A stretch of DNA of 64,000 nt from Terriglobales bacterium. GTDB taxonomy: Bacteria > Acidobacteriota > Terriglobia > Terriglobales > Acidobacteriaceae. The notes below the pieces were generated by a model. That model did no database searches. It was not told the DNA's origin and saw only the letters and a list, made by a program, of their open reading frames with translations. The DNA is taken from NCBI GenBank assembly GCA_035651655.1, contig DASRFG010000029.1, positions 62,001 to 126,000 on the forward strand. Direction: 5' to 3'. The position numbers and the translations under genes were made by a program. The first letter of the stretch is position 1. The number at the start of each line of letters is the position of its first letter. Positions 1 through 64,000 of this stretch are shown here, piece after piece.

Positions 1-1
1 G

Positions 2-352
2 GCGCAGAAGGCGTGCATCAATCTGCTCCGGCCAGGTCACACCTATGAGGAGGCAGTGGAGGCGGGCAAAGCGGTCTACGAACGGAACGGTATTGGAAAG
101 CAATGGGACAGCACCTACCCGTTTCCGGGACATTTTGTAGGTCTGGCGACCCATGACGTATTACTGCCCAAAGGCCCGGTAAAGGTGGGACAGGTTGTTA
201 CCGTGGAGCCCATCATTGAATTTCCGGATAAGCAGATGCATTTTCGGGTCGAGGACACGATTCTGGTGACCGAGAACGGCCCAGAAATCCTCTCATCGGG
301 AGTGCCGAAGGAGATGAAGGAGGTCGAAGCACTGGTGGGCAGCGCTCACTAA
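2..352 (+). CDS. M24-family metallopeptidase (Xaa-Pro aminopeptidase-like), C-terminal part
   Basis: The reading frame is open from the first bases of the window, so the gene starts upstream and only the last ~116 residues are present. These match the end of the pita-bread fold of M24 aminopeptidases, which remove N-terminal residues ahead of proline. GHFVGLATHD carries the metal-binding and substrate-binding histidines, VEPIIEF carries the first conserved glutamate, and FRVEDTILVTENG carries the second metal-ligand glutamate typical of the family end. The next peptidase gene starts 3 bases after the stop, so the two are probably cotranscribed. The exact subfamily cannot be decided without the N-terminus. 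The internal GTG at 56 is not a real start. Confidence 0.85.
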   Translation, partial: AQKACINLLRPGHTYEEAVEAGKAVYERNGIGKQWDSTYPFPGHFVGLATHDVLLPKGPVKVGQVVTVEPIIEFPDKQMHFRVEDTILVTENGPEILSSGVPKEMKEVEALVGSAH

Positions 353-355
353 TCC

Positions 356-2416
356 ATGGCAAATCAGTTGATGAAGCGTAGCTGGCAGCCAGCGGGTGTG
401 CTGGTCGCCGTTCTACTCGGAATAAATGCGGAAGGTGCAGACATCAATCCTCTCCGCAGCACTGATTTATATAAATTTCACTCGGTGGTTGATGTCCGGT
501 TGTCGCCCGATGGTGACCGCCTGGCGTATTCCGTGGAGAGTTATGACCGGCCAGGTCGACCGTATACGCAGGTCTGGATCATGCAACTGGCTAATCGGAA
601 GTCAGTTCGAGTGGGTGCTGCGGACGGCATCTCCAGTGATCCTCACTGGTCGCCCGACGGGTCTTCGCTGGCGTACCTGGCCAACGAGGGCGATAAGAGA
701 GGCGTCTTTGTTTCGAATCGTGACGGAGGGCAACAACAGTTCCTTTCACAAGTCCTGGACACTAATTCGCCACTGCCATTTATCGGAGACATGATTAGCT
801 GGTCTCCGGACAGCAAAAGGATCGCTTTTATCTCCGCAACGCCAGGCCCAGAAACGGCCGATGCTGGCGGCGATCCGATTGTGATTACACGTTACCTCTA
901 CAAACCGAATTGGCTGGAAGGCCTGACCCGCTTCAACGACAACCGCCGCCTTCATGTTTTCGTTGTTGATATTAACTCCAAACAAATGCGCCAGCTCACA
1001 ACTGGTAAAACCTACGAGCATTCGATCAGTTGGTCTCCGATTTCCGATGAGATTCTTTTTGTCAGCAACCATGCGAAAGATCCCGATCGCGTGTTCAACT
1101 ACGACATTTTTGCCCTGAACGCAACCACCGGGACCGTGCGACAAATCACCAACACAAGCACAGTCGAATACATACCGCACTGGTCTCCAGACGGAAGGCT
1201 CATTGCATATCTGGGAACAAAGCGTTCCTTAACCTCGTCCGAAACAACTATGGAAGACACCCATGTATGGGTGATGAACGCTGACGGAACTAACCGCCGC
1301 GAACTCGGTGCGGCAGTTAATAATCGCCAGGATTCAGTTGCCTGGTCACCAGACAACAAAAGCGTGTACACGACAGTGGAAGAGGGTGGCAGCGTCCACC
1401 TGTACCAGATTCCGCTGGCGGGAGGACAAGCAGCAATGACGATTGGCGGTCGCGGTAACGTGGCCGCTTGGTCGGCTTCGACCCGCGGGCCTATCGCATA
1501 TGCGTTCTACGGTGAACACGACCTGGGTGAAGCCTTTTTGAAATCCGGAAACAAGTCCGAGCAGCTCACCAACCTCAACTCCACGCTGATCGCCGGCAAG
1601 GACTTTGCGCCGGTGGAGGCATTTACATTTCAGAGTTTTGACGGCCGCCCCGTGGAGGCATTTCTGACCAAGCCGCTTGGCCTCGACTCCAGCTCGAAAC
1701 ACCCGCTGGTAGTTGAGATCCACGGAGGGCCCCACGGGCAGCAGGGACCGGAGTTCAGCTTTCAGGCTCAGATTTATGCGGCCCAGGGTTGGGCGACATT
1801 GATGGTGAATTATCGTGGTTCAACGGGTTATGGGCAACAGTTTGCGGACGCAATTTTTGGCGATCAGGACGGTGGCGAGGCCAGAGACGTGATCTATGGC
1901 GTTCAAGCGGCACTAGGCGACTACGGTTGGATTGACCCCGACCGCCTCGGGATAGGCGGCGTAAGCTACGGCGGCCAGTTGACCGACTGGGTCATCACCC
2001 AAACCTCAATTTTCAAGGCTGCAATTCCCACCGCGGGGATTTCGAACCTGGTCAGCTTCAACTACATGGCTTACTATCACGATTATCTCGCAGTAGAGTT
2101 CGGCGTCTATCCCCACCAGGAAAATCTGATGGATAAGTTGTGGGAACGCTCGGCCTTGAGGTATGTCGCGCGCGTGCGCACGCCGACTATGTTGGTACAC
2201 GGGGAAAACGACAATGATGTTCCCATCGCCGAGGCAGAGCAGTACTACATCGGGCTCAAAGATGTAGGGGTGGAGACGATCATGGTGCGTTATCCCCGCG
2301 AAGGCCACGGCTTACAGGAGCCAAAGCACATCGTGGACTTCTTGGATCGTAGTGTCGCCTGGTTCTCACAGCACTTCAATCTTGGGGTTCAGGGTAGCGC
2401 ACCGGCGCAGCAGTGA
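356..2416 (+). CDS. S9 family peptidase (acylaminoacyl-/prolyl oligopeptidase type), exported
   Basis: A 686-residue serine peptidase that hydrolyses oligopeptides or acyl-peptides. It starts with a hydrophobic export signal (residues ~4-28). Residues ~30-430 carry WSPDG-type blades of a TolB/WD40-like propeller. The C-terminal alpha/beta hydrolase domain follows. The triad is visible: Ser537 in GGVSYGGQ, Asp619 in HGENDNDVP and His651 in REGHGL. An oxyanion-type HGGPHG motif lies upstream of the serine. The length is normal for the S9C group. The ATG at 356 comes 3 bases after the M24 stop, and an M28 peptidase follows within 20 bases, so three peptidases form one transcription unit. The likely role is periplasmic or extracellular peptide breakdown. 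Confidence 0.93.
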   Translation: MANQLMKRSWQPAGVLVAVLLGINAEGADINPLRSTDLYKFHSVVDVRLSPDGDRLAYSVESYDRPGRPYTQVWIMQLANRKSVRVGAADGISSDPHWSPDGSSLAYLANEGDKRGVFVSNRDGGQQQFLSQVLDTNSPLPFIGDMISWSPDSKRIAFISATPGPETADAGGDPIVITRYLYKPNWLEGLTRFNDNRRLHVFVVDINSKQMRQLTTGKTYEHSISWSPISDEILFVSNHAKDPDRVFNYDIFALNATTGTVRQITNTSTVEYIPHWSPDGRLIAYLGTKRSLTSSETTMEDTHVWVMNADGTNRRELGAAVNNRQDSVAWSPDNKSVYTTVEEGGSVHLYQIPLAGGQAAMTIGGRGNVAAWSASTRGPIAYAFYGEHDLGEAFLKSGNKSEQLTNLNSTLIAGKDFAPVEAFTFQSFDGRPVEAFLTKPLGLDSSSKHPLVVEIHGGPHGQQGPEFSFQAQIYAAQGWATLMVNYRGSTGYGQQFADAIFGDQDGGEARDVIYGVQAALGDYGWIDPDRLGIGGVSYGGQLTDWVITQTSIFKAAIPTAGISNLVSFNYMAYYHDYLAVEFGVYPHQENLMDKLWERSALRYVARVRTPTMLVHGENDNDVPIAEAEQYYIGLKDVGVETIMVRYPREGHGLQEPKHIVDFLDRSVAWFSQHFNLGVQGSAPAQQ

Positions 2417-2435
2417 AAAAGCAAGCGGGGGACAA

Positions 2436-4013
2436 ATGAGGACGACTTTAGCAGCAATTCTGCTTCTGGTAACGTCGGCAGTCGCGCAGGAAGCGGTTGA
2501 CTTCGTTCGCGCCGATGCCATGAAGGCGCAAATGTATTTCCTGGCGTCGAATGAGATGCAAGGAAGAAATGCCGGCAGCCGCGAAGGACGGATAGCTGCG
2601 GATTACATCGCCTCGGAATTTATGCGATTGGGCCTGGCGCCCGTGGGCGATGATGGGACCTACTTCCAGAACTTCGAAACGGTGCGCGCCACCGTAGATC
2701 CGGCGAATACCGTCCTGCAAATCAAACGGCCCGGATCAGAAAAGACATTCATGTATGGACACGATTTCAACATGCAATGGATGGCTGAGACCAACAATCC
2801 CGAGGACATAACAGCACCAGTTGTGTTTGCGGGCTACGGTGTGGATGCTCCCGAGTACGGCTACAGCGACCTGAAGAACGCGAACCTACAAGGGAAAATT
2901 GCGCTCGTCATGGCGCGTGAACCGCAGGCGTCCGATCCAAATTCGCGCTTCAAGGGCAAGTGGGACACATTTCACTCCTACGTCTGGTACAAGGTTGAGC
3001 AACTCCGCAAAGCCGGAGCTGCCGGGATCCTGATAGTGGACATGGATAAAGAACGGCGGCCAGAGAGAATCCCCAGCGCACCTGCGGATTACATGCAGCC
3101 CGGTCCCAGGTACGGCCAAAGCCTGCTCACGGGATTGTGGGACCTTCCCGCATTCACAGTCACACCTGAGGTCGCCAACCAGATGCTTGCGGGCACGGGA
3201 AAGAAGATTGAGGACCTGCAAAAAGAGATCGACCGTACTTTCCAGCCGCGCTCCATGCCCATTCCCAACTTGACGGTCAGAATGGCCAAGAGCTTCAGCA
3301 ACCGCGAGATCGTGCACGTGAAGAACGTTCTGGGCCTGCTGCGGGGCACAGATCCGAAATTGAAAGAGGAGGTCGTGACCATAACCGGACATTACGATCA
3401 CGGTGGGATGTTGGGAACCCGAATCTATCCTGGCGCGGACGATAATGCCTCCGGCACGATCGGCGTTTTAGCAAGCGCTGAGGCGTATGTGCGCGGGAAA
3501 GTAAATCCAAAGCGCAGTATTTTGTTCATCGTCTTCGACGCCGAAGAACGCGGGCTGCTGGGGTCGTTTTACTATGTTGACCATCCGATAGTACCGCTGG
3601 ACAAAACGGTTGCCAATTTAAACATGGACATGATCGGCCGCGATGAAGAGAGCGCGACCTGGCATACCACCGCCAATCAAAATCGCAACGCAGTGAATAT
3701 TGTGGGAACTCTCTATAATCCCGACCTGCGCCGAATGATTGAGGCCAGCAACCAGCAAGTGGGATTGAAACTGGATTACAAGACTGACACCGACGACCCG
3801 GAAGCGTGGTTTGCCCGCAGCGATCACTTCGGGTTCGCCGAGAAATCGATTCCCATGGTCTTGTTCAACACCGGCGAGCATCCCGATTATCACACCGAGA
3901 ACGACACATGGGAGCGGATCAATTATCCGAAAATGGAAAAGATCGTGCGGCTGCTTTTTTTGACCAGCGTACAAGTTGCCAATGCTGGCCAGCGACCAAA
4001 ATTCACACCCTAA
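2436..4013 (+). CDS. M28 family zinc aminopeptidase with PA-type insert, exported
   Basis: A 525-residue protein if translation starts at ATG 2436, which has a G-rich ribosome site just upstream and gives a clean signal peptide ending in SAVAQ. A longer frame from 2352 would overlap the previous gene and is less likely. Zinc ligands are all present: His319 in GHYDH, Asp335 in GADDNASG, Glu370/Glu371 in DAEERG, Asp398 in NMDMIGR and His486 in DYHTENDT. Residues ~115-250 resemble a protease-associated domain inserted before the catalytic core. Members of this family are dizinc aminopeptidases. Together with the preceding M24 and S9 genes it suggests stepwise use of external peptides. Confidence 0.93.
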   Translation: MRTTLAAILLLVTSAVAQEAVDFVRADAMKAQMYFLASNEMQGRNAGSREGRIAADYIASEFMRLGLAPVGDDGTYFQNFETVRATVDPANTVLQIKRPGSEKTFMYGHDFNMQWMAETNNPEDITAPVVFAGYGVDAPEYGYSDLKNANLQGKIALVMAREPQASDPNSRFKGKWDTFHSYVWYKVEQLRKAGAAGILIVDMDKERRPERIPSAPADYMQPGPRYGQSLLTGLWDLPAFTVTPEVANQMLAGTGKKIEDLQKEIDRTFQPRSMPIPNLTVRMAKSFSNREIVHVKNVLGLLRGTDPKLKEEVVTITGHYDHGGMLGTRIYPGADDNASGTIGVLASAEAYVRGKVNPKRSILFIVFDAEERGLLGSFYYVDHPIVPLDKTVANLNMDMIGRDEESATWHTTANQNRNAVNIVGTLYNPDLRRMIEASNQQVGLKLDYKTDTDDPEAWFARSDHFGFAEKSIPMVLFNTGEHPDYHTENDTWERINYPKMEKIVRLLFLTSVQVANAGQRPKFTP

Positions 4014-4045
4014 ACAATGGGTCGTGAGATTGTGTGGAGAAACTA

Positions 4046-6076
4046 ATGAAGAATGCCTGTCGAGAAGCAACGTTGAGTGCAGCCACAATTATCGTGCTGA
4101 TAGGAATCGTGGCTGCGCAGCAGCAGGGGGCGCCCTCAGCGCCACCGGAAGGCTCCGTCGCGCCTAAGGTGGTCGAGGTCAGTCCTCCTGAAGCGAAGGC
4201 CGAGGTTGGACAGCAGGTAAAGTTCACTGCCGTTGGCAAGGATGCCTCGGGCCAGGTTGTACCCGGGACTCCGTCGCTGTGGTTTGCCGCTCCGTTTGAT
4301 TTGGCGGGAGTGGAGAACGGCACAGTGACCCTCTACCAACCAGGCGAGGTGCGCGTCGGCGCCGTTATTGGGGGCAAGACTGGATATGCGAAGATCACCG
4401 TATTACCGGCACCCGTAGCGCGTATTGATATTGCGAAGCCGCGGGCCTTAGTCGTGGGTGCTTCGCAAGTTTTGTCCGCTACGGCGCGGAACGCGCAAGG
4501 GGACCCGCAGGCAAACGCCAAGATTACCTGGGCTTCGGACACTCCGTCAGTGGCGAGCGTAGATGCTGCCGGGGTAGTCACCGGGTTGCGGCCGGGTCAG
4601 GCAAAGTTGCGCGCGACTTCCGGAAAAGCCAGCGGGAATGTCGCTGTTCAGGTCCTGAGTAACCCTGTGGCCACGCTGGCGGTAGAACCCAAGACTGCCC
4701 AAGCCCGCACGGGAGATGTCGTTCACTTCACGGCTGCCGCAAAGGACCAGCACGGCGGAAATGTCAAAGATGCATCCGTGCGCTGGGAAGTGTTGGGCAA
4801 TGGCGCTGCCATCTATCCCGATGGCGCATTTGTGGCGGAAGAACCGGGTACTTACATTGTCAAAGCCAGCAGCGGCGCGCGCGAGGCCACAACTTCTGTT
4901 GCGGTCGCCCCTCGCAATGTCGAGCGCGCCATTGAGGTAGTCGCGCACGTGCAACCAAAGGATACGCAAACGGCTGAGGAGTGGATCATCGGCAACAACG
5001 CCTACCTTTCCTCCGTGGCCGACAAGGTGTGGGTTTATGACATCTCCGACCCGACGACGCCAAAGCTGGTGGACACGGTTACCGTAGACGCTCGACTGAT
5101 CAACGACGTCAGCACCACGCCCGACGGAAAAATTGGAGTGATTACCCGCGAAGGCGCATCCACTCGCAAGAACGGAATCGTCTTTCTCGACACCTCCGAT
5201 CCCAGCCATGTAAAGATGATCTCTGACTACACGGCCACGGTAACTGGTGGCGTGCACAGCGCCTTTCTCAACAAGCACTATGCTTACGTCACAGATGATG
5301 CAACCGGATCGCTGCGCATCATTGATTTCGCGGACCCGAAGGCGCCCAAGGAAGTCGCGCGCTGGCAGGTCGACACTCCCCTGGCCAAGACTATCGAGGG
5401 TCCCTTTGGTCCAACCTCCGCGGGGCGTTACGTGCACGATTTGCAGGTGGTTGACGGTCTGGCCTACCTCGCATACTGGCGAGACGGGCTGGTTATTCTC
5501 GACGTCGGCAACGGCATCAAGAAGGGCAGTCCAGAACATCCCCAGTTCGTAAGCCAGCTTCGTTTCAATCACAACGAACTGTACGGAAACGGATGGTTGG
5601 CGGGAGCCCACGCTGTGTTCCGTTACAAGAACTATGTTTTTGTAGGCGATGAAGTCTTCCCTGCTGAATTCGACCTGCACGCCAAAACGCGGATTCCGGT
5701 CCGCGGTATTGCGCACGTTGTAGACGTCTCTGACATTGAGCATCCTCGCAAGGTTGCTGAATACGCCGTGCCCGAGGCCGGCTCTCACAATATCTGGGTG
5801 GATAACGACATTCTTTACATGGGGTTCTACAACGGCGGCGGCAGGGTGCTCGATGTCTCCGGCGAACTTAGAGGCGACCTATATCGTCAGGGCCGCGAGA
5901 TTACTCGCCTGTGGACGGGCGATCCTGACGGCTATCGCGCGAATCTGCCGTTCGCGTGGGGCGCGCAACCGCACAATGGGCTGATCTTCTTCAACGACAT
6001 TAACTCGGGCCTATGGATCACCAAGCTGGGAGCACCGAAATTCAAAGGTTCCACGACGGCGCCGCCGCTTCCGTGA
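4046..6076 (+). CDS. Exported protein with bacterial Ig-like (Big2) domain and LVIVD beta-propeller repeats
   Basis: A 676-residue protein starting at ATG 4046, which has GGAG 6 bases upstream. A GTG at 4034 is possible but less well placed. A signal peptide comes first. A Big2 domain follows, with the typical run PSVASVDAAGVVTGLRPGQ, and further Ig-like segments lie around it. The second half has LVIVD repeats, recognisable as short units such as VWVYDISDPTTPKLV, LRIIDFADPKAPKEV and AHVVDVSDIEHPRKV, which build a surface propeller. I see no enzymatic motif, so a binding or adhesion role outside the cell is an inference. A YVTN propeller follows almost without a gap, so the two may work as a pair. 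Confidence 0.85.
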   Translation: MKNACREATLSAATIIVLIGIVAAQQQGAPSAPPEGSVAPKVVEVSPPEAKAEVGQQVKFTAVGKDASGQVVPGTPSLWFAAPFDLAGVENGTVTLYQPGEVRVGAVIGGKTGYAKITVLPAPVARIDIAKPRALVVGASQVLSATARNAQGDPQANAKITWASDTPSVASVDAAGVVTGLRPGQAKLRATSGKASGNVAVQVLSNPVATLAVEPKTAQARTGDVVHFTAAAKDQHGGNVKDASVRWEVLGNGAAIYPDGAFVAEEPGTYIVKASSGAREATTSVAVAPRNVERAIEVVAHVQPKDTQTAEEWIIGNNAYLSSVADKVWVYDISDPTTPKLVDTVTVDARLINDVSTTPDGKIGVITREGASTRKNGIVFLDTSDPSHVKMISDYTATVTGGVHSAFLNKHYAYVTDDATGSLRIIDFADPKAPKEVARWQVDTPLAKTIEGPFGPTSAGRYVHDLQVVDGLAYLAYWRDGLVILDVGNGIKKGSPEHPQFVSQLRFNHNELYGNGWLAGAHAVFRYKNYVFVGDEVFPAEFDLHAKTRIPVRGIAHVVDVSDIEHPRKVAEYAVPEAGSHNIWVDNDILYMGFYNGGGRVLDVSGELRGDLYRQGREITRLWTGDPDGYRANLPFAWGAQPHNGLIFFNDINSGLWITKLGAPKFKGSTTAPPLP

Positions 6077-6084
6077 GTCGAGTT

Positions 6085-7194
6085 ATGTCCAGGCTGACGT
6101 TCTGGGCTTTGCTGGCGCAAGTACTGCTGCTGGCCGATGTGGTGGCGGCAGCTAATGCTCCAGCAAAGCAGTATTTTGTTTATCTGGTTTGTGAGAGCGG
6201 GGACAAAATTGTCTCGGTTCGGTTTGGTCCCGACGGGGCAAAGGTTGACCATCAGATCCACACCGGGCTGCTGCCCACCGGCGACATCAATGGTCCGCAT
6301 GGAATCATTATGTCTCCAGACAAGCAGTTCTATTACGTGACCATCGGCCACGGGCGGCCCTACGGCCTGGCGCTGAAATACCGCACGAAGGACGACGCAG
6401 TAGTCGGGCAGGTCACCCTCGGCTTTTTTCCTGCCACTGTTGACGTCACGCCCGACGGCAACTTCATCTACGCCGTCAATTTCAACCTGCACGGCGACAT
6501 GGTTCCTTCCTCCGTCTCGGTTGTTGCCACCGATGAGATGCTTGAAGCCGCTCGTATCAAGACTTGCGTGATGCCGCATGGCTCGCGCATCAATCCTCAG
6601 GGCACAAAACAGTACTCTGGCTGCATGATGGACGACATGCTGGTGGAAATCGACACCGGAAAATTCCGCGTCTCCCGCTACTTCACGCTCACCAAGGGAA
6701 AAGAAGCCGGCGTGATGGGCGCACCACCGGCAGCCGAACACGCGCATATGTCCGCCGTCACCTGCAGCCCCACCTGGGCGCAGCCTTCGGCAGATGGAGA
6801 TTCGGTCTATGTTGCTTGCAACAAGGCGGACGACATCATCGAGGTGGACGTAAAAGATTGGAAGGTCAGCCGCCACATACCGGCCGGTCCCGGAGTTTAT
6901 AATCTCGCGGTCTCTAAAGACGGTAAGCTGATCGCCACCAACAAGCGCGGCCAATCGGTCTCCGTCTTCGACCTGAAAACCGGGCGCGAACTTGCGCGTA
7001 TTCCTACCAAGCGCAAAGTTCCCGATGGCGTCGTAGTCAGTCCCGATAACCTGTATGCATTCGTCGCCGTGGAAGGAATCGGTTCGGAACCGGGCACGGT
7101 CGAGGTGATTGACCTGCAATCGTTGAAGACGGTCGCCACAGTTGACGTGCCTGAACAAGCAGTCGGCATAGATTTCTGGAAGACCGAACCCTGA
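6085..7194 (+). CDS. Exported YVTN-family beta-propeller protein
   Basis: About 369 residues from ATG 6085. A GTG at 6073 would overlap the preceding stop (GTGA) and is an alternative start. A hydrophobic signal segment ends in VVAAAN. The body is built from YVTN-type blades with the repeated pattern of SPDG/TPDG, a tyrosine- or valine-rich strand, then a ValAspLeu-type strand, for example VTPDGNFIYAVNF, VSKDGKLIATN and VSPDNLYAFVAV. No catalytic motif is evident. Proteins of this kind are extracytoplasmic scaffolds or binding proteins. The substrate is unknown. It lies between the LVIVD propeller and the giant BNR propeller in what looks like a single operon. Confidence 0.83.
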   Translation: MSRLTFWALLAQVLLLADVVAAANAPAKQYFVYLVCESGDKIVSVRFGPDGAKVDHQIHTGLLPTGDINGPHGIIMSPDKQFYYVTIGHGRPYGLALKYRTKDDAVVGQVTLGFFPATVDVTPDGNFIYAVNFNLHGDMVPSSVSVVATDEMLEAARIKTCVMPHGSRINPQGTKQYSGCMMDDMLVEIDTGKFRVSRYFTLTKGKEAGVMGAPPAAEHAHMSAVTCSPTWAQPSADGDSVYVACNKADDIIEVDVKDWKVSRHIPAGPGVYNLAVSKDGKLIATNKRGQSVSVFDLKTGRELARIPTKRKVPDGVVVSPDNLYAFVAVEGIGSEPGTVEVIDLQSLKTVATVDVPEQAVGIDFWKTEP

Positions 7195-7204
7195 ACCAAA
7201 TAAA

Positions 7205-10200
7205 ATGACACACGACCAGCGCACGCCCGTCGCACTTTTCCGCCTGGTGGCACACTTCGCCTTCGTTCTGCTCCTTACTGCTACAGGCGCGGCCCAATCA
7301 ATCACTTCAGACAGCTACGCTGCCATGCGCTGGCGGCTGGTTGGCCCGTTTCGCGCCGGGCGAGTCACCGCCGTCGCCGGCATCGCGGGCCAACCCACTA
7401 TCTATTACATGGGGACGCCCGGAGGCGGAGTTTGGAAGACCAACGACGGCGGGCAAGTTTGGAAGCCCATCTTCGATGAGGAGCACGATTCGTCTGTAGG
7501 CGCGTTGGCCGTGGCCGCTTCTAATCCGAACATTATTTATGTAGGCACCGGCGAGCAGATACGCGGCAAGGGGATGTACAGGTCCGCCGACGCCGGTGTC
7601 ACCTGGACAAAGATCGGTCTTGGCGACATGCGCTACATCGACGCAATTGTGGTGGATCCGCATAATCCCGATATTGTCTTGGTCGCGGCAGGCGGCGACT
7701 ACCCTCCGAATCCAATGGGAGGTATCTTCAAAACCACCGACGCCGGCAAGACCTGGCGTAAAGTGCTGTCCAGGGAAGAAGCCACTGGAGGCATTGACCT
7801 CAGTTTCAATCCTGATAATCCCGCCGAGGTTTTTGCCGCGCTATGCCATCGCAATCCTGATTCCTTCGACCAACCTACTTCACCCAAACCGGATGGCTGG
7901 CTATATCGCTCAACCGACGAAGGTTCCTCCTGGGAACTTGCCCAAGGTAAGGGCTGGCCCTCGGGGAGCGTTGGGCGTATTGGAGTTGCGGTTGCTCCCG
8001 GCACTCAGGGCCGGCGCGTCTACGCCATCGTCAGCGAGGGTCTCCTGCGTTCCGATGACGCGGGAGCGAATTGGCAGCGGATTACGACGGATCCGCGGAT
8101 CGTCGGCAGCTCTTATTTCAGCCGGGTTTTTGTGGATCCGAAAAACGCCGATATTGTCTACCTGGCCCAGACATCACTCTACCGCTCTGTAGATGGCGGG
8201 AAAACTTTCGACGCCTTCGCCGGTGCTCCGAGCGGGGATGACTTCCACGTCCTGTGGATCAATCCTGATGATTCCCGGCAGATGATTGCGGGTGTAGATC
8301 AGGGGGCGATCGTCAGCGTGAATGGTGGCGAAAGTTGGAGTTCCTGGTACAACCAGGCCACTGGGCAGTTGTACAACGTCTCCGCCGACAACCAGTTTCC
8401 TTATCACCTTTACGCGGCACAGCAGGACAGCGGCACGGTCGCGGTTCCCAGCCGCGGCGACTACGGCGAGATCACCTATCGCGACTGGTTTTCGCCCGGC
8501 GGATTCGAAATCGGCTCCATCGTCGCCGACCCCGCTAATAGCAATGTTGTGTATGCCGCTGGCTGGTACAACACCGTAATCAGATTCGACAAAACCACTG
8601 GGCAAGTGGTGCACGTTTTCGTGCTGGGCAGCAAGGATCGCGCCTCGATGGTCATGCCCATGGCTTTCTCTCCGCAGGATCCGCGTATGCTCTATCTGGG
8701 CACGCAGTCTCTTTTAAAAACCACTGACAACGGGATGACCTGGCAGGCGATCAGCCCGGACCTGAGCCGCGGGGCCGCGAAGGAAACGGAAAAAGTCCAG
8801 AGCTTTACCGCATCGAAACATGCGATCTCCACGCTTTCGCCTTCCCCCCTGCAGCCGGGCCAAATCTGGGTCGCCACTGACGATGGACTGGTTCAGCTAA
8901 CCCAAAATGGTGGTAAGACCTGGAGCAACGTTTCACCGACCGGAGTAACGCCTCAGAGCACGTTCGTGATGATTGAGGCTTCGCATCATGACCGAGGCGC
9001 AGCTTATGCAGTGGTGAATGGTTTCCATGACTCCCGCCCATACGCATATCGCACCCACGACTACGGCCGAAGCTGGCAAAAGATTGTGGCCGGTTTGCCG
9101 GAGAGTTCAGTGGTACGCGTTGTGCGCGAGGATCCGGTCCGAAAAGGCCTGCTATACGCTGGCACAGAGGACGGAGTATCCGTTTCCTTTGATGACGGCG
9201 ACCACTGGCAGCCATTGCAACTCAATCTTCCTACGACGTCGGTGCGCGATCTGGTCGTACATAAGGATGACTTGGCCGCGGCGACATTTGGTCGCGGGCT
9301 GTGGATCCTGGATGATCTGACTCCGCTGCGGCAGATGGATCCAGGGGCGAAGCCTGACGTGCACTTCTTCCGGCCGGCCAATGCAATTCGCGTGCGCTGG
9401 GACGTGAACCAGGACACTCCCCTTCCCGCGGAAACCCCAGCCGGCCAGAATCCGCCCGACGGCGCCATCTTTGACTACTTTTTAAAAGCGCAGCCCTCAA
9501 GTCAGATCACGTTAGCCATCTACGATCAGCAGAAAACATTGATGCGCCAGTTCAGCAGCGCTCCTCAGCCTGCTCCGGTTGGCTTTCCTAACGTTCCCGA
9601 CTATTGGTTCGCGCCGCCGCCGACGCTAACAAAGAACGCCGGGCACAACCGTTTTGTTTGGGACCTGCGCTATGACGCCCCGCAGACGCTTCCCTATGGC
9701 TATTTTGGTGGCCGACTCGATTACGTTGAATACACGCTGGCTGAACATGCCATTCCCGGGCAGACCCCTCGAATCCAACCGCCCGGACCGCTGGTTGTTC
9801 CCGGTGAATACCAGATCGCGCTGACCGTGGACGGAAAAACGTATAACCAGCCTCTTATTGTGACCTTGGATCCGCGTGCGCACGCGGGTCAGGCTGATCT
9901 CGTCCACCAGTTGGAACTGGAGAAGGCAATCAGTTCGTGGATGTCCCTCAGCTATGCCGCTCACAACCAAGTTTCTCAATTGCAGTCTATGCTCACCGAT
10001 CGGCAGAAGGCCCTCAGCACCGATTCAACTAGCAGCGACGCTCTAACGGCAGTAAAGGCCCTCGATACTGACTTGGAAAAGCTGGAGGGCGGCACCTCTG
10101 CTGAGCCTGGCCTTGGGCTCGTGAACCGCGATCTAGCCAGGCTCCTAACCATGGCAGGCAGCGGCGATGCAGCACCCTCCAATGCAATCACAGCTGCCGC

Positions 10201-10354
10201 ACAACAGCAATGCGAAGCTTTAAGGAAGGATCTCACGCGTTGGAAAGAAATCAACGACAGCACCATCCCTGCTTTGAATAAGCTGCTGCGAAACCATAAC
10301 GTGAACGCGTTGCCGCAAACGAGTGATTTTCCAATCCCACAATGCACGCTATGA
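7205..10354 (+). CDS. Large exported BNR/VPS10 (sortilin)-type beta-propeller protein
   Basis: A 1049-residue protein starting 10 bases after the previous gene. A signal peptide ends near TGAAQ. The region to about residue 680 is a long propeller of BNR/Asp-box units (GGVWKTNDGGQVW, MYRSADAGVTW, KTTDAGKTWR, RTHDYGRSW), the repeat shared by sialidases and VPS10/sortilin proteins. Acidobacterial members are often labelled glycosyl hydrolase, but I see no sialidase catalytic set, so I avoid that name. A beta-sandwich region (~720-880) and a helical tail (~890-1040) follow. The function is unknown; exported binding or scaffold activity is likely. A histidine-kinase remnant follows immediately. 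Confidence 0.85.
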   Translation: MTHDQRTPVALFRLVAHFAFVLLLTATGAAQSITSDSYAAMRWRLVGPFRAGRVTAVAGIAGQPTIYYMGTPGGGVWKTNDGGQVWKPIFDEEHDSSVGALAVAASNPNIIYVGTGEQIRGKGMYRSADAGVTWTKIGLGDMRYIDAIVVDPHNPDIVLVAAGGDYPPNPMGGIFKTTDAGKTWRKVLSREEATGGIDLSFNPDNPAEVFAALCHRNPDSFDQPTSPKPDGWLYRSTDEGSSWELAQGKGWPSGSVGRIGVAVAPGTQGRRVYAIVSEGLLRSDDAGANWQRITTDPRIVGSSYFSRVFVDPKNADIVYLAQTSLYRSVDGGKTFDAFAGAPSGDDFHVLWINPDDSRQMIAGVDQGAIVSVNGGESWSSWYNQATGQLYNVSADNQFPYHLYAAQQDSGTVAVPSRGDYGEITYRDWFSPGGFEIGSIVADPANSNVVYAAGWYNTVIRFDKTTGQVVHVFVLGSKDRASMVMPMAFSPQDPRMLYLGTQSLLKTTDNGMTWQAISPDLSRGAAKETEKVQSFTASKHAISTLSPSPLQPGQIWVATDDGLVQLTQNGGKTWSNVSPTGVTPQSTFVMIEASHHDRGAAYAVVNGFHDSRPYAYRTHDYGRSWQKIVAGLPESSVVRVVREDPVRKGLLYAGTEDGVSVSFDDGDHWQPLQLNLPTTSVRDLVVHKDDLAAATFGRGLWILDDLTPLRQMDPGAKPDVHFFRPANAIRVRWDVNQDTPLPAETPAGQNPPDGAIFDYFLKAQPSSQITLAIYDQQKTLMRQFSSAPQPAPVGFPNVPDYWFAPPPTLTKNAGHNRFVWDLRYDAPQTLPYGYFGGRLDYVEYTLAEHAIPGQTPRIQPPGPLVVPGEYQIALTVDGKTYNQPLIVTLDPRAHAGQADLVHQLELEKAISSWMSLSYAAHNQVSQLQSMLTDRQKALSTDSTSSDALTAVKALDTDLEKLEGGTSAEPGLGLVNRDLARLLTMAGSGDAAPSNAITAAAQQQCEALRKDLTRWKEINDSTIPALNKLLRNHNVNALPQTSDFPIPQCTL

Positions 10355-10360
10355 GGCAGG

Positions 10361-10497
10361 ATGTTTCGTCGAGGCACCGGCCGGCTGTCCACGACAGGAA
10401 TGCAGCTATTGTCGATTTACAAGGCGGCACAATCGGAGTGACAAGCCAGCTGGGCCGGGGACCAATGTTTCACTTTTCATTGCCGCTCGTTCCATAG
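10361..10497 (+). pseudogene. Remnant of a histidine-kinase ATPase domain (C-terminal tip, frameshifted)
   Basis: Just after the giant propeller gene lies a decayed tail of a HATPase domain. Frame 2 from 10361 reads FRRGTGRLSTT, like the G2 box of kinases (GTGLGLS). From 10408 a different frame reads IVDLQGGTIGVTSQLGRG and then MFHFSLPLVP before a TAG at 10495-10497, which is how such domains normally end. The two pieces are in the right order and at close to the right distance, but separated by a frameshift. No dimerisation domain or N-box remains upstream, where an intact gene sits. I read it as a leftover after deletion of a kinase gene. Confidence 0.7.
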
Positions 10498-10553
10498 CAA
10501 CGTTCAGGCGCAGGGCCGGCAAGCCCAGTGGCGTCCTTTCGCCCTAAACTCAC

Positions 10554-10581
10554 TTGACATATGTCGGCGGAGTGAGACAAT
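10554..10581 (+). promoter_or_regulatory. Possible sigma-70 promoter
   Basis: TTGACA (10554-10559) and GACAAT (10576-10581) are separated by 16 bases and lie about 57 bases ahead of the gene at 10638. The -35 box is perfect and the -10 box is moderate. GACATATGTC, a 10-base palindrome, overlaps the -35 region. Confidence 0.45.
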
Positions 10582-10625
10582 GTCGCGCCAGTAACTCGGC
10601 CCTTGGATCCATTCCTCAATTTTCC

Positions 10626-10637
10626 GGGAGGCCTCCC
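10626..10637 (+). promoter_or_regulatory. Self-complementary ribosome-binding site
   Basis: GGGAGGCCTCCC is a perfect 12-base palindrome whose left half is the Shine-Dalgarno sequence for the ATG at 10638. The right half could pair with the ribosome site of the same molecule or of a second mRNA. A unimolecular hairpin would have no loop, so tight folding within one RNA is limited. Confidence 0.5.
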
Positions 10638-11654
10638 ATGTTCAAGAGTTTCCGAGCCAGCCTGATCGCTTGTGTGCTGCTGAGTGTGGCGCTAGTTGTG
10701 GCGCAGCAGAGCAAGCCCCTGAGCAACGACGATGTTGTGAGCATGACCAAGAACCACCTGCCTGAGAGCGTCATTATTAACGCAATCCAGGCCAACGAGA
10801 CGCAATTCGATACCTCTGCGAACGGGCTCATCGCCCTGCAGAAAGCGGGCGTGAGTCAAAGTGTGATGGACGCGATGCTGGCGGCGCAAAAGAACAAGCG
10901 TAACACTGCGGCATCGGCCGCAACGGCATCCGCGCCGGCCTCCAGCGGGCCGGCCGCGTCAGGACAGCCGGCGGTTAACTTACTGCAGGAAAATTCGAAA
11001 CTGCCACTCGCGCTGGAGAAAACCCAAGTCGCCCAAACCAAAGCAAAAGCTAATTCACTCGGGGCACTGGCCACTGACGCCGCTCTCACCCAAGCGCTGC
11101 AGGTTGGTGTGCAGCAGGCGGCATGGTCCGCAGCCGCGCATAGTGGCTCTTACGCCGGAGCTTCCGCAGTTAACGCAGCAGGCGGAGTGATGGGCGGAAT
11201 AATGGGCCATCGCAAGCCGAGCTTCACTTATGTCTGGGCGATACCCACTCCCAAGTCGGCAACTACCGTCGCCTCAAATACGCCGGCATTCGAGGTCAAC
11301 TACGCCGGCATCCCTGGTATCAATCCTGACGAATTCGAGCCCAGCATTGTGAAGCTGGTCCCCACCTCTAACAACTGGCGCCTGGTGGGAGCCACGGAAG
11401 CCAAGCAGGACATCGCCCAAGGTACAGACTGGCAGCTTTATTCGTCTTTCGTCGAACAGCGCATGCCCACACAGAATAAGAAGACCGCACCTGGGCAGGC
11501 CCAGATTTCTCCTTCTTCCGCCCTGGCCCCTGGCGAATACGGAATCGTTTTGCGCCCGGTGAATAAGTCGAAAAAGTTCGCAGGGTCGGATATTGCGCAG
11601 AATCAGGGCGAGGGCGTTCTGTTCAATTCCGTGTGGTCCTTCGCCGTAAAGTAG
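10638..11654 (+). CDS. Conserved acidobacterial exported protein of unknown function
   Basis: A 338-residue protein starting at ATG 10638, chosen because GGGAGG lies just upstream and a signal peptide (residues 1-23, ending VVAQQ) follows directly. An upstream in-frame start at 10554 falls on the promoter. The N-terminal third carries a helical motif I know from many acidobacterial proteins: LSNDDVVSMTKNHLPESVI and then FDTSANGLIALQKAGVSQ, in which two short helix pairs repeat. An Ala/Ser/Pro-rich linker (~90-120) follows, then a Gly-rich hydrophobic stretch (~160-190) and a C-terminal beta-rich region. No function is known to me. It stands alone, with its own likely promoter. Confidence 0.8.
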   Translation: MFKSFRASLIACVLLSVALVVAQQSKPLSNDDVVSMTKNHLPESVIINAIQANETQFDTSANGLIALQKAGVSQSVMDAMLAAQKNKRNTAASAATASAPASSGPAASGQPAVNLLQENSKLPLALEKTQVAQTKAKANSLGALATDAALTQALQVGVQQAAWSAAAHSGSYAGASAVNAAGGVMGGIMGHRKPSFTYVWAIPTPKSATTVASNTPAFEVNYAGIPGINPDEFEPSIVKLVPTSNNWRLVGATEAKQDIAQGTDWQLYSSFVEQRMPTQNKKTAPGQAQISPSSALAPGEYGIVLRPVNKSKKFAGSDIAQNQGEGVLFNSVWSFAVK

Positions 11655-12040
11655 CCGACACGAATCATCGCAGGGTTGAAGGTGCTTCCAGAAATGTTAG
11701 GGGTGGTGACAATCAAGATGTAGCACCGCTAAGCGAGCTCTGCAGGCGTACGTGACTGCGGTTCTCCGCAATTAATCCTGCCAGGGACCAAGCCCCTAGG
11801 GGTGTTGGCGAAGAGTCCTTCCGCCCGAAGCACTAAGCCTTACGTCTACGCTACTGCTGTTTTCCCCTTCCTCCGAACTTGCGCCAAAGTGGCCGTAGGC
11901 AAAGCGGATGGGACACTTTGTCCCATTCAACCCTGAAGCCCCTAGCTCATGTGTGCAGAATCAACCGTTTGCAGAACCCCAGTCGGTAGTTGGCGTGCTG
12001 TAGTCAAGGGGACTGTATCCACTGCGAGGGTGAGCAAGTT
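11655..12040. other. Intergenic region before the protease pair
   Basis: There are 386 bases without a convincing gene. It holds a CCCCTAGGGG palindrome (11793-11802) flanked by CCAA/TTGG, which could end transcription of the upstream gene although no T-run follows. It also holds the inverted repeat listed separately at 11908-11926. I saw no RNA gene or clear -35/-10 pair. Confidence 0.5.
11908..11926. promoter_or_regulatory. Perfect 19-bp inverted repeat, candidate operator
   Basis: ATGGGACACTTTGTCCCAT has two perfect 8-base arms around a 3-base centre and lies ~115 bases upstream of the first subtilisin-like gene. Its size and spacing suit a dimeric DNA-binding regulator. I cannot name the regulator, and no -24/-12 promoter with correct spacing was found downstream. 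Confidence 0.5.
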
Positions 12041-13780
12041 ATGTCAGGCAACTACCCAATCCGACGCCGGAATGAGAAAGAGCGATGCGGCGCCGCTCGG
12101 GCTCTTAATCAGCTGGTTCTGATCACGCTGATTCTAATCACAAGTCTGGCATTCGCACGGTCGCCGAAGCTATCGAAGGACCTCCATAAAGTTTCCGGCA
12201 ATTCCTTTGTTGATGTAATTGTGCAGTTCAAGAAGAGGCCCACCAGCACTCACTTTAATAAAGTGAAAGCAAAGGGCGGCGCGCTGAAGCACGATTTTCG
12301 CAGAACCGTCAAAGGTGGCCTATTCAGAATACCTGCCAGTGCTCTCGACGACTTGGCCAACGACCCGGACGTGGCTTACGTTTCTCTTGACCGCCACTTG
12401 AAGGGCAAGGTAACCGAAACCGATTTCTACGAGGAAGCGGTAAACGCAGCGTACGCCGCCAACCTGGGATTGGATGGCAGTGGAATCGGTGTGGCAGTGA
12501 TTGACAGCGGCATCAGCCCAAGTTCCGATTTCAATGGTGCCGGGATTCAATCGCGCGTTGTTTACAGTGAAAATTTCGTCAATCTGGACCCTACCGATCA
12601 GTACGGCCATGGCACGCACGTGGCCGGAATTATCGCGGGCAACGGCAACAATTCAAGGGGTGCCGGCTTCACCATGACGTTCACAGGTATCGCACCCAAT
12701 GCGACTTTGATTAGCCTTAAGGTCCTCGATCAGCACGGTGGCGGTACAGACAGCGGTCTCATCGCAGCCATCCAGAAAGCGATCGAGCTCAAATCAACCT
12801 ACAACATCCGCGTTATCAATCTGTCGGTTGGACGAGCGGTTTATGAGAACTACACGGTTGATCCTCTGTGCCAGGCGGTGGAAGCAGCCTGGAACGCGGG
12901 CATCGTCGTGGTAGTAGCGGCCGGCAACGATGGCCGCAACAATGCAGCGGGCACAAATGGCTACGGAACCATCAACGCGCCTGGTAACGATCCTTATGTG
13001 ATCACCGTAGGTGCGATGAAATCAATGAACAGTGCGACCAGAGCCGATGACCTGATCGCCAGCTTCAGCTCGAAGGGCCCGACCCTCGTTGACCATATTG
13101 CCAAACCGGACATCGTGGCTCCTGGTAACAAAATCATTTCCGTCTTGGCGAGCACTGGGGTGACGCTGTTCACGTCATTCCCCTTGAACGCCCTTCCGAC
13201 CAACTACTACAGCGCGAGCGGGACAGTGCTTCCCTCCACCCACTACTTCATGCTCAGTGGAACCAGCATGGCGACACCGGTTGTAAGCGGTGCTGCTGCG
13301 CTGCTCTTGCAGCAAGAGCCAAGTCTTACGCCAGACCAGGTAAAAGCACGCCTGATGAAGACTTCGTATAAGGTCTTCCCCAGCTCCAGTTCAAGCACCG
13401 ATGCGGTCACCGGCATCACGTATACCAGCTATTACGACATGTTCACGGTGGGCGCCGGATATTTGGACATACAGGCGGCACTGGAAAGCACAGACGACGC
13501 TCCCGCAACTACGGGATCTGCGAAGTCGCCCTCCATTGGCTACGACGCGACTACCGGAATTGCGTATGTAATTTCCGATCCAACTACGATCTGGAGTAAT
13601 TCAGCGACATTCGATGCGTCAACCGTTTGGGGAAACTCCGTACTGTCGGGAACCGCGATTAACGGACAGTCGGTACTTTCGGGTAATAGCGTTCTGTGGG
13701 GAGATAGCGTGCTCTGGGGTGACAGTGTCCTTTGGGGTGATAGCGTCCTCTGGGGTGACAGTGTTCTTCTCGGCGACTAG
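12041..13780 (+). CDS. Subtilisin-like (S8) serine protease with C-terminal SVLWGD repeats
   Basis: About 579 residues from ATG 12041; a start at 11990 would add an unlikely Cys-rich stretch. A signal anchor spans residues ~26-40. An I9-type inhibitor propeptide (~45-120) contains DVIVQFKKRP and ends near VAYVSLDRH. The catalytic triad is intact: Asp155 in AVIDSGI, His190 in GHGTHVAG and Ser409 in SGTSMATP. The last ~60 residues form a low-complexity tail ending in five units of Ser-Val-Leu-Trp/Leu-Gly-Asp type. The protein is presumably exported, with the propeptide cleaved. The next gene is a paralogue, 36 bases downstream. A candidate operator sits upstream. Confidence 0.93.
   Translation: MSGNYPIRRRNEKERCGAARALNQLVLITLILITSLAFARSPKLSKDLHKVSGNSFVDVIVQFKKRPTSTHFNKVKAKGGALKHDFRRTVKGGLFRIPASALDDLANDPDVAYVSLDRHLKGKVTETDFYEEAVNAAYAANLGLDGSGIGVAVIDSGISPSSDFNGAGIQSRVVYSENFVNLDPTDQYGHGTHVAGIIAGNGNNSRGAGFTMTFTGIAPNATLISLKVLDQHGGGTDSGLIAAIQKAIELKSTYNIRVINLSVGRAVYENYTVDPLCQAVEAAWNAGIVVVVAAGNDGRNNAAGTNGYGTINAPGNDPYVITVGAMKSMNSATRADDLIASFSSKGPTLVDHIAKPDIVAPGNKIISVLASTGVTLFTSFPLNALPTNYYSASGTVLPSTHYFMLSGTSMATPVVSGAAALLLQQEPSLTPDQVKARLMKTSYKVFPSSSSSTDAVTGITYTSYYDMFTVGAGYLDIQAALESTDDAPATTGSAKSPSIGYDATTGIAYVISDPTTIWSNSATFDASTVWGNSVLSGTAINGQSVLSGNSVLWGDSVLWGDSVLWGDSVLWGDSVLLGD
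13688..13777 (+). repeat. Five 18-bp tandem units encoding SVLWGD
   Basis: Units begin at 13688, 13706, 13724, 13742 and 13760, each of six codons (Ser-Val-Leu-Trp-Gly-Asp; the last has Leu instead of Trp). Third-codon positions vary between units while the peptide is nearly constant, which points to selection on the protein sequence rather than recent slippage. A looser unit (SVLSGN) precedes them. Confidence 0.85.
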
Positions 13781-13816
13781 TTAGCTTCAGAGAATCGAAC
13801 AGGAGAAGTTGCTGCT

Positions 13817-15562
13817 GTGAAGAAAGTATTGATCATTTTCGCGCTGCTGCTGAGTTCGATTGTGGCCCTGGCGGGAACGCCAAAGCTTGCGCCCGAACTC
13901 CAAGGACGTACCGGGCTTCCCGCAAGCGTCATCGTGCAATTCCGTACTGCACCCACCCAACTCCATTTAAATTTGCTTCGTGGCAAGCATGCGGTGGGGA
14001 TCCAGTCCTTTTCAATCATTCACGCTGTCCGGGCGGTAATTCCGGCGGTGGCACTCCCCGGTTTGGCCAGAAACCCGGAAGTAACATATATCTCCGAAGA
14101 TCGAAAGCTGACCCGGGCCTCAACAACTACTGATTTTTACGATAACGCGCTCAATGCTCCCTATGCCTGGCAGTTGGGCTATGACGGAAGCGGCGTGGGC
14201 GTAGCTGTGATCGACAGCGGCATCAATGAAGGGACTTCGACCAGCACGAATAACGATTTAACCGTCGCTGGATCCGCAAAGAACTATCGAATTGTTTACA
14301 GCCAGAGTTTTCTTCCCCCCATATCTCCCAGCAAGTCGTCCTCTCCCATTGACCAGTACGGCCACGGGACCCACGTCGCGGGCATGATCGCGGGTAACGG
14401 AGCGTCTTCGCTCTGCCCGACATGTTTCATCACGTTCACAGGAATTGCTCCCAACGCCAACATCATCAACCTTCGCGTACTCGATGCGTATGGCAATGGC
14501 AATGACAGCTACGTCATATCGGCATTGCAGACGGCCATCAGTTTGAAATCGAAGTACAACATCCGGGTAATTAATCTTTCACTGGGCCGACCTGTTTACG
14601 AGAGTTATCAGCAGGACCCGCTATGCCAGGCAGTGGAACAAGCCTGGAAAGCGGGTATCGTTGTAGTGGTTGCTGCCGGGAATAACGGTCGCGATAACTC
14701 CGCTGCCACTAACGGATACGCGACCATCGCTGCACCGGCGAATGATCCTTACGTAATTACCGTGGGCGCGATGAAGCCCATGGGTACAGGCACCCGCAGT
14801 GACGACCTGATTGCGAGCTACAGCTCAAAAGGACCGACACTCTTCGATCACATCGTGAAGCCAGATGTGGTGGCCCCAGGCAATAGGATAATCAGCGCCG
14901 TTGCCGGGAACGGATACATCTACACAACGTATCCGATGAATCAGATCGCAACCAAGTACTACAATTCAAAAGGTACGAACTCCGTCTCAAGCGCCTATTA
15001 CCAAATGAGCGGCACGAGCATGGCAGCAGCCGCTGTGAGCGGCGCAGTGGCCGTCCTCCTCAAAGCGCAACCCAACTTAACGCCGGACCAAGTAAAGGCC
15101 CGGCTGATGAAAACGGCCTATAAGACCTTCTCACAGTTCAGCTCAGCTACGGATCCGAACACAGGCGCTACCTACAACAGCCAATACGACGCGTTCACCA
15201 TCGGTGCCGGTTACGTTGACTTGCAGGCAGCACTTTCCAGTACCGAGGTTGCGAATCTTCCGGCTAAGTCACCGATCGCCCATTACGACGCGACTTCGCA
15301 AAGTGTTTATTTCTTGCCCGATAGCTCAGCCGTATGGGGCACCTCAGCGATTTGGGGCACCTCGGCAGTATGGGGAACCGGTGTCTTCGTTGGCTCGCAG
15401 TCGTCGGGATGGGGGAGCCCTTCGGTTTGGGGCACCTCGGCGGTTTGGGGTACGGGAACCGACAGCGGATTCAGCGCCGTGTGGGGCACCAGCGCCGTAT
15501 GGGGCACGAGCAACAAAGACACCAGCGAAGGAGCGGCGCTGCTGGTAACCGGCGAGAACTAA
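13817..15562 (+). CDS. Subtilisin-like (S8) serine protease with C-terminal SAVWGT repeats
   Basis: A 581-residue paralogue of the preceding gene, starting at GTG 13817 with AGGAG further upstream. It has a signal peptide (1-19) and an I9-like propeptide (~25-100). The triad is intact: Asp133 in AVIDSGI, His183 in GHGTHVAG and Ser401 in SGTSMAAA. The catalytic core is close to the neighbour's, including the shared phrases NIRVINLS and DDLIAS. The tail is different: it repeats Ser-Ala-Val-Trp-Gly-Thr about seven times, interrupted by a Gly/Ser-rich insert. A tandem duplication followed by divergence of the tails is the simple reading. Expression with the first protease is likely because only 36 bases separate them. 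Confidence 0.93.
   Translation: MKKVLIIFALLLSSIVALAGTPKLAPELQGRTGLPASVIVQFRTAPTQLHLNLLRGKHAVGIQSFSIIHAVRAVIPAVALPGLARNPEVTYISEDRKLTRASTTTDFYDNALNAPYAWQLGYDGSGVGVAVIDSGINEGTSTSTNNDLTVAGSAKNYRIVYSQSFLPPISPSKSSSPIDQYGHGTHVAGMIAGNGASSLCPTCFITFTGIAPNANIINLRVLDAYGNGNDSYVISALQTAISLKSKYNIRVINLSLGRPVYESYQQDPLCQAVEQAWKAGIVVVVAAGNNGRDNSAATNGYATIAAPANDPYVITVGAMKPMGTGTRSDDLIASYSSKGPTLFDHIVKPDVVAPGNRIISAVAGNGYIYTTYPMNQIATKYYNSKGTNSVSSAYYQMSGTSMAAAAVSGAVAVLLKAQPNLTPDQVKARLMKTAYKTFSQFSSATDPNTGATYNSQYDAFTIGAGYVDLQAALSSTEVANLPAKSPIAHYDATSQSVYFLPDSSAVWGTSAIWGTSAVWGTGVFVGSQSSGWGSPSVWGTSAVWGTGTDSGFSAVWGTSAVWGTSNKDTSEGAALLVTGEN
15325..15516 (+). repeat. Interrupted tandem SAVWGT-coding repeat
   Basis: Units of Ser-Ala-Val/Ile-Trp-Gly-Thr (18 bases each) occur as three copies near 15325-15381, two near 15415-15455 and two near 15472-15510, split by Gly/Ser-rich stretches. 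The arrangement parallels the SVLWGD repeats of the neighbouring protease but uses different residues at positions 2, 3 and 6. Confidence 0.8.
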
Positions 15563-15622
15563 AGAAATCTTTTCAGAGACGCAGCGATATTCCGGCACAC
15601 GAAACAGCCGCTGCTCCCGCTG

Positions 15623-16924
15623 TTAGCTCAGCCGGGTCAGATCAATCCCGGGGTCATACACCTCGGTGGATTTGATTATTTCTTCCCACGTGACCTCCCG
15701 GCCGGAGTAGGCGGCCTTGCGCGCCATCATGCAGGAAATGGCCGATTCCGCGCCTTTGGCTGTCTGATTATGAAAGTTGCCGCTGGTAATACTTGCAACG
15801 AACGCCTTCTTCTTCTCCGGATCGGCGAACTGCAAGTTGTCGTTGAACGCGCCGGTGGCTGAAAAATTCTTTGGGTCGCTGTCCCTTACTCCCGACCCTG
15901 GAGCCTGCCAGGGTTCGTCTCCCCAGATTCCGAGTTGGCCGGCGTATGGAGACTGCGAGGTGCCTTTGGTGCCGAAGAAGCGTTCGGTGACGTCCCACCA
16001 GCCTTTGCAAAACTGTGTGGAACTGAAAGTCACGTCAACGTTCTCGGGATAGTGGAAGAGAACATGGTAGTTGCCATAGACGTCGCCATCAGTCGGGCGC
16101 CCCCCGCGTCCGCCGGTGGCAGTAGCCTTGAGGGGGTGCGACTTGAGCACCCAATTACAGATATCAATGACGTGGATGTTTTGCTCCACAATGATGTCGC
16201 CAGAAAGAGCACGGTCATACATCCAATTGCGGATGCGAAGCTCGGTTGGGGAGGCCTTCGGCCAGGCAGGGCGATCGGCGTAGCCCGCAAAGTAATAGGC
16301 TTCGGCGCAGACAATCTTTCCCAGTGCCCCGCCGTGAATACGGCGAACCATTTCAACAAAAGGCGGGCAATCGCGAATTTGGAAACCCACATCCATGCTC
16401 AGTTTGCCTTGGGCACGCTTAGCAATGTCGACTACCTTCAGAGCGCCGGGCACGTCCACGCCAACTGGTTTCTCCAGATAGACGTGTTTGCCGCCCGCTA
16501 CTGCAGCTTCGAAGTGCACGGGATGGTAGTAGGGTGGGGTGGCGATCACCACCGCGTCCACTTCCTTGGAGTGGTTGATGCGCCGGTACGCGTCAGGACC
16601 CACAAAGAGCTGCGATGGATCAATCGCGGAGTAGCCCTTCGCCTTTTGGAGCTGGTCGAAGTGCGCGCGGGCGACATCGAGCTGGTCCTGAAACAAATCG
16701 GCCAAGGCGACCACGCGGGCGCCCCCGGTCTCGACAACGTGGGTTGCGTCCTCGGTGCCGCGGCCGCCGCAACCAAGCAGGCCAACGCGAACCGCGGAGT
16801 TTGCGCTTGTGCCGAATACTGTTTCCGGCTTCACCAGCATGAGGCCTACTGTGGCAGCGGTACCTCCGATAAATCTCCGGCGATCGAGCTGTGGCGAAAC
16901 AGGCTTTTTTGAATGGCCTGGCAT
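15623..16924 (-). CDS. Tat-exported Gfo/Idh/MocA-family oxidoreductase
   Basis: A 433-residue NAD(P)-dependent dehydrogenase of the family that acts mostly on sugars and their derivatives. The N-terminus has the twin-arginine signal DRRRFIGG followed by a hydrophobic run, so it is folded with cofactor in the cytoplasm and exported. The Rossmann motif VGLLGCGGRG comes next. EKPVGVD at about residue 150 holds the conserved lysine of the family, and a DVGFQIRDCP segment follows as in acidobacterial and planctomycete members. The C-terminal beta-sheet domain is complete. It is convergent with the second protease. The substrate cannot be told from sequence. Confidence 0.9.
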   Translation of the reverse strand: MPGHSKKPVSPQLDRRRFIGGTAATVGLMLVKPETVFGTSANSAVRVGLLGCGGRGTEDATHVVETGGARVVALADLFQDQLDVARAHFDQLQKAKGYSAIDPSQLFVGPDAYRRINHSKEVDAVVIATPPYYHPVHFEAAVAGGKHVYLEKPVGVDVPGALKVVDIAKRAQGKLSMDVGFQIRDCPPFVEMVRRIHGGALGKIVCAEAYYFAGYADRPAWPKASPTELRIRNWMYDRALSGDIIVEQNIHVIDICNWVLKSHPLKATATGGRGGRPTDGDVYGNYHVLFHYPENVDVTFSSTQFCKGWWDVTERFFGTKGTSQSPYAGQLGIWGDEPWQAPGSGVRDSDPKNFSATGAFNDNLQFADPEKKKAFVASITSGNFHNQTAKGAESAISCMMARKAAYSGREVTWEEIIKSTEVYDPGIDLTRLS

Positions 16925-16995
16925 TGTGTTCTCCTGGGAGTTGAATCGTAGGTTTGCTGGACGGGAACGTCAATACCGGAATTTCTGGCCGCGAT

Positions 16996-19848
16996 TTACG
17001 CGTGAGCGGCAGATTGTTTCGCGGTTTGTTTCGCCAAGAGGCGCCTGAGGCTTTCATCCAGCACACTTAGCGCGAAGGGCTTTTGCAGCACTACGATGTC
17101 TTCGCGCTCGGGGAGTTCCTGGTTGCTGTAGCCGGACATATATACCACCATCAGAGCCGGACGGAGTTGCAAGAGCCGTTTTGCCAGTTCAATTCCGCCC
17201 ATTTCCGGCATGATCACATCCGTCACCAACACGGCAATGGGATCTTGGTGATTCTCCGCGATGCGAAGCGCCTCCGGGCCGCCTGAAGCGGGCAAGACGG
17301 TATAGCCCTTCAACCCCAAGTACTCGGTGGCTGCAGCCCGCAAGCCGGCTTCGTCCTCCACCAGCAGAATCGTCTCGCCGCGTGCCTGCACTTTGCTGAC
17401 GACGGCCCCCGCTGAATCCTTGCTCAGGGCGGCAGCAATACGTGGCAGATACACCTCAAACGTCGTACCCGCGCCCAGCGTGCTTTCCACCAGGATGCAA
17501 CCCCCGCTCTGCTGCACGATTCCGTACACCGTCGCCAAGCCCAGACCGGTGCCTTTACCCGGTTCTTTGGTAGTGAAGAACGGCTCAAAGATGTGCGATT
17601 TAGTCTCCTGATCCATGCCGGTGCCGTTATCAGTAACACTAATCATCGCGTACTTGCCTGGCGTTAAAGGCGGGTGTGCCGCCGCGTAAGGTGAGTCCGC
17701 ATCTATGTTTGCAGTCTTGATCCGCAATCGCCCTCCCTTAGGCATGGCGTCGCGCGCATTGACTGCCAGATTCATGATGATCTGATCAAGGTAGGTAAGG
17801 TCCGCCTTGACCGTGCTCCGCTCACTTGCCGGCTCAATGCTCATCTGAATGTCTTCGCCCAGGAGGCGCGGCAACATCTTGGCCAAGTCCTGAACTACAA
17901 CGTTCAAGTCGAGAACCGTAGTGGCCGGCTGACGGCGCCGGCTAAATGCCAGAAGTTGCTTGGTGACAGCCGCCGCCCGTTCAGCAGCACCCAGAATCTG
18001 CTTGATATGTTTTTGTGCGGAGTCGGTCAAGGAGTTTTGGTCCAGCATGAGCTGCCCGTAACTGGAGATGATCATCAACAGATTATTGAAATCATGCGCC
18101 ACCCCCCCAGCGAGGCGGCCCACTGCCTCCATTTTCTGGGCTTGCCGGAATTGCTCCTCCAGCAAGCGGCGCTCGCTGATGTCGCGAATCGCGGCCGCTT
18201 GCAGAACTCCTTCATCGGTTTCCACGGCGCTGGTGCTGATATCAACCGGGAACTCAGTACCGTCTTTGCGGCGGGCGTAAAGATCTAATCCGTTGATCAC
18301 TGATCCTGAATTAGAAGCTTTGGGACTGCGACATATGGGATTGTTGGCTCGGAAGCGCTCCGGCACCAAGATCTCCGACTCTTGTCCCACCAGTTCCTCG
18401 GGAGTGTAACCAAATACTTTTGCAACCTGGTTATTTACCACCGCTATTTTGCCGTTGCCACCAACAATCACCATGGCGTCAGGGGTGGAGTCCAGCAAAA
18501 TCCGGACCTTGGCTTCCATCCGCTTGCGCGCGGTAACATCCTGGACGCTGCCTTCATAATGCAGAACTGATCCACTGGCGTCCGGGACTGCGCGCACTGA
18601 TTTTGAGACCCATATTTTGCTTCCATCCTTTCTATAAGCCTCGTATTCAAACCCCGCCACTTCGCCAATGGCGGTGAGTCGCATGATCATGGCTTCGCGT
18701 ACATCGCGGCGGACGTACTGCTGCTGTGCCGTGGTTGTGGCCATAAGCTCCTGGGGCGATGCAAATCCAAATATTTTTGCAAGCGCAGGATTGGCGGCCG
18801 TGTACACGCCACCGGGCAAGGCTTGAAACATGCCTTCTACCGCATTTTCGAAAATGGTGCGGTATTTTTCTTCGGCCACCATCAAGTCATGCTGGCGACC
18901 GAGATTTTCGTAAGCAACGGCAAACTGGCCGGAAACGGTGTTTGCCAGGTCTTCTTCTTCGGCATCGAATTGCTCAATTCCCAGCTTGTTGGCGGCGGCA
19001 AAGACGCCGTATAACTTCGACCCTGTCCCGCTGAGACGCGTGACTAACAACGATCGAATTGGTCCCGCGTCCGCTAAAGCCTGGAGCTTTCGAACAGCGC
19101 TTGAAGTGTGATCACAACAAACAGAGTTCTTATTTTCACCAACAAGTTCGAACAGCATGGATGCCACTTCCTGAGTGGTAATGCGAGGTTTGAACTCGGG
19201 AAGGAAACCGCTGGTGGCAAAGCAAGGGGTTCGGTCTTCCGCAGAAAGCGTCACCACCACCGCACACTTTGCGCCCAGAACATAGCGTGCTCCCTTGCAA
19301 AAGGTCTCTGCCAAGCGCGAGGGGTCAGTTTGGGAGCTCAGGTCTTTGCCTAGTTCGATCAGTGCAGACAAGCGGCCTCTGACAGCTTTCAATTCAGTAA
19401 ACCTGGCTGCCAAACGGCCTGAAATACGTTGAAGGCTAGCCCCGCTGGAAACTTCCTCATTCGATGAAACTGCGGTGACCGATTGTTTGAGCACCTCTTC
19501 CACGACCCCGTTCAGTTCCTGGGGATCGGCAGGTTTCGCGATTACGCGAAGAGCTCCGCAACTGCGTGCCAATGCCGCTGCCTCTGAGTGATGGTAAGTG
19601 GCACTGTAGAAAATTACCCGCGTATGCGCGAGTGCTGGGGATTGCCTCAACCGGCGCACAAACTCATAGCCATCCATGGTGGGCATCAGGATGTCGCTAA
19701 TCACCAAATCAGGGTTCAAGTGGGCGATTTTCGAGAGGGCCTCGGCGCCATCGGCGGCTTCGGTTACGGTGTGGCCGAAATGGCCCAGAACGGTGCGCAG
19801 GTAATCGCGGCTGGCAGGATCGTCTTCGACGACAAAAATGTTAGCCAT
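16996..19848 (-). CDS. Hybrid sensor histidine kinase (REC-GAF-PAS-PAS-HisKA-HATPase-REC)
   Basis: A 950-residue phosphorelay protein without a membrane segment. It opens with a receiver domain (1-125, Asp in VISDILMP). A GAF region (~155-310) follows, then two PAS domains (~325-570; the second contains LLDSTPDAMVIVGGNGKI), a HisKA dimerisation domain with the phospho-His in GGVAHDFNNLL, a HATPase domain with VTDNGTGM and GTGLGL, and a C-terminal receiver whose acceptor Asp lies in VLVTDVIMP. Receivers at both ends suggest it takes a phosphoryl group from a partner and passes it on. The start lies 3 bases beyond the stop of the double-receiver gene, so it is the last gene of a three-gene operon. 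Confidence 0.93.
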   Translation of the reverse strand: MANIFVVEDDPASRDYLRTVLGHFGHTVTEAADGAEALSKIAHLNPDLVISDILMPTMDGYEFVRRLRQSPALAHTRVIFYSATYHHSEAAALARSCGALRVIAKPADPQELNGVVEEVLKQSVTAVSSNEEVSSGASLQRISGRLAARFTELKAVRGRLSALIELGKDLSSQTDPSRLAETFCKGARYVLGAKCAVVVTLSAEDRTPCFATSGFLPEFKPRITTQEVASMLFELVGENKNSVCCDHTSSAVRKLQALADAGPIRSLLVTRLSGTGSKLYGVFAAANKLGIEQFDAEEEDLANTVSGQFAVAYENLGRQHDLMVAEEKYRTIFENAVEGMFQALPGGVYTAANPALAKIFGFASPQELMATTTAQQQYVRRDVREAMIMRLTAIGEVAGFEYEAYRKDGSKIWVSKSVRAVPDASGSVLHYEGSVQDVTARKRMEAKVRILLDSTPDAMVIVGGNGKIAVVNNQVAKVFGYTPEELVGQESEILVPERFRANNPICRSPKASNSGSVINGLDLYARRKDGTEFPVDISTSAVETDEGVLQAAAIRDISERRLLEEQFRQAQKMEAVGRLAGGVAHDFNNLLMIISSYGQLMLDQNSLTDSAQKHIKQILGAAERAAAVTKQLLAFSRRRQPATTVLDLNVVVQDLAKMLPRLLGEDIQMSIEPASERSTVKADLTYLDQIIMNLAVNARDAMPKGGRLRIKTANIDADSPYAAAHPPLTPGKYAMISVTDNGTGMDQETKSHIFEPFFTTKEPGKGTGLGLATVYGIVQQSGGCILVESTLGAGTTFEVYLPRIAAALSKDSAGAVVSKVQARGETILLVEDEAGLRAAATEYLGLKGYTVLPASGGPEALRIAENHQDPIAVLVTDVIMPEMGGIELAKRLLQLRPALMVVYMSGYSNQELPEREDIVVLQKPFALSVLDESLRRLLAKQTAKQSAAHA

Positions 19849-19851
19849 GGC

Positions 19852-20664
19852 TTAGCTATTGGTCTTGGCAATGCGGTTGATTTCTCCCAGCAGCTGTTCC
19901 GGCTCAATGGGACGAAGAATGAAGAGGCTGGCGCCCGCAGCTATGGCATTGTTCCTGGCTCTAGCATCAGTATCGGTAGAGGAAATAAGGATGCAAGGTA
20001 CCGATGCCAGCTTGGAGTCGGCGCGTAGCAGTTTGGGCAAATCGTAGCCGCTGTAGTGGGCCAGGTGAACGTCGGAAATAATGAGGTCCGGTTTTCGCGC
20101 TCTGGCAGTGGTTAGGGCTTCATTGGGGCGGGTGGCCGTGAGTACCCGGTAGCCAAAAGGCTCGAGCAGGGTACGCATAAAATTCAGATTAACCTCCGAG
20201 TCGTCCACAACTAATACTGTCGCCAAAAATTGAGAGTTTTCCTGTGGCTCATCCTTGAGGATTTCGTGAGGCAACTGTAATTTCGTCGCGTGACGCTCGG
20301 CGGGGAGGAACTCCTGCGTCTGTTGCAGGAAAATGCTTGGGTCAATAGGTTTGGATATGTATCCGTCGAAGCCCGCAGCCAGCAGCCGGTCGCGATCACC
20401 CACCATGGCATACGCAGTTACGGCAATGATCGGGATTTTTTGCAATGAAGCGTCGAGTTTGAATTGCTTTGCAACCTCGCGGCCGTCCATCTTGGGCAAT
20501 TGCACATCGCAAATCACCAGGTCGGGCTTTTCACGGCGGCTGAGATCCAGGCCGCTTTCACCGTCGGTGGCGCTAAGCAGCGTGTGGCCGCAGGCGCGGA
20601 GAAGGTAGGTCATTAAGTCCAAATTCGTCGGATTGTCTTCAATTACCAGAATTCGCGCGGGCAT
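19852..20664 (-). CDS. Response regulator with two receiver domains and no output domain
   Basis: 270 residues, consisting only of two receiver domains. The first (1-120) has ILVIEDN, the acceptor Asp in LVICDVQLP and the Thr and Lys of AVTAYA and SKPID. The second (~145-265) has VLVVDDS and Asp in LIISDVHLA, but its switch region reads ISST and ILRPIE, so the usual conserved lysine before Pro is replaced by Arg. There is no DNA-binding or enzyme domain, so it is likely a phosphate shuttle between the two flanking kinases. Its start overlaps the end of the upstream PAS kinase by 26 bases. Confidence 0.92.
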
Positions 20665-22669
20665 AAGATTTTTTCGCAGTCTGACCTTGTTTTATCGACA
20701 ACCGAAATGTGCTGCCCCTTCCAGGTTCACTTTCCACGGAGATACTTCCTCCCAGCAACTCCGCCAATTTTCGGCTGAGGTGCAGTCCCAAACCTGTACC
20801 CTCTCGACGCAAGCCGCTATCCGAGACCTGGCTGAAAGCTCGAAAAAGCTTTTCTTTGTCCCCTGGGCGAATTCCGATCCCGGTATCACTCACCGCGAAT
20901 TCGATAGTATTTTCGGGATCCAGTGCGTGCTCCTGAAGCATCAGGGACACGGTCCCTTTTTCTGTGAACTTGATGGCATTATTTGCAAGATTGAGCAATA
21001 TTTGCTTCAGAGCCCGCCCGTCACTGCGAAAGATCAGTTCTTTTTGCGGCACGACGGTGGTCAGGAGCAGGCCTTTTTGTTCAGCAAGGGGGCGTAAGGT
21101 TGTCACGACTTCATCGATCACCTCCCGGCCATTCACTGGCTCAAGTGTGATCTCCACTTTGCCGGAGTCAATCTTGGCCAGGTCGAGCAGGTCATTGATG
21201 AGTGACAAGAGATGCCGACTACTGGTTTGAACTGTCTTGAGCTGCCGTTCTTGCTCTTGAGTGAGCGGCCCTGCCAGCTTCATGAGCAATGTTCCGGTGA
21301 ACCCAATGATGGCGTTCAACGGGGTTCGCAGCTCGTGTGACATGCTGGCCAGGAAAATGTCCTTGGCGCGATTGGCCTTTTCCAATTCAAGATTTTGGTC
21401 CTTCAGAGTTTGCGAAATAAGCTTGCGGTCGCTGATGTCACGGATGGCAGCGGTAACGTAGCCGCCTTCTTCGGTCTCCAAAGGGCTTAGGCTGATCTCG
21501 ACCGGGAATTCGGTTCCGTCCTTTCGCAATGCGTAAAGTTCCAGGTCACGTCCCATGGGGCGAGCTTTGGGGGCAGAGAAAAAACTATCCCGATGGCCAC
21601 CGTGCCTCGCGTGATAACGACTGGGGATCAAGAACTCCACCCGCTTGCCCAAAACTTCACTACGGGAGTAGCCAAATAAGGCTTCGGCCTGGGAATTGAT
21701 GAGGACAATCTCTCCTGTCTTGTCCACGATTACCATCGCGTCCGGCGCGGATTCGAGCAGGCCATGAAATTTCTTCTCCGCTCGTTTTCGATTCGTGATG
21801 TCCCGGATGGCGGCGGTAAACAGGAGCCCTTCTGGTGTTTTTAATGGGCTGAGGCTTATCTCCACCGGGAACTCGTGACCATCGCTATGCACGGCAAATA
21901 ATTCCAGAGCGGCGCCCATGGGACGCGCGCGCGGATCGGAGGAAAAGCTTTGCCTATGTACCAAATGCTGCCCGTGAAAACGGGCAGGAATCAGGCGCTC
22001 CACCGGGCCTCCCAGGAGCTGTTCCCGGCTATACCCAAAGAGGTTCTCAGTTTGGGTGTTAACCAGCACGATCTCTCCGCGCTTATTTACGATCACCATC
22101 CCGTCGGGTGCTGATTCGAGAAGATCGCGGAAGAGCTGCTGCATCCCTTTCAGTTCGTCATTTAAGATCTCGGCAGAAATGTCTTTGGAGATCAGCAGGA
22201 AGCCAATTGCATTTCCCGATAGATCACGCCGAGGCGTGAGCACAGCCCGAGCTTTAAATCGCTGGCCGTTCTTGCGCACGCGGTCCAGCGTCCCTTGCCA
22301 TTTGCCCTCGCGAAGCGCCTCCTGAAGAATGGCTGTTGGTTTACCTGCTTGAATGTCTTCGGGTGCATGCAGTATGGCGGAATTGGCACGGCCGACGACC
22401 TCTTCGGGGTGGTAGCCATAGAGCCGCTGAGCGCCTGCATTCCAGAGCAGGATATTACCGTCCAGGTCGCTGCAAATAATGGAGAACTCGGTAGAAAACT
22501 GCAGCATGTTTTCGATGAGGTCGAAGGCCTGTTCGGCGGTGGATACCATCTTTCGGTCAAAGAAGTGTGGTTTCATGGCAAATTCAAGACGCTTTCCGGA
22601 ACTGGGGACAACAATCAGATTCTCTGTGGAAACATCGGCGAAAGACATATCGCGAATGGGCATCTGCAC
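20639..22669 (-). CDS. Multi-PAS sensor histidine kinase
   Basis: A 676-residue soluble kinase with three PAS domains (~45-170, ~175-300, ~300-425). The last two are close duplicates, sharing LLESAPD(G/A)MVIV and the block [11 protein letters not shown]. HisKA follows with the phospho-His in [12 protein letters not shown], then HATPase with [17 protein letters not shown] and GTGLGL. No receiver is attached, so it probably phosphorylates the double-receiver protein encoded next and overlapping by 26 bases. PAS domains of this type sense small molecules or redox state. The ligand cannot be told. The start could be internal, because methionines at residues 3, 8 and 32 are also possible. Confidence 0.92.
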
Positions 22670-22792
22670 AGGAAAACACTAGGGGAAGCGGTATCAAAAT
22701 GGGATTGATGAGCTCTAAGCGCCGAAATCAGGAAGATATTAGAATTCGGGTGCGGCGTTTAGGGCAGCCGTGGCCCAGGTCATTGCAAGATC

Positions 22793-23992
22793 GTGATTGA
22801 AAACCTCGAACACGCGTTGTCGGCAGGCTATCCGCTGGATTCCTACCTGGCGGAGGTGCGGGACGGTCTGCCAGTCTCCCGCGCGATGGCGTGCACATTG
22901 ATTGGCTGCGGGGATGATTTGCTTCCGCAGCTACTCGCATCGGCTCGTGCCGTAAGGGACCGCTTCAAACCGCGCACCATCACCTATTCTCGGAAAGTCT
23001 TCATTCCGCTCACAAACCTGTGCCGTGATTATTGCGGCTACTGCGTCTTCCGGCGCGACCCGGACGACGCTGGAGCCCACACCATGACGCCCGAGGAGGT
23101 GCTCGCAGTTGCCCAGGCGGGCGAGAAGCTAGGCTGCACCGAAGCCTTGTTCAGCCTGGGCGACAAACCGGAGTTGCTTTTTCCCGAGATGCGCGCCAGC
23201 TTGCAAAAGCTGGGCTACCGATCAACCCTTCATTATCTGGAAGCCATGTGCGAACTGGTGTTGCGGCGCTCAAACCTACTCCCGCACGCGAATCCGGGGC
23301 TGATGAGTTCGGCGTGGTTGCAGAGACTAGCCGCGTACTCGCCCAGCCTTGGACTTATGGTTGAGAGCACCAGCACAGCCCTGCTGGCTCCCGGGGCTGC
23401 ACACGACAATGCGCCGGACAAGCTGCCTGCGAAGCGGCTGCAAACCATCGCCGACGCCGGCAAACTGAACATTCCGTTCACCACCGGGTTGCTGATCGGC
23501 ATTGGAGAGACACTGGAAGACCGGATTGACACCCTGCTTGCCATCCGCGAGCTCCATGCGCGTTACGGGCACATTCAGGAAGTGATCGTGCAGAACTTCC
23601 GCGCCAAGCCGGGCATTCCGATGCAGGATTGGTCGGAGCCAAACACCGGTGATATGTTGCGAACCGTGGCCGTGGCACGGCTGCTGCTCGGCAACATGAA
23701 CATCCAGGCACCGCCCAACCTTTCCGCTCCGGGATACGAGGACTTGCTCGATGCTGGGATCAACGATTGGGGCGGCATCTCGCCATTGACGCCAGACTTC
23801 ATCAATCCCGAAGCGCCCTGGCCGCATTTAAAAGACTTAGAAAACCGAACGCAGGCGAAGGGACATCAGTTGCGGCAGCGCTTGCCGGTGTACCCGGAGT
23901 TTTTGCCAGCAGCGGCTGCGAGATCAGGTTTAGCTGCCGAAAAAATCCGAGCAGTGGCAGACGTTGAAGGCTATGCGCGGAGGGCTGCGTGA
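22793..23992 (+). CDS. cofG: FO synthase subunit 1 (radical SAM, CofG)
   Basis: A 399-residue radical SAM enzyme that, with CofH, builds the deazaflavin ring FO from a tyrosine-derived intermediate and a ribityl-diaminouracil. The cluster motif CRDYCGYC (CX3CX2C) is at about residue 80, preceded by TYSRKVFIPLTNLC as in known CofG proteins. QNFRAKPG and the APPNLS segment near the C-terminus also match the family. It starts at GTG 22793. It is the first gene of a six-gene F420 operon, and its stop overlaps the next start by four bases (GTGA). Acidobacteria here use separate CofG and CofH, as archaea do, rather than the fused FbiC of actinobacteria. Confidence 0.95.
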   Translation: MIENLEHALSAGYPLDSYLAEVRDGLPVSRAMACTLIGCGDDLLPQLLASARAVRDRFKPRTITYSRKVFIPLTNLCRDYCGYCVFRRDPDDAGAHTMTPEEVLAVAQAGEKLGCTEALFSLGDKPELLFPEMRASLQKLGYRSTLHYLEAMCELVLRRSNLLPHANPGLMSSAWLQRLAAYSPSLGLMVESTSTALLAPGAAHDNAPDKLPAKRLQTIADAGKLNIPFTTGLLIGIGETLEDRIDTLLAIRELHARYGHIQEVIVQNFRAKPGIPMQDWSEPNTGDMLRTVAVARLLLGNMNIQAPPNLSAPGYEDLLDAGINDWGGISPLTPDFINPEAPWPHLKDLENRTQAKGHQLRQRLPVYPEFLPAAAARSGLAAEKIRAVADVEGYARRAA

Positions 23993-24939
23993 TTAGCGTC
24001 CTCACTGGGGGGACCGGCGGCGCAAAATTTGTCCAGGGTCTGCAAGCGGTGCTACCGCCGAAGGAACTGAACGTCATCGTCAATACTGGGGACGATCTTC
24101 TCTGGTGGGGGCTGCGCGTTTCGCCGGATCTGGACTCAATCACGTATGCATTGGCCGGACTGCTCAGCAAAGAACGCGGCTGGGGAGTGGAAGGTGACAC
24201 ATTCAAGTGTCTGGACGCGATGCGCAGCTTCGGAGCGCCAGCCTGGTTTCAGCTAGGCGACCGTGATTTGGCCACGCACCTGACCCGAACGCAACTACTC
24301 GCGGGCGGAAAAACGCTGACAGAAGCAACCGCAGCCATTGCAGAGAAACTGGGAATCCATTCACTGATTCTGCCCATGACGAACGAGCACGTCGAAACCC
24401 GTGTGCAAACACCAGACGGCGAGCTCGCCTTCCAGGAATACTTCGTCCGCGAACACTATCGGCCGGCATTGCGCGGCGTCCGCTTCGTGAATGCGGAAGC
24501 GGCCAAACCCGCCCCGGGGGTGCTGGAGGCTATATGCGAGTCGGATGCCGTCCTGATTGCACCCAGTAATCCAATCACCAGCATCGGACCAATTCTTGCA
24601 GTTCCGGGAATCCGGAAGGCGCTGCGGGAAACCGATGCCACGGTCGCTGCCGTGAGTCCGATCATTGGCGGATCTGCTGTCTCAGGGCCGGCGGGAGCGC
24701 TCATGGAAGCACAAGGGCTGGCTGTATCCATTGACGGTGTTGCCCAGGCCTATACCGACTTTCTAAATCTCTTGATCGTTGATGAAGCTGATGCGGCACC
24801 GGCGGAGCGGCTTCGCGCTTTGGGCCTGGAAGTACTTTGCACCAAGACTCTGATGCGCACACCCGAAGATAAAGCCGCGCTGGCCAAGGAAGTGTTGCGC
24901 GTCACCCTCAATCGCAGTCGTGAGGCAAAACGGGCATGA
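23989..24939 (+). CDS. cofD: 2-phospho-L-lactate transferase (CofD)
   Basis: A 316-residue transferase that joins the phospholactyl (or phosphoenolpyruvyl) group from its GDP- or GPP-linked carrier to FO to give F420-0 or its dehydro form. The N-terminus LTGGTGGAKFVQGL is the nucleotide-binding loop of the family, followed by NTGDDLLWWGL, which binds FO, and the LGDRDLATH motif. The length is usual. It begins at GTG within the stop of cofG and ends in ATGA with cofC, so translation of the three is coupled. Which carrier is used in this organism cannot be read from sequence with confidence. Confidence 0.95.
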   Translation: MISVLTGGTGGAKFVQGLQAVLPPKELNVIVNTGDDLLWWGLRVSPDLDSITYALAGLLSKERGWGVEGDTFKCLDAMRSFGAPAWFQLGDRDLATHLTRTQLLAGGKTLTEATAAIAEKLGIHSLILPMTNEHVETRVQTPDGELAFQEYFVREHYRPALRGVRFVNAEAAKPAPGVLEAICESDAVLIAPSNPITSIGPILAVPGIRKALRETDATVAAVSPIIGGSAVSGPAGALMEAQGLAVSIDGVAQAYTDFLNLLIVDEADAAPAERLRALGLEVLCTKTLMRTPEDKAALAKEVLRVTLNRSREAKRA

Positions 24940-25589
24940 TTTTGCTTCCGGTGAAGAACCTCGAAAATGCAAAGGAAAGGCTCTCACCGGTGCTCGAGCG
25001 CGCCGAGCGGCGCGCGCTCGCTGAGGCCATGCTGCAGGATGTGATGCATGCCCTGGGAGACTGGCGAGGGCGCCCGGATGTCACGGTGGTGACCAGCGAT
25101 CCGTTCGCGACCGAGTTGGCCCGTCAGTTTTCGTTCGAGATCATCGAAGACCGGGTAAATCGAAGCGAAACCGACGCCATTCAAATGGCAACCGAATCCT
25201 GTGTAGCACGAGGGGCGGAGTGGACGCTTGTAATTCCCGGGGATATTCCACTGGTGCAAAGCTCGGAGTTGGAGCAAATTCTCGCTGCTGCCCCGAGCGA
25301 AGGCTCGGTGTTGGTGCCGGGATGGGACGGCCGAGGGAGCAACGCTGTCTGGCGGCGTCCGGCAGAGCTCTTTCCGTTGCGTTTTGGGAATGACAGTTTT
25401 GGGCCACATCTGCACGCTGCCCAGGCCACCGGCAAGGAATGTGTGGTGCTGCGCCTGCCGGGTATTGGGCTGGACGTCGATAACCCCGCCGATCTTTCCC
25501 AACTTATGGCGGCGGGAGGCGACACGCGAGCACAGCGCCTGCTGCGTGGATGGAAGATCGCAGACCGGCTCCTGGCTGTGGGAGATTGA
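24936..25589 (+). CDS. cofC: 2-phospho-L-lactate / phosphoenolpyruvate guanylyltransferase (CofC)
   Basis: A 217-residue nucleotidyltransferase that activates phospholactate or phosphoenolpyruvate with GTP for the CofD step. The start ILLPVKNLENAKERLSP is the Lys-containing nucleotide loop of the family. PGDIPL carries the metal-binding aspartate, and GIGLDVDNPADL near the end is typical. The ATG overlaps the cofD stop by four bases. The order cofD-cofC fits direct hand-over of an unstable intermediate. Whether the enzyme prefers phospholactate, phosphoenolpyruvate or phosphoglycerate is undecided. Confidence 0.93.
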   Translation: MILLPVKNLENAKERLSPVLERAERRALAEAMLQDVMHALGDWRGRPDVTVVTSDPFATELARQFSFEIIEDRVNRSETDAIQMATESCVARGAEWTLVIPGDIPLVQSSELEQILAAAPSEGSVLVPGWDGRGSNAVWRRPAELFPLRFGNDSFGPHLHAAQATGKECVVLRLPGIGLDVDNPADLSQLMAAGGDTRAQRLLRGWKIADRLLAVGD

Positions 25590-26353
25590 AGCCCACGAAA
25601 CAAGCCGAAATTCGCGCCATTCCTATCCAGGGTTTGCCTGAGATCCGGCCGGGCGATTCCGTTGCCGACAAACTCTTTGTCGCGCTTAAAAAGCAAAAAC
25701 TGCGCCTTGCGGCCGGAGACATTTTGGTCATCAAGCACAAAATCATCTCCAAGGCCGAAGGCCGTGTAGTTCCGCTCGCAACCATCAAGCCCAGCGCTGC
25801 CGCTGACCAATGGGCAGCGGAATACGGTCTGGACCCGCGGGTGATCGAACTCGCGCTTCGCGAGAGCACTCGCGTCGTGCGCCAGCAGAACGGGGTGCTG
25901 ATTACTGAAACGCGACACGGCCTAGTGTGCGCCAACAGCGGGGTGGACGTTTCCAACGTGGACGGTGGCCAAAGCGCGGTGCTCCTGCCCGAGGATCCCG
26001 ACCGCTCGGCGGAAACTCTGCACCGTGATCTCCAGAGCAGGCTTCGGCTCTCAATTCCCGTTATCATCAGCGATAGCTTTGGTCGGCCGTGGCGGGAAGG
26101 TCTCTCCGAGGTCGCAATTGGCCTCGCAGGTCTGGTTCCGCTGGTTGATTATCGAGGACAGCGCGATCCGGACGGCTACGAGCTGCACGCCAGCGTGGAG
26201 GCGGTTGCCGATGAGCTGGCTTGTCTCGCGGGACTGGTGTGCGGAAAACTTGCACGGGTGCCGGCGTGTATCATTCGTGGGTTCAATCATCGTCCGGGAC
26301 GAGGAAGGGCATCGCAATTATTGAGGCCGGCAGCACGCGACCTGTTTCGCTGA
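25586..26353 (+). CDS. cofE: Coenzyme F420-0:L-glutamate ligase (CofE)
   Basis: A 255-residue ligase that adds the gamma-linked glutamate tail to F420-0 using GTP. Family features are IPIQGLPEIRPGD at the N-terminus, VIKHKIISKAEGR, the metal-site region CANSGVDVSNVDGG, and ISDSFGRPWREG. It is the stand-alone archaeal-type enzyme: the nitroreductase-like half found in FbiB of mycobacteria is absent. The start is uncertain. TTG 25586 overlaps the cofC stop as TTGA and aligns with the usual N-terminus. ATG 25550 would add 12 residues and a 40-base overlap. It is followed by cofH after a 52-base gap. Confidence 0.93.
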   Translation: MKPTKQAEIRAIPIQGLPEIRPGDSVADKLFVALKKQKLRLAAGDILVIKHKIISKAEGRVVPLATIKPSAAADQWAAEYGLDPRVIELALRESTRVVRQQNGVLITETRHGLVCANSGVDVSNVDGGQSAVLLPEDPDRSAETLHRDLQSRLRLSIPVIISDSFGRPWREGLSEVAIGLAGLVPLVDYRGQRDPDGYELHASVEAVADELACLAGLVCGKLARVPACIIRGFNHRPGRGRASQLLRPAARDLFR

Positions 26354-26405
26354 ATCATTTTGTGCTTTGTTGAATCTGTGCTGAGAAAGAATTTGTGGGA
26401 AAGAA

Positions 26406-27647
26406 ATGGCAGCGCCAACCTTCACCATTGACGACCTGGATTTGACCGCGCAGGAGTGGTCGGCCATTGCGCCGAAGCTCACGCTCCCGGTTCGCGATGC
26501 TTTGGAACAGGTGCTCGCGTCCCAGGATGGTAGCGCGCTCTCCCGGGAGCAGTCATGTCTGCTCGCCAACACGGAAAATGATGACCTGCTTGGCCTGGTC
26601 GCTGCGGCTGACGAACTACGGCGGGAGTTAGTTGGGGACGTCATAACCTACGTCGTCAATCGCAATATCAACTTCACAAATGTTTGCTTTATCGGCTGCA
26701 AATTTTGCGCGTTCAGCCGCGGTCCACGCGAAGGCGACGCCTATTTCATCACGCTCGAACAAATGGGACAAAAGGCGGTTGAGGCATGGGAGCGCGGCGC
26801 TACTGAAGTGTGCATCCAGGGCGGGTTGCCCCATGGTCTGCCGCCATTCTATTACCGTGACATTTTGCGGTCGGTGAAGAAAGCGGTACCCCGGATGCAC
26901 ATCCACGCGTTTTCGCCCATGGAAATCGTGTATGGAGTTGAGCTTACCGGCATGCCATTACCAGACTACCTATCCATGCTGCGTAATGAGGGGCTGGACA
27001 CCCTGCCAGGTACCGCGGCGGAAATACTCGACGACGATGTGCGGATGGTGCTTTCGCGGAATAAACTCTCCACCGCGCAGTGGCAGGAGGTAATCCGCAC
27101 CGCTCACCGCTGCGGCATTCGCAGCACCTCAACCCTGATGTATGGACATATGGAGACGCCAGTTCACTGGGTAAATCAGTTGCTGCTATTGCGCGAAATC
27201 CAGCGGGAGACGGGTGGTTTTACCGAATTCGTACCGCTCGGCTTTGTGCATCCCAACACGCTACTTTTTCAACAAGGTATCGCCCGTCCGGGGCCGACTT
27301 TGACCGAACACCTTAAAATTCACGCCCTCGCCCGCGTCTTGCTGGCCGGCCCGACAAGCACAGGAGGCATAAACAATGTGCAGGTTTCCTGGGTCAAGCT
27401 GAACCGAAAGCTATCGCAACTTTGCCTGCAAGCGGGAGCCAACGATTACGGCGGCACGCTGATGGAAGAGAACATCTCGCGCGAGGCCGGCGCAACCGCC
27501 GGCCAGTACACCAGCCCGGAAGAGTTTCAACAGCTCATCCTTGAACTGGGGCGAATTCCCGCCGAGCGCAACACCACTTACACGAAAATTGCCACCAAGA
27601 AGCCAGCCGAAGCTGCTCAACTCGAACAGCCGGTGGTTCGCGCGTGA
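26406..27647 (+). CDS. cofH: FO synthase subunit 2 (radical SAM, CofH)
   Basis: A 413-residue radical SAM enzyme that couples tyrosine with the ribityl-diaminouracil, making the intermediate CofG closes into FO. The cluster motif is CFIGCKFC (CX3CX2C) at about residue 96, preceded by VVNRNINFTNVC. IQGGLPHGLP and the LPGTAAEIL block are diagnostic of the CofH/MqnC group. The FTEFVPLGF segment and the operon place it with CofH rather than menaquinone MqnC. ATG 26406 has only a weak ribosome site (GGGAAAG). The stop overlaps npdG as GTGA. Confidence 0.95.
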   Translation: MAAPTFTIDDLDLTAQEWSAIAPKLTLPVRDALEQVLASQDGSALSREQSCLLANTENDDLLGLVAAADELRRELVGDVITYVVNRNINFTNVCFIGCKFCAFSRGPREGDAYFITLEQMGQKAVEAWERGATEVCIQGGLPHGLPPFYYRDILRSVKKAVPRMHIHAFSPMEIVYGVELTGMPLPDYLSMLRNEGLDTLPGTAAEILDDDVRMVLSRNKLSTAQWQEVIRTAHRCGIRSTSTLMYGHMETPVHWVNQLLLLREIQRETGGFTEFVPLGFVHPNTLLFQQGIARPGPTLTEHLKIHALARVLLAGPTSTGGINNVQVSWVKLNRKLSQLCLQAGANDYGGTLMEENISREAGATAGQYTSPEEFQQLILELGRIPAERNTTYTKIATKKPAEAAQLEQPVVRA

Positions 27648-28318
27648 GCAGCACAGTCGCGATCCTGGGTGGAACCGGTCCGTTGGGAACCGGGCTTGCG
27701 CTCCGCTGGGCGCGCGCCGGCGTCCCTTTAATCATCGGCTCCCGTGACGCGAAGCGCGCTCAGGAGGCCGCGGCTAAGATCGCGTCGAAAGTTGCGTCCG
27801 CTGCGAAGGTGCAAGGGATGGAAAATGCCGCCGCCTGTGCTGCCACTGATTTACTGGTGCTCACTGTCCCTTTTGAAGGCCATGCCGCATTGCTCAAAGA
27901 ACTGAAACCACATATTCGTGCCGGGGCTTTGGTGATTGATACCACGGTTCCGCTTGCGGCCAGCGTGGGTGGCCGTCCCACTCGCACTATCGGACTGTGG
28001 CAGGGCTCAGCGGCGCAGCAGGCGGCGGAACTTGTGCCCGATGGAGTGGCCGTGGCTGCCGCTTTCCAAAACCTCTCGGCGGACCTGCTGAACAGCGACC
28101 ACAGCCTGGATTCGGATGTGATTGTTTGCTCTGATGATGACCGAGCCCGCCAGGCAGCGACCGAACTAGCGAAGAAACTTCCCGGCGTTCGCGCGATTAA
28201 TGGCGGCAAGCTGGAGAATGCGCGCGTGCTGGAGCAAATCACGGCGCTGCTGATCGGAATCAACATCCGCTACAAATCACACGGTGCGGGAATCCGCGTG
28301 ACCGGACTCCCGGAATAA
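27644..28318 (+). CDS. npdG: NADPH:F420 oxidoreductase (NpdG/Fno)
   Basis: A 224-residue enzyme that passes hydride between NADP(H) and F420. The Rossmann loop VAILGGTGPLGTGLALRWA is at the N-terminus, and IIGSRDAKRAQ supplies the Ser-Arg pair that usually selects NADP phosphate. The rest matches the small F420-dependent NADP reductase family in size and in the VIDTTVPLA and AFQNLSA segments. GTG 27644 overlaps the cofH stop by four bases. Its place at the end of the cof operon indicates that synthesis of F420 and its redox recycling are expressed together. No other F420-dependent enzyme is in the window. Confidence 0.93.
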   Translation: MSSTVAILGGTGPLGTGLALRWARAGVPLIIGSRDAKRAQEAAAKIASKVASAAKVQGMENAAACAATDLLVLTVPFEGHAALLKELKPHIRAGALVIDTTVPLAASVGGRPTRTIGLWQGSAAQQAAELVPDGVAVAAAFQNLSADLLNSDHSLDSDVIVCSDDDRARQAATELAKKLPGVRAINGGKLENARVLEQITALLIGINIRYKSHGAGIRVTGLPE

Positions 28319-28343
28319 GGCGCAGTCGCTCTCATCGACCTCT

Positions 28344-29540
28344 CTACGGCCTTCTTGAGAGCGGTGGATTCACAGGCATTCGCTCGGCCACGTTGGCAGC
28401 CTTTTCTGGCTGCGGAATAGGATAAATGCGAAGGGCGCGCGCGGCGGCGATGTCAATCATGAGTACCTGATCGGTCGGGGTTTTTTTTAGCCACGCATCG
28501 GCGCGTGCAACGGCTTGCTCGAAGGTGCCTCTGGGCAGCACCGTCAAGTCCAGGTACAGCTTATCTTGGGAATCCGGTCCCAGGCGAACGCCGGCAAATG
28601 CGTGCCCGGGCACAATGACAATCACCGGATTCATGCCGAGATTTTCGATCGCCGACGCAAAGGCCACAGAAACATCAATGCAGTTTGCAGTGCTGAGCGT
28701 GAGCGTCTCTTCGGGAAGGCGGATGCGTTGCGCCTCTCCCGTGAAGCTTCCAAATGCAAATATGCTGCTGACGTAGCTGATCCCGGTGTGCTTGAGCGCT
28801 TCAAACACATCGCGCGTCTGTCTACGGACTTGGCGAGAAAGCCCATTGCCGCGCCCTTGTGGCTGGTTGTAGCCAGGCAGGCGACCATTAAGCGCGTACC
28901 GTCTGGCCTCGGACACCAACCGAAGGACTGCGGCATCATGCGGTGTGACCCAGCGGGCGATGAACTGCGCGTTGCTGAAACGCTTGCCCCAAAAGAGATC
29001 GGAAGCCGAGTGGAGATACACCGGCCGGCGCTGCGAATAACCAGAGCCGCCGGCAGGATCGCGCACTCCCACCTCGAGATTGGCGCGACGAATCTCCTGA
29101 TTGTCATAGGCGCGCGGCAGGAGCTCGGGGCTGATGGTGAGACGCTCGGTTGTGCGTGCCGCAACTACAAGAGTTTGTTCCGCGCGCGTGCTCCAACCGG
29201 GGATCTCGGCATAGATGGTTTGAACCAGGGGATGGTCGCCGCCATTCGTTATTGCCAGGACCGCGACTGGCCAATAGTCAGCGGCAGCGCCGCCTGCAAG
29301 CGCGGGGAAAATTTCGCCGCGACCGGGGACCTCGAGCTGGTAATGGATCTGCAAAGGCGAGGCTGGCGCGGCGGGCACAACCAGCGCCTCCAGCGGTGGC
29401 GGCGCAGGCGTGCTGGCCTTCAAGAGCCGCATCGTGTACCACCACCCCGCGCCCAACGATCCCGCCAGAAGGACCGTCGTCAAGGCAAACAGCGACGTTA
29501 GAATACGTAAGGCTCTGTGGGAAGTCGTGCGAAAGAACAT
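28344..29540 (-). CDS. Membrane-anchored transglutaminase-like (papain-fold) protein
   Basis: A 398-residue protein with one N-terminal membrane segment (~12-36) and a proline-rich linker, so the bulk lies outside the membrane. Residues ~55-170 form a beta-rich domain. The C-terminal part holds a transglutaminase/cysteine-protease-like triad: Cys in LSTANCIDVSVA, His in VPGHAFAGV and Asp in LYLDLTVL. These proteins can be peptidases or cross-linking enzymes; the substrate is unknown. The coding end overlaps an 8-base inverted repeat (CGCTCTCA at 28327, TGAGAGCG at 28356) that may terminate the F420 operon. It is divergent from the osmoprotectant transporter. Confidence 0.8.
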   Translation of the reverse strand: MFFRTTSHRALRILTSLFALTTVLLAGSLGAGWWYTMRLLKASTPAPPPLEALVVPAAPASPLQIHYQLEVPGRGEIFPALAGGAAADYWPVAVLAITNGGDHPLVQTIYAEIPGWSTRAEQTLVVAARTTERLTISPELLPRAYDNQEIRRANLEVGVRDPAGGSGYSQRRPVYLHSASDLFWGKRFSNAQFIARWVTPHDAAVLRLVSEARRYALNGRLPGYNQPQGRGNGLSRQVRRQTRDVFEALKHTGISYVSSIFAFGSFTGEAQRIRLPEETLTLSTANCIDVSVAFASAIENLGMNPVIVIVPGHAFAGVRLGPDSQDKLYLDLTVLPRGTFEQAVARADAWLKKTPTDQVLMIDIAAARALRIYPIPQPEKAANVAERMPVNPPLSRRP

Positions 29541-29642
29541 TCAAGGTTTAGATGAGCCGGCCAGTGTAGTGGGTTCCTGCCTTGCGCAAGTAGTTGGCCG
29601 CTGAGACAATCCCATAGCGGTCTCTCTGACGCTTCGTCATAA

Positions 29643-30431
29643 ATGGCGGCCGACCCACACCATAACGGTGAACCGCAAGAACCTGTCATAGAGTTTCAGA
29701 ACATATCTTATCGAATTGGCCGGACTCCATTGCTGCACAACTTGAACCTGTCCGTCAGGCGGGGTGAGACTTTGATCTTGCTAGGCCGGAGCGGTTCTGG
29801 CAAGACCACTACACTCAAACTTATAAACCGGCTTCTAGAACCTGGTGAGGGCACGTTGTTGGTTGAAGGACGACCCGCGGCGCATTGGGACCCCATTAAA
29901 CTCCGCCGCAACATCGGCTACGTAATCCAGGAGGTAGGGCTGTTTCCACATTTTACGGTTGAGCGAAATATAAGCCTGGTGCCCAGTATCGAGGGTTGGC
30001 CGGAAGAAAAGGTTCGTTCCCGAATTCATCAACTCCTGCAGTTGGTGGGTCTGGATTCCTCTCTCGGTTCCCGTTATCCTCGCGAACTTTCCGGCGGCCA
30101 GCGGCAACGCGTGGGAGTAGCGCGAGCGCTAGCAGCCGATCCTCGAATTCTTCTGATGGATGAGCCCTTCGGCGCTCTCGACGCCATCACCCGTGCGGAG
30201 TTACAGCGCGAATTCCTCGAGCTCCAGCGGCGGCTTAAAAAAACGATTATTTTTGTCACCCACGACTTGCGCGAGGCCCTTCTACTGGGTACTCGCATCG
30301 CCTTGCTGGAAGCTGGACGCCTGGTCGCTACCTACTCTCCGCACGAATTTCTTCGCTCGAAAGATCCGCTGGCAGCGGCTTATGTTGCTGCATTCCAAAC
30401 CCAGACCTTTGCTCAGGATGACGCGTTGTGA
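29643..30431 (+). CDS. ABC transporter ATP-binding protein, osmoprotectant (OpuCA/ProV-like)
   Basis: A 262-residue ATPase of a glycine-betaine/choline-type importer. The Walker A loop is GRSGSGKTTT, the Q-loop lies in YVIQEVGLFPH, the signature is ELSGGQRQR and Walker B is ILLMDEPFGALD, followed by the H-loop histidine in FVTHDLREA. The IQEVGLFPH phrase is typical of the OpuCA/ProV group. No CBS pair follows, so the C-terminal ionic-strength sensor of some OpuCA proteins is missing. The ATG at 29643 opens a three-gene operon with permease and binding protein. Confidence 0.92.
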   Translation: MAADPHHNGEPQEPVIEFQNISYRIGRTPLLHNLNLSVRRGETLILLGRSGSGKTTTLKLINRLLEPGEGTLLVEGRPAAHWDPIKLRRNIGYVIQEVGLFPHFTVERNISLVPSIEGWPEEKVRSRIHQLLQLVGLDSSLGSRYPRELSGGQRQRVGVARALAADPRILLMDEPFGALDAITRAELQREFLELQRRLKKTIIFVTHDLREALLLGTRIALLEAGRLVATYSPHEFLRSKDPLAAAYVAAFQTQTFAQDDAL

Positions 30432-30438
30432 GGTACAT

Positions 30439-31074
30439 ATGAATCTGTGGCAATTTCTGTTGCAGAACCGGATGGAAGTACTTGATCTGACCTTGGAACA
30501 CCTGTGGCTGGTTGGCATCTCCACATTGATCGCGGTGGCGGTGGGCGTGCCGCTTGGAATCCTGCTCACGCGACGCCCCGTATTCAATAAGCCGGTGTTA
30601 GGCTTCGCCAACGTGATACAGACTGTTCCCAGCCTGGCGCTGTTCGGGTTCTTGCTGCCGGCGCCATGGATTGGCGAGCGCGCTGATCGCCTCGTAATTC
30701 TGGCTCTCACGCTCTATGCGCTGCTGCCGCTCATTCGCAATACTTATGTCGGCATCACGGGCGTGGACCGTGCCGTGGTGGAGGCCGGGCGTGGCATGGG
30801 GATGACCGACCGCCAATTACTATTTCAGGTGGAGTTGCCGCTCGCCCTAGGGGTAATCATCGCTGGCATTCGGGTCGCGACCGTGATGTCGGTTGGACTC
30901 GCTACGATCGCGGCTGCAATCGGCGCGGGAGGACTAGGAGAATACATTTTCCGAGGCTTGGCGATGGTAAACAACACGGTGATCCTGGCTGGCGCGATTC
31001 CCGCGGCAATGCTGGCGCTGCTGGCCGATTTTGGCCTGGGCTTGCTTGAAAAACGGCTGCAGCGCTACGCATGA
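30439..31074 (+). CDS. ABC transporter permease, osmoprotectant type
   Basis: 211 residues from ATG 30439, with GAGGT overlapping the previous stop. The longer frame from 30160 lies inside the ATPase gene and is not real. Five to six membrane segments are visible. The coupling loop that docks on the ATPase reads EAGRGMGMTDRQLLFQVELPLA. Only one permease is encoded, so the transporter would use a homodimer, unlike OpuC systems with two different permeases. It overlaps the binding-protein gene by four bases (ATGA). Confidence 0.92.
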   Translation: MNLWQFLLQNRMEVLDLTLEHLWLVGISTLIAVAVGVPLGILLTRRPVFNKPVLGFANVIQTVPSLALFGFLLPAPWIGERADRLVILALTLYALLPLIRNTYVGITGVDRAVVEAGRGMGMTDRQLLFQVELPLALGVIIAGIRVATVMSVGLATIAAAIGAGGLGEYIFRGLAMVNNTVILAGAIPAAMLALLADFGLGLLEKRLQRYA

Positions 31075-31976
31075 TCTTTGCTTCAAATCCGCGACCAAAG
31101 ATCATTGCCGTCCTGTTGGTCGCATCATTAGGCGTGTTCTTGCCGGGCTGCGGACCTTCGCGCGCAAACCGGGTGGTGGTAGGCTCGAAAAATTTTACCG
31201 AGCAGCTCGTTCTGGGCGAATTGATGGCGCAGCAGATCGAAGCCAAGACTCAGCTTCCGGTGGAACGCCGTTTCTATTTGGCCGGCACATATATTTGCCA
31301 GCAAGCAATTCTCAGCGGCCGCATTGACCTTTATCCGGAATACACCGGCACCGCGCTCACCGCCATTCTGAAGCAGCAACCATTGAAAGAACCCCGCGCA
31401 GTGTTCGATCAGGTGAAACGGGAATACCAGCGCCGCTTCGGGCTCGTGCTTTTGCCATCATTAGGTTTCAACGATACTTTCGCGATTGAGATTCGCGGTG
31501 AGGATGCGCGCCGTTTGCATTTAAAAAATATTTCTGAGGCGGCCCAATATACGCCGGGCTGGCGCGCTGGCTTCGGTTATGAGTTTATGGAACGTCCGGA
31601 CGGCTACCGCGGGTTAGTGGCCACCTATGGATTACGGTTTGCAGACTCGCCGCGCATCATGGACCTCGGCCTGCTCGCACGCGCGGTGAAAGAGAAACAA
31701 ATTGACCTGGCCGCCGGTAACACAACCGATGGCCTCATTCCCACTCTAGATTTGTTTGTTCTTGACGATGACAAACACTACTTTCCGCCATATGAAGCTG
31801 TGCCTGTGGTTCGAGGGGAAGTGTTGCAACGGCACCCTGAACTTCGCGGAGCCTTGGAAGGACTAGCCGGAAGAATCTCCGAAGCGGAGATGCAGCAGCT
31901 CAACTACTCAGTTGATGGCAAGCACCGCGATGTAAAAGAAGTCGTGCGCGAGTTTCGTCGAAATAAGGGTCTGTAG
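31071..31976 (+). CDS. Substrate-binding lipoprotein, glycine betaine/quaternary amine type
   Basis: 301 residues. The N-terminal signal ends in the lipobox LPGCGPS, so it is a lipid-anchored binding protein. VVVGSKNFTEQLVLGEL is the typical start of the OpuAC/OsmF ligand domain, and IDLYPEYTGTAL and AAGNTTDGLI are the aromatic and loop segments that form the cage for quaternary amines. It starts inside the stop of the permease gene (ATGA). The ligand could be glycine betaine, choline or carnitine. The gene is convergent with the superoxide dismutase 9 bases later, with no terminator seen between them. Confidence 0.92.
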   Translation: MIFASNPRPKIIAVLLVASLGVFLPGCGPSRANRVVVGSKNFTEQLVLGELMAQQIEAKTQLPVERRFYLAGTYICQQAILSGRIDLYPEYTGTALTAILKQQPLKEPRAVFDQVKREYQRRFGLVLLPSLGFNDTFAIEIRGEDARRLHLKNISEAAQYTPGWRAGFGYEFMERPDGYRGLVATYGLRFADSPRIMDLGLLARAVKEKQIDLAAGNTTDGLIPTLDLFVLDDDKHYFPPYEAVPVVRGEVLQRHPELRGALEGLAGRISEAEMQQLNYSVDGKHRDVKEVVREFRRNKGL

Positions 31977-31985
31977 GAGTGGCAA

Positions 31986-32507
31986 TTACTTCTTGTTCTT
32001 AATGACGCCACAAGCGATGCGGTCCCCGGCATTGCCCGCAGGATCAGTTTTCATGTCGTCGGCTTTCGCATGGATGACCAGCGCGGTTCCGCCATTGCTG
32101 AACAGTGAGTGACTGTCACTGCCCAGGTTCGCATCTTTGTTCTCAGTCTTGAATTTCGCCTTGCCATCTGCTCCCACCGTGAAATTCTGCATGTCCCCGG
32201 CATGATGGCCTTCAGGGTTCTCCAATCCGTGCTTTTTGCCGTCGGGATTAAAGTGCGGCCCGGCGGATTTAAAGTCCGGCCCATCGCATTTGGCATTTTG
32301 ATGAAAGTGCAGCGCGTGCTCGCCGGGAGGCAGGTTCGCCAAATCGAGCTGCATGCCCACGCCCGGTTTGCTCTCCCAAATAAGAGCTGTCCCCACACTC
32401 TTTCCCTTGGCGTCCTTTAAATGGACCATGGTTTTTGCTGAGCTGGAGAGCGAGAAGCTTGTAACAGCAAGCAAGGTTGAAATACCAAACAACATGCAGC
32501 GTTTCAT
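31986..32507 (-). CDS. sodC: Periplasmic Cu/Zn superoxide dismutase
   Basis: 173 residues from ATG 32507; a TTG two codons upstream is less likely. A signal peptide ends near SSSAKT. Copper and zinc ligands are present in order: the two His of HFHQ, the His of GPHFNPDG, the His of KKHG and GHHAGD with the zinc Asp, and the His of VIHAKADD. The Cys pair of the structural disulfide (NAKC and ACGV) and the active-site Arg in GDRIACG are intact. It would remove superoxide outside the cytoplasm. It stands alone, between the osmoprotectant operon and an MFS exporter. Confidence 0.95.
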
Positions 32508-32543
32508 GGCCAATATTATACGGCCAAATTCGAAACAAAAGCG

Positions 32544-33902
32544 CTACGAGACCCCGCTGGCGGTCATCTCCTGCGGCGGATCGCCTCCAGCAACGGTCTG
32601 GGCGACTATCAGCTCTCGTGCCTGCACCCGCAGGGACGGCAGCCTTACAGCGAAGATGGTTGCACCCACGAGGCAAGCTACCGCCCCGATGGTCAGGGTC
32701 ACGGGGGCGCCTACGCGATCTGCAAGGGCTCCGGCGAAGAGTGCACCAAACGGCGCCATGCCCATAAACATCATGGAATAAACGGCCATCACGCGGCCGC
32801 GAAGTCGGTCGGGCACCATGCTTTGAATGAGCGTGTTCGAAGAAGCCATTTCAACCATCATGCACATCCCGACCGGAACCAACAGGACGACGGAAAGCCA
32901 AAACACACGCGACCATGCAAACAAGATGAGACTGATTCCGAACCCGGCAGTTGAGACCACTATCCAGCGGCCCAGCCCGGAAACCCCCGTGCGGGACGCC
33001 AAGGCCAAAGCCCCGGTGAGCGCGCCTATGCCGCTCGCGCCCATCAGAATGCCCAATCCGCGAGCACCGCCATGGAGAATTCGGTCGGCAAATATGGGCA
33101 TGAGCACGGCATAAGGCATACCCACCAGGCTCACCAGCCCCAGGAGCAGGAGCAGATCGCGAATGGGCGCAGTGTTGCGCACATACCGGAAACCCTCTTT
33201 TATCTGTTCCAGCGGCGAAGCGATATGGACTGGACGGCTGAATTTCACGTTCATCATCAGCAATCCAGTGATCACCGCTATGTAGCTGACGCCGTTGATG
33301 AAAAAACACCATCCCTCGCCCACGCTCGCCACCAGCACTCCGGCAATCGCCGGGCCTACGATGCGAGCGCCGTTGAACATGGACGAGTTCAGAGCAATAG
33401 CATTGATGAGGTCTTCCCTGCCGACCATTTCAACTAAGAACGCCTGGCGGGCAGGAATGTCGAAGGCATTCACGACACCCAAAAAGGCGGCCAACACAAA
33501 GATGTGCCAAACTTGCACTCTGCCGGTGAGGGTCAGGCCGGCAAGAATCAACGCCAGCGCCATGGAGGCGGCTTGGGTCGCAATCACGACGCGTTTGCGG
33601 TTGTAGCGGTCCGCCACGGCTCCGCCAATAGGCGCCAGCAAAAATACGGGGATTTGGGAGGCAAATCCCACGGATCCTAGGAGTAGCGAAGAACCGGTCA
33701 GGCGATACACCAGCCAAGACTGGGCCACATTCTGCATCCAGGTTCCGGTCAACGAGATCAGTTGGCCGGCAACAAAAAGCTGAAAATTGCGATAGCGAAG
33801 GGCGCGCAGTGTTACCGCGATGCGGGACACGGATCGGCTCCCTGCAGGCGGAGCGGAATCTCGGGAACCAGAGGTGCCGGACCGGAGTGTGGACTTTGAC
33901 AT
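32544..33902 (-). CDS. MFS transporter (MFS_3, EntS/drug exporter-like)
   Basis: A 452-residue secondary transporter with about twelve membrane segments. The N-terminal phrase RNFQLFVAGQLISLTGTWMQ and the loop GGAVADRYNRKRV match the MFS_3 group, which includes the enterobactin exporter EntS and macrolide-type efflux proteins. The first ~28 residues are a Ser/Arg-rich cytoplasmic extension. The substrate cannot be inferred because no siderophore or antibiotic genes are nearby. The start has only a weak ribosome site. Confidence 0.9.
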   Translation of the reverse strand: MSKSTLRSGTSGSRDSAPPAGSRSVSRIAVTLRALRYRNFQLFVAGQLISLTGTWMQNVAQSWLVYRLTGSSLLLGSVGFASQIPVFLLAPIGGAVADRYNRKRVVIATQAASMALALILAGLTLTGRVQVWHIFVLAAFLGVVNAFDIPARQAFLVEMVGREDLINAIALNSSMFNGARIVGPAIAGVLVASVGEGWCFFINGVSYIAVITGLLMMNVKFSRPVHIASPLEQIKEGFRYVRNTAPIRDLLLLLGLVSLVGMPYAVLMPIFADRILHGGARGLGILMGASGIGALTGALALASRTGVSGLGRWIVVSTAGFGISLILFAWSRVFWLSVVLLVPVGMCMMVEMASSNTLIQSMVPDRLRGRVMAVYSMMFMGMAPFGALFAGALADRVGAPVTLTIGAVACLVGATIFAVRLPSLRVQARELIVAQTVAGGDPPQEMTASGVS

Positions 33903-34266
33903 GATTGCTTTTTGATGCGGCCGTGTCTGCGTTGATTATCTCAAACTGTGTCTAATTCTCCTGGCTTCGGCGCGAAGAGGGTTAGGCTGGCAGAAGGCTC
34001 TGCGATAGAGGTCAAGATGGTTTTGGCCTCCGAAGGGACTTGCATGAAGGGGGTCAACGCAAAGCAGCGCGTGTTTCCCGCCCGCCATCGGCGGAAAGTT
34101 CGCGAAGTGGCGGCGCTTATTCAGAGATATGAATATGTACCTGAGGCGAGCGAGCGTCAGGAACCAGGCAGAGCAACTCACGAGTCTCACTCTTCTTCTC
34201 GCGCCGTCGACTACCCATTCAGAGGTGGGCGGACGTGTCCGCGCTGCGCACGGCAATCCCAAGGAA
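33903..34266. other. Intergenic region without a recognisable gene
   Basis: There are 364 bases between the MFS gene and a membrane-protein operon, both on the minus strand. Open frames of ~109 residues exist on both strands, but they lack ribosome sites and read as arginine-rich noise. I see no RNA gene, repeat or terminator. Confidence 0.5.
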
Positions 34267-34806
34267 TTAGAGGGTAGAGGAGATACGCGTGGCCAATCCC
34301 GGATGCTGCAACCGAGTAAAGTAGGCCAGGGCCTCGGTCAAACGTTGGTAGCGGTCGAGGACGACCGAGGGCGAAACGTGCAATCCGGGCAGGAGCAGGC
34401 CGAAGTAAAGTTGCAGGAGCACCATGAATGCATACAGGCGCAGGCGGATAGCGTCCTCCGCCATTTGCTGCGCTGTTTCTACTAATTGCGGATCGGGATG
34501 ATGCCGCGCCGCCTCTCCCAGGCGCAGCAAGATGGCCGCATTCTGGGCGGCACAACGAACGTAGCCGATGGCCGCCCTCGTCCGTTGGCGCTGAATGGAA
34601 GAGAATTCCTGGGGCGGTAAATTGTCTCGCAAAAACTTCTCCTCGTGTGGATCAACCAGGTTGCGAAAGGCAGCCATATCAATGGCTGTAGTTCGGCCCT
34701 GCAAGTCCTCTAACCGGGTAATGGCAACCGATTGTCCACGCGCCGCCCGCACCAACACGAGAATGGTCGCGAGAGCCGCAAAGACGAGAATTAGTGTGAG
34801 AATCAT
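34267..34806 (-). CDS. Small membrane-anchored protein of unknown function
   Basis: 179 residues from ATG 34806, chosen because it overlaps the upstream stop as ATGA; a GTG at 34839 would add 11 residues. One strong membrane segment lies at the N-terminus (LTLILVFAALATILVLV) and another possible one in the last third (YAFMVLLQLYFGLLLPG). Between them is a helical region that includes an R-rich stretch. I do not recognise the family. It is the last gene of a minus-strand group with the polytopic protein and the 40-residue secreted peptide, so it may act with them. Confidence 0.6.
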   Translation of the reverse strand: MILTLILVFAALATILVLVRAARGQSVAITRLEDLQGRTTAIDMAAFRNLVDPHEEKFLRDNLPPQEFSSIQRQRTRAAIGYVRCAAQNAAILLRLGEAARHHPDPQLVETAQQMAEDAIRLRLYAFMVLLQLYFGLLLPGLHVSPSVVLDRYQRLTEALAYFTRLQHPGLATRISSTL

Positions 34807-35564
34807 CGCTGGAGTAAGTGCAGTAAAGCGCTGTTCCACTTCGCAAGATCATTTTGGGGCAATCTCGGGACCACCGCATAGTTACGCTCGGTGCGTATTA
34901 AGTAACCGATCCACGTTGCGAGAGCGATGATATAAGTACCGCGTCGGGCAAAGTCCAAAATCAGGGTAGCTTCCGAACCTATTTGCAACCGTATGGCCAC
35001 CGCTGCCAACTCTGCGCTGGCAATCATCCCGAAACCTAATAAGATTCCGAAGGCCTGATGGCGCCAAGTCAACCCCAGGTAGGAAGAAAACAGGAAGAGA
35101 AAAAACAGCAACCCACACTGGACCACGCTTACGCTGCGGTCCAGAAGCAACATAGCCGAAACAATGCGGCTATAGCTTGGGCCGGTGGAAGAGGCCGCAA
35201 CCACCACCGAGATCAACAACAGGGTCACTGCGACCCAGCGAAAAAGTATGGCTCCAAGCTCGCGAAGTCCTTCATACGAACGGAAGACGGAAGAAAAAAT
35301 TTCATAAATCACCGCGAAAGAAAGTATTGCCTGAACACCTTGCCCCGCCCAATAAGTCCAGAAATAACGCGCGTAATGCGCATCCTTTACCGTTGCATAC
35401 AACAGCAAGGCAAGAACACTCTGAAGGAGTTCACAAACCAAGTAGGAAGAAAACAATGGAAATTCCCGGTATATTCGGCGCCAAATCACGATCAAAAGGG
35501 CGGCCAGCACGCCGAGGTCACCCGTAATCCAGATGACCTTCGAAATGAAATCAGAGAGAGCCAT
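34803..35564 (-). CDS. Polytopic membrane protein of unknown function (about seven segments)
   Basis: About 253 residues from ATG 35564. The frame stays open further upstream, but that part is Arg-rich and starts inside a small gene. Around seven hydrophobic segments are spaced evenly, for example VLAALLIVIW, ELLQSVLALLLYA, WVAVTLLLISVVVAA and GLLFFLFLFSSYLGL. There are no catalytic motifs. I have the impression that acidobacterial genomes hold many copies of such proteins, but I cannot name a family. The peptide gene lies 85 bases upstream on the same strand, and the downstream membrane protein overlaps by four bases. Confidence 0.65.
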   Translation of the reverse strand: MALSDFISKVIWITGDLGVLAALLIVIWRRIYREFPLFSSYLVCELLQSVLALLLYATVKDAHYARYFWTYWAGQGVQAILSFAVIYEIFSSVFRSYEGLRELGAILFRWVAVTLLLISVVVAASSTGPSYSRIVSAMLLLDRSVSVVQCGLLFFLFLFSSYLGLTWRHQAFGILLGFGMIASAELAAVAIRLQIGSEATLILDFARRGTYIIALATWIGYLIRTERNYAVVPRLPQNDLAKWNSALLHLLQR

Positions 35565-35649
35565 GGGCCACTGTCGGGAAAGAATACGCCTTCGCGAAGT
35601 GGCCCACAACCGATTTCCCATATTGAACCTTGACATAGCACAGACCGAA

Positions 35650-35772
35650 TCAGTGGCAAAGGCGAGTATGCGGATCACACGTTGGTGTGGGTGCTGTGTC
35701 CGCCAGTGAAGCGGTAGAAAGGCAGGAACCAAGCAACAATACGGCGAATAACAGATGAATAGCTTTTTTCAC
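35650..35772 (-). CDS. Small secreted peptide precursor (40 residues) with two cysteines
   Basis: An unannotated small gene. It begins at GTG 35772 with AAGGAG seven bases upstream. The first ~24 residues form a classical signal peptide: KK at positions 2-3, a leucine-rich core LLFAVLLLG, then a small-residue stretch ending SLA. Cleavage there would free DTAPTPTCDPHTRLCH, a 16-residue Pro/Thr-rich peptide with two cysteines six positions apart that could form a ring. Cys17 inside the hydrophobic core (LLLGSC) could instead act as a lipobox. The start codon lies in a predicted hairpin (separate entry). Genes for two membrane proteins follow on the same strand. The function is unknown; a signal peptide or small toxin is only a guess. 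Confidence 0.6.
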   Translation of the reverse strand: MKKAIHLLFAVLLLGSCLSTASLADTAPTPTCDPHTRLCH

Positions 35773-35805
35773 GGTGCAGCTCCTTTTCTGTGCGGTCGCA
35801 CCGTG
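35770..35805 (-). promoter_or_regulatory. Hairpin enclosing the start codon of the small peptide gene
   Basis: On the minus strand CACGGTGC (35805-35798) pairs perfectly with GCACCGTG (35777-35770), whose last three bases are the GTG start codon. The 20-base loop holds the AAGGAG ribosome site. Pairing would hide the start while displaying the ribosome site, so translation could depend on melting or on a factor. The same 8-base dyad in DNA could be an operator. Confidence 0.5.
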
Positions 35806-35879
35806 ATAATGTGCTACGTATTAGGGTCTGCTGACAGTACCTTCGGGTAAACGTTCGAGTTTCGGAACTTGGAACAAAA

Positions 35880-36407
35880 ATGACTTTGACGTCACCTTTG
35901 GACGATTTTGTGCAAAACACCCTGGCGGCTATTCCAGGGGCCTTAGGTAAGCTGGATTACGTGGCGGGGCTGCGGGAGGGCTGCGGGGGTTACCTGCACT
36001 GGGGATTGGCACGCGTGTATGGTGAAGAGCCAGCACAACAGGCTGCAGTCGAAGCCCATCGCCAGGTGTTTTCGGAAATACTGCGGACGCCAATCAACGC
36101 TCTTCTGGAAGACGCTTTTAAGTGCGCATCCGGACGAGAGTCAGAAGCGGCAACTTCCTTGGAGATGCTGTTTCGGAGGGGCCCCGCGCTTGTGCCTCCA
36201 GGTGTGCCCCCAGCTCCAGCGCTACACTTCAGTTCAGTGCTGCACGCACTTTCGGCTCTGGCACAGACTCGGAAACTTGCCAGTCAACCAAACGCATGGC
36301 AACCCCCACAACTTGCCCAATCACTTCGGCATCTTGGGGGTGGCGTAGCATCCGCACCGCCTGGGGTGAGAGAGGATGCGGCTGCAACACCAACTGATCG
36401 CCCTTGA
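35880..36407 (+). CDS. Conserved acidobacterial protein of unknown function
   Basis: 175 residues. The N-terminal part, SPLDDFVQNTLAAIPGALGKL and then GGYLHWGLARVYGEE, is a pattern I recognise from small acidobacterial hypothetical proteins, followed by a helical stretch ending with HFSSVLHALSALAQ. No cofactor or catalytic motif is evident. The last ~60 codons overlap the 3' end of the XRE regulator on the other strand for 179 bases. The residues beyond about 135 are Pro/Gly/Ala-rich and may be a late extension after loss of an earlier stop. The start has a weak ribosome site. It is divergent from the small peptide gene, sharing a ~107-base spacer. Confidence 0.65.
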   Translation: MTLTSPLDDFVQNTLAAIPGALGKLDYVAGLREGCGGYLHWGLARVYGEEPAQQAAVEAHRQVFSEILRTPINALLEDAFKCASGRESEAATSLEMLFRRGPALVPPGVPPAPALHFSSVLHALSALAQTRKLASQPNAWQPPQLAQSLRHLGGGVASAPPGVREDAAATPTDRP

Positions 36408-37035
36408 GGGTGCACCAGCAGCAGACGTGTCCGGTTCGGGTTTCAACAAAATAAATCGGGCGTTCGTATTCCGAGCGCCACATTCCGCTGGCCACCTTGT
36501 TGCGGGATTCGTCTACCTGCACAAACGATCCGGGCAATAACAGGGGATACATAGTGAAGTCGTCAGTGCCAATGTATCCGTATGTGTAGTGGCGGTTGGC
36601 AAATTGCGCCAGATAGACCATGGGCACCACTCCCCATTGTTCGACCATCCGGCCCAGGTTGGCTGTCCGCCTGGCGTCGAAAGAAGGGTCCATGCGCAGA
36701 GGCACTCGCACTGCGGTGGCGCCTTGAAGAACATCAGCCCGATGTGACTTGCGGGGCTCGATTACGTTCAGGTCAGAGGCGGCATCGTTCACGTCAATGC
36801 CGTACCAAGACAGAATATCCCTAAGATCGCACCGGTAAGTGACTGCTAGCGAATAAAGCCTGTAGATACTTGGAACAATTCCTTTGGTTTCGATATCGGA
36901 CAGCCGACTCAAAGGGATAGAAAAATCATCGTTCCCATGGTTGGCAGCAATGCGTGCGCTGGCAATCTCCACCTCTCGCATGGTCAAACCGAGCTGCTCC
37001 CGTATGGTCCGCAGTTGTTGTCCAGGTGTGAGCAC
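36229..37035 (-). CDS. XRE-family regulator with C-terminal S24-like domain
   Basis: 268 residues from GTG 37035, chosen because AAGGAGGG lies at the right distance; the longer frame to 37074 has no such site. Residues ~4-70 are a helix-turn-helix of the XRE/Cro type (QQLRTIREQLGLTMREVE, then LSRLSDIETKGIVPSIYRL). The C-terminal half resembles the LexA/S24 fold, with MYPLLLPGSFVQVDE in the place of the cleavage-domain core, but the catalytic serine of LexA-type proteins is not at the expected place, so it is probably a ligand or dimer domain without self-cleavage. It is divergent from the CpaE-like gene, with 233 bases between. Confidence 0.82.
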   Translation of the reverse strand: MLTPGQQLRTIREQLGLTMREVEIASARIAANHGNDDFSIPLSRLSDIETKGIVPSIYRLYSLAVTYRCDLRDILSWYGIDVNDAASDLNVIEPRKSHRADVLQGATAVRVPLRMDPSFDARRTANLGRMVEQWGVVPMVYLAQFANRHYTYGYIGTDDFTMYPLLLPGSFVQVDESRNKVASGMWRSEYERPIYFVETRTGHVCCWCTLKGDQLVLQPHPLSPQAVRMLRHPQDAEVIGQVVGVAMRLVDWQVSESVPEPKVRAALN

Positions 37036-37268
37036 GCCACCCTCCTTTTGAACTCCCTGCCCCAAGCTGGGCAAGCTATCACAACCGATTAACCGCGAGT
37101 ATACGATTTTTCGGAAGCTGGCGTGTTAGGGAGCGCCATTTTTGAGATTGGCGGCGACGCCAGTCAGGGGCCGAATCGCTTGGTCTGCTCCCGCGCCCGA
37201 AGTTACTTTGGTGATTTGGTAGGTGGTTAGAGCGGCCCGTAGCATGACTTACAACTCTAGGAAGGCCC

Positions 37269-38540
37269 ATGACGGCGTGGAAAGTCACCATATTTTCCCA
37301 GGGACGGGAGCGTCTCGCGGCCTTGCAGAGGCGCGTCGAAAGCTCCGTCTCCGCCCAATTGGTGCTTCTGCACTCATCGCTTCCGGCTAGCTCTGGAGAC
37401 CCTATCCTGCTGCAACTTAGGGAAGTTAGCGCGCAAATTGCCATCGTGGAAATCCCGCCAGAGGCGCCCCAGGCCGGTATCCGCGCGGTCGAGGTATTGC
37501 ATGGAGCCGAGCCGACGCTGGCCATCATTGCTTGCGGAGTGCTGACTCAGCCGCGAACAATCATTAGCGTCATGCGAGCTGGCGCATGTGAGTTCCTGGA
37601 TCGAGACCTCAGCCCAGCAGACCTAGTGGAAGCGCTAACCAGGCTAAGTTCTTCGACTCGCGCAATGGCGCAGGCCATGGGAGGCGGCCGGGTCTACACT
37701 TTTTTGGGGGCCAAAGGGGGAGTCGGAACCACTACCCTCGCGGTTAACACCGCCATCACGTTACAAAAGCGTTTCGGCAGCGTTGCCTTGGTTGACCTTG
37801 CAGGAATGGGGCACTGCGCTCTTCATATGAATCTGAAGCCGCGATTTGCCCTTCCTGATGCGACCCGTAACCTTCGAAGGCTCGACGCCACTCTGCTCGA
37901 GGGCTGCATGACGGACTCTGCCACAGGACTGCGGGTGCTGGCGGCAGGCAATGGCCCTGCGGAGTATAGCGCTGCCCACCTGGAAAGAATTTTTGAGTTG
38001 CTAATCCCGCGTTACCGATACGTGGTCGTGGATTGTTCGAGCCGTGTGGACCAGACTTCTCCCGTAATCTGCGACACTTCCAAGCTCGTCTTGTTAATAG
38101 CCCAAATGGATGTTGTCTCCCTATGGAGTGCCAGCAGGATTCAGGAATTTCTGAGCAAACATGTTTCGAATTCCTCCTTTCGCCTGCTGATCAATCGATA
38201 TCGCAAGGGTTCCGGCTGGAACGACGAAGACCTCAGGGCAACCACGAAGTGTGAGGTGTTCTGGAAAATTCCGAACCAGTTTCGCGTGATTGGCTCCGCA
38301 GTTGACCGCGGAATTCCAGCCACCCAGCATGGCAACACCGAAATTTCCCAGTGCTTCGAAGATTTTGCCGCTGCCCTCGTGCGCACTACTGAACTCGAAG
38401 ACGAGCTCAGTCGCAGTCAAGAACCAGTTCCTTCCGCGAAAAAAGGACTATTGCAACGTCTGGACATCGCCTCAGAGCGCGACGCTTCTCCTAGCGAAGC
38501 CGAGCCTTCGCCGTTCGAGATCCCACAGAAGCAGAAGTGA
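37269..38540 (+). CDS. CpaE-like MinD/ParA-family ATPase
   Basis: 423 residues starting at ATG 37269 behind GGAAGG. Residues 1-125 form a receiver-like domain that lacks an obvious phosphorylation site, as in CpaE. The ATPase domain follows: a deviant Walker A loop GAKGGVGTTTL, Walker A' in VALVDLAGMG and the DCSSR segment. The C-terminal tail is Ser/Glu-rich. CpaE proteins place pilus or Tad secretion machines at the pole, but no Tad or pilus gene is near, so this copy is an orphan and its partner is unknown. Its 3' end overlaps the convergent glycosyltransferase gene by 50 bases. Confidence 0.85.
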   Translation: MTAWKVTIFSQGRERLAALQRRVESSVSAQLVLLHSSLPASSGDPILLQLREVSAQIAIVEIPPEAPQAGIRAVEVLHGAEPTLAIIACGVLTQPRTIISVMRAGACEFLDRDLSPADLVEALTRLSSSTRAMAQAMGGGRVYTFLGAKGGVGTTTLAVNTAITLQKRFGSVALVDLAGMGHCALHMNLKPRFALPDATRNLRRLDATLLEGCMTDSATGLRVLAAGNGPAEYSAAHLERIFELLIPRYRYVVVDCSSRVDQTSPVICDTSKLVLLIAQMDVVSLWSASRIQEFLSKHVSNSSFRLLINRYRKGSGWNDEDLRATTKCEVFWKIPNQFRVIGSAVDRGIPATQHGNTEISQCFEDFAAALVRTTELEDELSRSQEPVPSAKKGLLQRLDIASERDASPSEAEPSPFEIPQKQK

Positions 38541-40266
38541 CACAACAGTGGCCGGTGCCTGCGGCGAAGTTCGCGGTTTTGGGTGGGATTGGCGCGGGTG
38601 GAATTTCAAAAACATGCAAACTATTATCTAGAAGCGCCTTCTGCCGATATTGCAGCACCCAACGATAGCTGCTGAAGTTCTCCAGCATTTGCCCCGTCAA
38701 ACTGGTAGCGCTCACAATGACCGTCGCGCCGGCAACCCGTTGATTTTCCAGCAGCGGACGGGAGCGTAGTCCATAAGCGGCAGGATCTACGCTGCCAAAG
38801 TAAGCCAGGTAGATCTGCTCGTGGGGATGCTGGTTTTCGTATTTTCGCAATGCGAGCAAGCCCTGGCCCCAGTCTAAATTGCTGTCGCTGAGAAATTTAT
38901 AGCTTTCCTTTGCTGAAACCAAAGGCGTGAAGTAGGCGAGATAGTCGGGAGCATATCGCAGGGCATCTACGGCATTCAGCGTTATGGCGGCGAGAAGTAC
39001 GACCATCACCACACGGGACCGGCGCATCAGTTGCCACCAGCCGGCCAAAAACAGCAAAACAAACGGATACAGCGGCAGCACGTGGCGATCGCCAATATCA
39101 ATTTTGGAAAAGACTGCGAAGACCAGAAACACAGCCGGGAAACTGGCCATTATTAACTGTTCCCGCGGGAGGTTGACGCGGCCTCGCAATGTCAGCAGCA
39201 GCAACGTGGCAAATAAGACCAACACCATTGTGGGCCATTTAAGAACAATGACCGCGGGATAATAAGACTTCCAACCACCCACCTTGGAGGCAGTCCCAAG
39301 AAAGAAGGACTGGTGCCCACGATGGTTGTGAAAAGCTACTGAGCGCAGTCCTTCGAAGTATTCTCCGGCCGGCACCGGAATGCTGAAACTCACAGGAGTG
39401 CGCATTTTCTTGATGATCGGCTCCCGATTAGGGAAGGTCGCAATCATTTGGCCTTGCCGCATGGTCAAATGTGAGACGTGGAAGAAGTACCCGGCCCAAA
39501 GCAACAGGAAAGCGATGCCGCACACTGCAACAGCCGATCGCCAATTCCATTCCCGGGGATCAGCTACAGCTCCCGTGGGCTGCAAAATCAAGATCCAGGC
39601 CAACGCAAGCAGGAACATGGGTGGCGTATAAAACTTTGCCAGCAGCAGAAAGCCCATTACCAGGCCGAGTAACGCGGTCTGCCCTCGGGTCGGATTTTGT
39701 GCCCAGCGTACTAACTGAATGGCAGTGGCAAAGATGAAGAGAACACCGGCACCATCGGTTGTTATTAACGAGAAGTGGGTAATCAGGGCTGGGGAAAAGG
39801 CCAATAGCGCTAATGCGAGATTGGCCGCAGGCTCGGAGAACAATCGCCGGGCGGTGGTCCATAGCAGAAGTGCCAGAATCAGCCCGAGCACAACGTTCAC
39901 AGCTCTTCCCCGATGCGCCATCGTCTCCGGATCGGGGTAAAAGCGCTTGGCCTCGAAAAAAGGAAAACGGCCGGCAACATCCATTTGCCACTTCTGGCTC
40001 AAGATCGGCAATGTACAGAGCAGGCGGCTCAAGGGAGGGTGATCATTCCAGTACTGGAAGCGCCCATTCCGCCACATTTCCCAGCCGGTAAAGATGTGGA
40101 TGGGCTCGTCAAAAGTAAGAGATTGGGTGTAGATGAACACGGTGCACTGCGCCATGTAGATAAAAAGCAGACACATCGGCAACAGCAATGCCCGCCTCGA
40201 CCTTACGGCCTCTGCCGGCGCAATCGCTGTGTCAACTCTCTCTTTGAGTGTGGTGCTCGAGTTCAT
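38491..40266 (-). CDS. GT39/ArnT-like membrane glycosyltransferase
   Basis: A 591-residue polytopic protein with about eleven membrane segments. The first periplasmic loop has the acidic pair of the family (SLTFDEPIHIFTGWE), followed by NDHPPLSRLL, as in PMT/ArnT-type enzymes that move sugars from polyprenyl-phosphate carriers to lipid or protein acceptors. SKIDIGDRHVLPLYPF and SNLDWGQGL near the C-terminus recur in acidobacterial members. Acceptor and sugar are unknown. The last 17 codons overlap the cpaE-like gene. Confidence 0.82.
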   Translation of the reverse strand: MNSSTTLKERVDTAIAPAEAVRSRRALLLPMCLLFIYMAQCTVFIYTQSLTFDEPIHIFTGWEMWRNGRFQYWNDHPPLSRLLCTLPILSQKWQMDVAGRFPFFEAKRFYPDPETMAHRGRAVNVVLGLILALLLWTTARRLFSEPAANLALALLAFSPALITHFSLITTDGAGVLFIFATAIQLVRWAQNPTRGQTALLGLVMGFLLLAKFYTPPMFLLALAWILILQPTGAVADPREWNWRSAVAVCGIAFLLLWAGYFFHVSHLTMRQGQMIATFPNREPIIKKMRTPVSFSIPVPAGEYFEGLRSVAFHNHRGHQSFFLGTASKVGGWKSYYPAVIVLKWPTMVLVLFATLLLLTLRGRVNLPREQLIMASFPAVFLVFAVFSKIDIGDRHVLPLYPFVLLFLAGWWQLMRRSRVVMVVLLAAITLNAVDALRYAPDYLAYFTPLVSAKESYKFLSDSNLDWGQGLLALRKYENQHPHEQIYLAYFGSVDPAAYGLRSRPLLENQRVAGATVIVSATSLTGQMLENFSSYRWVLQYRQKALLDNSLHVFEIPPAPIPPKTANFAAGTGHCCVTSASVGSRTAKARLR

Positions 40267-40571
40267 CGCGGACGACTGGGATCCAACGGCTACAACCTTA
40301 CTTCAGCTTACCTGAAACTTCCAGCCGCTGAGAGCGAAACGGAGCGGGAGGGGAAGTGAGTGCCAGCCCTAGCGGGCCCATTCAGATTCCCATTCTGTGC
40401 AATTTCCCGAAAGAAGAATTCGCAAAGGAAAACAACTTCGTTCCACTCACTCGATTGCCGTCCACAGGGCGGCCAAAGTTAAGATGGCATCTCCCGCACA
40501 ATAAATAGTAGGCGTTTAGCCTGCTGTGATTACGCCAAGGCGATCGAGCCACCTCTTATCAGGGAGGTCGA
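40267..40571. other. Intergenic region between the glycosyltransferase and the zinc-ribbon gene
   Basis: There are 305 bases, divergent on both sides. Short dyads are present (CGCCAAGGCG near 40533 and an imperfect AGTAGGC/GCCTGCT pair near 40507), as well as the ribosome-site hairpin at 40551-40568. No gene and no clear promoter pair is visible. Confidence 0.5.
40551..40568 (+). promoter_or_regulatory. Hairpin masking the ribosome site of the following gene
   Basis: ACCTC (40551-40555) and GAGGT (40564-40568) pair perfectly around an 8-base loop. The right arm is the ribosome site of the ATG at 40572, so folding would reduce its translation. The stem is short and its strength is uncertain. 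Confidence 0.4.
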
Positions 40572-40850
40572 ATGCTAAGTAAATGTTCGAATCCCAGTTG
40601 CACCAGAATATTCCGGTATCTACATGAAGGAACGGTGTTCAAACTCGATTTGAAAACCGTGGGACACACTCCGACCGAAGTACATCGTCTGGGTCGCGGA
40701 ATTGAATACTTTTGGCTGTGCAGCGACTGCGCTTCCGCGTTTACTCTGGTATTGCAAGGGCGGACGGTTGTCACCCGCCGTTTGTGCCCTCAAAAACATC
40801 TGGAGGCGATTGCCATTTCCAGCCTGGCCAAAGGTGCCCATGCCCGATAA
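40572..40850 (+). CDS. Small conserved protein with two CxxC/CxxxxC-type metal sites
   Basis: 92 residues behind a strong GGGAGG site. The pattern CSNPSC near the N-terminus and LCSDCAS in the middle give four cysteines that can hold one zinc ion. FRYLHEGTVFKLD is a phrase I know from small acidobacterial proteins, usually annotated as hypothetical. A zinc-ribbon fold is likely. DNA binding or protein binding cannot be decided. The gene stands alone, convergent with the DUF72 gene 36 bases away. Confidence 0.75.
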   Translation: MLSKCSNPSCTRIFRYLHEGTVFKLDLKTVGHTPTEVHRLGRGIEYFWLCSDCASAFTLVLQGRTVVTRRLCPQKHLEAIAISSLAKGAHAR

Positions 40851-40886
40851 AGACTCAGGGGAAGCTTGAGGGAACAGTGTGGCTGG

Positions 40887-41672
40887 TTACGCAACTTTGT
40901 TCTTCTCCACCGACGCTGCGCCGGAAATGACTTTCCCGGTGTCCAGTCTGGATCCTGTGACCATCCGCTTCAGTTCCAGCGCGTTCTGGACGGCGTAGCC
41001 AGCCTGATCATTGTCGAAATAGACATACACGTCCCGAAGAGATTGCCATCCAGCAATGCGGTCGGCCCAATTTCGTAAGATCTGATGTGGGTAGCTGCCC
41101 TGGTATTTGTTCCCCGGCCCGTGAAGCCGCACGTAAGTAAAGTCGGCGGTCACCTCGATTGGGGAGTGGTATCCACCCAGCTCAAAAATGCACAGCGCGG
41201 CATTATGGCGCCGCAGTGTGTCGTACACCTGAGGATCGTTCCAGCTGGGCTCGCGGAACTCGAATGCGTATCGGTGCTGCCCAGGCAGCACGTCGAGAAA
41301 TTCTCTTAGCCGTTCTAGGTTCAGGCGCCAGCTCGGCGGTAGTTGGAAAAGGATGGGCCCAAGCTTCCTGCCTAAGACCTGGGCGCGCGGCAAGAAATTG
41401 TGCAGGGCATTTTCCGGGTCTTTGAGTTTTTTGTTGTGGGTTAGAAATCGGCTGGCTTTCACCGCGAACAGAAAATGTTTTGGGGTAGAGTCGCGCCAGT
41501 TTGCGAACGTACTCTGGTTGGGTAGCTTGTAAAAACTATTGTTGATCTCCACGGTGTCAAAATAGCGAACATACCAGGAGAGCATCTCTGATGGCGGCAG
41601 CTTCTCGGGATAGAAAGGCCCGCGCCAGTGTTTGTAATGCCATCCAGAGGTGCCGATGTGGACGTTGGCCAT
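40887..41672 (-). CDS. DUF72 (YecE-like) protein
   Basis: 261 residues from ATG 41672. The frame is open for another 108 codons upstream, but that part is Arg/Ser-rich and lacks homology, so the family start MANVHIGTSGWHYKHW is preferred. The protein has the TIM-barrel pattern of DUF72: WYVRYFDTVEINNSFYKLP, FAVKASRFLTH, FELPPSW-type and FEFREPSW segments, and the ending VYVYFDNDQAGYAVQNA. Its biochemical function is unknown; a nucleic-acid or iron-sulfur link has been suggested for some relatives. It is convergent with the zinc-ribbon gene. Confidence 0.9.
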   Translation of the reverse strand: MANVHIGTSGWHYKHWRGPFYPEKLPPSEMLSWYVRYFDTVEINNSFYKLPNQSTFANWRDSTPKHFLFAVKASRFLTHNKKLKDPENALHNFLPRAQVLGRKLGPILFQLPPSWRLNLERLREFLDVLPGQHRYAFEFREPSWNDPQVYDTLRRHNAALCIFELGGYHSPIEVTADFTYVRLHGPGNKYQGSYPHQILRNWADRIAGWQSLRDVYVYFDNDQAGYAVQNALELKRMVTGSRLDTGKVISGAASVEKNKVA

Positions 41673-41870
41673 ATTCTCGTCCTGCGTCGAAGCCTGATTA
41701 ACAGGATGGCACTCACAGGCGAGACTGTTGCATGTTCTGTCACAGTAGGGCACACGTCCTGATGGCAACCATCCTCTCAGGTTCGCGCTCCAACTCTTCA
41801 CAACGCCTTTTAATCGCGACGGCGTGTTTCCGAGCAAATTTGTCGCGCCGGCTGACAGGAGGAAAGCATT

Positions 41871-42557
41871 ATGTCGAGGAGAAGAAGGTTCTGGGCTGGC
41901 TTTGCTACAGGAGCGGCGGCGGGCGCGGGTGGAACGCTGGGCATCCTCCTGGCGCTTAACTTTGTCGGGCGGGCGGGACACCGCAGGGTGGTCCATCTGG
42001 AGAAGAGTATTGAGATCGCGAGCCCGCTAGAGGACGTGTTCCGGGCCTGGCACGACCTGGAAAGGCTCCCCCAGCTTTCGGACGTGATCGAGCAAGTGCG
42101 GCGCGACGGTGATCACTCACGGTGGCGGGTGAATCTGGAGGGCCGTACCTACGAATGGGACGCCAAGATCGAGCAGTTCATCATCAACCAGGCAATCGGC
42201 TGGAAGTCTATCAGCGGACCCAAACACAGCGGCCGGATAACTTTTTCTCCCATTGGCACCAACACGATGGTGCACATCACCATGAACTATGCTCCGAAAG
42301 TCAGCCTTCTGACCCCTTTCGTGGCCTCGATTTCTCAACGACTGGAAGACTGCATCGAAAAGGTGCTGCGCGATTTCAAATCCTCGCTTGAGCATCAGGC
42401 GGATAGCCGGCCGCCTGTGGTACGCATGCCGGAGTCAGACCAGGCAACAGGGACGTTTGGTCGAGATGCCGACGTCGCTGGCGGTACGCAACATACTCGC
42501 TTTGGCGGCACACCCAATCCGGTGGAATTCACGCGTCCCCCGGAAGCAAAGTCCTGA
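41871..42557 (+). CDS. SRPBCC-family (cyclase/dehydrase-like) membrane-anchored protein
   Basis: 228 residues behind a strong AGGAGGA site. An Arg-rich start and one Gly/Ala-rich membrane segment (residues ~8-33) anchor it. Residues ~40-175 match the SRPBCC/polyketide-cyclase fold: EKSIEIASPLEDVFRAWHDLERLPQ, WRVNLEGRTYEWDAKI and the final amphipathic helix with LEDCIEKVLRDFK. These proteins bind lipids or other hydrophobic ligands. The C-terminal 45 residues are hydrophilic and low in structure. The ligand is unknown. Confidence 0.85.
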   Translation: MSRRRRFWAGFATGAAAGAGGTLGILLALNFVGRAGHRRVVHLEKSIEIASPLEDVFRAWHDLERLPQLSDVIEQVRRDGDHSRWRVNLEGRTYEWDAKIEQFIINQAIGWKSISGPKHSGRITFSPIGTNTMVHITMNYAPKVSLLTPFVASISQRLEDCIEKVLRDFKSSLEHQADSRPPVVRMPESDQATGTFGRDADVAGGTQHTRFGGTPNPVEFTRPPEAKS

Positions 42558-42608
42558 ACCTCGAGCTTTCTTCAGTGCTCAGGCTTTCGAACACGAACTA
42601 GCTCACGG

Positions 42609-44054
42609 TCAAGCCTGCTCTGCCACCGCCGCTGAGGAACTCAGTGCACCGGCGTGGGACTGGATGGCTCTCCACGCGCTCTCAACGTGCTCTTTTTCCG
42701 TATAGGTCTGGCCAATACAAAAGCGTAACGTGTATTTTTGATTGAGCTTAGTGTGTGAAAGGTAAACCTTTCCGCTGGTATTCAGGTTCTTCAGCAATCG
42801 CTCGTTCACCTCGTCCTCGCCCTTTAATCGAAAGCAGATGAGATTCAGCGCCACCGGCGCCATCAGTTCAAAACGGCTGTCTGCCTTCAACCAATCGGCA
42901 AAAATGCGGGTTAGGTCAACATGCTTACGAATCATCTGCTGCAAGCCTTCCACGCCATAATGGCGAATCACGCACCAGAGCTTCAGCGCGCGAAAGCGGC
43001 GTCCCAGAGGAATATGCCAGTCACGAAAATCCACGACTGCGCCGCTGGCGGAGGCTGGATTGCGCAGGTACTCCGGTGTAATGGAGAGTGTCTCAGTGAG
43101 GGCCTTGCGATCGGCAACGTAGAAGCAGGTGCAATCGAAATTCGTCACCATCCATTTATGGGCGTCGAAGCAGTAGCTGTCCACCAGTTCGAGGCCCCGG
43201 TGAATCCAGCGAAATTCCGGGCAGAGCGCGGCCGTTCCTGCCATTGCCGCGTCCACATGGAGCCAGATATTGTGCTCGCGACAAATGGCAGCGATCTCGG
43301 GCAAGGGGTCGAAGGCCAGGGTGGAAGTTGTTCCCACGGTCGCACCCACGAAACACGGCACCTTGCCATCGCGCTTGTCCTCTTCTATGGCCTGTGCCAA
43401 AGCCGCCGGACGCATGGCAAACTTCTCGTCCACTTCGATGGTCCGCAAGTTCTTGCGCCCGATGCCGGCGATCTTTACCGCTTTTTCCATAGAAGAATGT
43501 GCCTGCGAGGATGTGTAGGCGGTGAGCCGCTGGTTGCACCCGGCTTCATTCGAGGAAAACTGAGTGGCGCGTTCCCTGCCAGCGAGCATCGCGCACAGGT
43601 TTGCGCTTGAGGCGGAGTCTTGGATTACGCCGCCTCCGTTGTGCGTGGAAGCAAACTGTTCCGGCAATCCCAGCATTTCTACCAACCAATCGAGCACGCG
43701 GATTTCAAGTTCGGTGCATGCCGGGCTGGTAGCCCATAACATTCCTTGCACTCCCAGTCCCGCGCAAAGGAGCTCTCCAACCACGGAGGCCGGCGAGCTG
43801 TTGGCGGGAAAGTAAGCAAAGAAATTCGGCGATTGCCAATTTGTAACTCCCGGCAGAATCTTATTTCCCAGATCCTCTAGAACACTCTCGAACGGCTCAC
43901 CCGTGGCCGGCGGATGCTGTGGCAAAGATGCCAGGATTTCACCCGGCTTCACTTGCGACAGGACGGGAAGCTCTGCCGCGTGCTCCAGATATTCGGCAAT
44001 CCAATCAACCGCACGGCTGCCGTCACGCCGGAATTGTTCGAAGTCCTTGTTCAA
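42609..44054 (-). CDS. Pyridoxal-dependent amino-acid decarboxylase (aromatic-type, group II)
   Basis: A 481-residue PLP enzyme of the group that includes aromatic L-amino-acid and tyrosine decarboxylases. The PLP lysine is in CFDAHKWMVTNFDC. Upstream lie the family blocks WQSPNFFAYFPANSS, TSPACTELE and WLHVDAAMAGTA, whose aspartate holds the pyridine nitrogen. Length and order match the plant/bacterial aromatic decarboxylases. The product is an amine, probably from Trp, Tyr or Phe, but sequence alone does not fix the substrate. TTG 44054 is the only start I can place, because no ATG or GTG lies upstream in frame. Confidence 0.9.
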   Translation of the reverse strand: MNKDFEQFRRDGSRAVDWIAEYLEHAAELPVLSQVKPGEILASLPQHPPATGEPFESVLEDLGNKILPGVTNWQSPNFFAYFPANSSPASVVGELLCAGLGVQGMLWATSPACTELEIRVLDWLVEMLGLPEQFASTHNGGGVIQDSASSANLCAMLAGRERATQFSSNEAGCNQRLTAYTSSQAHSSMEKAVKIAGIGRKNLRTIEVDEKFAMRPAALAQAIEEDKRDGKVPCFVGATVGTTSTLAFDPLPEIAAICREHNIWLHVDAAMAGTAALCPEFRWIHRGLELVDSYCFDAHKWMVTNFDCTCFYVADRKALTETLSITPEYLRNPASASGAVVDFRDWHIPLGRRFRALKLWCVIRHYGVEGLQQMIRKHVDLTRIFADWLKADSRFELMAPVALNLICFRLKGEDEVNERLLKNLNTSGKVYLSHTKLNQKYTLRFCIGQTYTEKEHVESAWRAIQSHAGALSSSAAVAEQA

Positions 44055-44213
44055 AAGTTCTTCACCCGCGGTGGAAAATATGAGAACTTCAGCTCTCGAT
44101 GATACCTTTTTTTAAATTAGATTTTTCCGATCCGTCTTGTTCATGAGCCGAATGTTTTGCGACACTAACGAGCGGTTAGCATCTATTTCTGCTGACATCT
44201 TCTTTAACTGGCC

Positions 44214-44969
44214 ATGTCGAGTCCCGAAATCAGAGTTGTGAATGATGCCGAAGCGTTGAGCCGAGTGGCGGCTGAAGAATTCAAGCGTGCGGCTCAGGCC
44301 GCGATCGAAGCCAAAGGAAGATTCACCGTTGCCCTGGCTGGAGGATCCACCCCGAAAGGACTTTACTCACAGCTCGCCAAGTCCAAAGATCTGCCCTGGG
44401 ACAAAATATACTTCTTTTTTGGCGACGAACGTCACGTCCCGCCTGAACACCCGGAAAGTAACTATCGTATGGTCAATGAGGCGCTGTTTTCGCGCGCTCC
44501 GGTCCCGCCCGACCATATTTTTCGCATGCCGACGGAGGATTCTGACGCCAAAGCAGTAGCCGAACAATATGAAAGAGCGTTGCAACAGTTCTTCCAACTC
44601 AAGCCTGGGAACTTTCCAATATTTGATCTCGTTCTTCTGGGCTTGGGGCCCGATGGTCACACTGCTTCACTTTTTCCCGGCACTGCCGCACTGCACGAGA
44701 ATTCACGGCTGGTGGTCGCAAACTGGGTGCCGAAATTCAATGCTTACCGCCTAAGCCTGACGGTTCCGGTACTGAATCGAACGAAGCAAGTGATGTTTCT
44801 CGTCAGTGGGAAAGAAAAGACAAATGCGCTGGGATCAGTCCTAGCTTCTGATTCTCCTCCCGAACAATTTCCTGCAAAACTGATACGACCTCGCAGTGGA
44901 AAAGTGCAGTGGCTGGTTGATCGCGCGGCATTACCGGCTGCACTCGAGCAACGCGCTAAGCTGGCCTAA
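44214..44969 (+). CDS. pgl: 6-phosphogluconolactonase
   Basis: A 251-residue hydrolase of 6-phosphogluconolactone in the oxidative pentose-phosphate pathway. The ALAGGSTPKGLY phosphate loop, FFGDERHVPPEHPESN and LGLGPDGHTASLFPG with the catalytic His are all present, and the length is normal. No zwf or gnd gene is next to it. The frame remains open past the TAA at 44967 for 71 codons to a TAG at 45182, which I attribute to the Pro-rich gene on the opposite strand rather than to readthrough. Confidence 0.95.
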   Translation: MSSPEIRVVNDAEALSRVAAEEFKRAAQAAIEAKGRFTVALAGGSTPKGLYSQLAKSKDLPWDKIYFFFGDERHVPPEHPESNYRMVNEALFSRAPVPPDHIFRMPTEDSDAKAVAEQYERALQQFFQLKPGNFPIFDLVLLGLGPDGHTASLFPGTAALHENSRLVVANWVPKFNAYRLSLTVPVLNRTKQVMFLVSGKEKTNALGSVLASDSPPEQFPAKLIRPRSGKVQWLVDRAALPAALEQRAKLA

Positions 44970-45013
44970 GTACCTGTACCTTTCAACCGCAAGCGAATCT
45001 CTTCTAAAGCCGA

Positions 45014-45175
45014 TTACATTCCCGGAGTAGCCGGGTCAGGTACTGGTACGACATCCGGCTGGGGGGAGGGCGAGGGAGCAGGATCGGGCCTCGGCCTGGG
45101 GAATGGCTTCGGATCCGGGTCTGGAGGCAGCCCTGGAATTCCAGGTATTGGGTCAGGAGCGCGTAAGGTCAGCAT
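45014..45175 (-). CDS. Possible small Pro/Asp-rich protein (53 residues)
   Basis: A short frame downstream of leuD on the same strand. It starts at ATG 45175 and consists mainly of Pro-Asp-Pro and Pro-Xaa units (DPIPGIPGLPPDPDPKPFPR, then PSPSPQPDVVPVPDPATPG). Such composition suits an extended, envelope-spanning or surface segment, but there is no signal peptide. No clear ribosome site lies upstream, so expression would depend on the leu transcript. Similar short Pro-rich frames occur in related bacteria as far as I recall. A decayed gene or chance frame in GC-rich DNA is possible. Confidence 0.4.
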   Translation of the reverse strand: MLTLRAPDPIPGIPGLPPDPDPKPFPRPRPDPAPSPSPQPDVVPVPDPATPGM

Positions 45176-45215
45176 TTACTAGAACAGATGGAGTTGTCCC
45201 TCGGCAGGATGGCCG

Positions 45216-45803
45216 TTAAACGCGAGAGCGATCTTCGTGCGCAGTAATCAGGCTTTCATGCTGCAGGGTCAGCGCGATGTCGTCCAACCCTTCCAACAGG
45301 CATTTACGCTTGAAATCGTCTATGGAAAAGCTTGCCGCGAAACCAGCTTTGTCCCAGACCCGCTTTTTCTCCAGATCCACAGTCAGCTGGTAGCCCGGAT
45401 GTTGAGCGCGTTCGATCAGTTCTATTACCTCCTGCTCGCGCAACACCACGGGCAGAATTCCATTCTTAGTGCAGTTGTTGAAAAAGATATCGGCGAATGA
45501 TGGCGCGATGATGCTTCGGAAGCCATAGTCCAGCAGCGCCCAGGGAGCATGCTCGCGCGACGAGCCGCAACCAAAATTCTTCCCGGCTACTAGAATACTG
45601 GCCCCTGCATACTTCGGTTCATTGAGGACGAAGGCCGGATTCGGCTTCCCATCGGCTGTAAAGCGCCAGTCATAAAACAGGAACTGCCCATATCCGGTAC
45701 GCTCAATGCGCTTCAGGAACTGCTTGGGAATGATCTGGTCGGTATCTACGTTCGGCCGATCGACGGGGGCCACTTTGCCGGCGTGCGTGCGAAATGGCTG
45801 CAT
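45216..45803 (-). CDS. leuD: 3-isopropylmalate dehydratase small subunit (LeuD)
   Basis: 195 residues from ATG 45803, which overlaps the leuC stop by one base (TGATG). An ATG at 45821 would add six residues. The small subunit completes the aconitase-type isomerase of leucine synthesis. Its marks are [13 protein letters not shown] and the [17 protein letters not shown] loop that closes over the active site, followed by [16 protein letters not shown]. It is the last leu gene of the minus-strand operon leuABCD. Confidence 0.96.
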
Positions 45804-47221
45804 CAGTCGCGATACTCCCATTTCCGGACATCGACGAAGTGCCCTGCGATGGCCGCAGCAGCAGCCATCTCCGGGCTGACCAGGTGGGTACGACCACGCG
45901 CCCCCTGTCGCCCTTCAAAGTTGCGATTGCTGGTGGAGGCACACCGTTGGAGGGGCTGCAGAATGTCCGGATTCATGCCCAAACACATAGAGCAGCCAGA
46001 CTCGCGCCACTCAAAACCGGCCGAACGGAACAATTGATCCAGGTTTTCGCTCTCCGCTGCACGCTTCACCGCCTGCGAACCCGGCACCACCAGCGCCTGC
46101 ACTTTTGGACTTACTTTGTAGCCTTTCACCACTTTCGCGGCAGCTCTGAGGTCCTCTAATCTCGCGTTAGTACACGATCCGATGAAAACACGGTCAACAT
46201 TGATCTCCTGCATTGCAGTGCCCGCCTGCAATCCCATGTATTCGAGCGCCCGCTGGGCAGAACGCCGATCGCTCTCGGAACTCAGCCGCGCCGGATCCGG
46301 TACGCGCTCGGTAACTGGCACTACCATTCCTGGGTTTGTACCCCACGTCACCGCGGGCGCGAGCTGCGCAGCATCGAGCTCGACCACACGGTCGAACTTG
46401 GCGCCCGGATCGCTGTGCAGATTCTTCCACCCCGCAACCGCCTGGTCCCAGTCACTGCCTTTGGGGGCAAATCGGCGGTCGCGTAAGTACTGAACCGTGG
46501 TTTCATCGGCGGCGATCATGCCGGCGCGCGCCCCCGCCTCGATGCTCATATTGCAGAGCGTCATGCGACCCTCCATCGAAAGACTGCGGACAGCGTCGCC
46601 GGCGTATTCGACCACGTATCCGGTTGCGCCATCCGTACCGATCGTTCCGATGATGCCGAGAGCCACGTCCTTCGCCGTGACGCCCGACGGCAGGGTGCCA
46701 TTAACTTTCACCTGCATGGTCCGCGGCTTCTGCTGCCACAAACACTGCGTGGCCAGCACGTGCTCGACTTCCGATGTGCCAATGCCAAAAGCCAAGGCTC
46801 CGAACGCTCCGTGGGTGCTGGTATGGCTGTCACCGCAGACTATGGTACGGCCGGGTTGCGTCAGGCCCAGTTCGGGGCCGATCACATGCACAATGCCTTG
46901 GTCGGGGGAATCAACATCGAACAAGCTGATTCCAAACTCCTGGCAATTCTGCCGAAGGGTTGAAACCTGTTGTGCGGAGATCGGGTCGCGGATCACCTGC
47001 CGATCGGCGGCGATGGTGGGAAGGTTGTGATCTACCGTCGCGAAGGTAAGCTCAGGCCGCCGCACGCGACGACCCGCAAGGCGCAGCCCTTCGAATGCCT
47101 GGGGCGACGTGACTTCGTGCACCAGATGAAGGTCTATGTAGAGCAGCGCCGGCTCGCCAGCGGCAGCGCGCACCACATGGCGGTCCCAGATTTTTTCAAA
47201 AAGAGTTTGAGGACTGCTCAT
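45803..47221 (-). CDS. leuC: 3-isopropylmalate dehydratase large subunit (LeuC)
   Basis: A 472-residue iron-sulfur isomerase that converts 2- to 3-isopropylmalate with LeuD. The 4Fe-4S ligands are the Cys of FIGSCTNAR and the two Cys of [39 protein letters not shown] is the long signature (positions ~46,740-46,830). The length is standard. The start lies 11 bases after the leuB stop, and the end overlaps leuD, consistent with a complex made from one transcript. Confidence 0.96.
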
Positions 47222-47232
47222 TGGATTGCAGC

Positions 47233-48336
47233 TCAGACTGCGTGGTACGCGTGTCGATTGTCAAGCCTGTCGGCGACGACCTTCTCCACTTGCTGCCCCA
47301 TCTCTGCGGTGGTGACTGCAAGCCGCGGACGCCCGCGGGTGAGATCGGCGGTGCGATAACCGGCCTCGAGGACGGAACGGACCGCGGATTCGATGTCAGA
47401 GGCCTCTTGCGGCAGATGCGCGGAGTAGCGCAGGAGCATCGCTGCGGAAAGAATAGCCCCTAAGGGATTGGCAACACCCCGGCCGGCAATGTCCGGCGCG
47501 GAACCGTGTACCGGCTCATAAAGATTCACCGACCCGCCGATGGTGGCGGAAGCCAACATGCCCAGCGATCCCGTAATCACTGCCGACTCATCCGACAAGA
47601 TATCGCCAAACAGGTTTTCCGTAAGGATTACATCGAAGCGGCGGGGATCGGTTACCAAGTGCATGGCGCAGGAGTCCACGTACATGTGTTCGAGCTTAAC
47701 GTCGGTATATTCCCGGGCCACCCGGCTTACGACTTCACGCCAGAGTTGCGAAGTTTCCAGTACATTGGCCTTGTCTACGGACGTGAGCTTGCGACGTCGA
47801 CGGCGGGCTTCCTGGAAGGCAATGTGGGCAATGCGCTCAATTTCTTCTTTCGAATAGCGCATGGTATTGAAAGCCGTCTGCCGGTCCTGATCGAAGGCAC
47901 GCGGCTCTCCGAAATAGAGCCCCCCCAACAATTCGCGAACCACCAAAAGGTTTGCACCCTCCACGACCGAGGCTTGCAGCGGAGAACAGTCGGCAATTGC
48001 CTTGTAAGCGACTGCCGGACGCAGATTGGCGTATCCCCCGAGCGCCATGCGCAATTGGAGCAGCCCACTTTCCGGGCGCTCGTGGCGGGGGAAAGTATCG
48101 AATTCAGGTGCGCCCACCGCGCCCAATAGCACCGCGTCGCTCTCCAGGCAGCTATCCAAGGTCGCAGGGGGTAGAGGTTTTCCGGAGAGACGGCAAGCTG
48201 CGCCCCCAAACGGTTTCTCGTTGAATTCGAAATCGTATCCGGAAAAGTCGCCTACCAGCCGAAGCACGCGGACCGCTTCGGAAGTCACTTCAGGACCGAT
48301 CCCATCGCCGGGGAGAACTGTAATTCTAAGTTTCAT
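47233..48336 (-). CDS. leuB: 3-isopropylmalate dehydrogenase (LeuB)
   Basis: A 367-residue NAD-dependent oxidative decarboxylase, third enzyme of leucine synthesis. [13 protein letters not shown] opens the protein. The substrate arginines lie in [16 protein letters not shown], the Lys in [10 protein letters not shown], and the NAD loop is [18 protein letters not shown]. These match type I leucine enzymes rather than isocitrate dehydrogenase. It lies 42 bases after leuA and 11 bases before leuC. Confidence 0.95.
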
Positions 48337-48378
48337 GGACCTGTTGTTGATCGAACCTTCAGATTTAATCGGCCAGAT

Positions 48379-49584
48379 TTAATCGGCAAAGGCCGCGGCT
48401 GCAGTCGTGGCGGCTGCGGCTTTAGGAGCTCTTCCGGCGCGCGGTAGCAAGGCAATCAAATCCTGGTCGTAAATATGCTTTTTCCGATCGGCCACGCCGG
48501 TAAATGCCTCGTATAGCGTATCCAGTTCAGGACCGGTCAGCGGATATCCCAGTTCCGAATATCGCCGGGCCAGGGCATGACGGCCTGAATGCTTGCCCAG
48601 AACGATGCGATTGCCCGGGGCTCCCACCGATTCCGGTGTCATGATCTCATAGCACAACGGGTTGCTCAGCACACCGTGCTGATGAATGCCAGCCTCGTGA
48701 GCGAAAGCATTGGCCCCCACCACAGCTTTGTTGGGCTGCGGCTGAAACGAGATGATGGTTGAGAGCAACTGGCTGGTGAAATGGATCTCCTCGCTGCGCA
48801 CGCCAGTCTGGTATGGCATGCGATCGGAGCGTACACGCATTGCCATCACAATCTCTTCTAATGCAGCATTTCCAGCCCGCTCGCCGATTCCATTGATGGT
48901 GCACTCTACCTGGCGGGCGCCCGCTTCCAATGCCGTCAGTGTATTGGCGACAGCGAGGCCCAAGTCGTTGTGGCAGTGGACGGAAATCGTCGCATTCTCA
49001 ATGCCTCGTACCTTCGCGCGAATGGTCTCGATAATGTTTCGGAATTCTTCGGGAACAGTGTAGCCGACCGTGTCCGGGATATTGATGGTCGTAGCGCCAG
49101 CATCAATCGCGGCCTGGACCGCGCGGCAGAGATACTCCAGCTCGGAGCGGGTCGCATCCTCGGGTGAGAACTCGACGTCGTCACACAGCGTGCGCGCAAA
49201 GGCGATGGAGCTGCCGATTTGCCGCAGGGCGTCGTCACGCGTGATCTTCAGCTTGCACTGCAGATGGATATCGGAAGTGGCAAGGAATATGTGGATGCGC
49301 GGATGTTCCGCCTCCCGCAATGCATCCCAGGCACGATTAATGTCACCGTGTGACACCCGTGCCAGTGCCGCGATCTTGGGACGCCGAACCTCATGAGCGA
49401 TGGTCCGTACCGCCTGGAAATCGCCCTCGGAGGCGATGGGGAACCCCGCCTCAATGACGTCCACACCCAGTTTGTCCAGTTGGCGGGCCAGGCTGAGCTT
49501 TTCATCCACATTCATGCTGCAGCCAGGAGCTTGCTCGCCGTCGCGTAGAGTGGTGTCGAACACGGTCACGCGGGAACTGGTCAT
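48379..49584 (-). CDS. leuA: 2-isopropylmalate synthase lacking the regulatory domain (LeuA)
   Basis: 401 residues. The catalytic TIM barrel is complete: [14 protein letters not shown] with the metal aspartate, [10 protein letters not shown], the metal histidines in [14 protein letters not shown], and the [14 protein letters not shown] loop. The linker ([18 protein letters not shown] to [19 protein letters not shown]) is also present. Then the protein ends in a 21-residue Ala/Arg tail, where normal type I LeuA (~500-520 residues) has a ~110-residue domain that senses leucine. Only 42 bases follow before leuB, so the domain is not hidden in another frame. GGAGGGGAGG gives a strong ribosome site. 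Homocitrate or citramalate synthase is less likely given the leuBCD context. Confidence 0.93.
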
Positions 49585-49630
49585 GCGGTCTCCTCCCCTC
49601 CGAAACTACTATTTCAACGTATGCGGTACG

Positions 49631-49676
49631 ATAACACAAGCTTATAATTATTTGACATATCATAAGCGCAAGTTAT
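49631..49676. promoter_or_regulatory. Paired LysR-type operator sites between leuA and the LysR gene
   Basis: Two 15-base sites, ATAACACAAGCTTAT (49631-49645) and ATAAGCGCAAGTTAT (49662-49676), each have the ATAA-N7-TTAT form of a T-N11-A LysR box. They are inverted copies of each other, and their centres lie 31 bases (three helical turns) apart, which suits a LysR tetramer. The region is strikingly AT-rich compared with its surroundings. Confidence 0.65.
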
Positions 49677-49679
49677 TAT
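49652..49679 (+). promoter_or_regulatory. Likely sigma-70 promoter of the LysR gene
   Basis: TTGACA (49652-49657) and TATTAT (49674-49679), spaced 16 bases, point toward the LysR gene at 49726. The promoter overlaps the second LysR box, so the regulator would block its own promoter when bound. Confidence 0.6.
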
Positions 49680-49725
49680 ATTGCGGCAGGCGCAGGTTGC
49701 GCTAAGTTGTAGTAATGAGGGGTAA

Positions 49726-50643
49726 ATGGAACTTTTTCAGCTGGAAACCTTTTTGGCGGTTGCGGAGGAGAAGAGCTTCTCCCGCGCTGCCAAAAGGCTA
49801 CACCGTACCCAGCCCGCTGTGAGCCAGGTGATACGCAATCTGGAGCAGGAATTGGGTGAACTGCTGCTCGATCGCTCATCGCGCGACGGCACCCTGACGG
49901 ATGCCGGGCGGGTACTCCATGAGTACGCGCAGGAGCTATTGAACCTGCGCAATGAGGCCCGGCTTTCGTTGGTGGAGTTGCGCCAGTTACAGAAAGGCAA
50001 GCTGACCATTTCGGCCAATGAATACACTTCTCTGTACCTGTTGGGCATGTTGCATGAGTTTCGTCGCGTGCACCCCATGATCCGGGTGGCGGTTCAGCGG
50101 TCGCTCGCCAGCCGTGTTCCGCAACAAGTTAGTGAGCACGCCGCTGAAATGGGGGTGTTGTCGTTCCGCCCAGAAGATCCGGAGCTGCGCTCAACGGTCG
50201 TGTATCGCGATGAACTGACGTTTGTGGTTCCTCCTTCGCATCCTCTGGCTTCGGCGGGTGAAATCAGCATTCGCGAGCTGGGGGCGGAAGTCTTCATCGC
50301 CCACAATGTGCCCTCACCCTATCGTGCCAAGGTGCTGCAGGCTTTTGCCCGGCACAAGACTCCCCTGCACATGGACGTGGAGCTGCCCACCATTGAGAGC
50401 ATTAAGAAATTCGTCGCCATGGGCAATGGTGTTGCTTTGGTTCCGGGGCTTTGCGTTGAAGACGAGCTGGCGCGCGGGGAGTTGAAGCGCGTCAGCGTTC
50501 GGGACCTGGTGCTTGAGCGCAGGTTGCGCCTTGTATATCGAAAGCAGGCGGTGTTGTCACACGCCGCACGCGCCTTCTTACAGGTAGTGGAATCTTTGAG
50601 CTCGGCCAAAAAAGGAAGGTATCTCTACCAGGCGGAGCGTTGA
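49726..50643 (+). CDS. LysR-family transcriptional regulator, divergent from leuABCD
   Basis: 305 residues behind a GAGGGG site. The N-terminal winged helix-turn-helix is standard: LETFLAVAEEKSFSRAAKRL, then QPAVSQVIRNLEQELG. The effector domain follows (~90-295), with FVVPPSHPLA and MGNGVALVPGLCVEDEL typical of LysR members. Position and the paired operator boxes in the 141-base spacer indicate control of leuABCD and of itself, as with LeuO or IlvY-type pairs. The ligand could be 2-isopropylmalate or another pathway acid, which is only inferred. This may be the main control on the pathway because LeuA lacks its leucine-sensing domain. Confidence 0.9.
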   Translation: MELFQLETFLAVAEEKSFSRAAKRLHRTQPAVSQVIRNLEQELGELLLDRSSRDGTLTDAGRVLHEYAQELLNLRNEARLSLVELRQLQKGKLTISANEYTSLYLLGMLHEFRRVHPMIRVAVQRSLASRVPQQVSEHAAEMGVLSFRPEDPELRSTVVYRDELTFVVPPSHPLASAGEISIRELGAEVFIAHNVPSPYRAKVLQAFARHKTPLHMDVELPTIESIKKFVAMGNGVALVPGLCVEDELARGELKRVSVRDLVLERRLRLVYRKQAVLSHAARAFLQVVESLSSAKKGRYLYQAER

Positions 50644-52083
50644 TTAGAGGTGCTGTGCGAGTGCCGGCTCTCCTGTCCAGCCTTCGCTTGAGATCTGCTG
50701 TTGCAACCAGCTTTCTAGTTCGCGCTGGCTCTCCTCTGGCATGTCCTGGAAGCGGAATCCGGCTTTGCCGTCACTGTCAATCCATGCCATTTCACCCTTG
50801 CTCTCGATGGGACGCGACATCCCAGGAAGAGTGAAGGTGACGATTACGTTTGACCGAAACTGCGCCAGATCGGACGACCGGACCGCGATGCCGCTGCTGC
50901 TGAGGTTCACGCTCATGGCATGTACCTCCTTGCCGGCAGAACGAATCGCCACCGGGAATTCCGAGACCACCCGGAAATAGCGTTGCTGTTCATAACTCAG
51001 TTGACCGAGCGAATTCTGCGGATCGGATTCTGCCTGCTCCTTATACTGCTTCAGCTTGCGACTCAATGTCCGGCGGGAAATGCCGAGACGCTCTGCTGCC
51101 TTGCCGCGGTGTCCTCCAGTGCGGGTCAGAGTTTCCAGGATGACCCGCTTTTCCACGTCGTCCAAGTCGCTGGCCCGAGAACCCGCGCCCACTCCGCGCC
51201 GGGAACTCGAATTTGGGTTCTCAAGCGCGAGATCGGCAGCAGAGATTTCAGGCGCGCCATGCTTTGCATTCATCACCGCCTTGAAAATCACATTTTTCAA
51301 TTCGCGCACGTTTCCGGGCCAGGAATAGCTTTGCAAGGCATCGAGGGCGTCGGCCGTAAAGCGCGCTTCCGGCGAATGCTGCCGTAACGCATATTCCGCG
51401 ATTGCGGCCACATCATCCGGACGTTCTCGCAGCGGCGGTACACGCAATTGAAATTGGCTGAGACGGTAATAAAGATCGCGGCGGAACCTTCCTGCTTTGA
51501 CGGCCATCTCCATGTCCTGGTTCGTCGCCGCGACAACGCGAACGTCGATGTCAATTTTCTTTTGGCCACCCAGGCGGTAATAGGGAATGCCATCCAGCAC
51601 TCTCAGGAGTTTCACTTGGACCTTGGGATCAAGTTCACCGATTTCGTCTAGAAATAATGTGCCCTGATCGGCTAGCTCAAATAGGCCCGGCTTGGCGCCC
51701 TCAGCGCCGCTGAAAGCGCCCTTCTCATAACCAAACAGTTCACTTTCCACCAGGTGTTCTGGCAATGCCGCGCAGTTCACGTCTACAAAAGTGCGCAAGC
51801 TGCGTCGTGAATAGTGATGAATTGCCCGCGCAATCAGCTCTTTACCGCTCCCGGTTTCTCCCACGATCAACACGCTTGCGTTGTGCTGGGCCACCCTCTG
51901 GATGAGCAACATCACATTGCGGAGCGCCTGGCTGCGCACTATTGCCGTGCTGCCATCCGGGAACTGAACTCCTTCGATCTTCAGGTTGGTTGAAGGGTTC
52001 TCTGCCAAAGGTCTGTCGGGCTGATTGGGTGTCGTCATACGGGACTGATCATTTGTCGCATGAGCAGCCCTGAAATTCGACAT
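50644..52083 (-). CDS. Sigma-54-dependent activator with Fis helix-turn-helix and C-terminal PilZ domain
   Basis: About 479 residues from ATG 52083; the start is uncertain (TTG 52101 and ATG 52038 are possible). There is no receiver or GAF domain at the N-terminus, only ~45 residues. The AAA+ domain spans ~45-275: Walker A GETGSGKE (75-82), the sigma-54 contact loop GAFSGA (122-127; usually GAFTGA) and Walker B TLFLDEIGE. The Fis-type DNA-binding helix is at ~325-348 (GKAAERLGISRRTLSRK). Residues ~367-462 form a PilZ domain with NLSSSGI (the D/NxSxxG motif), while the RxxxR motif is weak (QRYFR). The domain order suggests regulation by cyclic di-GMP after the DNA-binding part. It is divergent from a cyclic di-GMP enzyme gene. 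Confidence 0.88.
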   Translation of the reverse strand: MSNFRAAHATNDQSRMTTPNQPDRPLAENPSTNLKIEGVQFPDGSTAIVRSQALRNVMLLIQRVAQHNASVLIVGETGSGKELIARAIHHYSRRSLRTFVDVNCAALPEHLVESELFGYEKGAFSGAEGAKPGLFELADQGTLFLDEIGELDPKVQVKLLRVLDGIPYYRLGGQKKIDIDVRVVAATNQDMEMAVKAGRFRRDLYYRLSQFQLRVPPLRERPDDVAAIAEYALRQHSPEARFTADALDALQSYSWPGNVRELKNVIFKAVMNAKHGAPEISAADLALENPNSSSRRGVGAGSRASDLDDVEKRVILETLTRTGGHRGKAAERLGISRRTLSRKLKQYKEQAESDPQNSLGQLSYEQQRYFRVVSEFPVAIRSAGKEVHAMSVNLSSSGIAVRSSDLAQFRSNVIVTFTLPGMSRPIESKGEMAWIDSDGKAGFRFQDMPEESQRELESWLQQQISSEGWTGEPALAQHL

Positions 52084-52169
52084 TACCGCAGTAATTCTCA
52101 AGTTCCTAAACAGGGAGTTTGAGAGCGGGCCAATTGGGCCTTAAGGGATGACTTCAGTAACTTCGGATG

Positions 52170-52190
52170 GTTTTAGAAATGCTGTAAAAC
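52170..52190. promoter_or_regulatory. Dyad in the spacer of the divergent pair
   Basis: GTTTTA and TAAAAC form a 6-base dyad around 9 bases, nested inside GTAAC (52157) and GTTAC (52194). It is AT-rich compared with its surroundings and lies between the activator gene and the HD-GYP gene. It could be a binding site for the Fis-type activator itself. Confidence 0.35.
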
Positions 52191-52276
52191 TGAGTTACGC
52201 GCCCACTAAAAGATGAGCCGAACCCCCTCGTGCGCGCCGGCTTTCCCCCCACTTTGACGCGGGCGTAGCTCGTTTG

Positions 52277-52311
52277 CTGCGTGAGAACGTTTGCCGCGCA
52301 CTTTCACGCAG
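52277..52311 (+). promoter_or_regulatory. 8-bp inverted repeat just upstream of the HD-GYP/GGDEF gene
   Basis: CTGCGTGA (52277-52284) and TCACGCAG (52304-52311) are perfect arms around a 19-base loop, ending directly before the GTGGAG ribosome site of the gene starting at 52324. It can act as an mRNA hairpin or as an operator. Confidence 0.45.
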
Positions 52312-52323
52312 AGTGGAGCCAGA

Positions 52324-54765
52324 ATGTCCAATAGGGCCAAAGTGTTTATCGGCATGGTGGTCCTCGCCGGGACCGCGATACTGGCCGTTGGATCGCTTGG
52401 CTTTCATTCCGCTGACCCCGCCCGATTCCTCGGCTATCTGGCAGTCGCCCTTTTCGCTTCCATCCTGAAAGTCTCGCTGCCTGGAATCACCGGCACCATG
52501 TCAGTGAACTTTCTTTTTATCCTTATTGGAATTGTTGAACTAACGCTGCCGGAAACTTTGCTCCTGGGATGTCTCGCCACCGTTGTTCAGTATTTTTGGA
52601 ATGCGAAAGGTCAAACCAAGTGGGTGCAGGTCACGTTCAACCTGTGCAACATGGCAGTGGCCATCGCCGTTTCCTACTGGGTTTACCACACCATCGTCCG
52701 GCACTGGTTCAGCCACTACCTGTTAATGGTGCTGATGTTGTCGGCTGCTGTGTACTTCGTCGCCAATACAGTTCCCGTCGCCGCCGTCATTGCGCTCACC
52801 GAAGAGAAATCGCTGCGCAAGATTTGGTCGGAGTGCTACTTCTGGTCTTTTCCGTATTACCTGGTGGGCGCCACCATCGCCGCCATGGTCAGCTGGGTTA
52901 ATAGCGCGATTGGCTGGCAAACTTCTTTGCTGGTCTTGCCGCCGGTCTATCTCATTTACCGTTCATACCATCTCTATCTGGGAAAATTAGAGAACGAAAA
53001 GCAGCACGTGGAGCAGATCGCTTCATTACACCTGCGCACCATTGAGGCGCTTGCGCTCGCCATCGAAGCCAAGGACCACACCACCCACGATCACTTGCAG
53101 CGGGTGCGAATTTACGCCACTGAGTTGGCGAAAAAACTAGATCTTACGGAAGACGAAAATCAAGCAGTGCATGCGGCGGCATTACTGCACGATATTGGCA
53201 AGCTCGCTGTGCCTGAGCACATCATCTCTAAGCCGGGAAAGCTGACACCCGAAGAATTCGAGAAGATGAAGATCCATCCCCTGGTAGGCGCCGAGATACT
53301 GGAGCGCGTGCAGTTCCCCTACCCGGTCGGGCCGATTGTGGTTGCACATCACGAGAAATGGGACGGCAGCGGATATCCTAATGGACTTAAGGGCGAGGAA
53401 ATCCCAATCGGAGCACGCATCCTTGCCGCCGTGGATTGCCTGGACGCGCTGGCCTCCGACCGCCAATATCGCAGGGCACTCCCGCTCGAGGACGCGCTGG
53501 CGCGGGTGGTCGCAGACTCCGGCACCGCCTTCGATCCCCAGGTGGTGGATGTCTTAAAGAAGCACTACGTCGAATGGGAGAAGCTGGCCCAGGCGCGCTC
53601 CAAACCGTACGAGCGTACGAAACTCTCCACCAGAGTTCGTGTGGAACGCGGCAAGGCTCCAGCCACCGGGTTTGAAGAAACCAATCCCACAAAGTCCGGA
53701 CCCATGCAGAGGCGGGAGAGCAGTTTTCTCTCCTCTATCGCCGCCGCCCGGCAGGAAGCGCAAACCTTGTTCGAACTCAGCCAGGACTTGGGCAATTCAC
53801 TGAGTCTCGATGACACCCTGTCGGTGTTGGCGGCCCGACTGAAGCGACTTGTCCCTTACGATTCCATCGCAATTTATGTTCGGCGGGAGGACAAGCTGGT
53901 CCCTGAGCATGTTAGCGGCGATAACTTCCGACTCTTTGCGTCCTTAAAGATTCCACTCGGTGAAGGTCTATCGGGATGGGTGGCAGAGAACAAGAAGGCC
54001 ATCATCAACGGGAATCCCTCAGTCGAGCCGGGTTATTTGAACGATCCCTCAAAGTTCAGCACCTTGCGCTCTGCTCTCGCTGTACCGCTTGAAGGGCTGA
54101 GCGGCGTCATCGGAGTGCTCACGCTTTACAACGCCGAGAAGGATGCTTTTACTTCCGATCACTTGCGCATCCTCCTGGCCATAAGTTCCAAAGTCGCGCT
54201 TTCCATTGAGAACGCGATGAAGTACCAGCAGGCAGAAAGTTCAGCCACCATTGACTACCTGACTGAACTGCCCAACGCCCGCTCACTCTTTCTGCATCTG
54301 GATCGCGAACTGGCGCGCTGCAAGCGGACCAATTCAGCGGTCAGCGTGATCGTCTGCGACCTGGATGGGTTCAAGCAGATCAATGACCGCTTTGGCCACC
54401 TGGAAGGAAACCGCGTGCTGCGGGTTTTTTCCCAGAGGCTAAAAGACGCCTGTCGCGAATATGACTACGTGGCGCGCATGGGCGGAGACGAGTTCGTGAT
54501 TGTGGCTCCTGGCCTGAAACCGGACGCGGCACAGCAGAAAGTGGACCAGGCAATTGAAATTGCAACTCTCGCCGGACGCGAAGTTTGCGGCGAACAGTTG
54601 ATCTCGCTGAGCGCCGGCATGGCTGTGTATCCGGACGACGGCGAAGACGCTGAGGAGTTGTTGGCCGAAGCCGACCGCCGCATGTACATCATGAAGCAGC
54701 AGCATCATCAGCAGAGAAGCGCTGCCGCCGCTGCGGGTGCAAGCAACACTTCACGTCCTGTGAAT
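52324..54765 (+). CDS. Membrane HD-GYP / GAF / GGDEF cyclic di-GMP enzyme
   Basis: An 813-814 residue protein (start ATG 52324 with GGAG upstream; the stop is the TGA at 54766-54768). Six to seven membrane segments (~8-215) form an N-terminal sensor. The HD-GYP phosphodiesterase (~235-420) has the HD pair at 289-290 and HHEKWDGSGYP at 342-352, all conserved residues present. A GAF domain (~475-625) follows, then a GGDEF cyclase (~640-800) with intact GGDEF at 720-724 and an RxxD inhibitory site (REYD, 711-714). It may therefore both make and break cyclic di-GMP, the balance being set by the GAF and membrane parts. It is divergent from the PilZ activator. Confidence 0.93.
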
Positions 54766-54783
54766 TGAAGGCCAAAAAAAAAC

Positions 54784-55647
54784 ATGGTGCAGCGGCTTAT
54801 CAAACATATCGCAACCATCCTGCTGACCGCCGTTCTAGGCGGCATGCTGGGAGCCACCTTAGTGCGCTTTTCCCCTGGGGCAGGCGTTGATGAGCGTGAG
54901 TTCGACCCTCGTCTAAGTGCGGAGAGCGTTGCCGCCCTGCGCCAGCAGCTTCGGACCGAAAATAATTTGCCGAATTTCTATCGCCATTACTTCGCAGGTC
55001 TCCTGCACGGCGACTTGGGCTTTTCACGAACTCTCAACCGTCCGGCCGCCCAGTTGATCGCAACCCGCTTCCCGGTCACGCTGCGCCAAGTCTCAATCGG
55101 GTTGCTGGTGGGATGGACGATTGCGATGCTGCTCGTGGTCCCAGCGGTCATGCTGCACTCGTGGCAATTTAATCTGCTTGCCGGTGGCCTCACCTCCACA
55201 TTGCTTGCGGTCCCCGCAGCGGTGCTGGCGCTCATGTTCGTCTTTCTTCGGGCGCCTCCCAGTCTGGCGCTTGCGCTGGTGGTTGTTCCCAAGATTTTCG
55301 GCTATTCGCGCAATGTGATGTTGCGCAGTTATGAGCTTCCTCACGTACTGGCGGCCCGCTGCAAAGGACTGGGCGAAGTGCGCGTGTTTCTGTGGCATGT
55401 GCTGCCGGTTAGTGCTCCGCAGATGCTGGCTCTGGTGGCGATATCTGTGACTCTGGCTATCGGCGCAGCGATTCCGGTAGAAGCCCTGTGCGATCTGCCG
55501 GGCATCGGCCAGCTTGCCTGGCAAGCCGCCTTGGGCCGTGACCTGGTGCTGCTGGTCAATCTCACGACGCTGGTCACTTTGATTACGGTCACCATAAATT
55601 CGGCTTCTGACCTGCTCGGCCGCTCAATGTGGCGAGGCGCAGCGTGA
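54784..55647 (+). CDS. Dipeptide/oligopeptide-type ABC permease (DppB-like)
   Basis: A 287-residue inner-membrane protein with about six segments. It starts after a run of nine A. The N-terminal region resembles DppB (VRFSPGAGVDEREFDPRLS and GLLHGDLGFS), and the coupling loop is ELPHVLAARCKGLGEVRVFLWHVLP. The end overlaps the second permease start as GTGA. It is the first gene of a four-gene importer operon that follows the cyclic di-GMP enzyme by 15 bases, so the five may be cotranscribed. Confidence 0.88.
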   Translation: MVQRLIKHIATILLTAVLGGMLGATLVRFSPGAGVDEREFDPRLSAESVAALRQQLRTENNLPNFYRHYFAGLLHGDLGFSRTLNRPAAQLIATRFPVTLRQVSIGLLVGWTIAMLLVVPAVMLHSWQFNLLAGGLTSTLLAVPAAVLALMFVFLRAPPSLALALVVVPKIFGYSRNVMLRSYELPHVLAARCKGLGEVRVFLWHVLPVSAPQMLALVAISVTLAIGAAIPVEALCDLPGIGQLAWQAALGRDLVLLVNLTTLVTLITVTINSASDLLGRSMWRGAA

Positions 55648-56447
55648 ACACCGGGCGCTGGATTGCAATTTGCCTGCTGGGCCTGGTACTGACTGCTTCC
55701 CTTTTGGCAAACTTCATTGCTCCTGCCTCCTACGCCGAGCAATTTCGCGATCTGCCTGGAGCGTCACCTTCGGCAAGGCATTGGCTCGGAACTGATGACC
55801 TCGGCCGTGACCGGTTCTCGCGCCTTCTGTATGGAACCAGGATTTCTCTTCTGTTGGCGCCCGCGGCGGCGCTGGTTTCGACGCTGCTTGCCGGCGTGAT
55901 TGGCGGCCTGGCCGGCTATCTGGGCGGAGGTTTTGAGGGTACGGCGATGTGGGTGACGGATTTGTTCCTATCGCTGCCCTGGTTGTTCCTGTTGGTCGCG
56001 GTGCGGGCGATGTTACCGCTGAATGTGTCGCCCCTTGCGTCAGTAATAATTACCTTCGCACTGCTGGGCATTCTCGGATGGGCCGCCGCGGCGCGCGTCG
56101 TTTGCGCGGGCAGCCGTACCTTGCGCAACTCGGATTTTGTCCTTCAGGCCCGCGCCTCGGGTGTCAGCGGTCCACGGGTATTTGCAGTCCACATTTTCCC
56201 CAACCTCGCGCCCGTGCTGTTGGCGCAATTCTGGATTTCGATTCCCGTATTCATTCTCACCGAAGCCAACCTCGGAGTCCTGGGACTGGGTGTTGCCGAG
56301 CCCCTGCCCTCCTGGGGAAGTCTGCTGCGGGAGATTGAAGGTTACTCCGCCGCTTCCCAGCCTTGGTTGTTTGTACCGCTGCTTCTTCTGGTCGCGGTAG
56401 TCACCTGTTTTCAGGTCGCACTTTCGAGTAAGGAACTGCCCTCATGA
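55644..56447 (+). CDS. Dipeptide/oligopeptide-type ABC permease (DppC-like)
   Basis: 267 residues from GTG 55644, preceded by GAGGCG; a GTG at 55629 is possible but gives a longer overlap. DppC marks are HWLGTDDLGRDRFSRLLYGTRISL near the N-terminus and the loop FVLQARASGVSGPRVFAVHIFPN that contacts the ATPase. GVAEPLPSWGSLL at the end is also typical. The stop overlaps the binding-protein start by four bases (ATGA). Confidence 0.9.
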   Translation: MNTGRWIAICLLGLVLTASLLANFIAPASYAEQFRDLPGASPSARHWLGTDDLGRDRFSRLLYGTRISLLLAPAAALVSTLLAGVIGGLAGYLGGGFEGTAMWVTDLFLSLPWLFLLVAVRAMLPLNVSPLASVIITFALLGILGWAAAARVVCAGSRTLRNSDFVLQARASGVSGPRVFAVHIFPNLAPVLLAQFWISIPVFILTEANLGVLGLGVAEPLPSWGSLLREIEGYSAASQPWLFVPLLLLVAVVTCFQVALSSKELPS

Positions 56448-58081
56448 AGAAAAGTATTCTGCACGCTCTAGTGCTCTGCGGTTTGCTGTTTGCAAGCTGC
56501 ACCGCGTGGTCACAATACGGAGGCGAGCTCAGATTCTGCGTGCGCGCCGAACCCAAAACTTTTGATCCGCTCCTGGTGGATGACGACCCATCAGACACCG
56601 TGCGCTATCTCACCGCCGGTGTGCTGGTCCGCACCAACCGGGTGACCCAACAACTTGAACCGCAGCTGGCGCTCTCCTGGAAGGTCTCCGAGAACGGACA
56701 GCGCATCACCTTCAAGTTACGCAGAGATTTGTACTTCTCGGACGGTTCTCCTTTTTCCGCGACCGATGTGGCCTACACCGTGCGCCGGCTCATGGATCCC
56801 AACCTGCACTCTTCTACCGCCGATCCGTTCCGCTCAGGACCTGGGGATGTTGATGTCCGCATCTTGGCGTCGGATCGTGTCGCCATCAGATTCCCTGCAC
56901 CGGTGGCGGGATTGGATCGCTTGTTCGATCAAGTGCCCATTATGTCTTCCACCTCGCCGAAGAAGGAGATGGCAGTACTGGGGCCTTTCAACATCGCCGA
57001 TTACAAACCGGGCGAGTACGTCCTTCTCAAGCGCAATCCAAATTATTGGAAGCATGACGCTGCCGGACGACGCTTGCCGTACCTGGATTCTGTCCGAATT
57101 GAGGTTGAACAAAACCGCGACCTGGAGATGCTCCACTTTGTGCGCGGCGAAGTTGACTTGATCAACTCGCTCGATCCCGAATATTTCTCCAGGCTTTCCT
57201 CTCAAGCCGAGTCCACCGCGCATGATGCAGGAGTCTCGCTGGATCCCGAAATGATGTGGCTCAACCAGGTTCCTACGGCTCCGATTCCTGCTTACAAGAA
57301 GGCCTGGTTCGCATCCACCATGTTTCGGCAGGCCCTTTCTAAGGCAATCAATCGCGAAGATATGGCGCGCATCGTCTTTCGTGGCCATGCTCACCCGGCT
57401 TTTGGCCCGATCTCGCCCGCAAATACGTTCTGGTTCAATTCCAAGCTGAAAGCCCAGGCTTACGATCCCCAGAGCGCGATTCGGGAGCTTGCACAAGACG
57501 GCTTCAAATTGCAGGACGGCACATTAAAAGATCGCGGCGGCAACGCGGTGGAATTTTCTGTGATCACCAATGCCGGGAACAAATATCGTGCGGCAATGGC
57601 AGCCATGATGCAGCAAGACCTCGCCAAGATCGGCATTCGGCTGAACATCGTCACTTTGGATTTCCCGTCGCTTATGGAGCGCATCTCGCGGACCTTCGAC
57701 TACGAGGCCTGTTTGCTGGGACTGGTCAACACCGAACTCGATCCCAACGTCCAGATGAACGTATGGCTGAGCTCCGCCGCTGACCATCAATGGAACCCCC
57801 AGCAGAAGAACCCGGCGACGGCATGGGAGTCTGAAATTGACCGGCTTATACGCGCCCAGGCTTCTACTTCTGACGTCAGAAAGCGCAAGCAATATTTTGA
57901 CCGCGTACAGGAGATTGTTCGCGAACAAAACCCGTTTATCTATTTGTTGAATAAAGACGCACTCTCTGGCATCGCCAGTACGGTTCGGAACGCACAGCCC
58001 AGCGTGCTTCGCCCGCAGACTTACTGGAACATTGATGAGCTCTACCTGCAATCTCACGCTGACGTGGCGAGGAGCCGATAG
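56444..58081 (+). CDS. Extracellular solute-binding protein, family 5 (DppA/OppA-like)
   Basis: 545 residues. An N-terminal signal (residues 1-24) is followed by GGELRFCVRAEPKTFDPL, the usual start of family 5. The peptide-binding segments ITFKLRRDLYFSDGSPFSATDVAYTVRR, GPFNIADYKPGEYVLLKRNPNYW and FRQALSKAINREDMARIV are present. FASC near the signal end may be a lipobox, but its -3 residue is unusual. The substrate could be peptides, nickel or other solutes. It starts inside the permease stop and ends one base into the ATPase gene (TAGTG). Confidence 0.9.
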   Translation: MKKSILHALVLCGLLFASCTAWSQYGGELRFCVRAEPKTFDPLLVDDDPSDTVRYLTAGVLVRTNRVTQQLEPQLALSWKVSENGQRITFKLRRDLYFSDGSPFSATDVAYTVRRLMDPNLHSSTADPFRSGPGDVDVRILASDRVAIRFPAPVAGLDRLFDQVPIMSSTSPKKEMAVLGPFNIADYKPGEYVLLKRNPNYWKHDAAGRRLPYLDSVRIEVEQNRDLEMLHFVRGEVDLINSLDPEYFSRLSSQAESTAHDAGVSLDPEMMWLNQVPTAPIPAYKKAWFASTMFRQALSKAINREDMARIVFRGHAHPAFGPISPANTFWFNSKLKAQAYDPQSAIRELAQDGFKLQDGTLKDRGGNAVEFSVITNAGNKYRAAMAAMMQQDLAKIGIRLNIVTLDFPSLMERISRTFDYEACLLGLVNTELDPNVQMNVWLSSAADHQWNPQQKNPATAWESEIDRLIRAQASTSDVRKRKQYFDRVQEIVREQNPFIYLLNKDALSGIASTVRNAQPSVLRPQTYWNIDELYLQSHADVARSR

Positions 58082-58932
58082 TGACCGAGCCTCTTCTTTC
58101 AGTTTCGTTGGCTGCTCGTTATCGCGAAGGCAGTAGCGTGCTAAACGGATTGTCGCTAGAGCTCAATTCCGGAGAAATTCTAGGACTGGTGGGGCAGAGC
58201 GGCTGTGGGAAGAGCACCCTTGCGTTGGCGCTTCTTCGGCTGCTTCATCTGAAGGCCGGCAGGGCGACAGGCAAGGTTCAATTCAGCGGTCGTGAGCTGA
58301 TGGACTTGGATGAGCGGGAAATGCGGGAGCTGCGCGGCAAAGAAATCGCCCTGGTGTTGCAGAGCCCCATCGCCTCGCTCAACCCTGCCCTTCGCATCGG
58401 CACACAGTTGGCCGAAACCTGGAAGGCGCATCGCAGCGGTTCGGCGGACGAATGCCGGCGTGAGGTGCTAAAGGCGCTGGCTAGCGTAATGCTGCCGGCA
58501 GACGATGACTTCTTGAGTCGTCGTCCATCCGAGCTTAGTGTGGGCCAGGCACAGAGGGTACTCATTGCCATGGCCGTAATGCATCACCCATTGCTGCTCA
58601 TCGCTGATGAACCCACCAGCGCGCTGGACATCATTACGCAATCGGAAATCCTGGCACTCTTCCAGCGGCTCAGCAGCGACCTCGGCATGGCCATTCTCTA
58701 TATCAGCCACGATCTTTTGTCAGTGGCTACCATCGCCAACCGCATTGCGGTGATGCATCAGGGAAGCATCGTAGAGTGCAGCACGCCGCGAGAAATCTTT
58801 TCCTCTCCCCAGCACGCTTACACCCGCGCCTTGGTATCGTCACTGCCGGTTCCGCCATCCTGGGCAGCAGCGGTGAACCCCGAGGCCAGCGCCTCGCCAC
58901 GCGTACGAGCGCAGGCCGTTGGCCGTCGCTGA
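58081..58932 (+). CDS. Dipeptide/oligopeptide ABC transporter ATPase (DppD-like), single copy
   Basis: 283 residues from GTG 58081. Walker A is GQSGCGKST, the Q-loop reads VLQSPIASLNP, Walker B is LLIADEPTSALD and the H-loop is ISHDLLSVA. The signature is ELSVGQAQR, with Val where most have Gly (LSGGQ). Dpp/Opp systems normally have two different ATPases; here a second (DppF) gene does not follow. The protein may act as a homodimer or use a partner encoded elsewhere. It is the last gene of the importer operon, followed by a sigma-54 promoter. Confidence 0.88.
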   Translation: MTEPLLSVSLAARYREGSSVLNGLSLELNSGEILGLVGQSGCGKSTLALALLRLLHLKAGRATGKVQFSGRELMDLDEREMRELRGKEIALVLQSPIASLNPALRIGTQLAETWKAHRSGSADECRREVLKALASVMLPADDDFLSRRPSELSVGQAQRVLIAMAVMHHPLLLIADEPTSALDIITQSEILALFQRLSSDLGMAILYISHDLLSVATIANRIAVMHQGSIVECSTPREIFSSPQHAYTRALVSSLPVPPSWAAAVNPEASASPRVRAQAVGRR

Positions 58933-59005
58933 TACACCCTTCAGAAATTCCCCCAATAACTGGCGTGATTCGGGTCCATAGCTGCAGGGTTTTGCACCTT
59001 TTGCG

Positions 59006-59022
59006 GGGTAATTGTTGTACCC
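59006..59022. promoter_or_regulatory. Inverted repeat upstream of the sigma-54 promoter
   Basis: GGGTA and TACCC form a perfect 5-base dyad around 7 bases, 26 bases upstream of the -24 box. It could bind an activator, although such sites usually lie further upstream. Confidence 0.35.
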
Positions 59023-59047
59023 TTATATGGGTTTTAGGGCTATAGCA

Positions 59048-59063
59048 TGGCCCAAAACTTGCA
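59048..59063 (+). promoter_or_regulatory. Sigma-54 (-24/-12) promoter
   Basis: TGGCCCAAAACTTGCA matches the consensus TGGCAC-N5-TTGCA, with exactly 12 bases between the GG and GC pairs. Transcription should start near 59074, one base before the ATG at 59075, so the message would be almost leaderless. A gene for a sigma-54 activator lies 7 kb upstream. Confidence 0.65.
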
Positions 59064-59074
59064 GATAAATGGCT

Positions 59075-61165
59075 ATGTACCTTCAGTTCTATGGCTTGCG
59101 TGAGGAACCCTTTGGGGTGACTCCCGACCCGCAATTTCTTTATCTCAGCCCGGGTCACCGCGAAGCGCAAGCCATCCTGGATTCAGACATTCGCGCCGGA
59201 CGTGGGTTCACGGCGGTGGTCGCCCCGCCCGGCATGGGCAAGACCAGCCTCTTGTTTGACATGTTGCGGCGGCACGCTCGCACCACGCGCTCCGCGTTTT
59301 TATTTCAAACGCAATGCAATCCCCGCGAATTCATGCGTTATCTGATCGCCGAATTTGGATTCGGCATTCAAAAAGACGATTTCGTGGAACTAAACGGTTT
59401 GTTCCAACGCATGGTCCTGGAGGAGGCACAGCACGGCAAGCATGTCATCCTGGTAGTTGACGAGGCGCAGAATTTGCGGCCGGACGTGCTCGAAGCGATA
59501 CGTCTTCTTTCGGATTTCGAAACTCCAGACTCCAAGCTGCTGCACATCGTCCTTTCCGGACAACCCGAACTGGCGGAGAAACTGGCCGACCCGGACTTAA
59601 CACAATTACGCCAGAGGATCGCGCACCTGATCCGGCTGGAGCCGTTGTCGGAGGAAGAGGTGCAGGACTATATCCGGCACCGTTTGGAAGTGGCCGGCTA
59701 TTTCGGGGACCCAATCTTTTCAGCCAGAGCTTGCCGAACCATCTTTCAGCGCAGTCAAGGGATACCCCGCATCATCAACAATCTTTGTTTCAACGCCTTG
59801 TCCTTGGGCCATGCTCTGGGGAACCGGCTTATCGATGCGGCCATCCTTGCGCAAGTGTGCAGTGAAATGGATTTCGTGGTCGCGAGCCGAGGATTAACCG
59901 ATAAAGATCCACGCCTCGTGCCCGAAACAGTTGAAGAGAGAGCGCCGGCTTTTTTACCGAAGTTCGATGTGGTCAGTGAAATCCGTCCACCACTGGTTTC
60001 CGTAGAAAACAAGCAGGAGGATGAAGAGTCCGTGCCCTACGCGAAGGCGGCGGGAATACCTGGAGACTTTTTCCCACCCTCAATTTCGCCGCCACTTCAG
60101 GTGGTGCCTCCTGTCATGACGCGCAACCTTCCAGACGAAGTGCAGGCGACTGTGCCGCGGGTAGCTGATTCGGGCCATTACGATTCCAATGAAGACGACA
60201 TTCAGCAACGCCCGACGACCGTGGACGTCAATGCCCTGGTCAATGAATTTGCCCTTCTGGGAATGCACGCGGAGGACCGGCGAATAGTGCGTAAGCGGAA
60301 ACCACCAGCTGCTGAGTCGTCCGTCGTACGTGAACCAACTCCGGAGCCGGTGATCAAGCCTCCAACAGTTGAAAATGCGCCAGTGTTAGGCCCGCAGATT
60401 CCGATCGCTCCCGCTCCAGCAGCGGCGCAGCGGCCTGCTCTGGTTCCTGTGTTTCTGGCCTGGGCCACTGACCCGGTAAATCGTAAGTATGTGCTCACAG
60501 CGGCTTTCGCTTTTGTGTTGCTCATGGTATGGCAAATCTCGCGATGGGCAGAGGCGCGCCCTGAGGCCGGACACAATACTGTCCTCGCCAGCCCTGAAGG
60601 ACCGGCCCTTGAAGCTGCCCCGAGAATCGCCGGGTCGGTGCCGGATTCTCAGGAGCCGATAAAAACCACAACCCCTGAACCGGGCCCCGCGATTAGTGTA
60701 GGTACGCCCCAGATTGTGAGCGGAGAGGCAGAGGCAGCGCCGCCCAACCACGCGCTTTCAGATCAGGCGAACGTCACCGCAATTTCCCAGTCGGTGGTGG
60801 ACGTCATCGAGGAGATCGGCGGGGCCGAGAACGGGCCACCCGACTTTCGTTTTCCCAGAAATTTGGCGGGCGGCGTAAGATCCAGCGGTGCAGAACGGCC
60901 GGTGCGCACCGTAGAACCAGTGTACCCGGGGGCAGCCAGACTGCAGCAGTTGGAAGGGTCGGTGGAACTGAGTGCGGTAATTGGGGAAGACGGGTCCCTG
61001 CGGCACATCCGCGCCCTCAACGGCAATCCGCTGCTGGCCCAAGCAGCGATGGAAGCAATCAAGAAGTGGCGCTACCAGCCACACCGGAGGGCTGACCAAG
61101 CCTCCAACGTGCAGATCACCGTCAATTTCAAGTTTGCCCGCATAGACTCCTCTGCCCGGAACTAA
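59075..61165 (+). CDS. ExeA/GspA-like AAA ATPase fused to a TonB C-terminal domain
   Basis: 696 residues from ATG 59075; ATG 59069 adds two residues but lies ahead of the predicted transcript start. Homologues begin YLQFYGLREEPFGVTPDP. The AAA domain (~1-265) has Walker A APPGMGKTS and Walker B VILVVDEAQN, as in ExeA, which helps assemble secretin pores through peptidoglycan. A long Pro/Glu-rich linker (~270-465) follows. One membrane segment (~470-490, YVLTAAFAFVLLMVW) separates the cytoplasmic ATPase from a periplasmic part. The last ~85 residues are a TonB domain with EPVYPGAARLQQLEGSVELSA and IKKWRYQPHR. It would link ATP use to an outer-membrane partner. Confidence 0.9.
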   Translation: MYLQFYGLREEPFGVTPDPQFLYLSPGHREAQAILDSDIRAGRGFTAVVAPPGMGKTSLLFDMLRRHARTTRSAFLFQTQCNPREFMRYLIAEFGFGIQKDDFVELNGLFQRMVLEEAQHGKHVILVVDEAQNLRPDVLEAIRLLSDFETPDSKLLHIVLSGQPELAEKLADPDLTQLRQRIAHLIRLEPLSEEEVQDYIRHRLEVAGYFGDPIFSARACRTIFQRSQGIPRIINNLCFNALSLGHALGNRLIDAAILAQVCSEMDFVVASRGLTDKDPRLVPETVEERAPAFLPKFDVVSEIRPPLVSVENKQEDEESVPYAKAAGIPGDFFPPSISPPLQVVPPVMTRNLPDEVQATVPRVADSGHYDSNEDDIQQRPTTVDVNALVNEFALLGMHAEDRRIVRKRKPPAAESSVVREPTPEPVIKPPTVENAPVLGPQIPIAPAPAAAQRPALVPVFLAWATDPVNRKYVLTAAFAFVLLMVWQISRWAEARPEAGHNTVLASPEGPALEAAPRIAGSVPDSQEPIKTTTPEPGPAISVGTPQIVSGEAEAAPPNHALSDQANVTAISQSVVDVIEEIGGAENGPPDFRFPRNLAGGVRSSGAERPVRTVEPVYPGAARLQQLEGSVELSAVIGEDGSLRHIRALNGNPLLAQAAMEAIKKWRYQPHRRADQASNVQITVNFKFARIDSSARN

Positions 61166-61181
61166 CTCTCGTTTTCGCATT

Positions 61182-61258
61182 CAGCATCTCTGCCAGCTCA
61201 CTATTTGAATTCAGACTCGCATCATCCAGCATCTCTGCCAGCTCACTATTTCAATTCA
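61182..61258. repeat. 32-bp direct repeat, two copies 45 bp apart
   Basis: Copy 1 is 61182-61213 and copy 2 is 61227-61258, differing at one base (TTGAATTCA against TTCAATTCA). Each begins CAGCATCTCTGCCAGCTCAC. The 45-base period and near identity suggest a recent duplication or a paired protein-binding site. Confidence 0.8.
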
Positions 61259-61399
61259 CCTGCCGCAAGTTCTTGGTGTTTATGGAACTACTCTCCCTCC
61301 CTGCAGGTACGCTGCTTCAGAGCGCTTCTTGATCAGCAGAGGCGGCCCACCCGAGGAAGTTCCTCTACATCGTATGTATCGTCCCCCTTAACTGACCTG

Positions 61400-61427
61400 C
61401 TACTCCCCGGTAAAGACCGGTCAGTAG
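61400..61427 (+). promoter_or_regulatory. Hairpin in the leader of the outer-membrane protein gene
   Basis: CTACT and AGTAG (outer) and CCGGT and ACCGG (inner) pair around an AAAG tetraloop, with a two-base mismatch between the stems. It lies 46 bases before the ATG at 61474 and has no T-run, so it is more likely a leader structure than a terminator. Confidence 0.5.
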
Positions 61428-61473
61428 AGGCGGGAAGGGCGATGCGGATAAAGGTAAGAGGAGAGAGATACGC

Positions 61474-62055
61474 ATGAAACGGATCGCAGGAATCATTCTG
61501 GCGTTGGCACTGTTTGCGCCGGCAGTCTGGGCGCAAGAAGAGCACGGCGAATTTGGGGTCTTTGCTGATTACACTCGCCTGCATAACCTCAGGAACGGAA
61601 ATCTCTGGGGCGTGGGTGGACAACTAGCATTCAATCTGAACAGGTTTGTGCAGCTCGAAGGCAGCATGGCCTATGATTTCGAGCGCAACTTCACAACCAT
61701 CAATACGAACAACGGCAGCGGCAGTGCGAGCTTCAGCCGTTCCGGGCTTCGCTTATTGAATGGATTATTTGGGCCGAAGATTCAGACCGGTATAGGGCCG
61801 GTAAAAGCCTTCGTAACCGTCAAAGGCGGGTTTCTGAACTTCAACGTGTCTCGCAAGGGCCCGTTCAGTGGATTCACCGGTGCCCTAAGTTCGGTTCCCA
61901 GTGGAGACACGAATGGCGTGTTTTATCCGGGAGCGGGAGTTGAGTTCTTCGCTCATTGGTTCGGAGTCCGGGCCGAGGTCGGCGACCAAATTTACTTTGA
62001 CAATGGCGCCAACCACAACTTGAAGATTACGTTCGGTCCACAGTTCCGCTTCTAG
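61474..62055 (+). CDS. Outer-membrane beta-barrel protein (OmpA/OmpX-like fold)
   Basis: 193 residues with a signal peptide ending PAVWAQ. The rest alternates polar and hydrophobic residues in strands typical of an eight-strand barrel, for example FGVFADYTRLHNL, RFVQLEGSMAYDF and FGVRAEVGDQIYF. It ends in FGPQFRF, with the C-terminal phenylalanine recognised by the BAM machine. No peptidoglycan-binding domain is attached. AGAGGAG is upstream, and a clear terminator follows, so it is a single-gene unit. A stress or adhesion role is plausible but not shown. Confidence 0.88.
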   Translation: MKRIAGIILALALFAPAVWAQEEHGEFGVFADYTRLHNLRNGNLWGVGGQLAFNLNRFVQLEGSMAYDFERNFTTINTNNGSGSASFSRSGLRLLNGLFGPKIQTGIGPVKAFVTVKGGFLNFNVSRKGPFSGFTGALSSVPSGDTNGVFYPGAGVEFFAHWFGVRAEVGDQIYFDNGANHNLKITFGPQFRF

Positions 62056-62086
62056 CCACGTCGTAGGCTTACCACTCAACACGTAC

Positions 62087-62119
62087 AAAGGGCGCCCGGG
62101 CGGGTGCCCTTTCTTTTCT
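62087..62119 (+). terminator. Intrinsic terminator after the outer-membrane protein gene
   Basis: AAAGGGCGCCC and GGGTGCCCTTT form an 11-base stem (one G-U pair) with a GGGC loop, followed by a T-rich run (TCTTTTCT). It is the clearest terminator in the window. Confidence 0.85.
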
Positions 62120-62216
62120 AAGGTATTCGACTGGCGCCCTGCCTACACTGCAAAATTTTTCAGACGAAGCCGGCGATTGATTGTGCTACGATGCGCGGAA
62201 ATTCCACCTTTCTCTT

Positions 62217-63242
62217 ATGGCGACTTACCCCCGCTTTGGCGCTCTGCGTGTCACGACTGCTCACCGCATCACCTGGGTGTGCTTGATCTGTATGTGCTTG
62301 ACCTCATCACTCCCCGCGCAGACTGGCGATGACGTTCATCTGGTTCCCCTCAAGCCGCCTCCCCATAAACCTCTGATCTCTGCCGATGTCGAACCCCGCC
62401 GGGTGTCGAATCCCTTTCGAGTGGACGTGGATCTAGTGCTGGTACCAGTAACGGTCACGGATGGTGCGAATCGCACTATCGTCGGGCTGGGAAAACACGA
62501 CTTTGCGTTATACGAAGCGGGCGAGCAACAGCAGATCCAGTACTTTTCCAGCGAGGACTCCCCCATTTCAGTTGGCGTCATTCTCGATCTCAGCAAGAGC
62601 ATGACGGACAAAATCGCTCTGGCGCGCGAGGCTTTGGGAGACTTTTTCAACGTTGCCAACCCCCAGGACGATTACTTTGTGGTTGCATTCTCCGACCGTC
62701 CCAAGCTTCTGGCTGACGCCACCCAGTCAATTGGCCACATACGGGCAACGCTGGCTTCTGCCGTACCGACCGGCCACACCGCGCTGCTGGACGCGATCTA
62801 CATGGGATTGGCGAAAACTCGCCAGGCGCGCTACCAGCGCCGCGCCTTGGTGATTATTTCCGATGGTGGAGATAATCGCAGCCGCTACACGGCCGCCGAG
62901 ATCAGGAAGTTGGTCCAGGAAACCGATGTGCAGATTTATGCGATCGGCATCTTCGGCACGGTTTTCAAGACCCCGGAAGAGTGGGCCGGCAAGCGCTTGC
63001 TGACCCACATCACCGAAGCCACCGGCGGCCAGACCATAACCGTGAACAACGCCAGAGAGCTTCCCGACATTGCCAGCGCCATCAGCCTGGAGTTGCGCAA
63101 TCAGTACGTGCTCGGCTACCACCCCCGTAATGTCACTCATGATGGCAAATGGCGGAAAATCAAGGTTCAGGTCACCTCCTCAGCACCCGACACGCCGCTA
63201 CATGCCTACTTCAAGACCGGCTACCAGGCTCCTGAAAGATAA
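62217..63242 (+). CDS. VWFA-related protein, acidobacterial type
   Basis: 341 residues from ATG 62217; a GTG at 62181 would add 12 residues. A signal segment ends LPAQT. The von Willebrand A domain spans ~100-310 with a metal-site (MIDAS) DLSKSM, the loop TGHTALLDAIYMGL and IISDGGDN. The segments VDVDLVLVPVTVTD and VGLGKHDFALYE before it and RNQYVLGYHP after it are the family's signature for acidobacterial VWFA-related proteins. It is probably an exported protein-binding module. It is convergent with the following phosphodiesterase gene. Confidence 0.92.
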   Translation: MATYPRFGALRVTTAHRITWVCLICMCLTSSLPAQTGDDVHLVPLKPPPHKPLISADVEPRRVSNPFRVDVDLVLVPVTVTDGANRTIVGLGKHDFALYEAGEQQQIQYFSSEDSPISVGVILDLSKSMTDKIALAREALGDFFNVANPQDDYFVVAFSDRPKLLADATQSIGHIRATLASAVPTGHTALLDAIYMGLAKTRQARYQRRALVIISDGGDNRSRYTAAEIRKLVQETDVQIYAIGIFGTVFKTPEEWAGKRLLTHITEATGGQTITVNNARELPDIASAISLELRNQYVLGYHPRNVTHDGKWRKIKVQVTSSAPDTPLHAYFKTGYQAPER

Positions 63243-63249
63243 AGACTAG

Positions 63250-64000
63250 TTACTGCAAACCGGGCAATGTCTTTGTCTGCTCTACGCGGACTGACTTCAA
63301 GGATCGGGGATCAATTCCGAGTGATTGCAGAATTGTCGGCGCAACTTGCGATGACACAACCGGGCTCTTCACCACTCGTGAAGACAATCTCGGATTAGAG
63401 ACAATCAGTGCCACATTGGTGTCACCGAAACTGAATCCGCCGTGCTCGGCATTCTTCTTGCTCGACCCTGTGTAGATGGTGCCATATGCGGGCTGCACAA
63501 TGAGGTCCGGGGTGCGGGTGTCGTGGGCAGGATCGTTAAACTTTAGCTTCAGTTCCGTCCCCGCCATTACTTCCTCTATGAACAACTGCTTGGCATTAGC
63601 GTTTAAGTATTTGGCGACAATTGACGTCTGGCTCTGGTCGGCTAACCAGATTAGAGCTACGTCGTCGTCCTGGACCAAGCCGCAGGGGCCGGTTGAGCAG
63701 CTTCCTGCATTGGTGACAGCGATGGCGGCAGGATTAGTGGTGCCGTCTGGCAGCGCTCCCACCAAGTCAGCGAAGTGACCAGGTTTGTTAGTCAACTTAG
63801 GATTGATCGGCGACTGTCCGTGTTTTGCGCTGACGATGAATAGGGTTGAGTCGTAAGTGCCTTCTGACTTGAGTGCCTGAATCATGTGTCCAAGGGCCTC
63901 GTCCGTCTTCTGCAATCCATAGGCGAGAACTTCGGTCGGGGCGCCAGTGCCGTCCACGTAGCCACCCACCTTGCCGCTCAGAGGATCGCCAACACAGCTG
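63250..64000 (-). CDS. Alkaline-phosphatase-superfamily protein (type I phosphodiesterase-like), C-terminal part
   Basis: At least 250 residues. The frame is open to the window edge, so the start lies outside. The fold is that of type I phosphodiesterase/nucleotide pyrophosphatase: FIVSAKHGQSP holds a metal-site histidine and AEHGGFSFGDTN carries another histidine with the typical loop, followed by VSSQVAPTILQSLGI. The nucleophile and the first metal site would be in the missing N-terminal half. The substrate is unknown. It is convergent with the VWFA gene, with 7 bases between. Confidence 0.85.
   Translation of the reverse strand, partial: SCVGDPLSGKVGGYVDGTGAPTEVLAYGLQKTDEALGHMIQALKSEGTYDSTLFIVSAKHGQSPINPKLTNKPGHFADLVGALPDGTTNPAAIAVTNAGSCSTGPCGLVQDDDVALIWLADQSQTSIVAKYLNANAKQLFIEEVMAGTELKLKFNDPAHDTRTPDLIVQPAYGTIYTGSSKKNAEHGGFSFGDTNVALIVSNPRLSSRVVKSPVVSSQVAPTILQSLGIDPRSLKSVRVEQTKTLPGLQ

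Follow-up and report, generated by a model that had tools for sequence, protein, structure and literature searches.

The S8 subtilases (PF00082), such as Tk-SP (PDB 3afg), are secreted as precursors in which a propeptide accompanies an Asp/His/Ser catalytic domain, and some Gram-negative subtilases carry a C-terminal extension that is removed on activation. The two proteases described here share this precursor architecture but add a C-terminal tail of hexapeptide units. The tail resembles the transferase hexapeptide repeats (PF00132) in its period of six and in having G/A/E/D after the core residue and S/T/A/V four residues on. However, Trp replaces Leu/Ile/Val in nearly every tail unit, and the tail is attached to a protease and not to an acyltransferase; the likeness here is one of sequence consensus. 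MASE9 (PF20972) proteins combine a polytopic domain with HD-GYP, GAF, GGDEF or HisKA output, as do sensors encoded beside the tailed proteases, but these neighbors are often standalone proteins of about 250 amino acids directly behind the protease, and several fall under the Pfam cut-off. The Lap system, in which a periplasmic protease is under c-di-GMP control, is similar in general terms because it joins a protease and c-di-GMP signaling in one module, but its protease and sensor families are unrelated to those found here. A search of openly accessible literature returned nothing on the hexad motif, on MASE7-9 or on acidobacterial S8 tails, and the name MASE9 was used by no paper in the literature searched. 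The proteases belong to a large Acidobacteriota family that is apparently undescribed.

The window, which is the whole 64,000-nucleotide stretch of DNA that was analyzed, contains two S8 subtilase genes in tandem on the forward strand, both identified as open reading frames with PF00082 matches. Subtilase 1 (12041–13780) consists of a signal peptide, an I9-like propeptide, the catalytic domain and the hexapeptide tail; its start is the ATG at 12041, and in the list of open reading frames it is extended upstream to a TTG at 11990. Subtilase 2 (13817–15562; 581 amino acids) starts with a GTG at 13817, 36 bp past the stop codon of subtilase 1. The scores against PF00082 were 190.2 bits (E 6.5e-56) and 175.2 bits (E 2.3e-51), respectively, with a cut-off of 21.8, while the I9 propeptide match in subtilase 1 was weak and sub-threshold. 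By inspection, the N terminus of both proteins is signal-peptide-like, and both are predicted to be secreted. In an alignment of 68 family members, the triad D113, H163 and S381 was invariant, and the D-S-G, G-H-G-T-H and G-T-S-M positions were invariant or nearly so. The AlphaFold2 model of the subtilase 2 body matched subtilisins, with Tk-SP as the best match. With catalytic residues intact and 55% identity between the two proteins, the original prediction of tandem subtilisin-like paralogues was confirmed. A type VII secretion mycosin assignment (TIGR03921) was rejected, as the scores of 145.9 and 142.9 bits are below the NCBIfam cut-off of 278.75. Upstream of the proteases, positions 7205–10354 of the forward strand encode a secreted-looking protein of 1049 amino acids with Sortilin/BNR propeller repeats (PF15902).

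The tails had been described as SVLWGD and SAVWGT units of 18 bp each. Such units are present, but neither tail is a simple uniform array because tail 1 contains degenerate hexads and tail 2 contains interrupting segments. Tail 1 (13583–13777, forward strand), delimited from the sequence, Tandem Repeats Finder and the unit codons, includes the degenerate hexads TTIWSN, STVWGN, SVLSGT and SVLSGN, which precede four SVLWGD units and a terminal SVLLGD. In tail 2 (15323–15559, forward strand), delimited from the sequence, Tandem Repeats Finder and family tail alignments, segments of the GVFVGSQ, SGWG and TDSGF types interrupt the SAVWGT-type units, and LLVTGEN forms the end; the alignments show the interruptions to be conserved among paralogues. 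Tandem Repeats Finder reported period 18 at 13681–13758, 15325–15379 and 15472–15511. Over 79 family tails, the spacing between successive Trp residues was exactly 6 in 64% of cases compared to 5.4% ± 1.0% in shuffled tails, so the hexad pattern is not due to chance. The spacing was a multiple of 6 in 85% of cases, which indicates that Trp-less hexads keep the phase. These hexads mostly retain G or A as the next residue, S as the third and V/A as the fourth, and the family unit can be written as [S/N/T/D]-[V/A]-[V/L/I]-W-G-[T/S/N/D]. Most family tails end in G-[DE]-[NKQ], which may serve as a capping strand or as a sorting signal. One S8 tail (L219, G053:C176:1500-7000), encoded beside a MASE9-like gene, repeats an enlarged unit of about 14 residues, NTIVWGSRGGGLGG.

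Trp-Gly-tailed S8 proteases, whose collection the original prediction had proposed, were found five times in the genome of origin and in relatives across Acidobacteriota. The genome has five S8 proteases in all, each with a hexad tail (SVLWGD and SAVWGT for the window pair, and SVVWGT-type, SAVWGT and NAMWGS for the others), and a tail-unit search of this genome matched nothing beyond them. About 80 relatives were identified on Acidobacteriota contigs, with tails wherever the C terminus was present and with units that include NIVWGD, TALWGK, QSIWAS and SSVWST. Culturable carriers of the tail include Granulicella aggregans (L039/L073). Of 297 Acidobacteriota genomes that were sampled, 67 gave a match to the tail profile. 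When 30 of these tail loci were fetched, 27 had S8 catalytic motifs, two more had S8 sequence before the tail, and the remaining one was a fragment cut by the contig end; tails in the phylum sample essentially always sit on S8 proteases. A tblastn search of plasmids returned ordinary S8 cores only, at <60% identity.

A stacked beta-helix had been proposed for the tail, and the evidence on this point is divided. In the register of PF00132, whose consensus is [LIV]-[GAED]-x-x-[STAV]-x, the tail unit corresponds to W-[GAED]-x-x-[STAV]-x; the position after Trp is G/A/E/D in 92% of cases and the fourth after Trp is S/T/A/V in 80%. An S8 relative (L221, G226:C2:130000-134000) whose natural (GVLVGD)n tail lacks Trp passes Pfam Hexapep with 37.1 bits against a cut-off of 27. 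When Trp was replaced by Ile in the tails of both window proteins and three relatives, Hexapep was the best family for these tails (E 2.5e-4 to 5.7e-9), the cut-off was exceeded by one of the five, and none of the five reversed controls matched. The beta-helix proposal thus has indirect support from sequence, in that the tail fits the left-handed beta-helix consensus if Trp takes the aliphatic place; in a standard left-handed beta-helix core, three Trp per coil would be crowded. On the other side, the native window proteins gave no match to PF00132 at E <= 1, the unmodified Trp tails of relatives gave none at E <= 10, and the tail profile had no match among solved structures. In the suggested check for a beta-solenoid, AlphaFold2 returned the tail with low confidence (pLDDT about 31–45) and no solenoid, both for the full protein and for a 13-unit tail, the most regular one (L023), modeled with 29 aligned tails. 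In the low-confidence model of the L023 tail, the only strands were one at the end of the tail and those of a hairpin before the array.

The agreement between units was 77% within a protein compared to 51% between proteins, and synonymous codons of neighboring units were identical in 42% of cases with 36% expected. Nine proteins have perfectly uniform units; in L023, 13 identical SAIWGS units are encoded by 13 different DNA sequences that use both TCN and AGY serines. In one clade with catalytic regions that are 83–91% identical, each array consists of DALWGS, EALWGS, NALWGS or NVLWGS throughout, and codon agreement within these arrays was 0.27–0.41 (random level) compared to 0.49–0.54 between orthologous cores. 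A comparison of units one by one in this clade could not match them between species (best uncorrected p 0.01, seven registers). In four near relatives (L011, L014, L019 and L016), a residue that differs between the species (D, E or N) is carried by all 7–8 units; codons are at the random level, so that the residue differs in a coordinated way without detectable homogenization of the DNA. Selection at the protein level is the simplest reading of the uniform units. Random variation in length and frame among close strains, which the original prediction had named as counting against it, was mostly absent in a comparison made across species with one genome per species: many relatives whose cores share 84% identity or more had tails of equal or nearly equal length (96/96, 101/101, 91/91, 104/104 and 116/115 amino acids), with exceptions such as 109/129. 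Because the phase is kept through Trp-less units, residues are uniform despite near-random codons and length is mostly stable, the tail is considered to be under selection, and the earlier proposal of a selected structure is well supported.

Clustering of the genes flanking tailed proteases identified a polytopic MASE9-related domain as a recurrent neighbor, either alone (about 250 amino acids) or fused to HD-GYP, GAF and GGDEF or to HisKA-HATPase. A sensor lies no more than 600 bp from the protease in 31 of 76 loci, and 16 of these pairs are codirectional with gaps of <60 bp or overlapping. Within the genome of origin, a standalone sensor gene (L155) starts within the protease gene on contig C1, and the protease gene on C9 and a sensor-HD-GYP-GAF-GGDEF gene (L157) are arranged divergently. 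Against PF20972 (cut-off 24.3), the C9 neighbor scored 27.2 and the sensor of L026 scored 30.4, several others scored below the cut-off and the C1 neighbor did not match; all sensor domains, including those under the cut-off, join one alignment.

Among 150 sensor sites listed in the phylum draw, 28 were within 3 kb of a tail compared to 0.34 expected, and these 28 are spread over 19 genomes and many families. In contrast, no S8 of any kind was found at 40 sampled non-adjacent sensor sites in a six-frame search of up to about 5.5 kb on each side, and the same search without overlap filtering recovered the sensor at all 40 sites. In the 19 genomes, which were chosen for adjacency, a sensor was present beside 23 of 44 tailed S8 proteases compared to 2 of 78 first classed as tailless, and both of these two carry hexad tails on inspection. 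As the Fisher tests on the phylum draw and on these 19 genomes ignore relatedness, the claim of adjacency is based on the distance count of the phylum draw and the 40 control sites: only hexad-tailed S8 proteases, and no other S8 detected, adjoin MASE9-like sensors. The linkage is not universal, as 21 of the 44 tailed proteases, among them both window proteases, have no adjoining sensor gene, and 16 of 67 tailed genomes gave no sensor match. Covariation of tail and sensor was weak (partial Mantel r 0.15, p 0.02).

The window itself contains the third of the genome's sensor genes, 37 kb from the proteases (52291–54768, forward strand; open reading frame with a MASE9-like profile match of E 1.9e-87 at G000:C29:114318-115022). 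Its HD-GYP, GAF and GGDEF-like regions were assigned by similarity to L157 and L028, both of which had been scanned. It is preceded by a gene for an NtrC-type sigma-54 regulator (50644–52101, reverse strand) and followed by genes for a Dpp/Opp-type peptide ABC transporter (54784–58932, forward strand; two permeases, a binding protein and an ATPase), all of them open reading frames named from sequence. The regulator family occurs near tailed proteases in 11 loci and the peptide transporter families in 9 to 17 loci, and the companions in this cluster (50644–58932) are the same as those that flank tailed proteases in other Acidobacteriota. Elsewhere in the window, a gene downstream of an oxidoreductase gene encodes a large hybrid sensor kinase that has receiver-like regions at each end (16996–19848, reverse strand); the neighborhood clustering placed its signaling family in 13 loci.

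In summary, the two genes encode predicted secreted subtilases with a C-terminal module of hexapeptide repeats that selection, judged from sequence, keeps uniform; the probable fold of this module is a short beta-solenoid or a similar beta stack. The original prediction had suggested that the tail may anchor or display the enzyme; the gene neighborhood suggests, more specifically, that it partners a membrane sensor, and this linkage is the most specific functional clue. Because hexad-tailed S8 proteases and no other S8 detected adjoin MASE9-like sensors, we tentatively favor a role for the tail, as a beta-solenoid-like module, in docking the protease to the envelope next to the sensor; proteolysis or its products might then be reported to the signaling network of the cell through the sensor. 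Adjacency of the genes does not prove contact between the proteins.

The main rival is that the tail serves as a general surface or matrix anchor or as an adhesion module, through binding of a Trp-bearing beta stack to polysaccharide or to the outer membrane, and that the sensor linkage reflects only co-regulation of exoprotease operons. This proposal is credible if somewhat doubtful. The regular display of Trp and the beta-helix-like consensus fit it, as do the many tailed proteases without an adjoining sensor and the frequency of peptide importers and sigma-54 regulators as further neighbors. Anchoring alone, however, leaves unexplained why no untailed S8 protease was seen beside the sensor and why standalone sensor domains of about 250 amino acids are found directly behind the protease.

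A third possibility is that the tail is a maturation or secretion extension, either an intramolecular chaperone or an aid to outer-membrane translocation, that is removed on activation. The C-terminal position is consistent with this, as is the fact that 53 of 79 members end in G-[DE], but the uniform side chains and the lineage-specific changes of whole arrays exceed the needs of a disposable extension and the link to the sensor is not accounted for, which makes such a role rather unlikely. It also seems unlikely that the MASE9-like receptor has the array itself as its ligand, either as an intact repetitive docking surface or as cut hexapeptides, with protease, signal array and c-di-GMP/kinase receptor forming a self-contained cassette that has spread through Acidobacteriota.

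The units could also be a repeated peptide signal, with proteolysis freeing identical hexapeptides for the adjacent polytopic sensor or for a peptide importer. Uniform residues despite scrambled codons, the joint change of all units between near relatives, and the adjacent multi-pass sensor and Dpp transporter would all be expected of such a signal. We nevertheless give this idea little credence, since many arrays are non-uniform (mean within-protein identity 77%), the phase is kept by Trp-less hexads, no processing site is present between units and tail and sensor covary only weakly. Neutral replication slippage producing a functionless tandem repeat would yield the period-18 DNA arrays but is scarcely credible and was rejected, as units keep their residues while differing at most synonymous sites, tail length is mostly stable among near relatives and the tail is kept across the phylum.

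Acidobacteriota are widespread soil bacteria of which few secreted enzymes have been studied. A phylum-wide protease family with a strongly selected repeat and a recurrent sensor offers an entry to extracellular proteolysis that is possibly tied to c-di-GMP signaling, and MASE9 would gain a candidate partner. If the tail does form a beta-solenoid with a Trp core, the known hexapeptide fold would be extended. The tailed protease and its sensor neighborhood suggest an undescribed link between digestion outside the cell and signaling within it.
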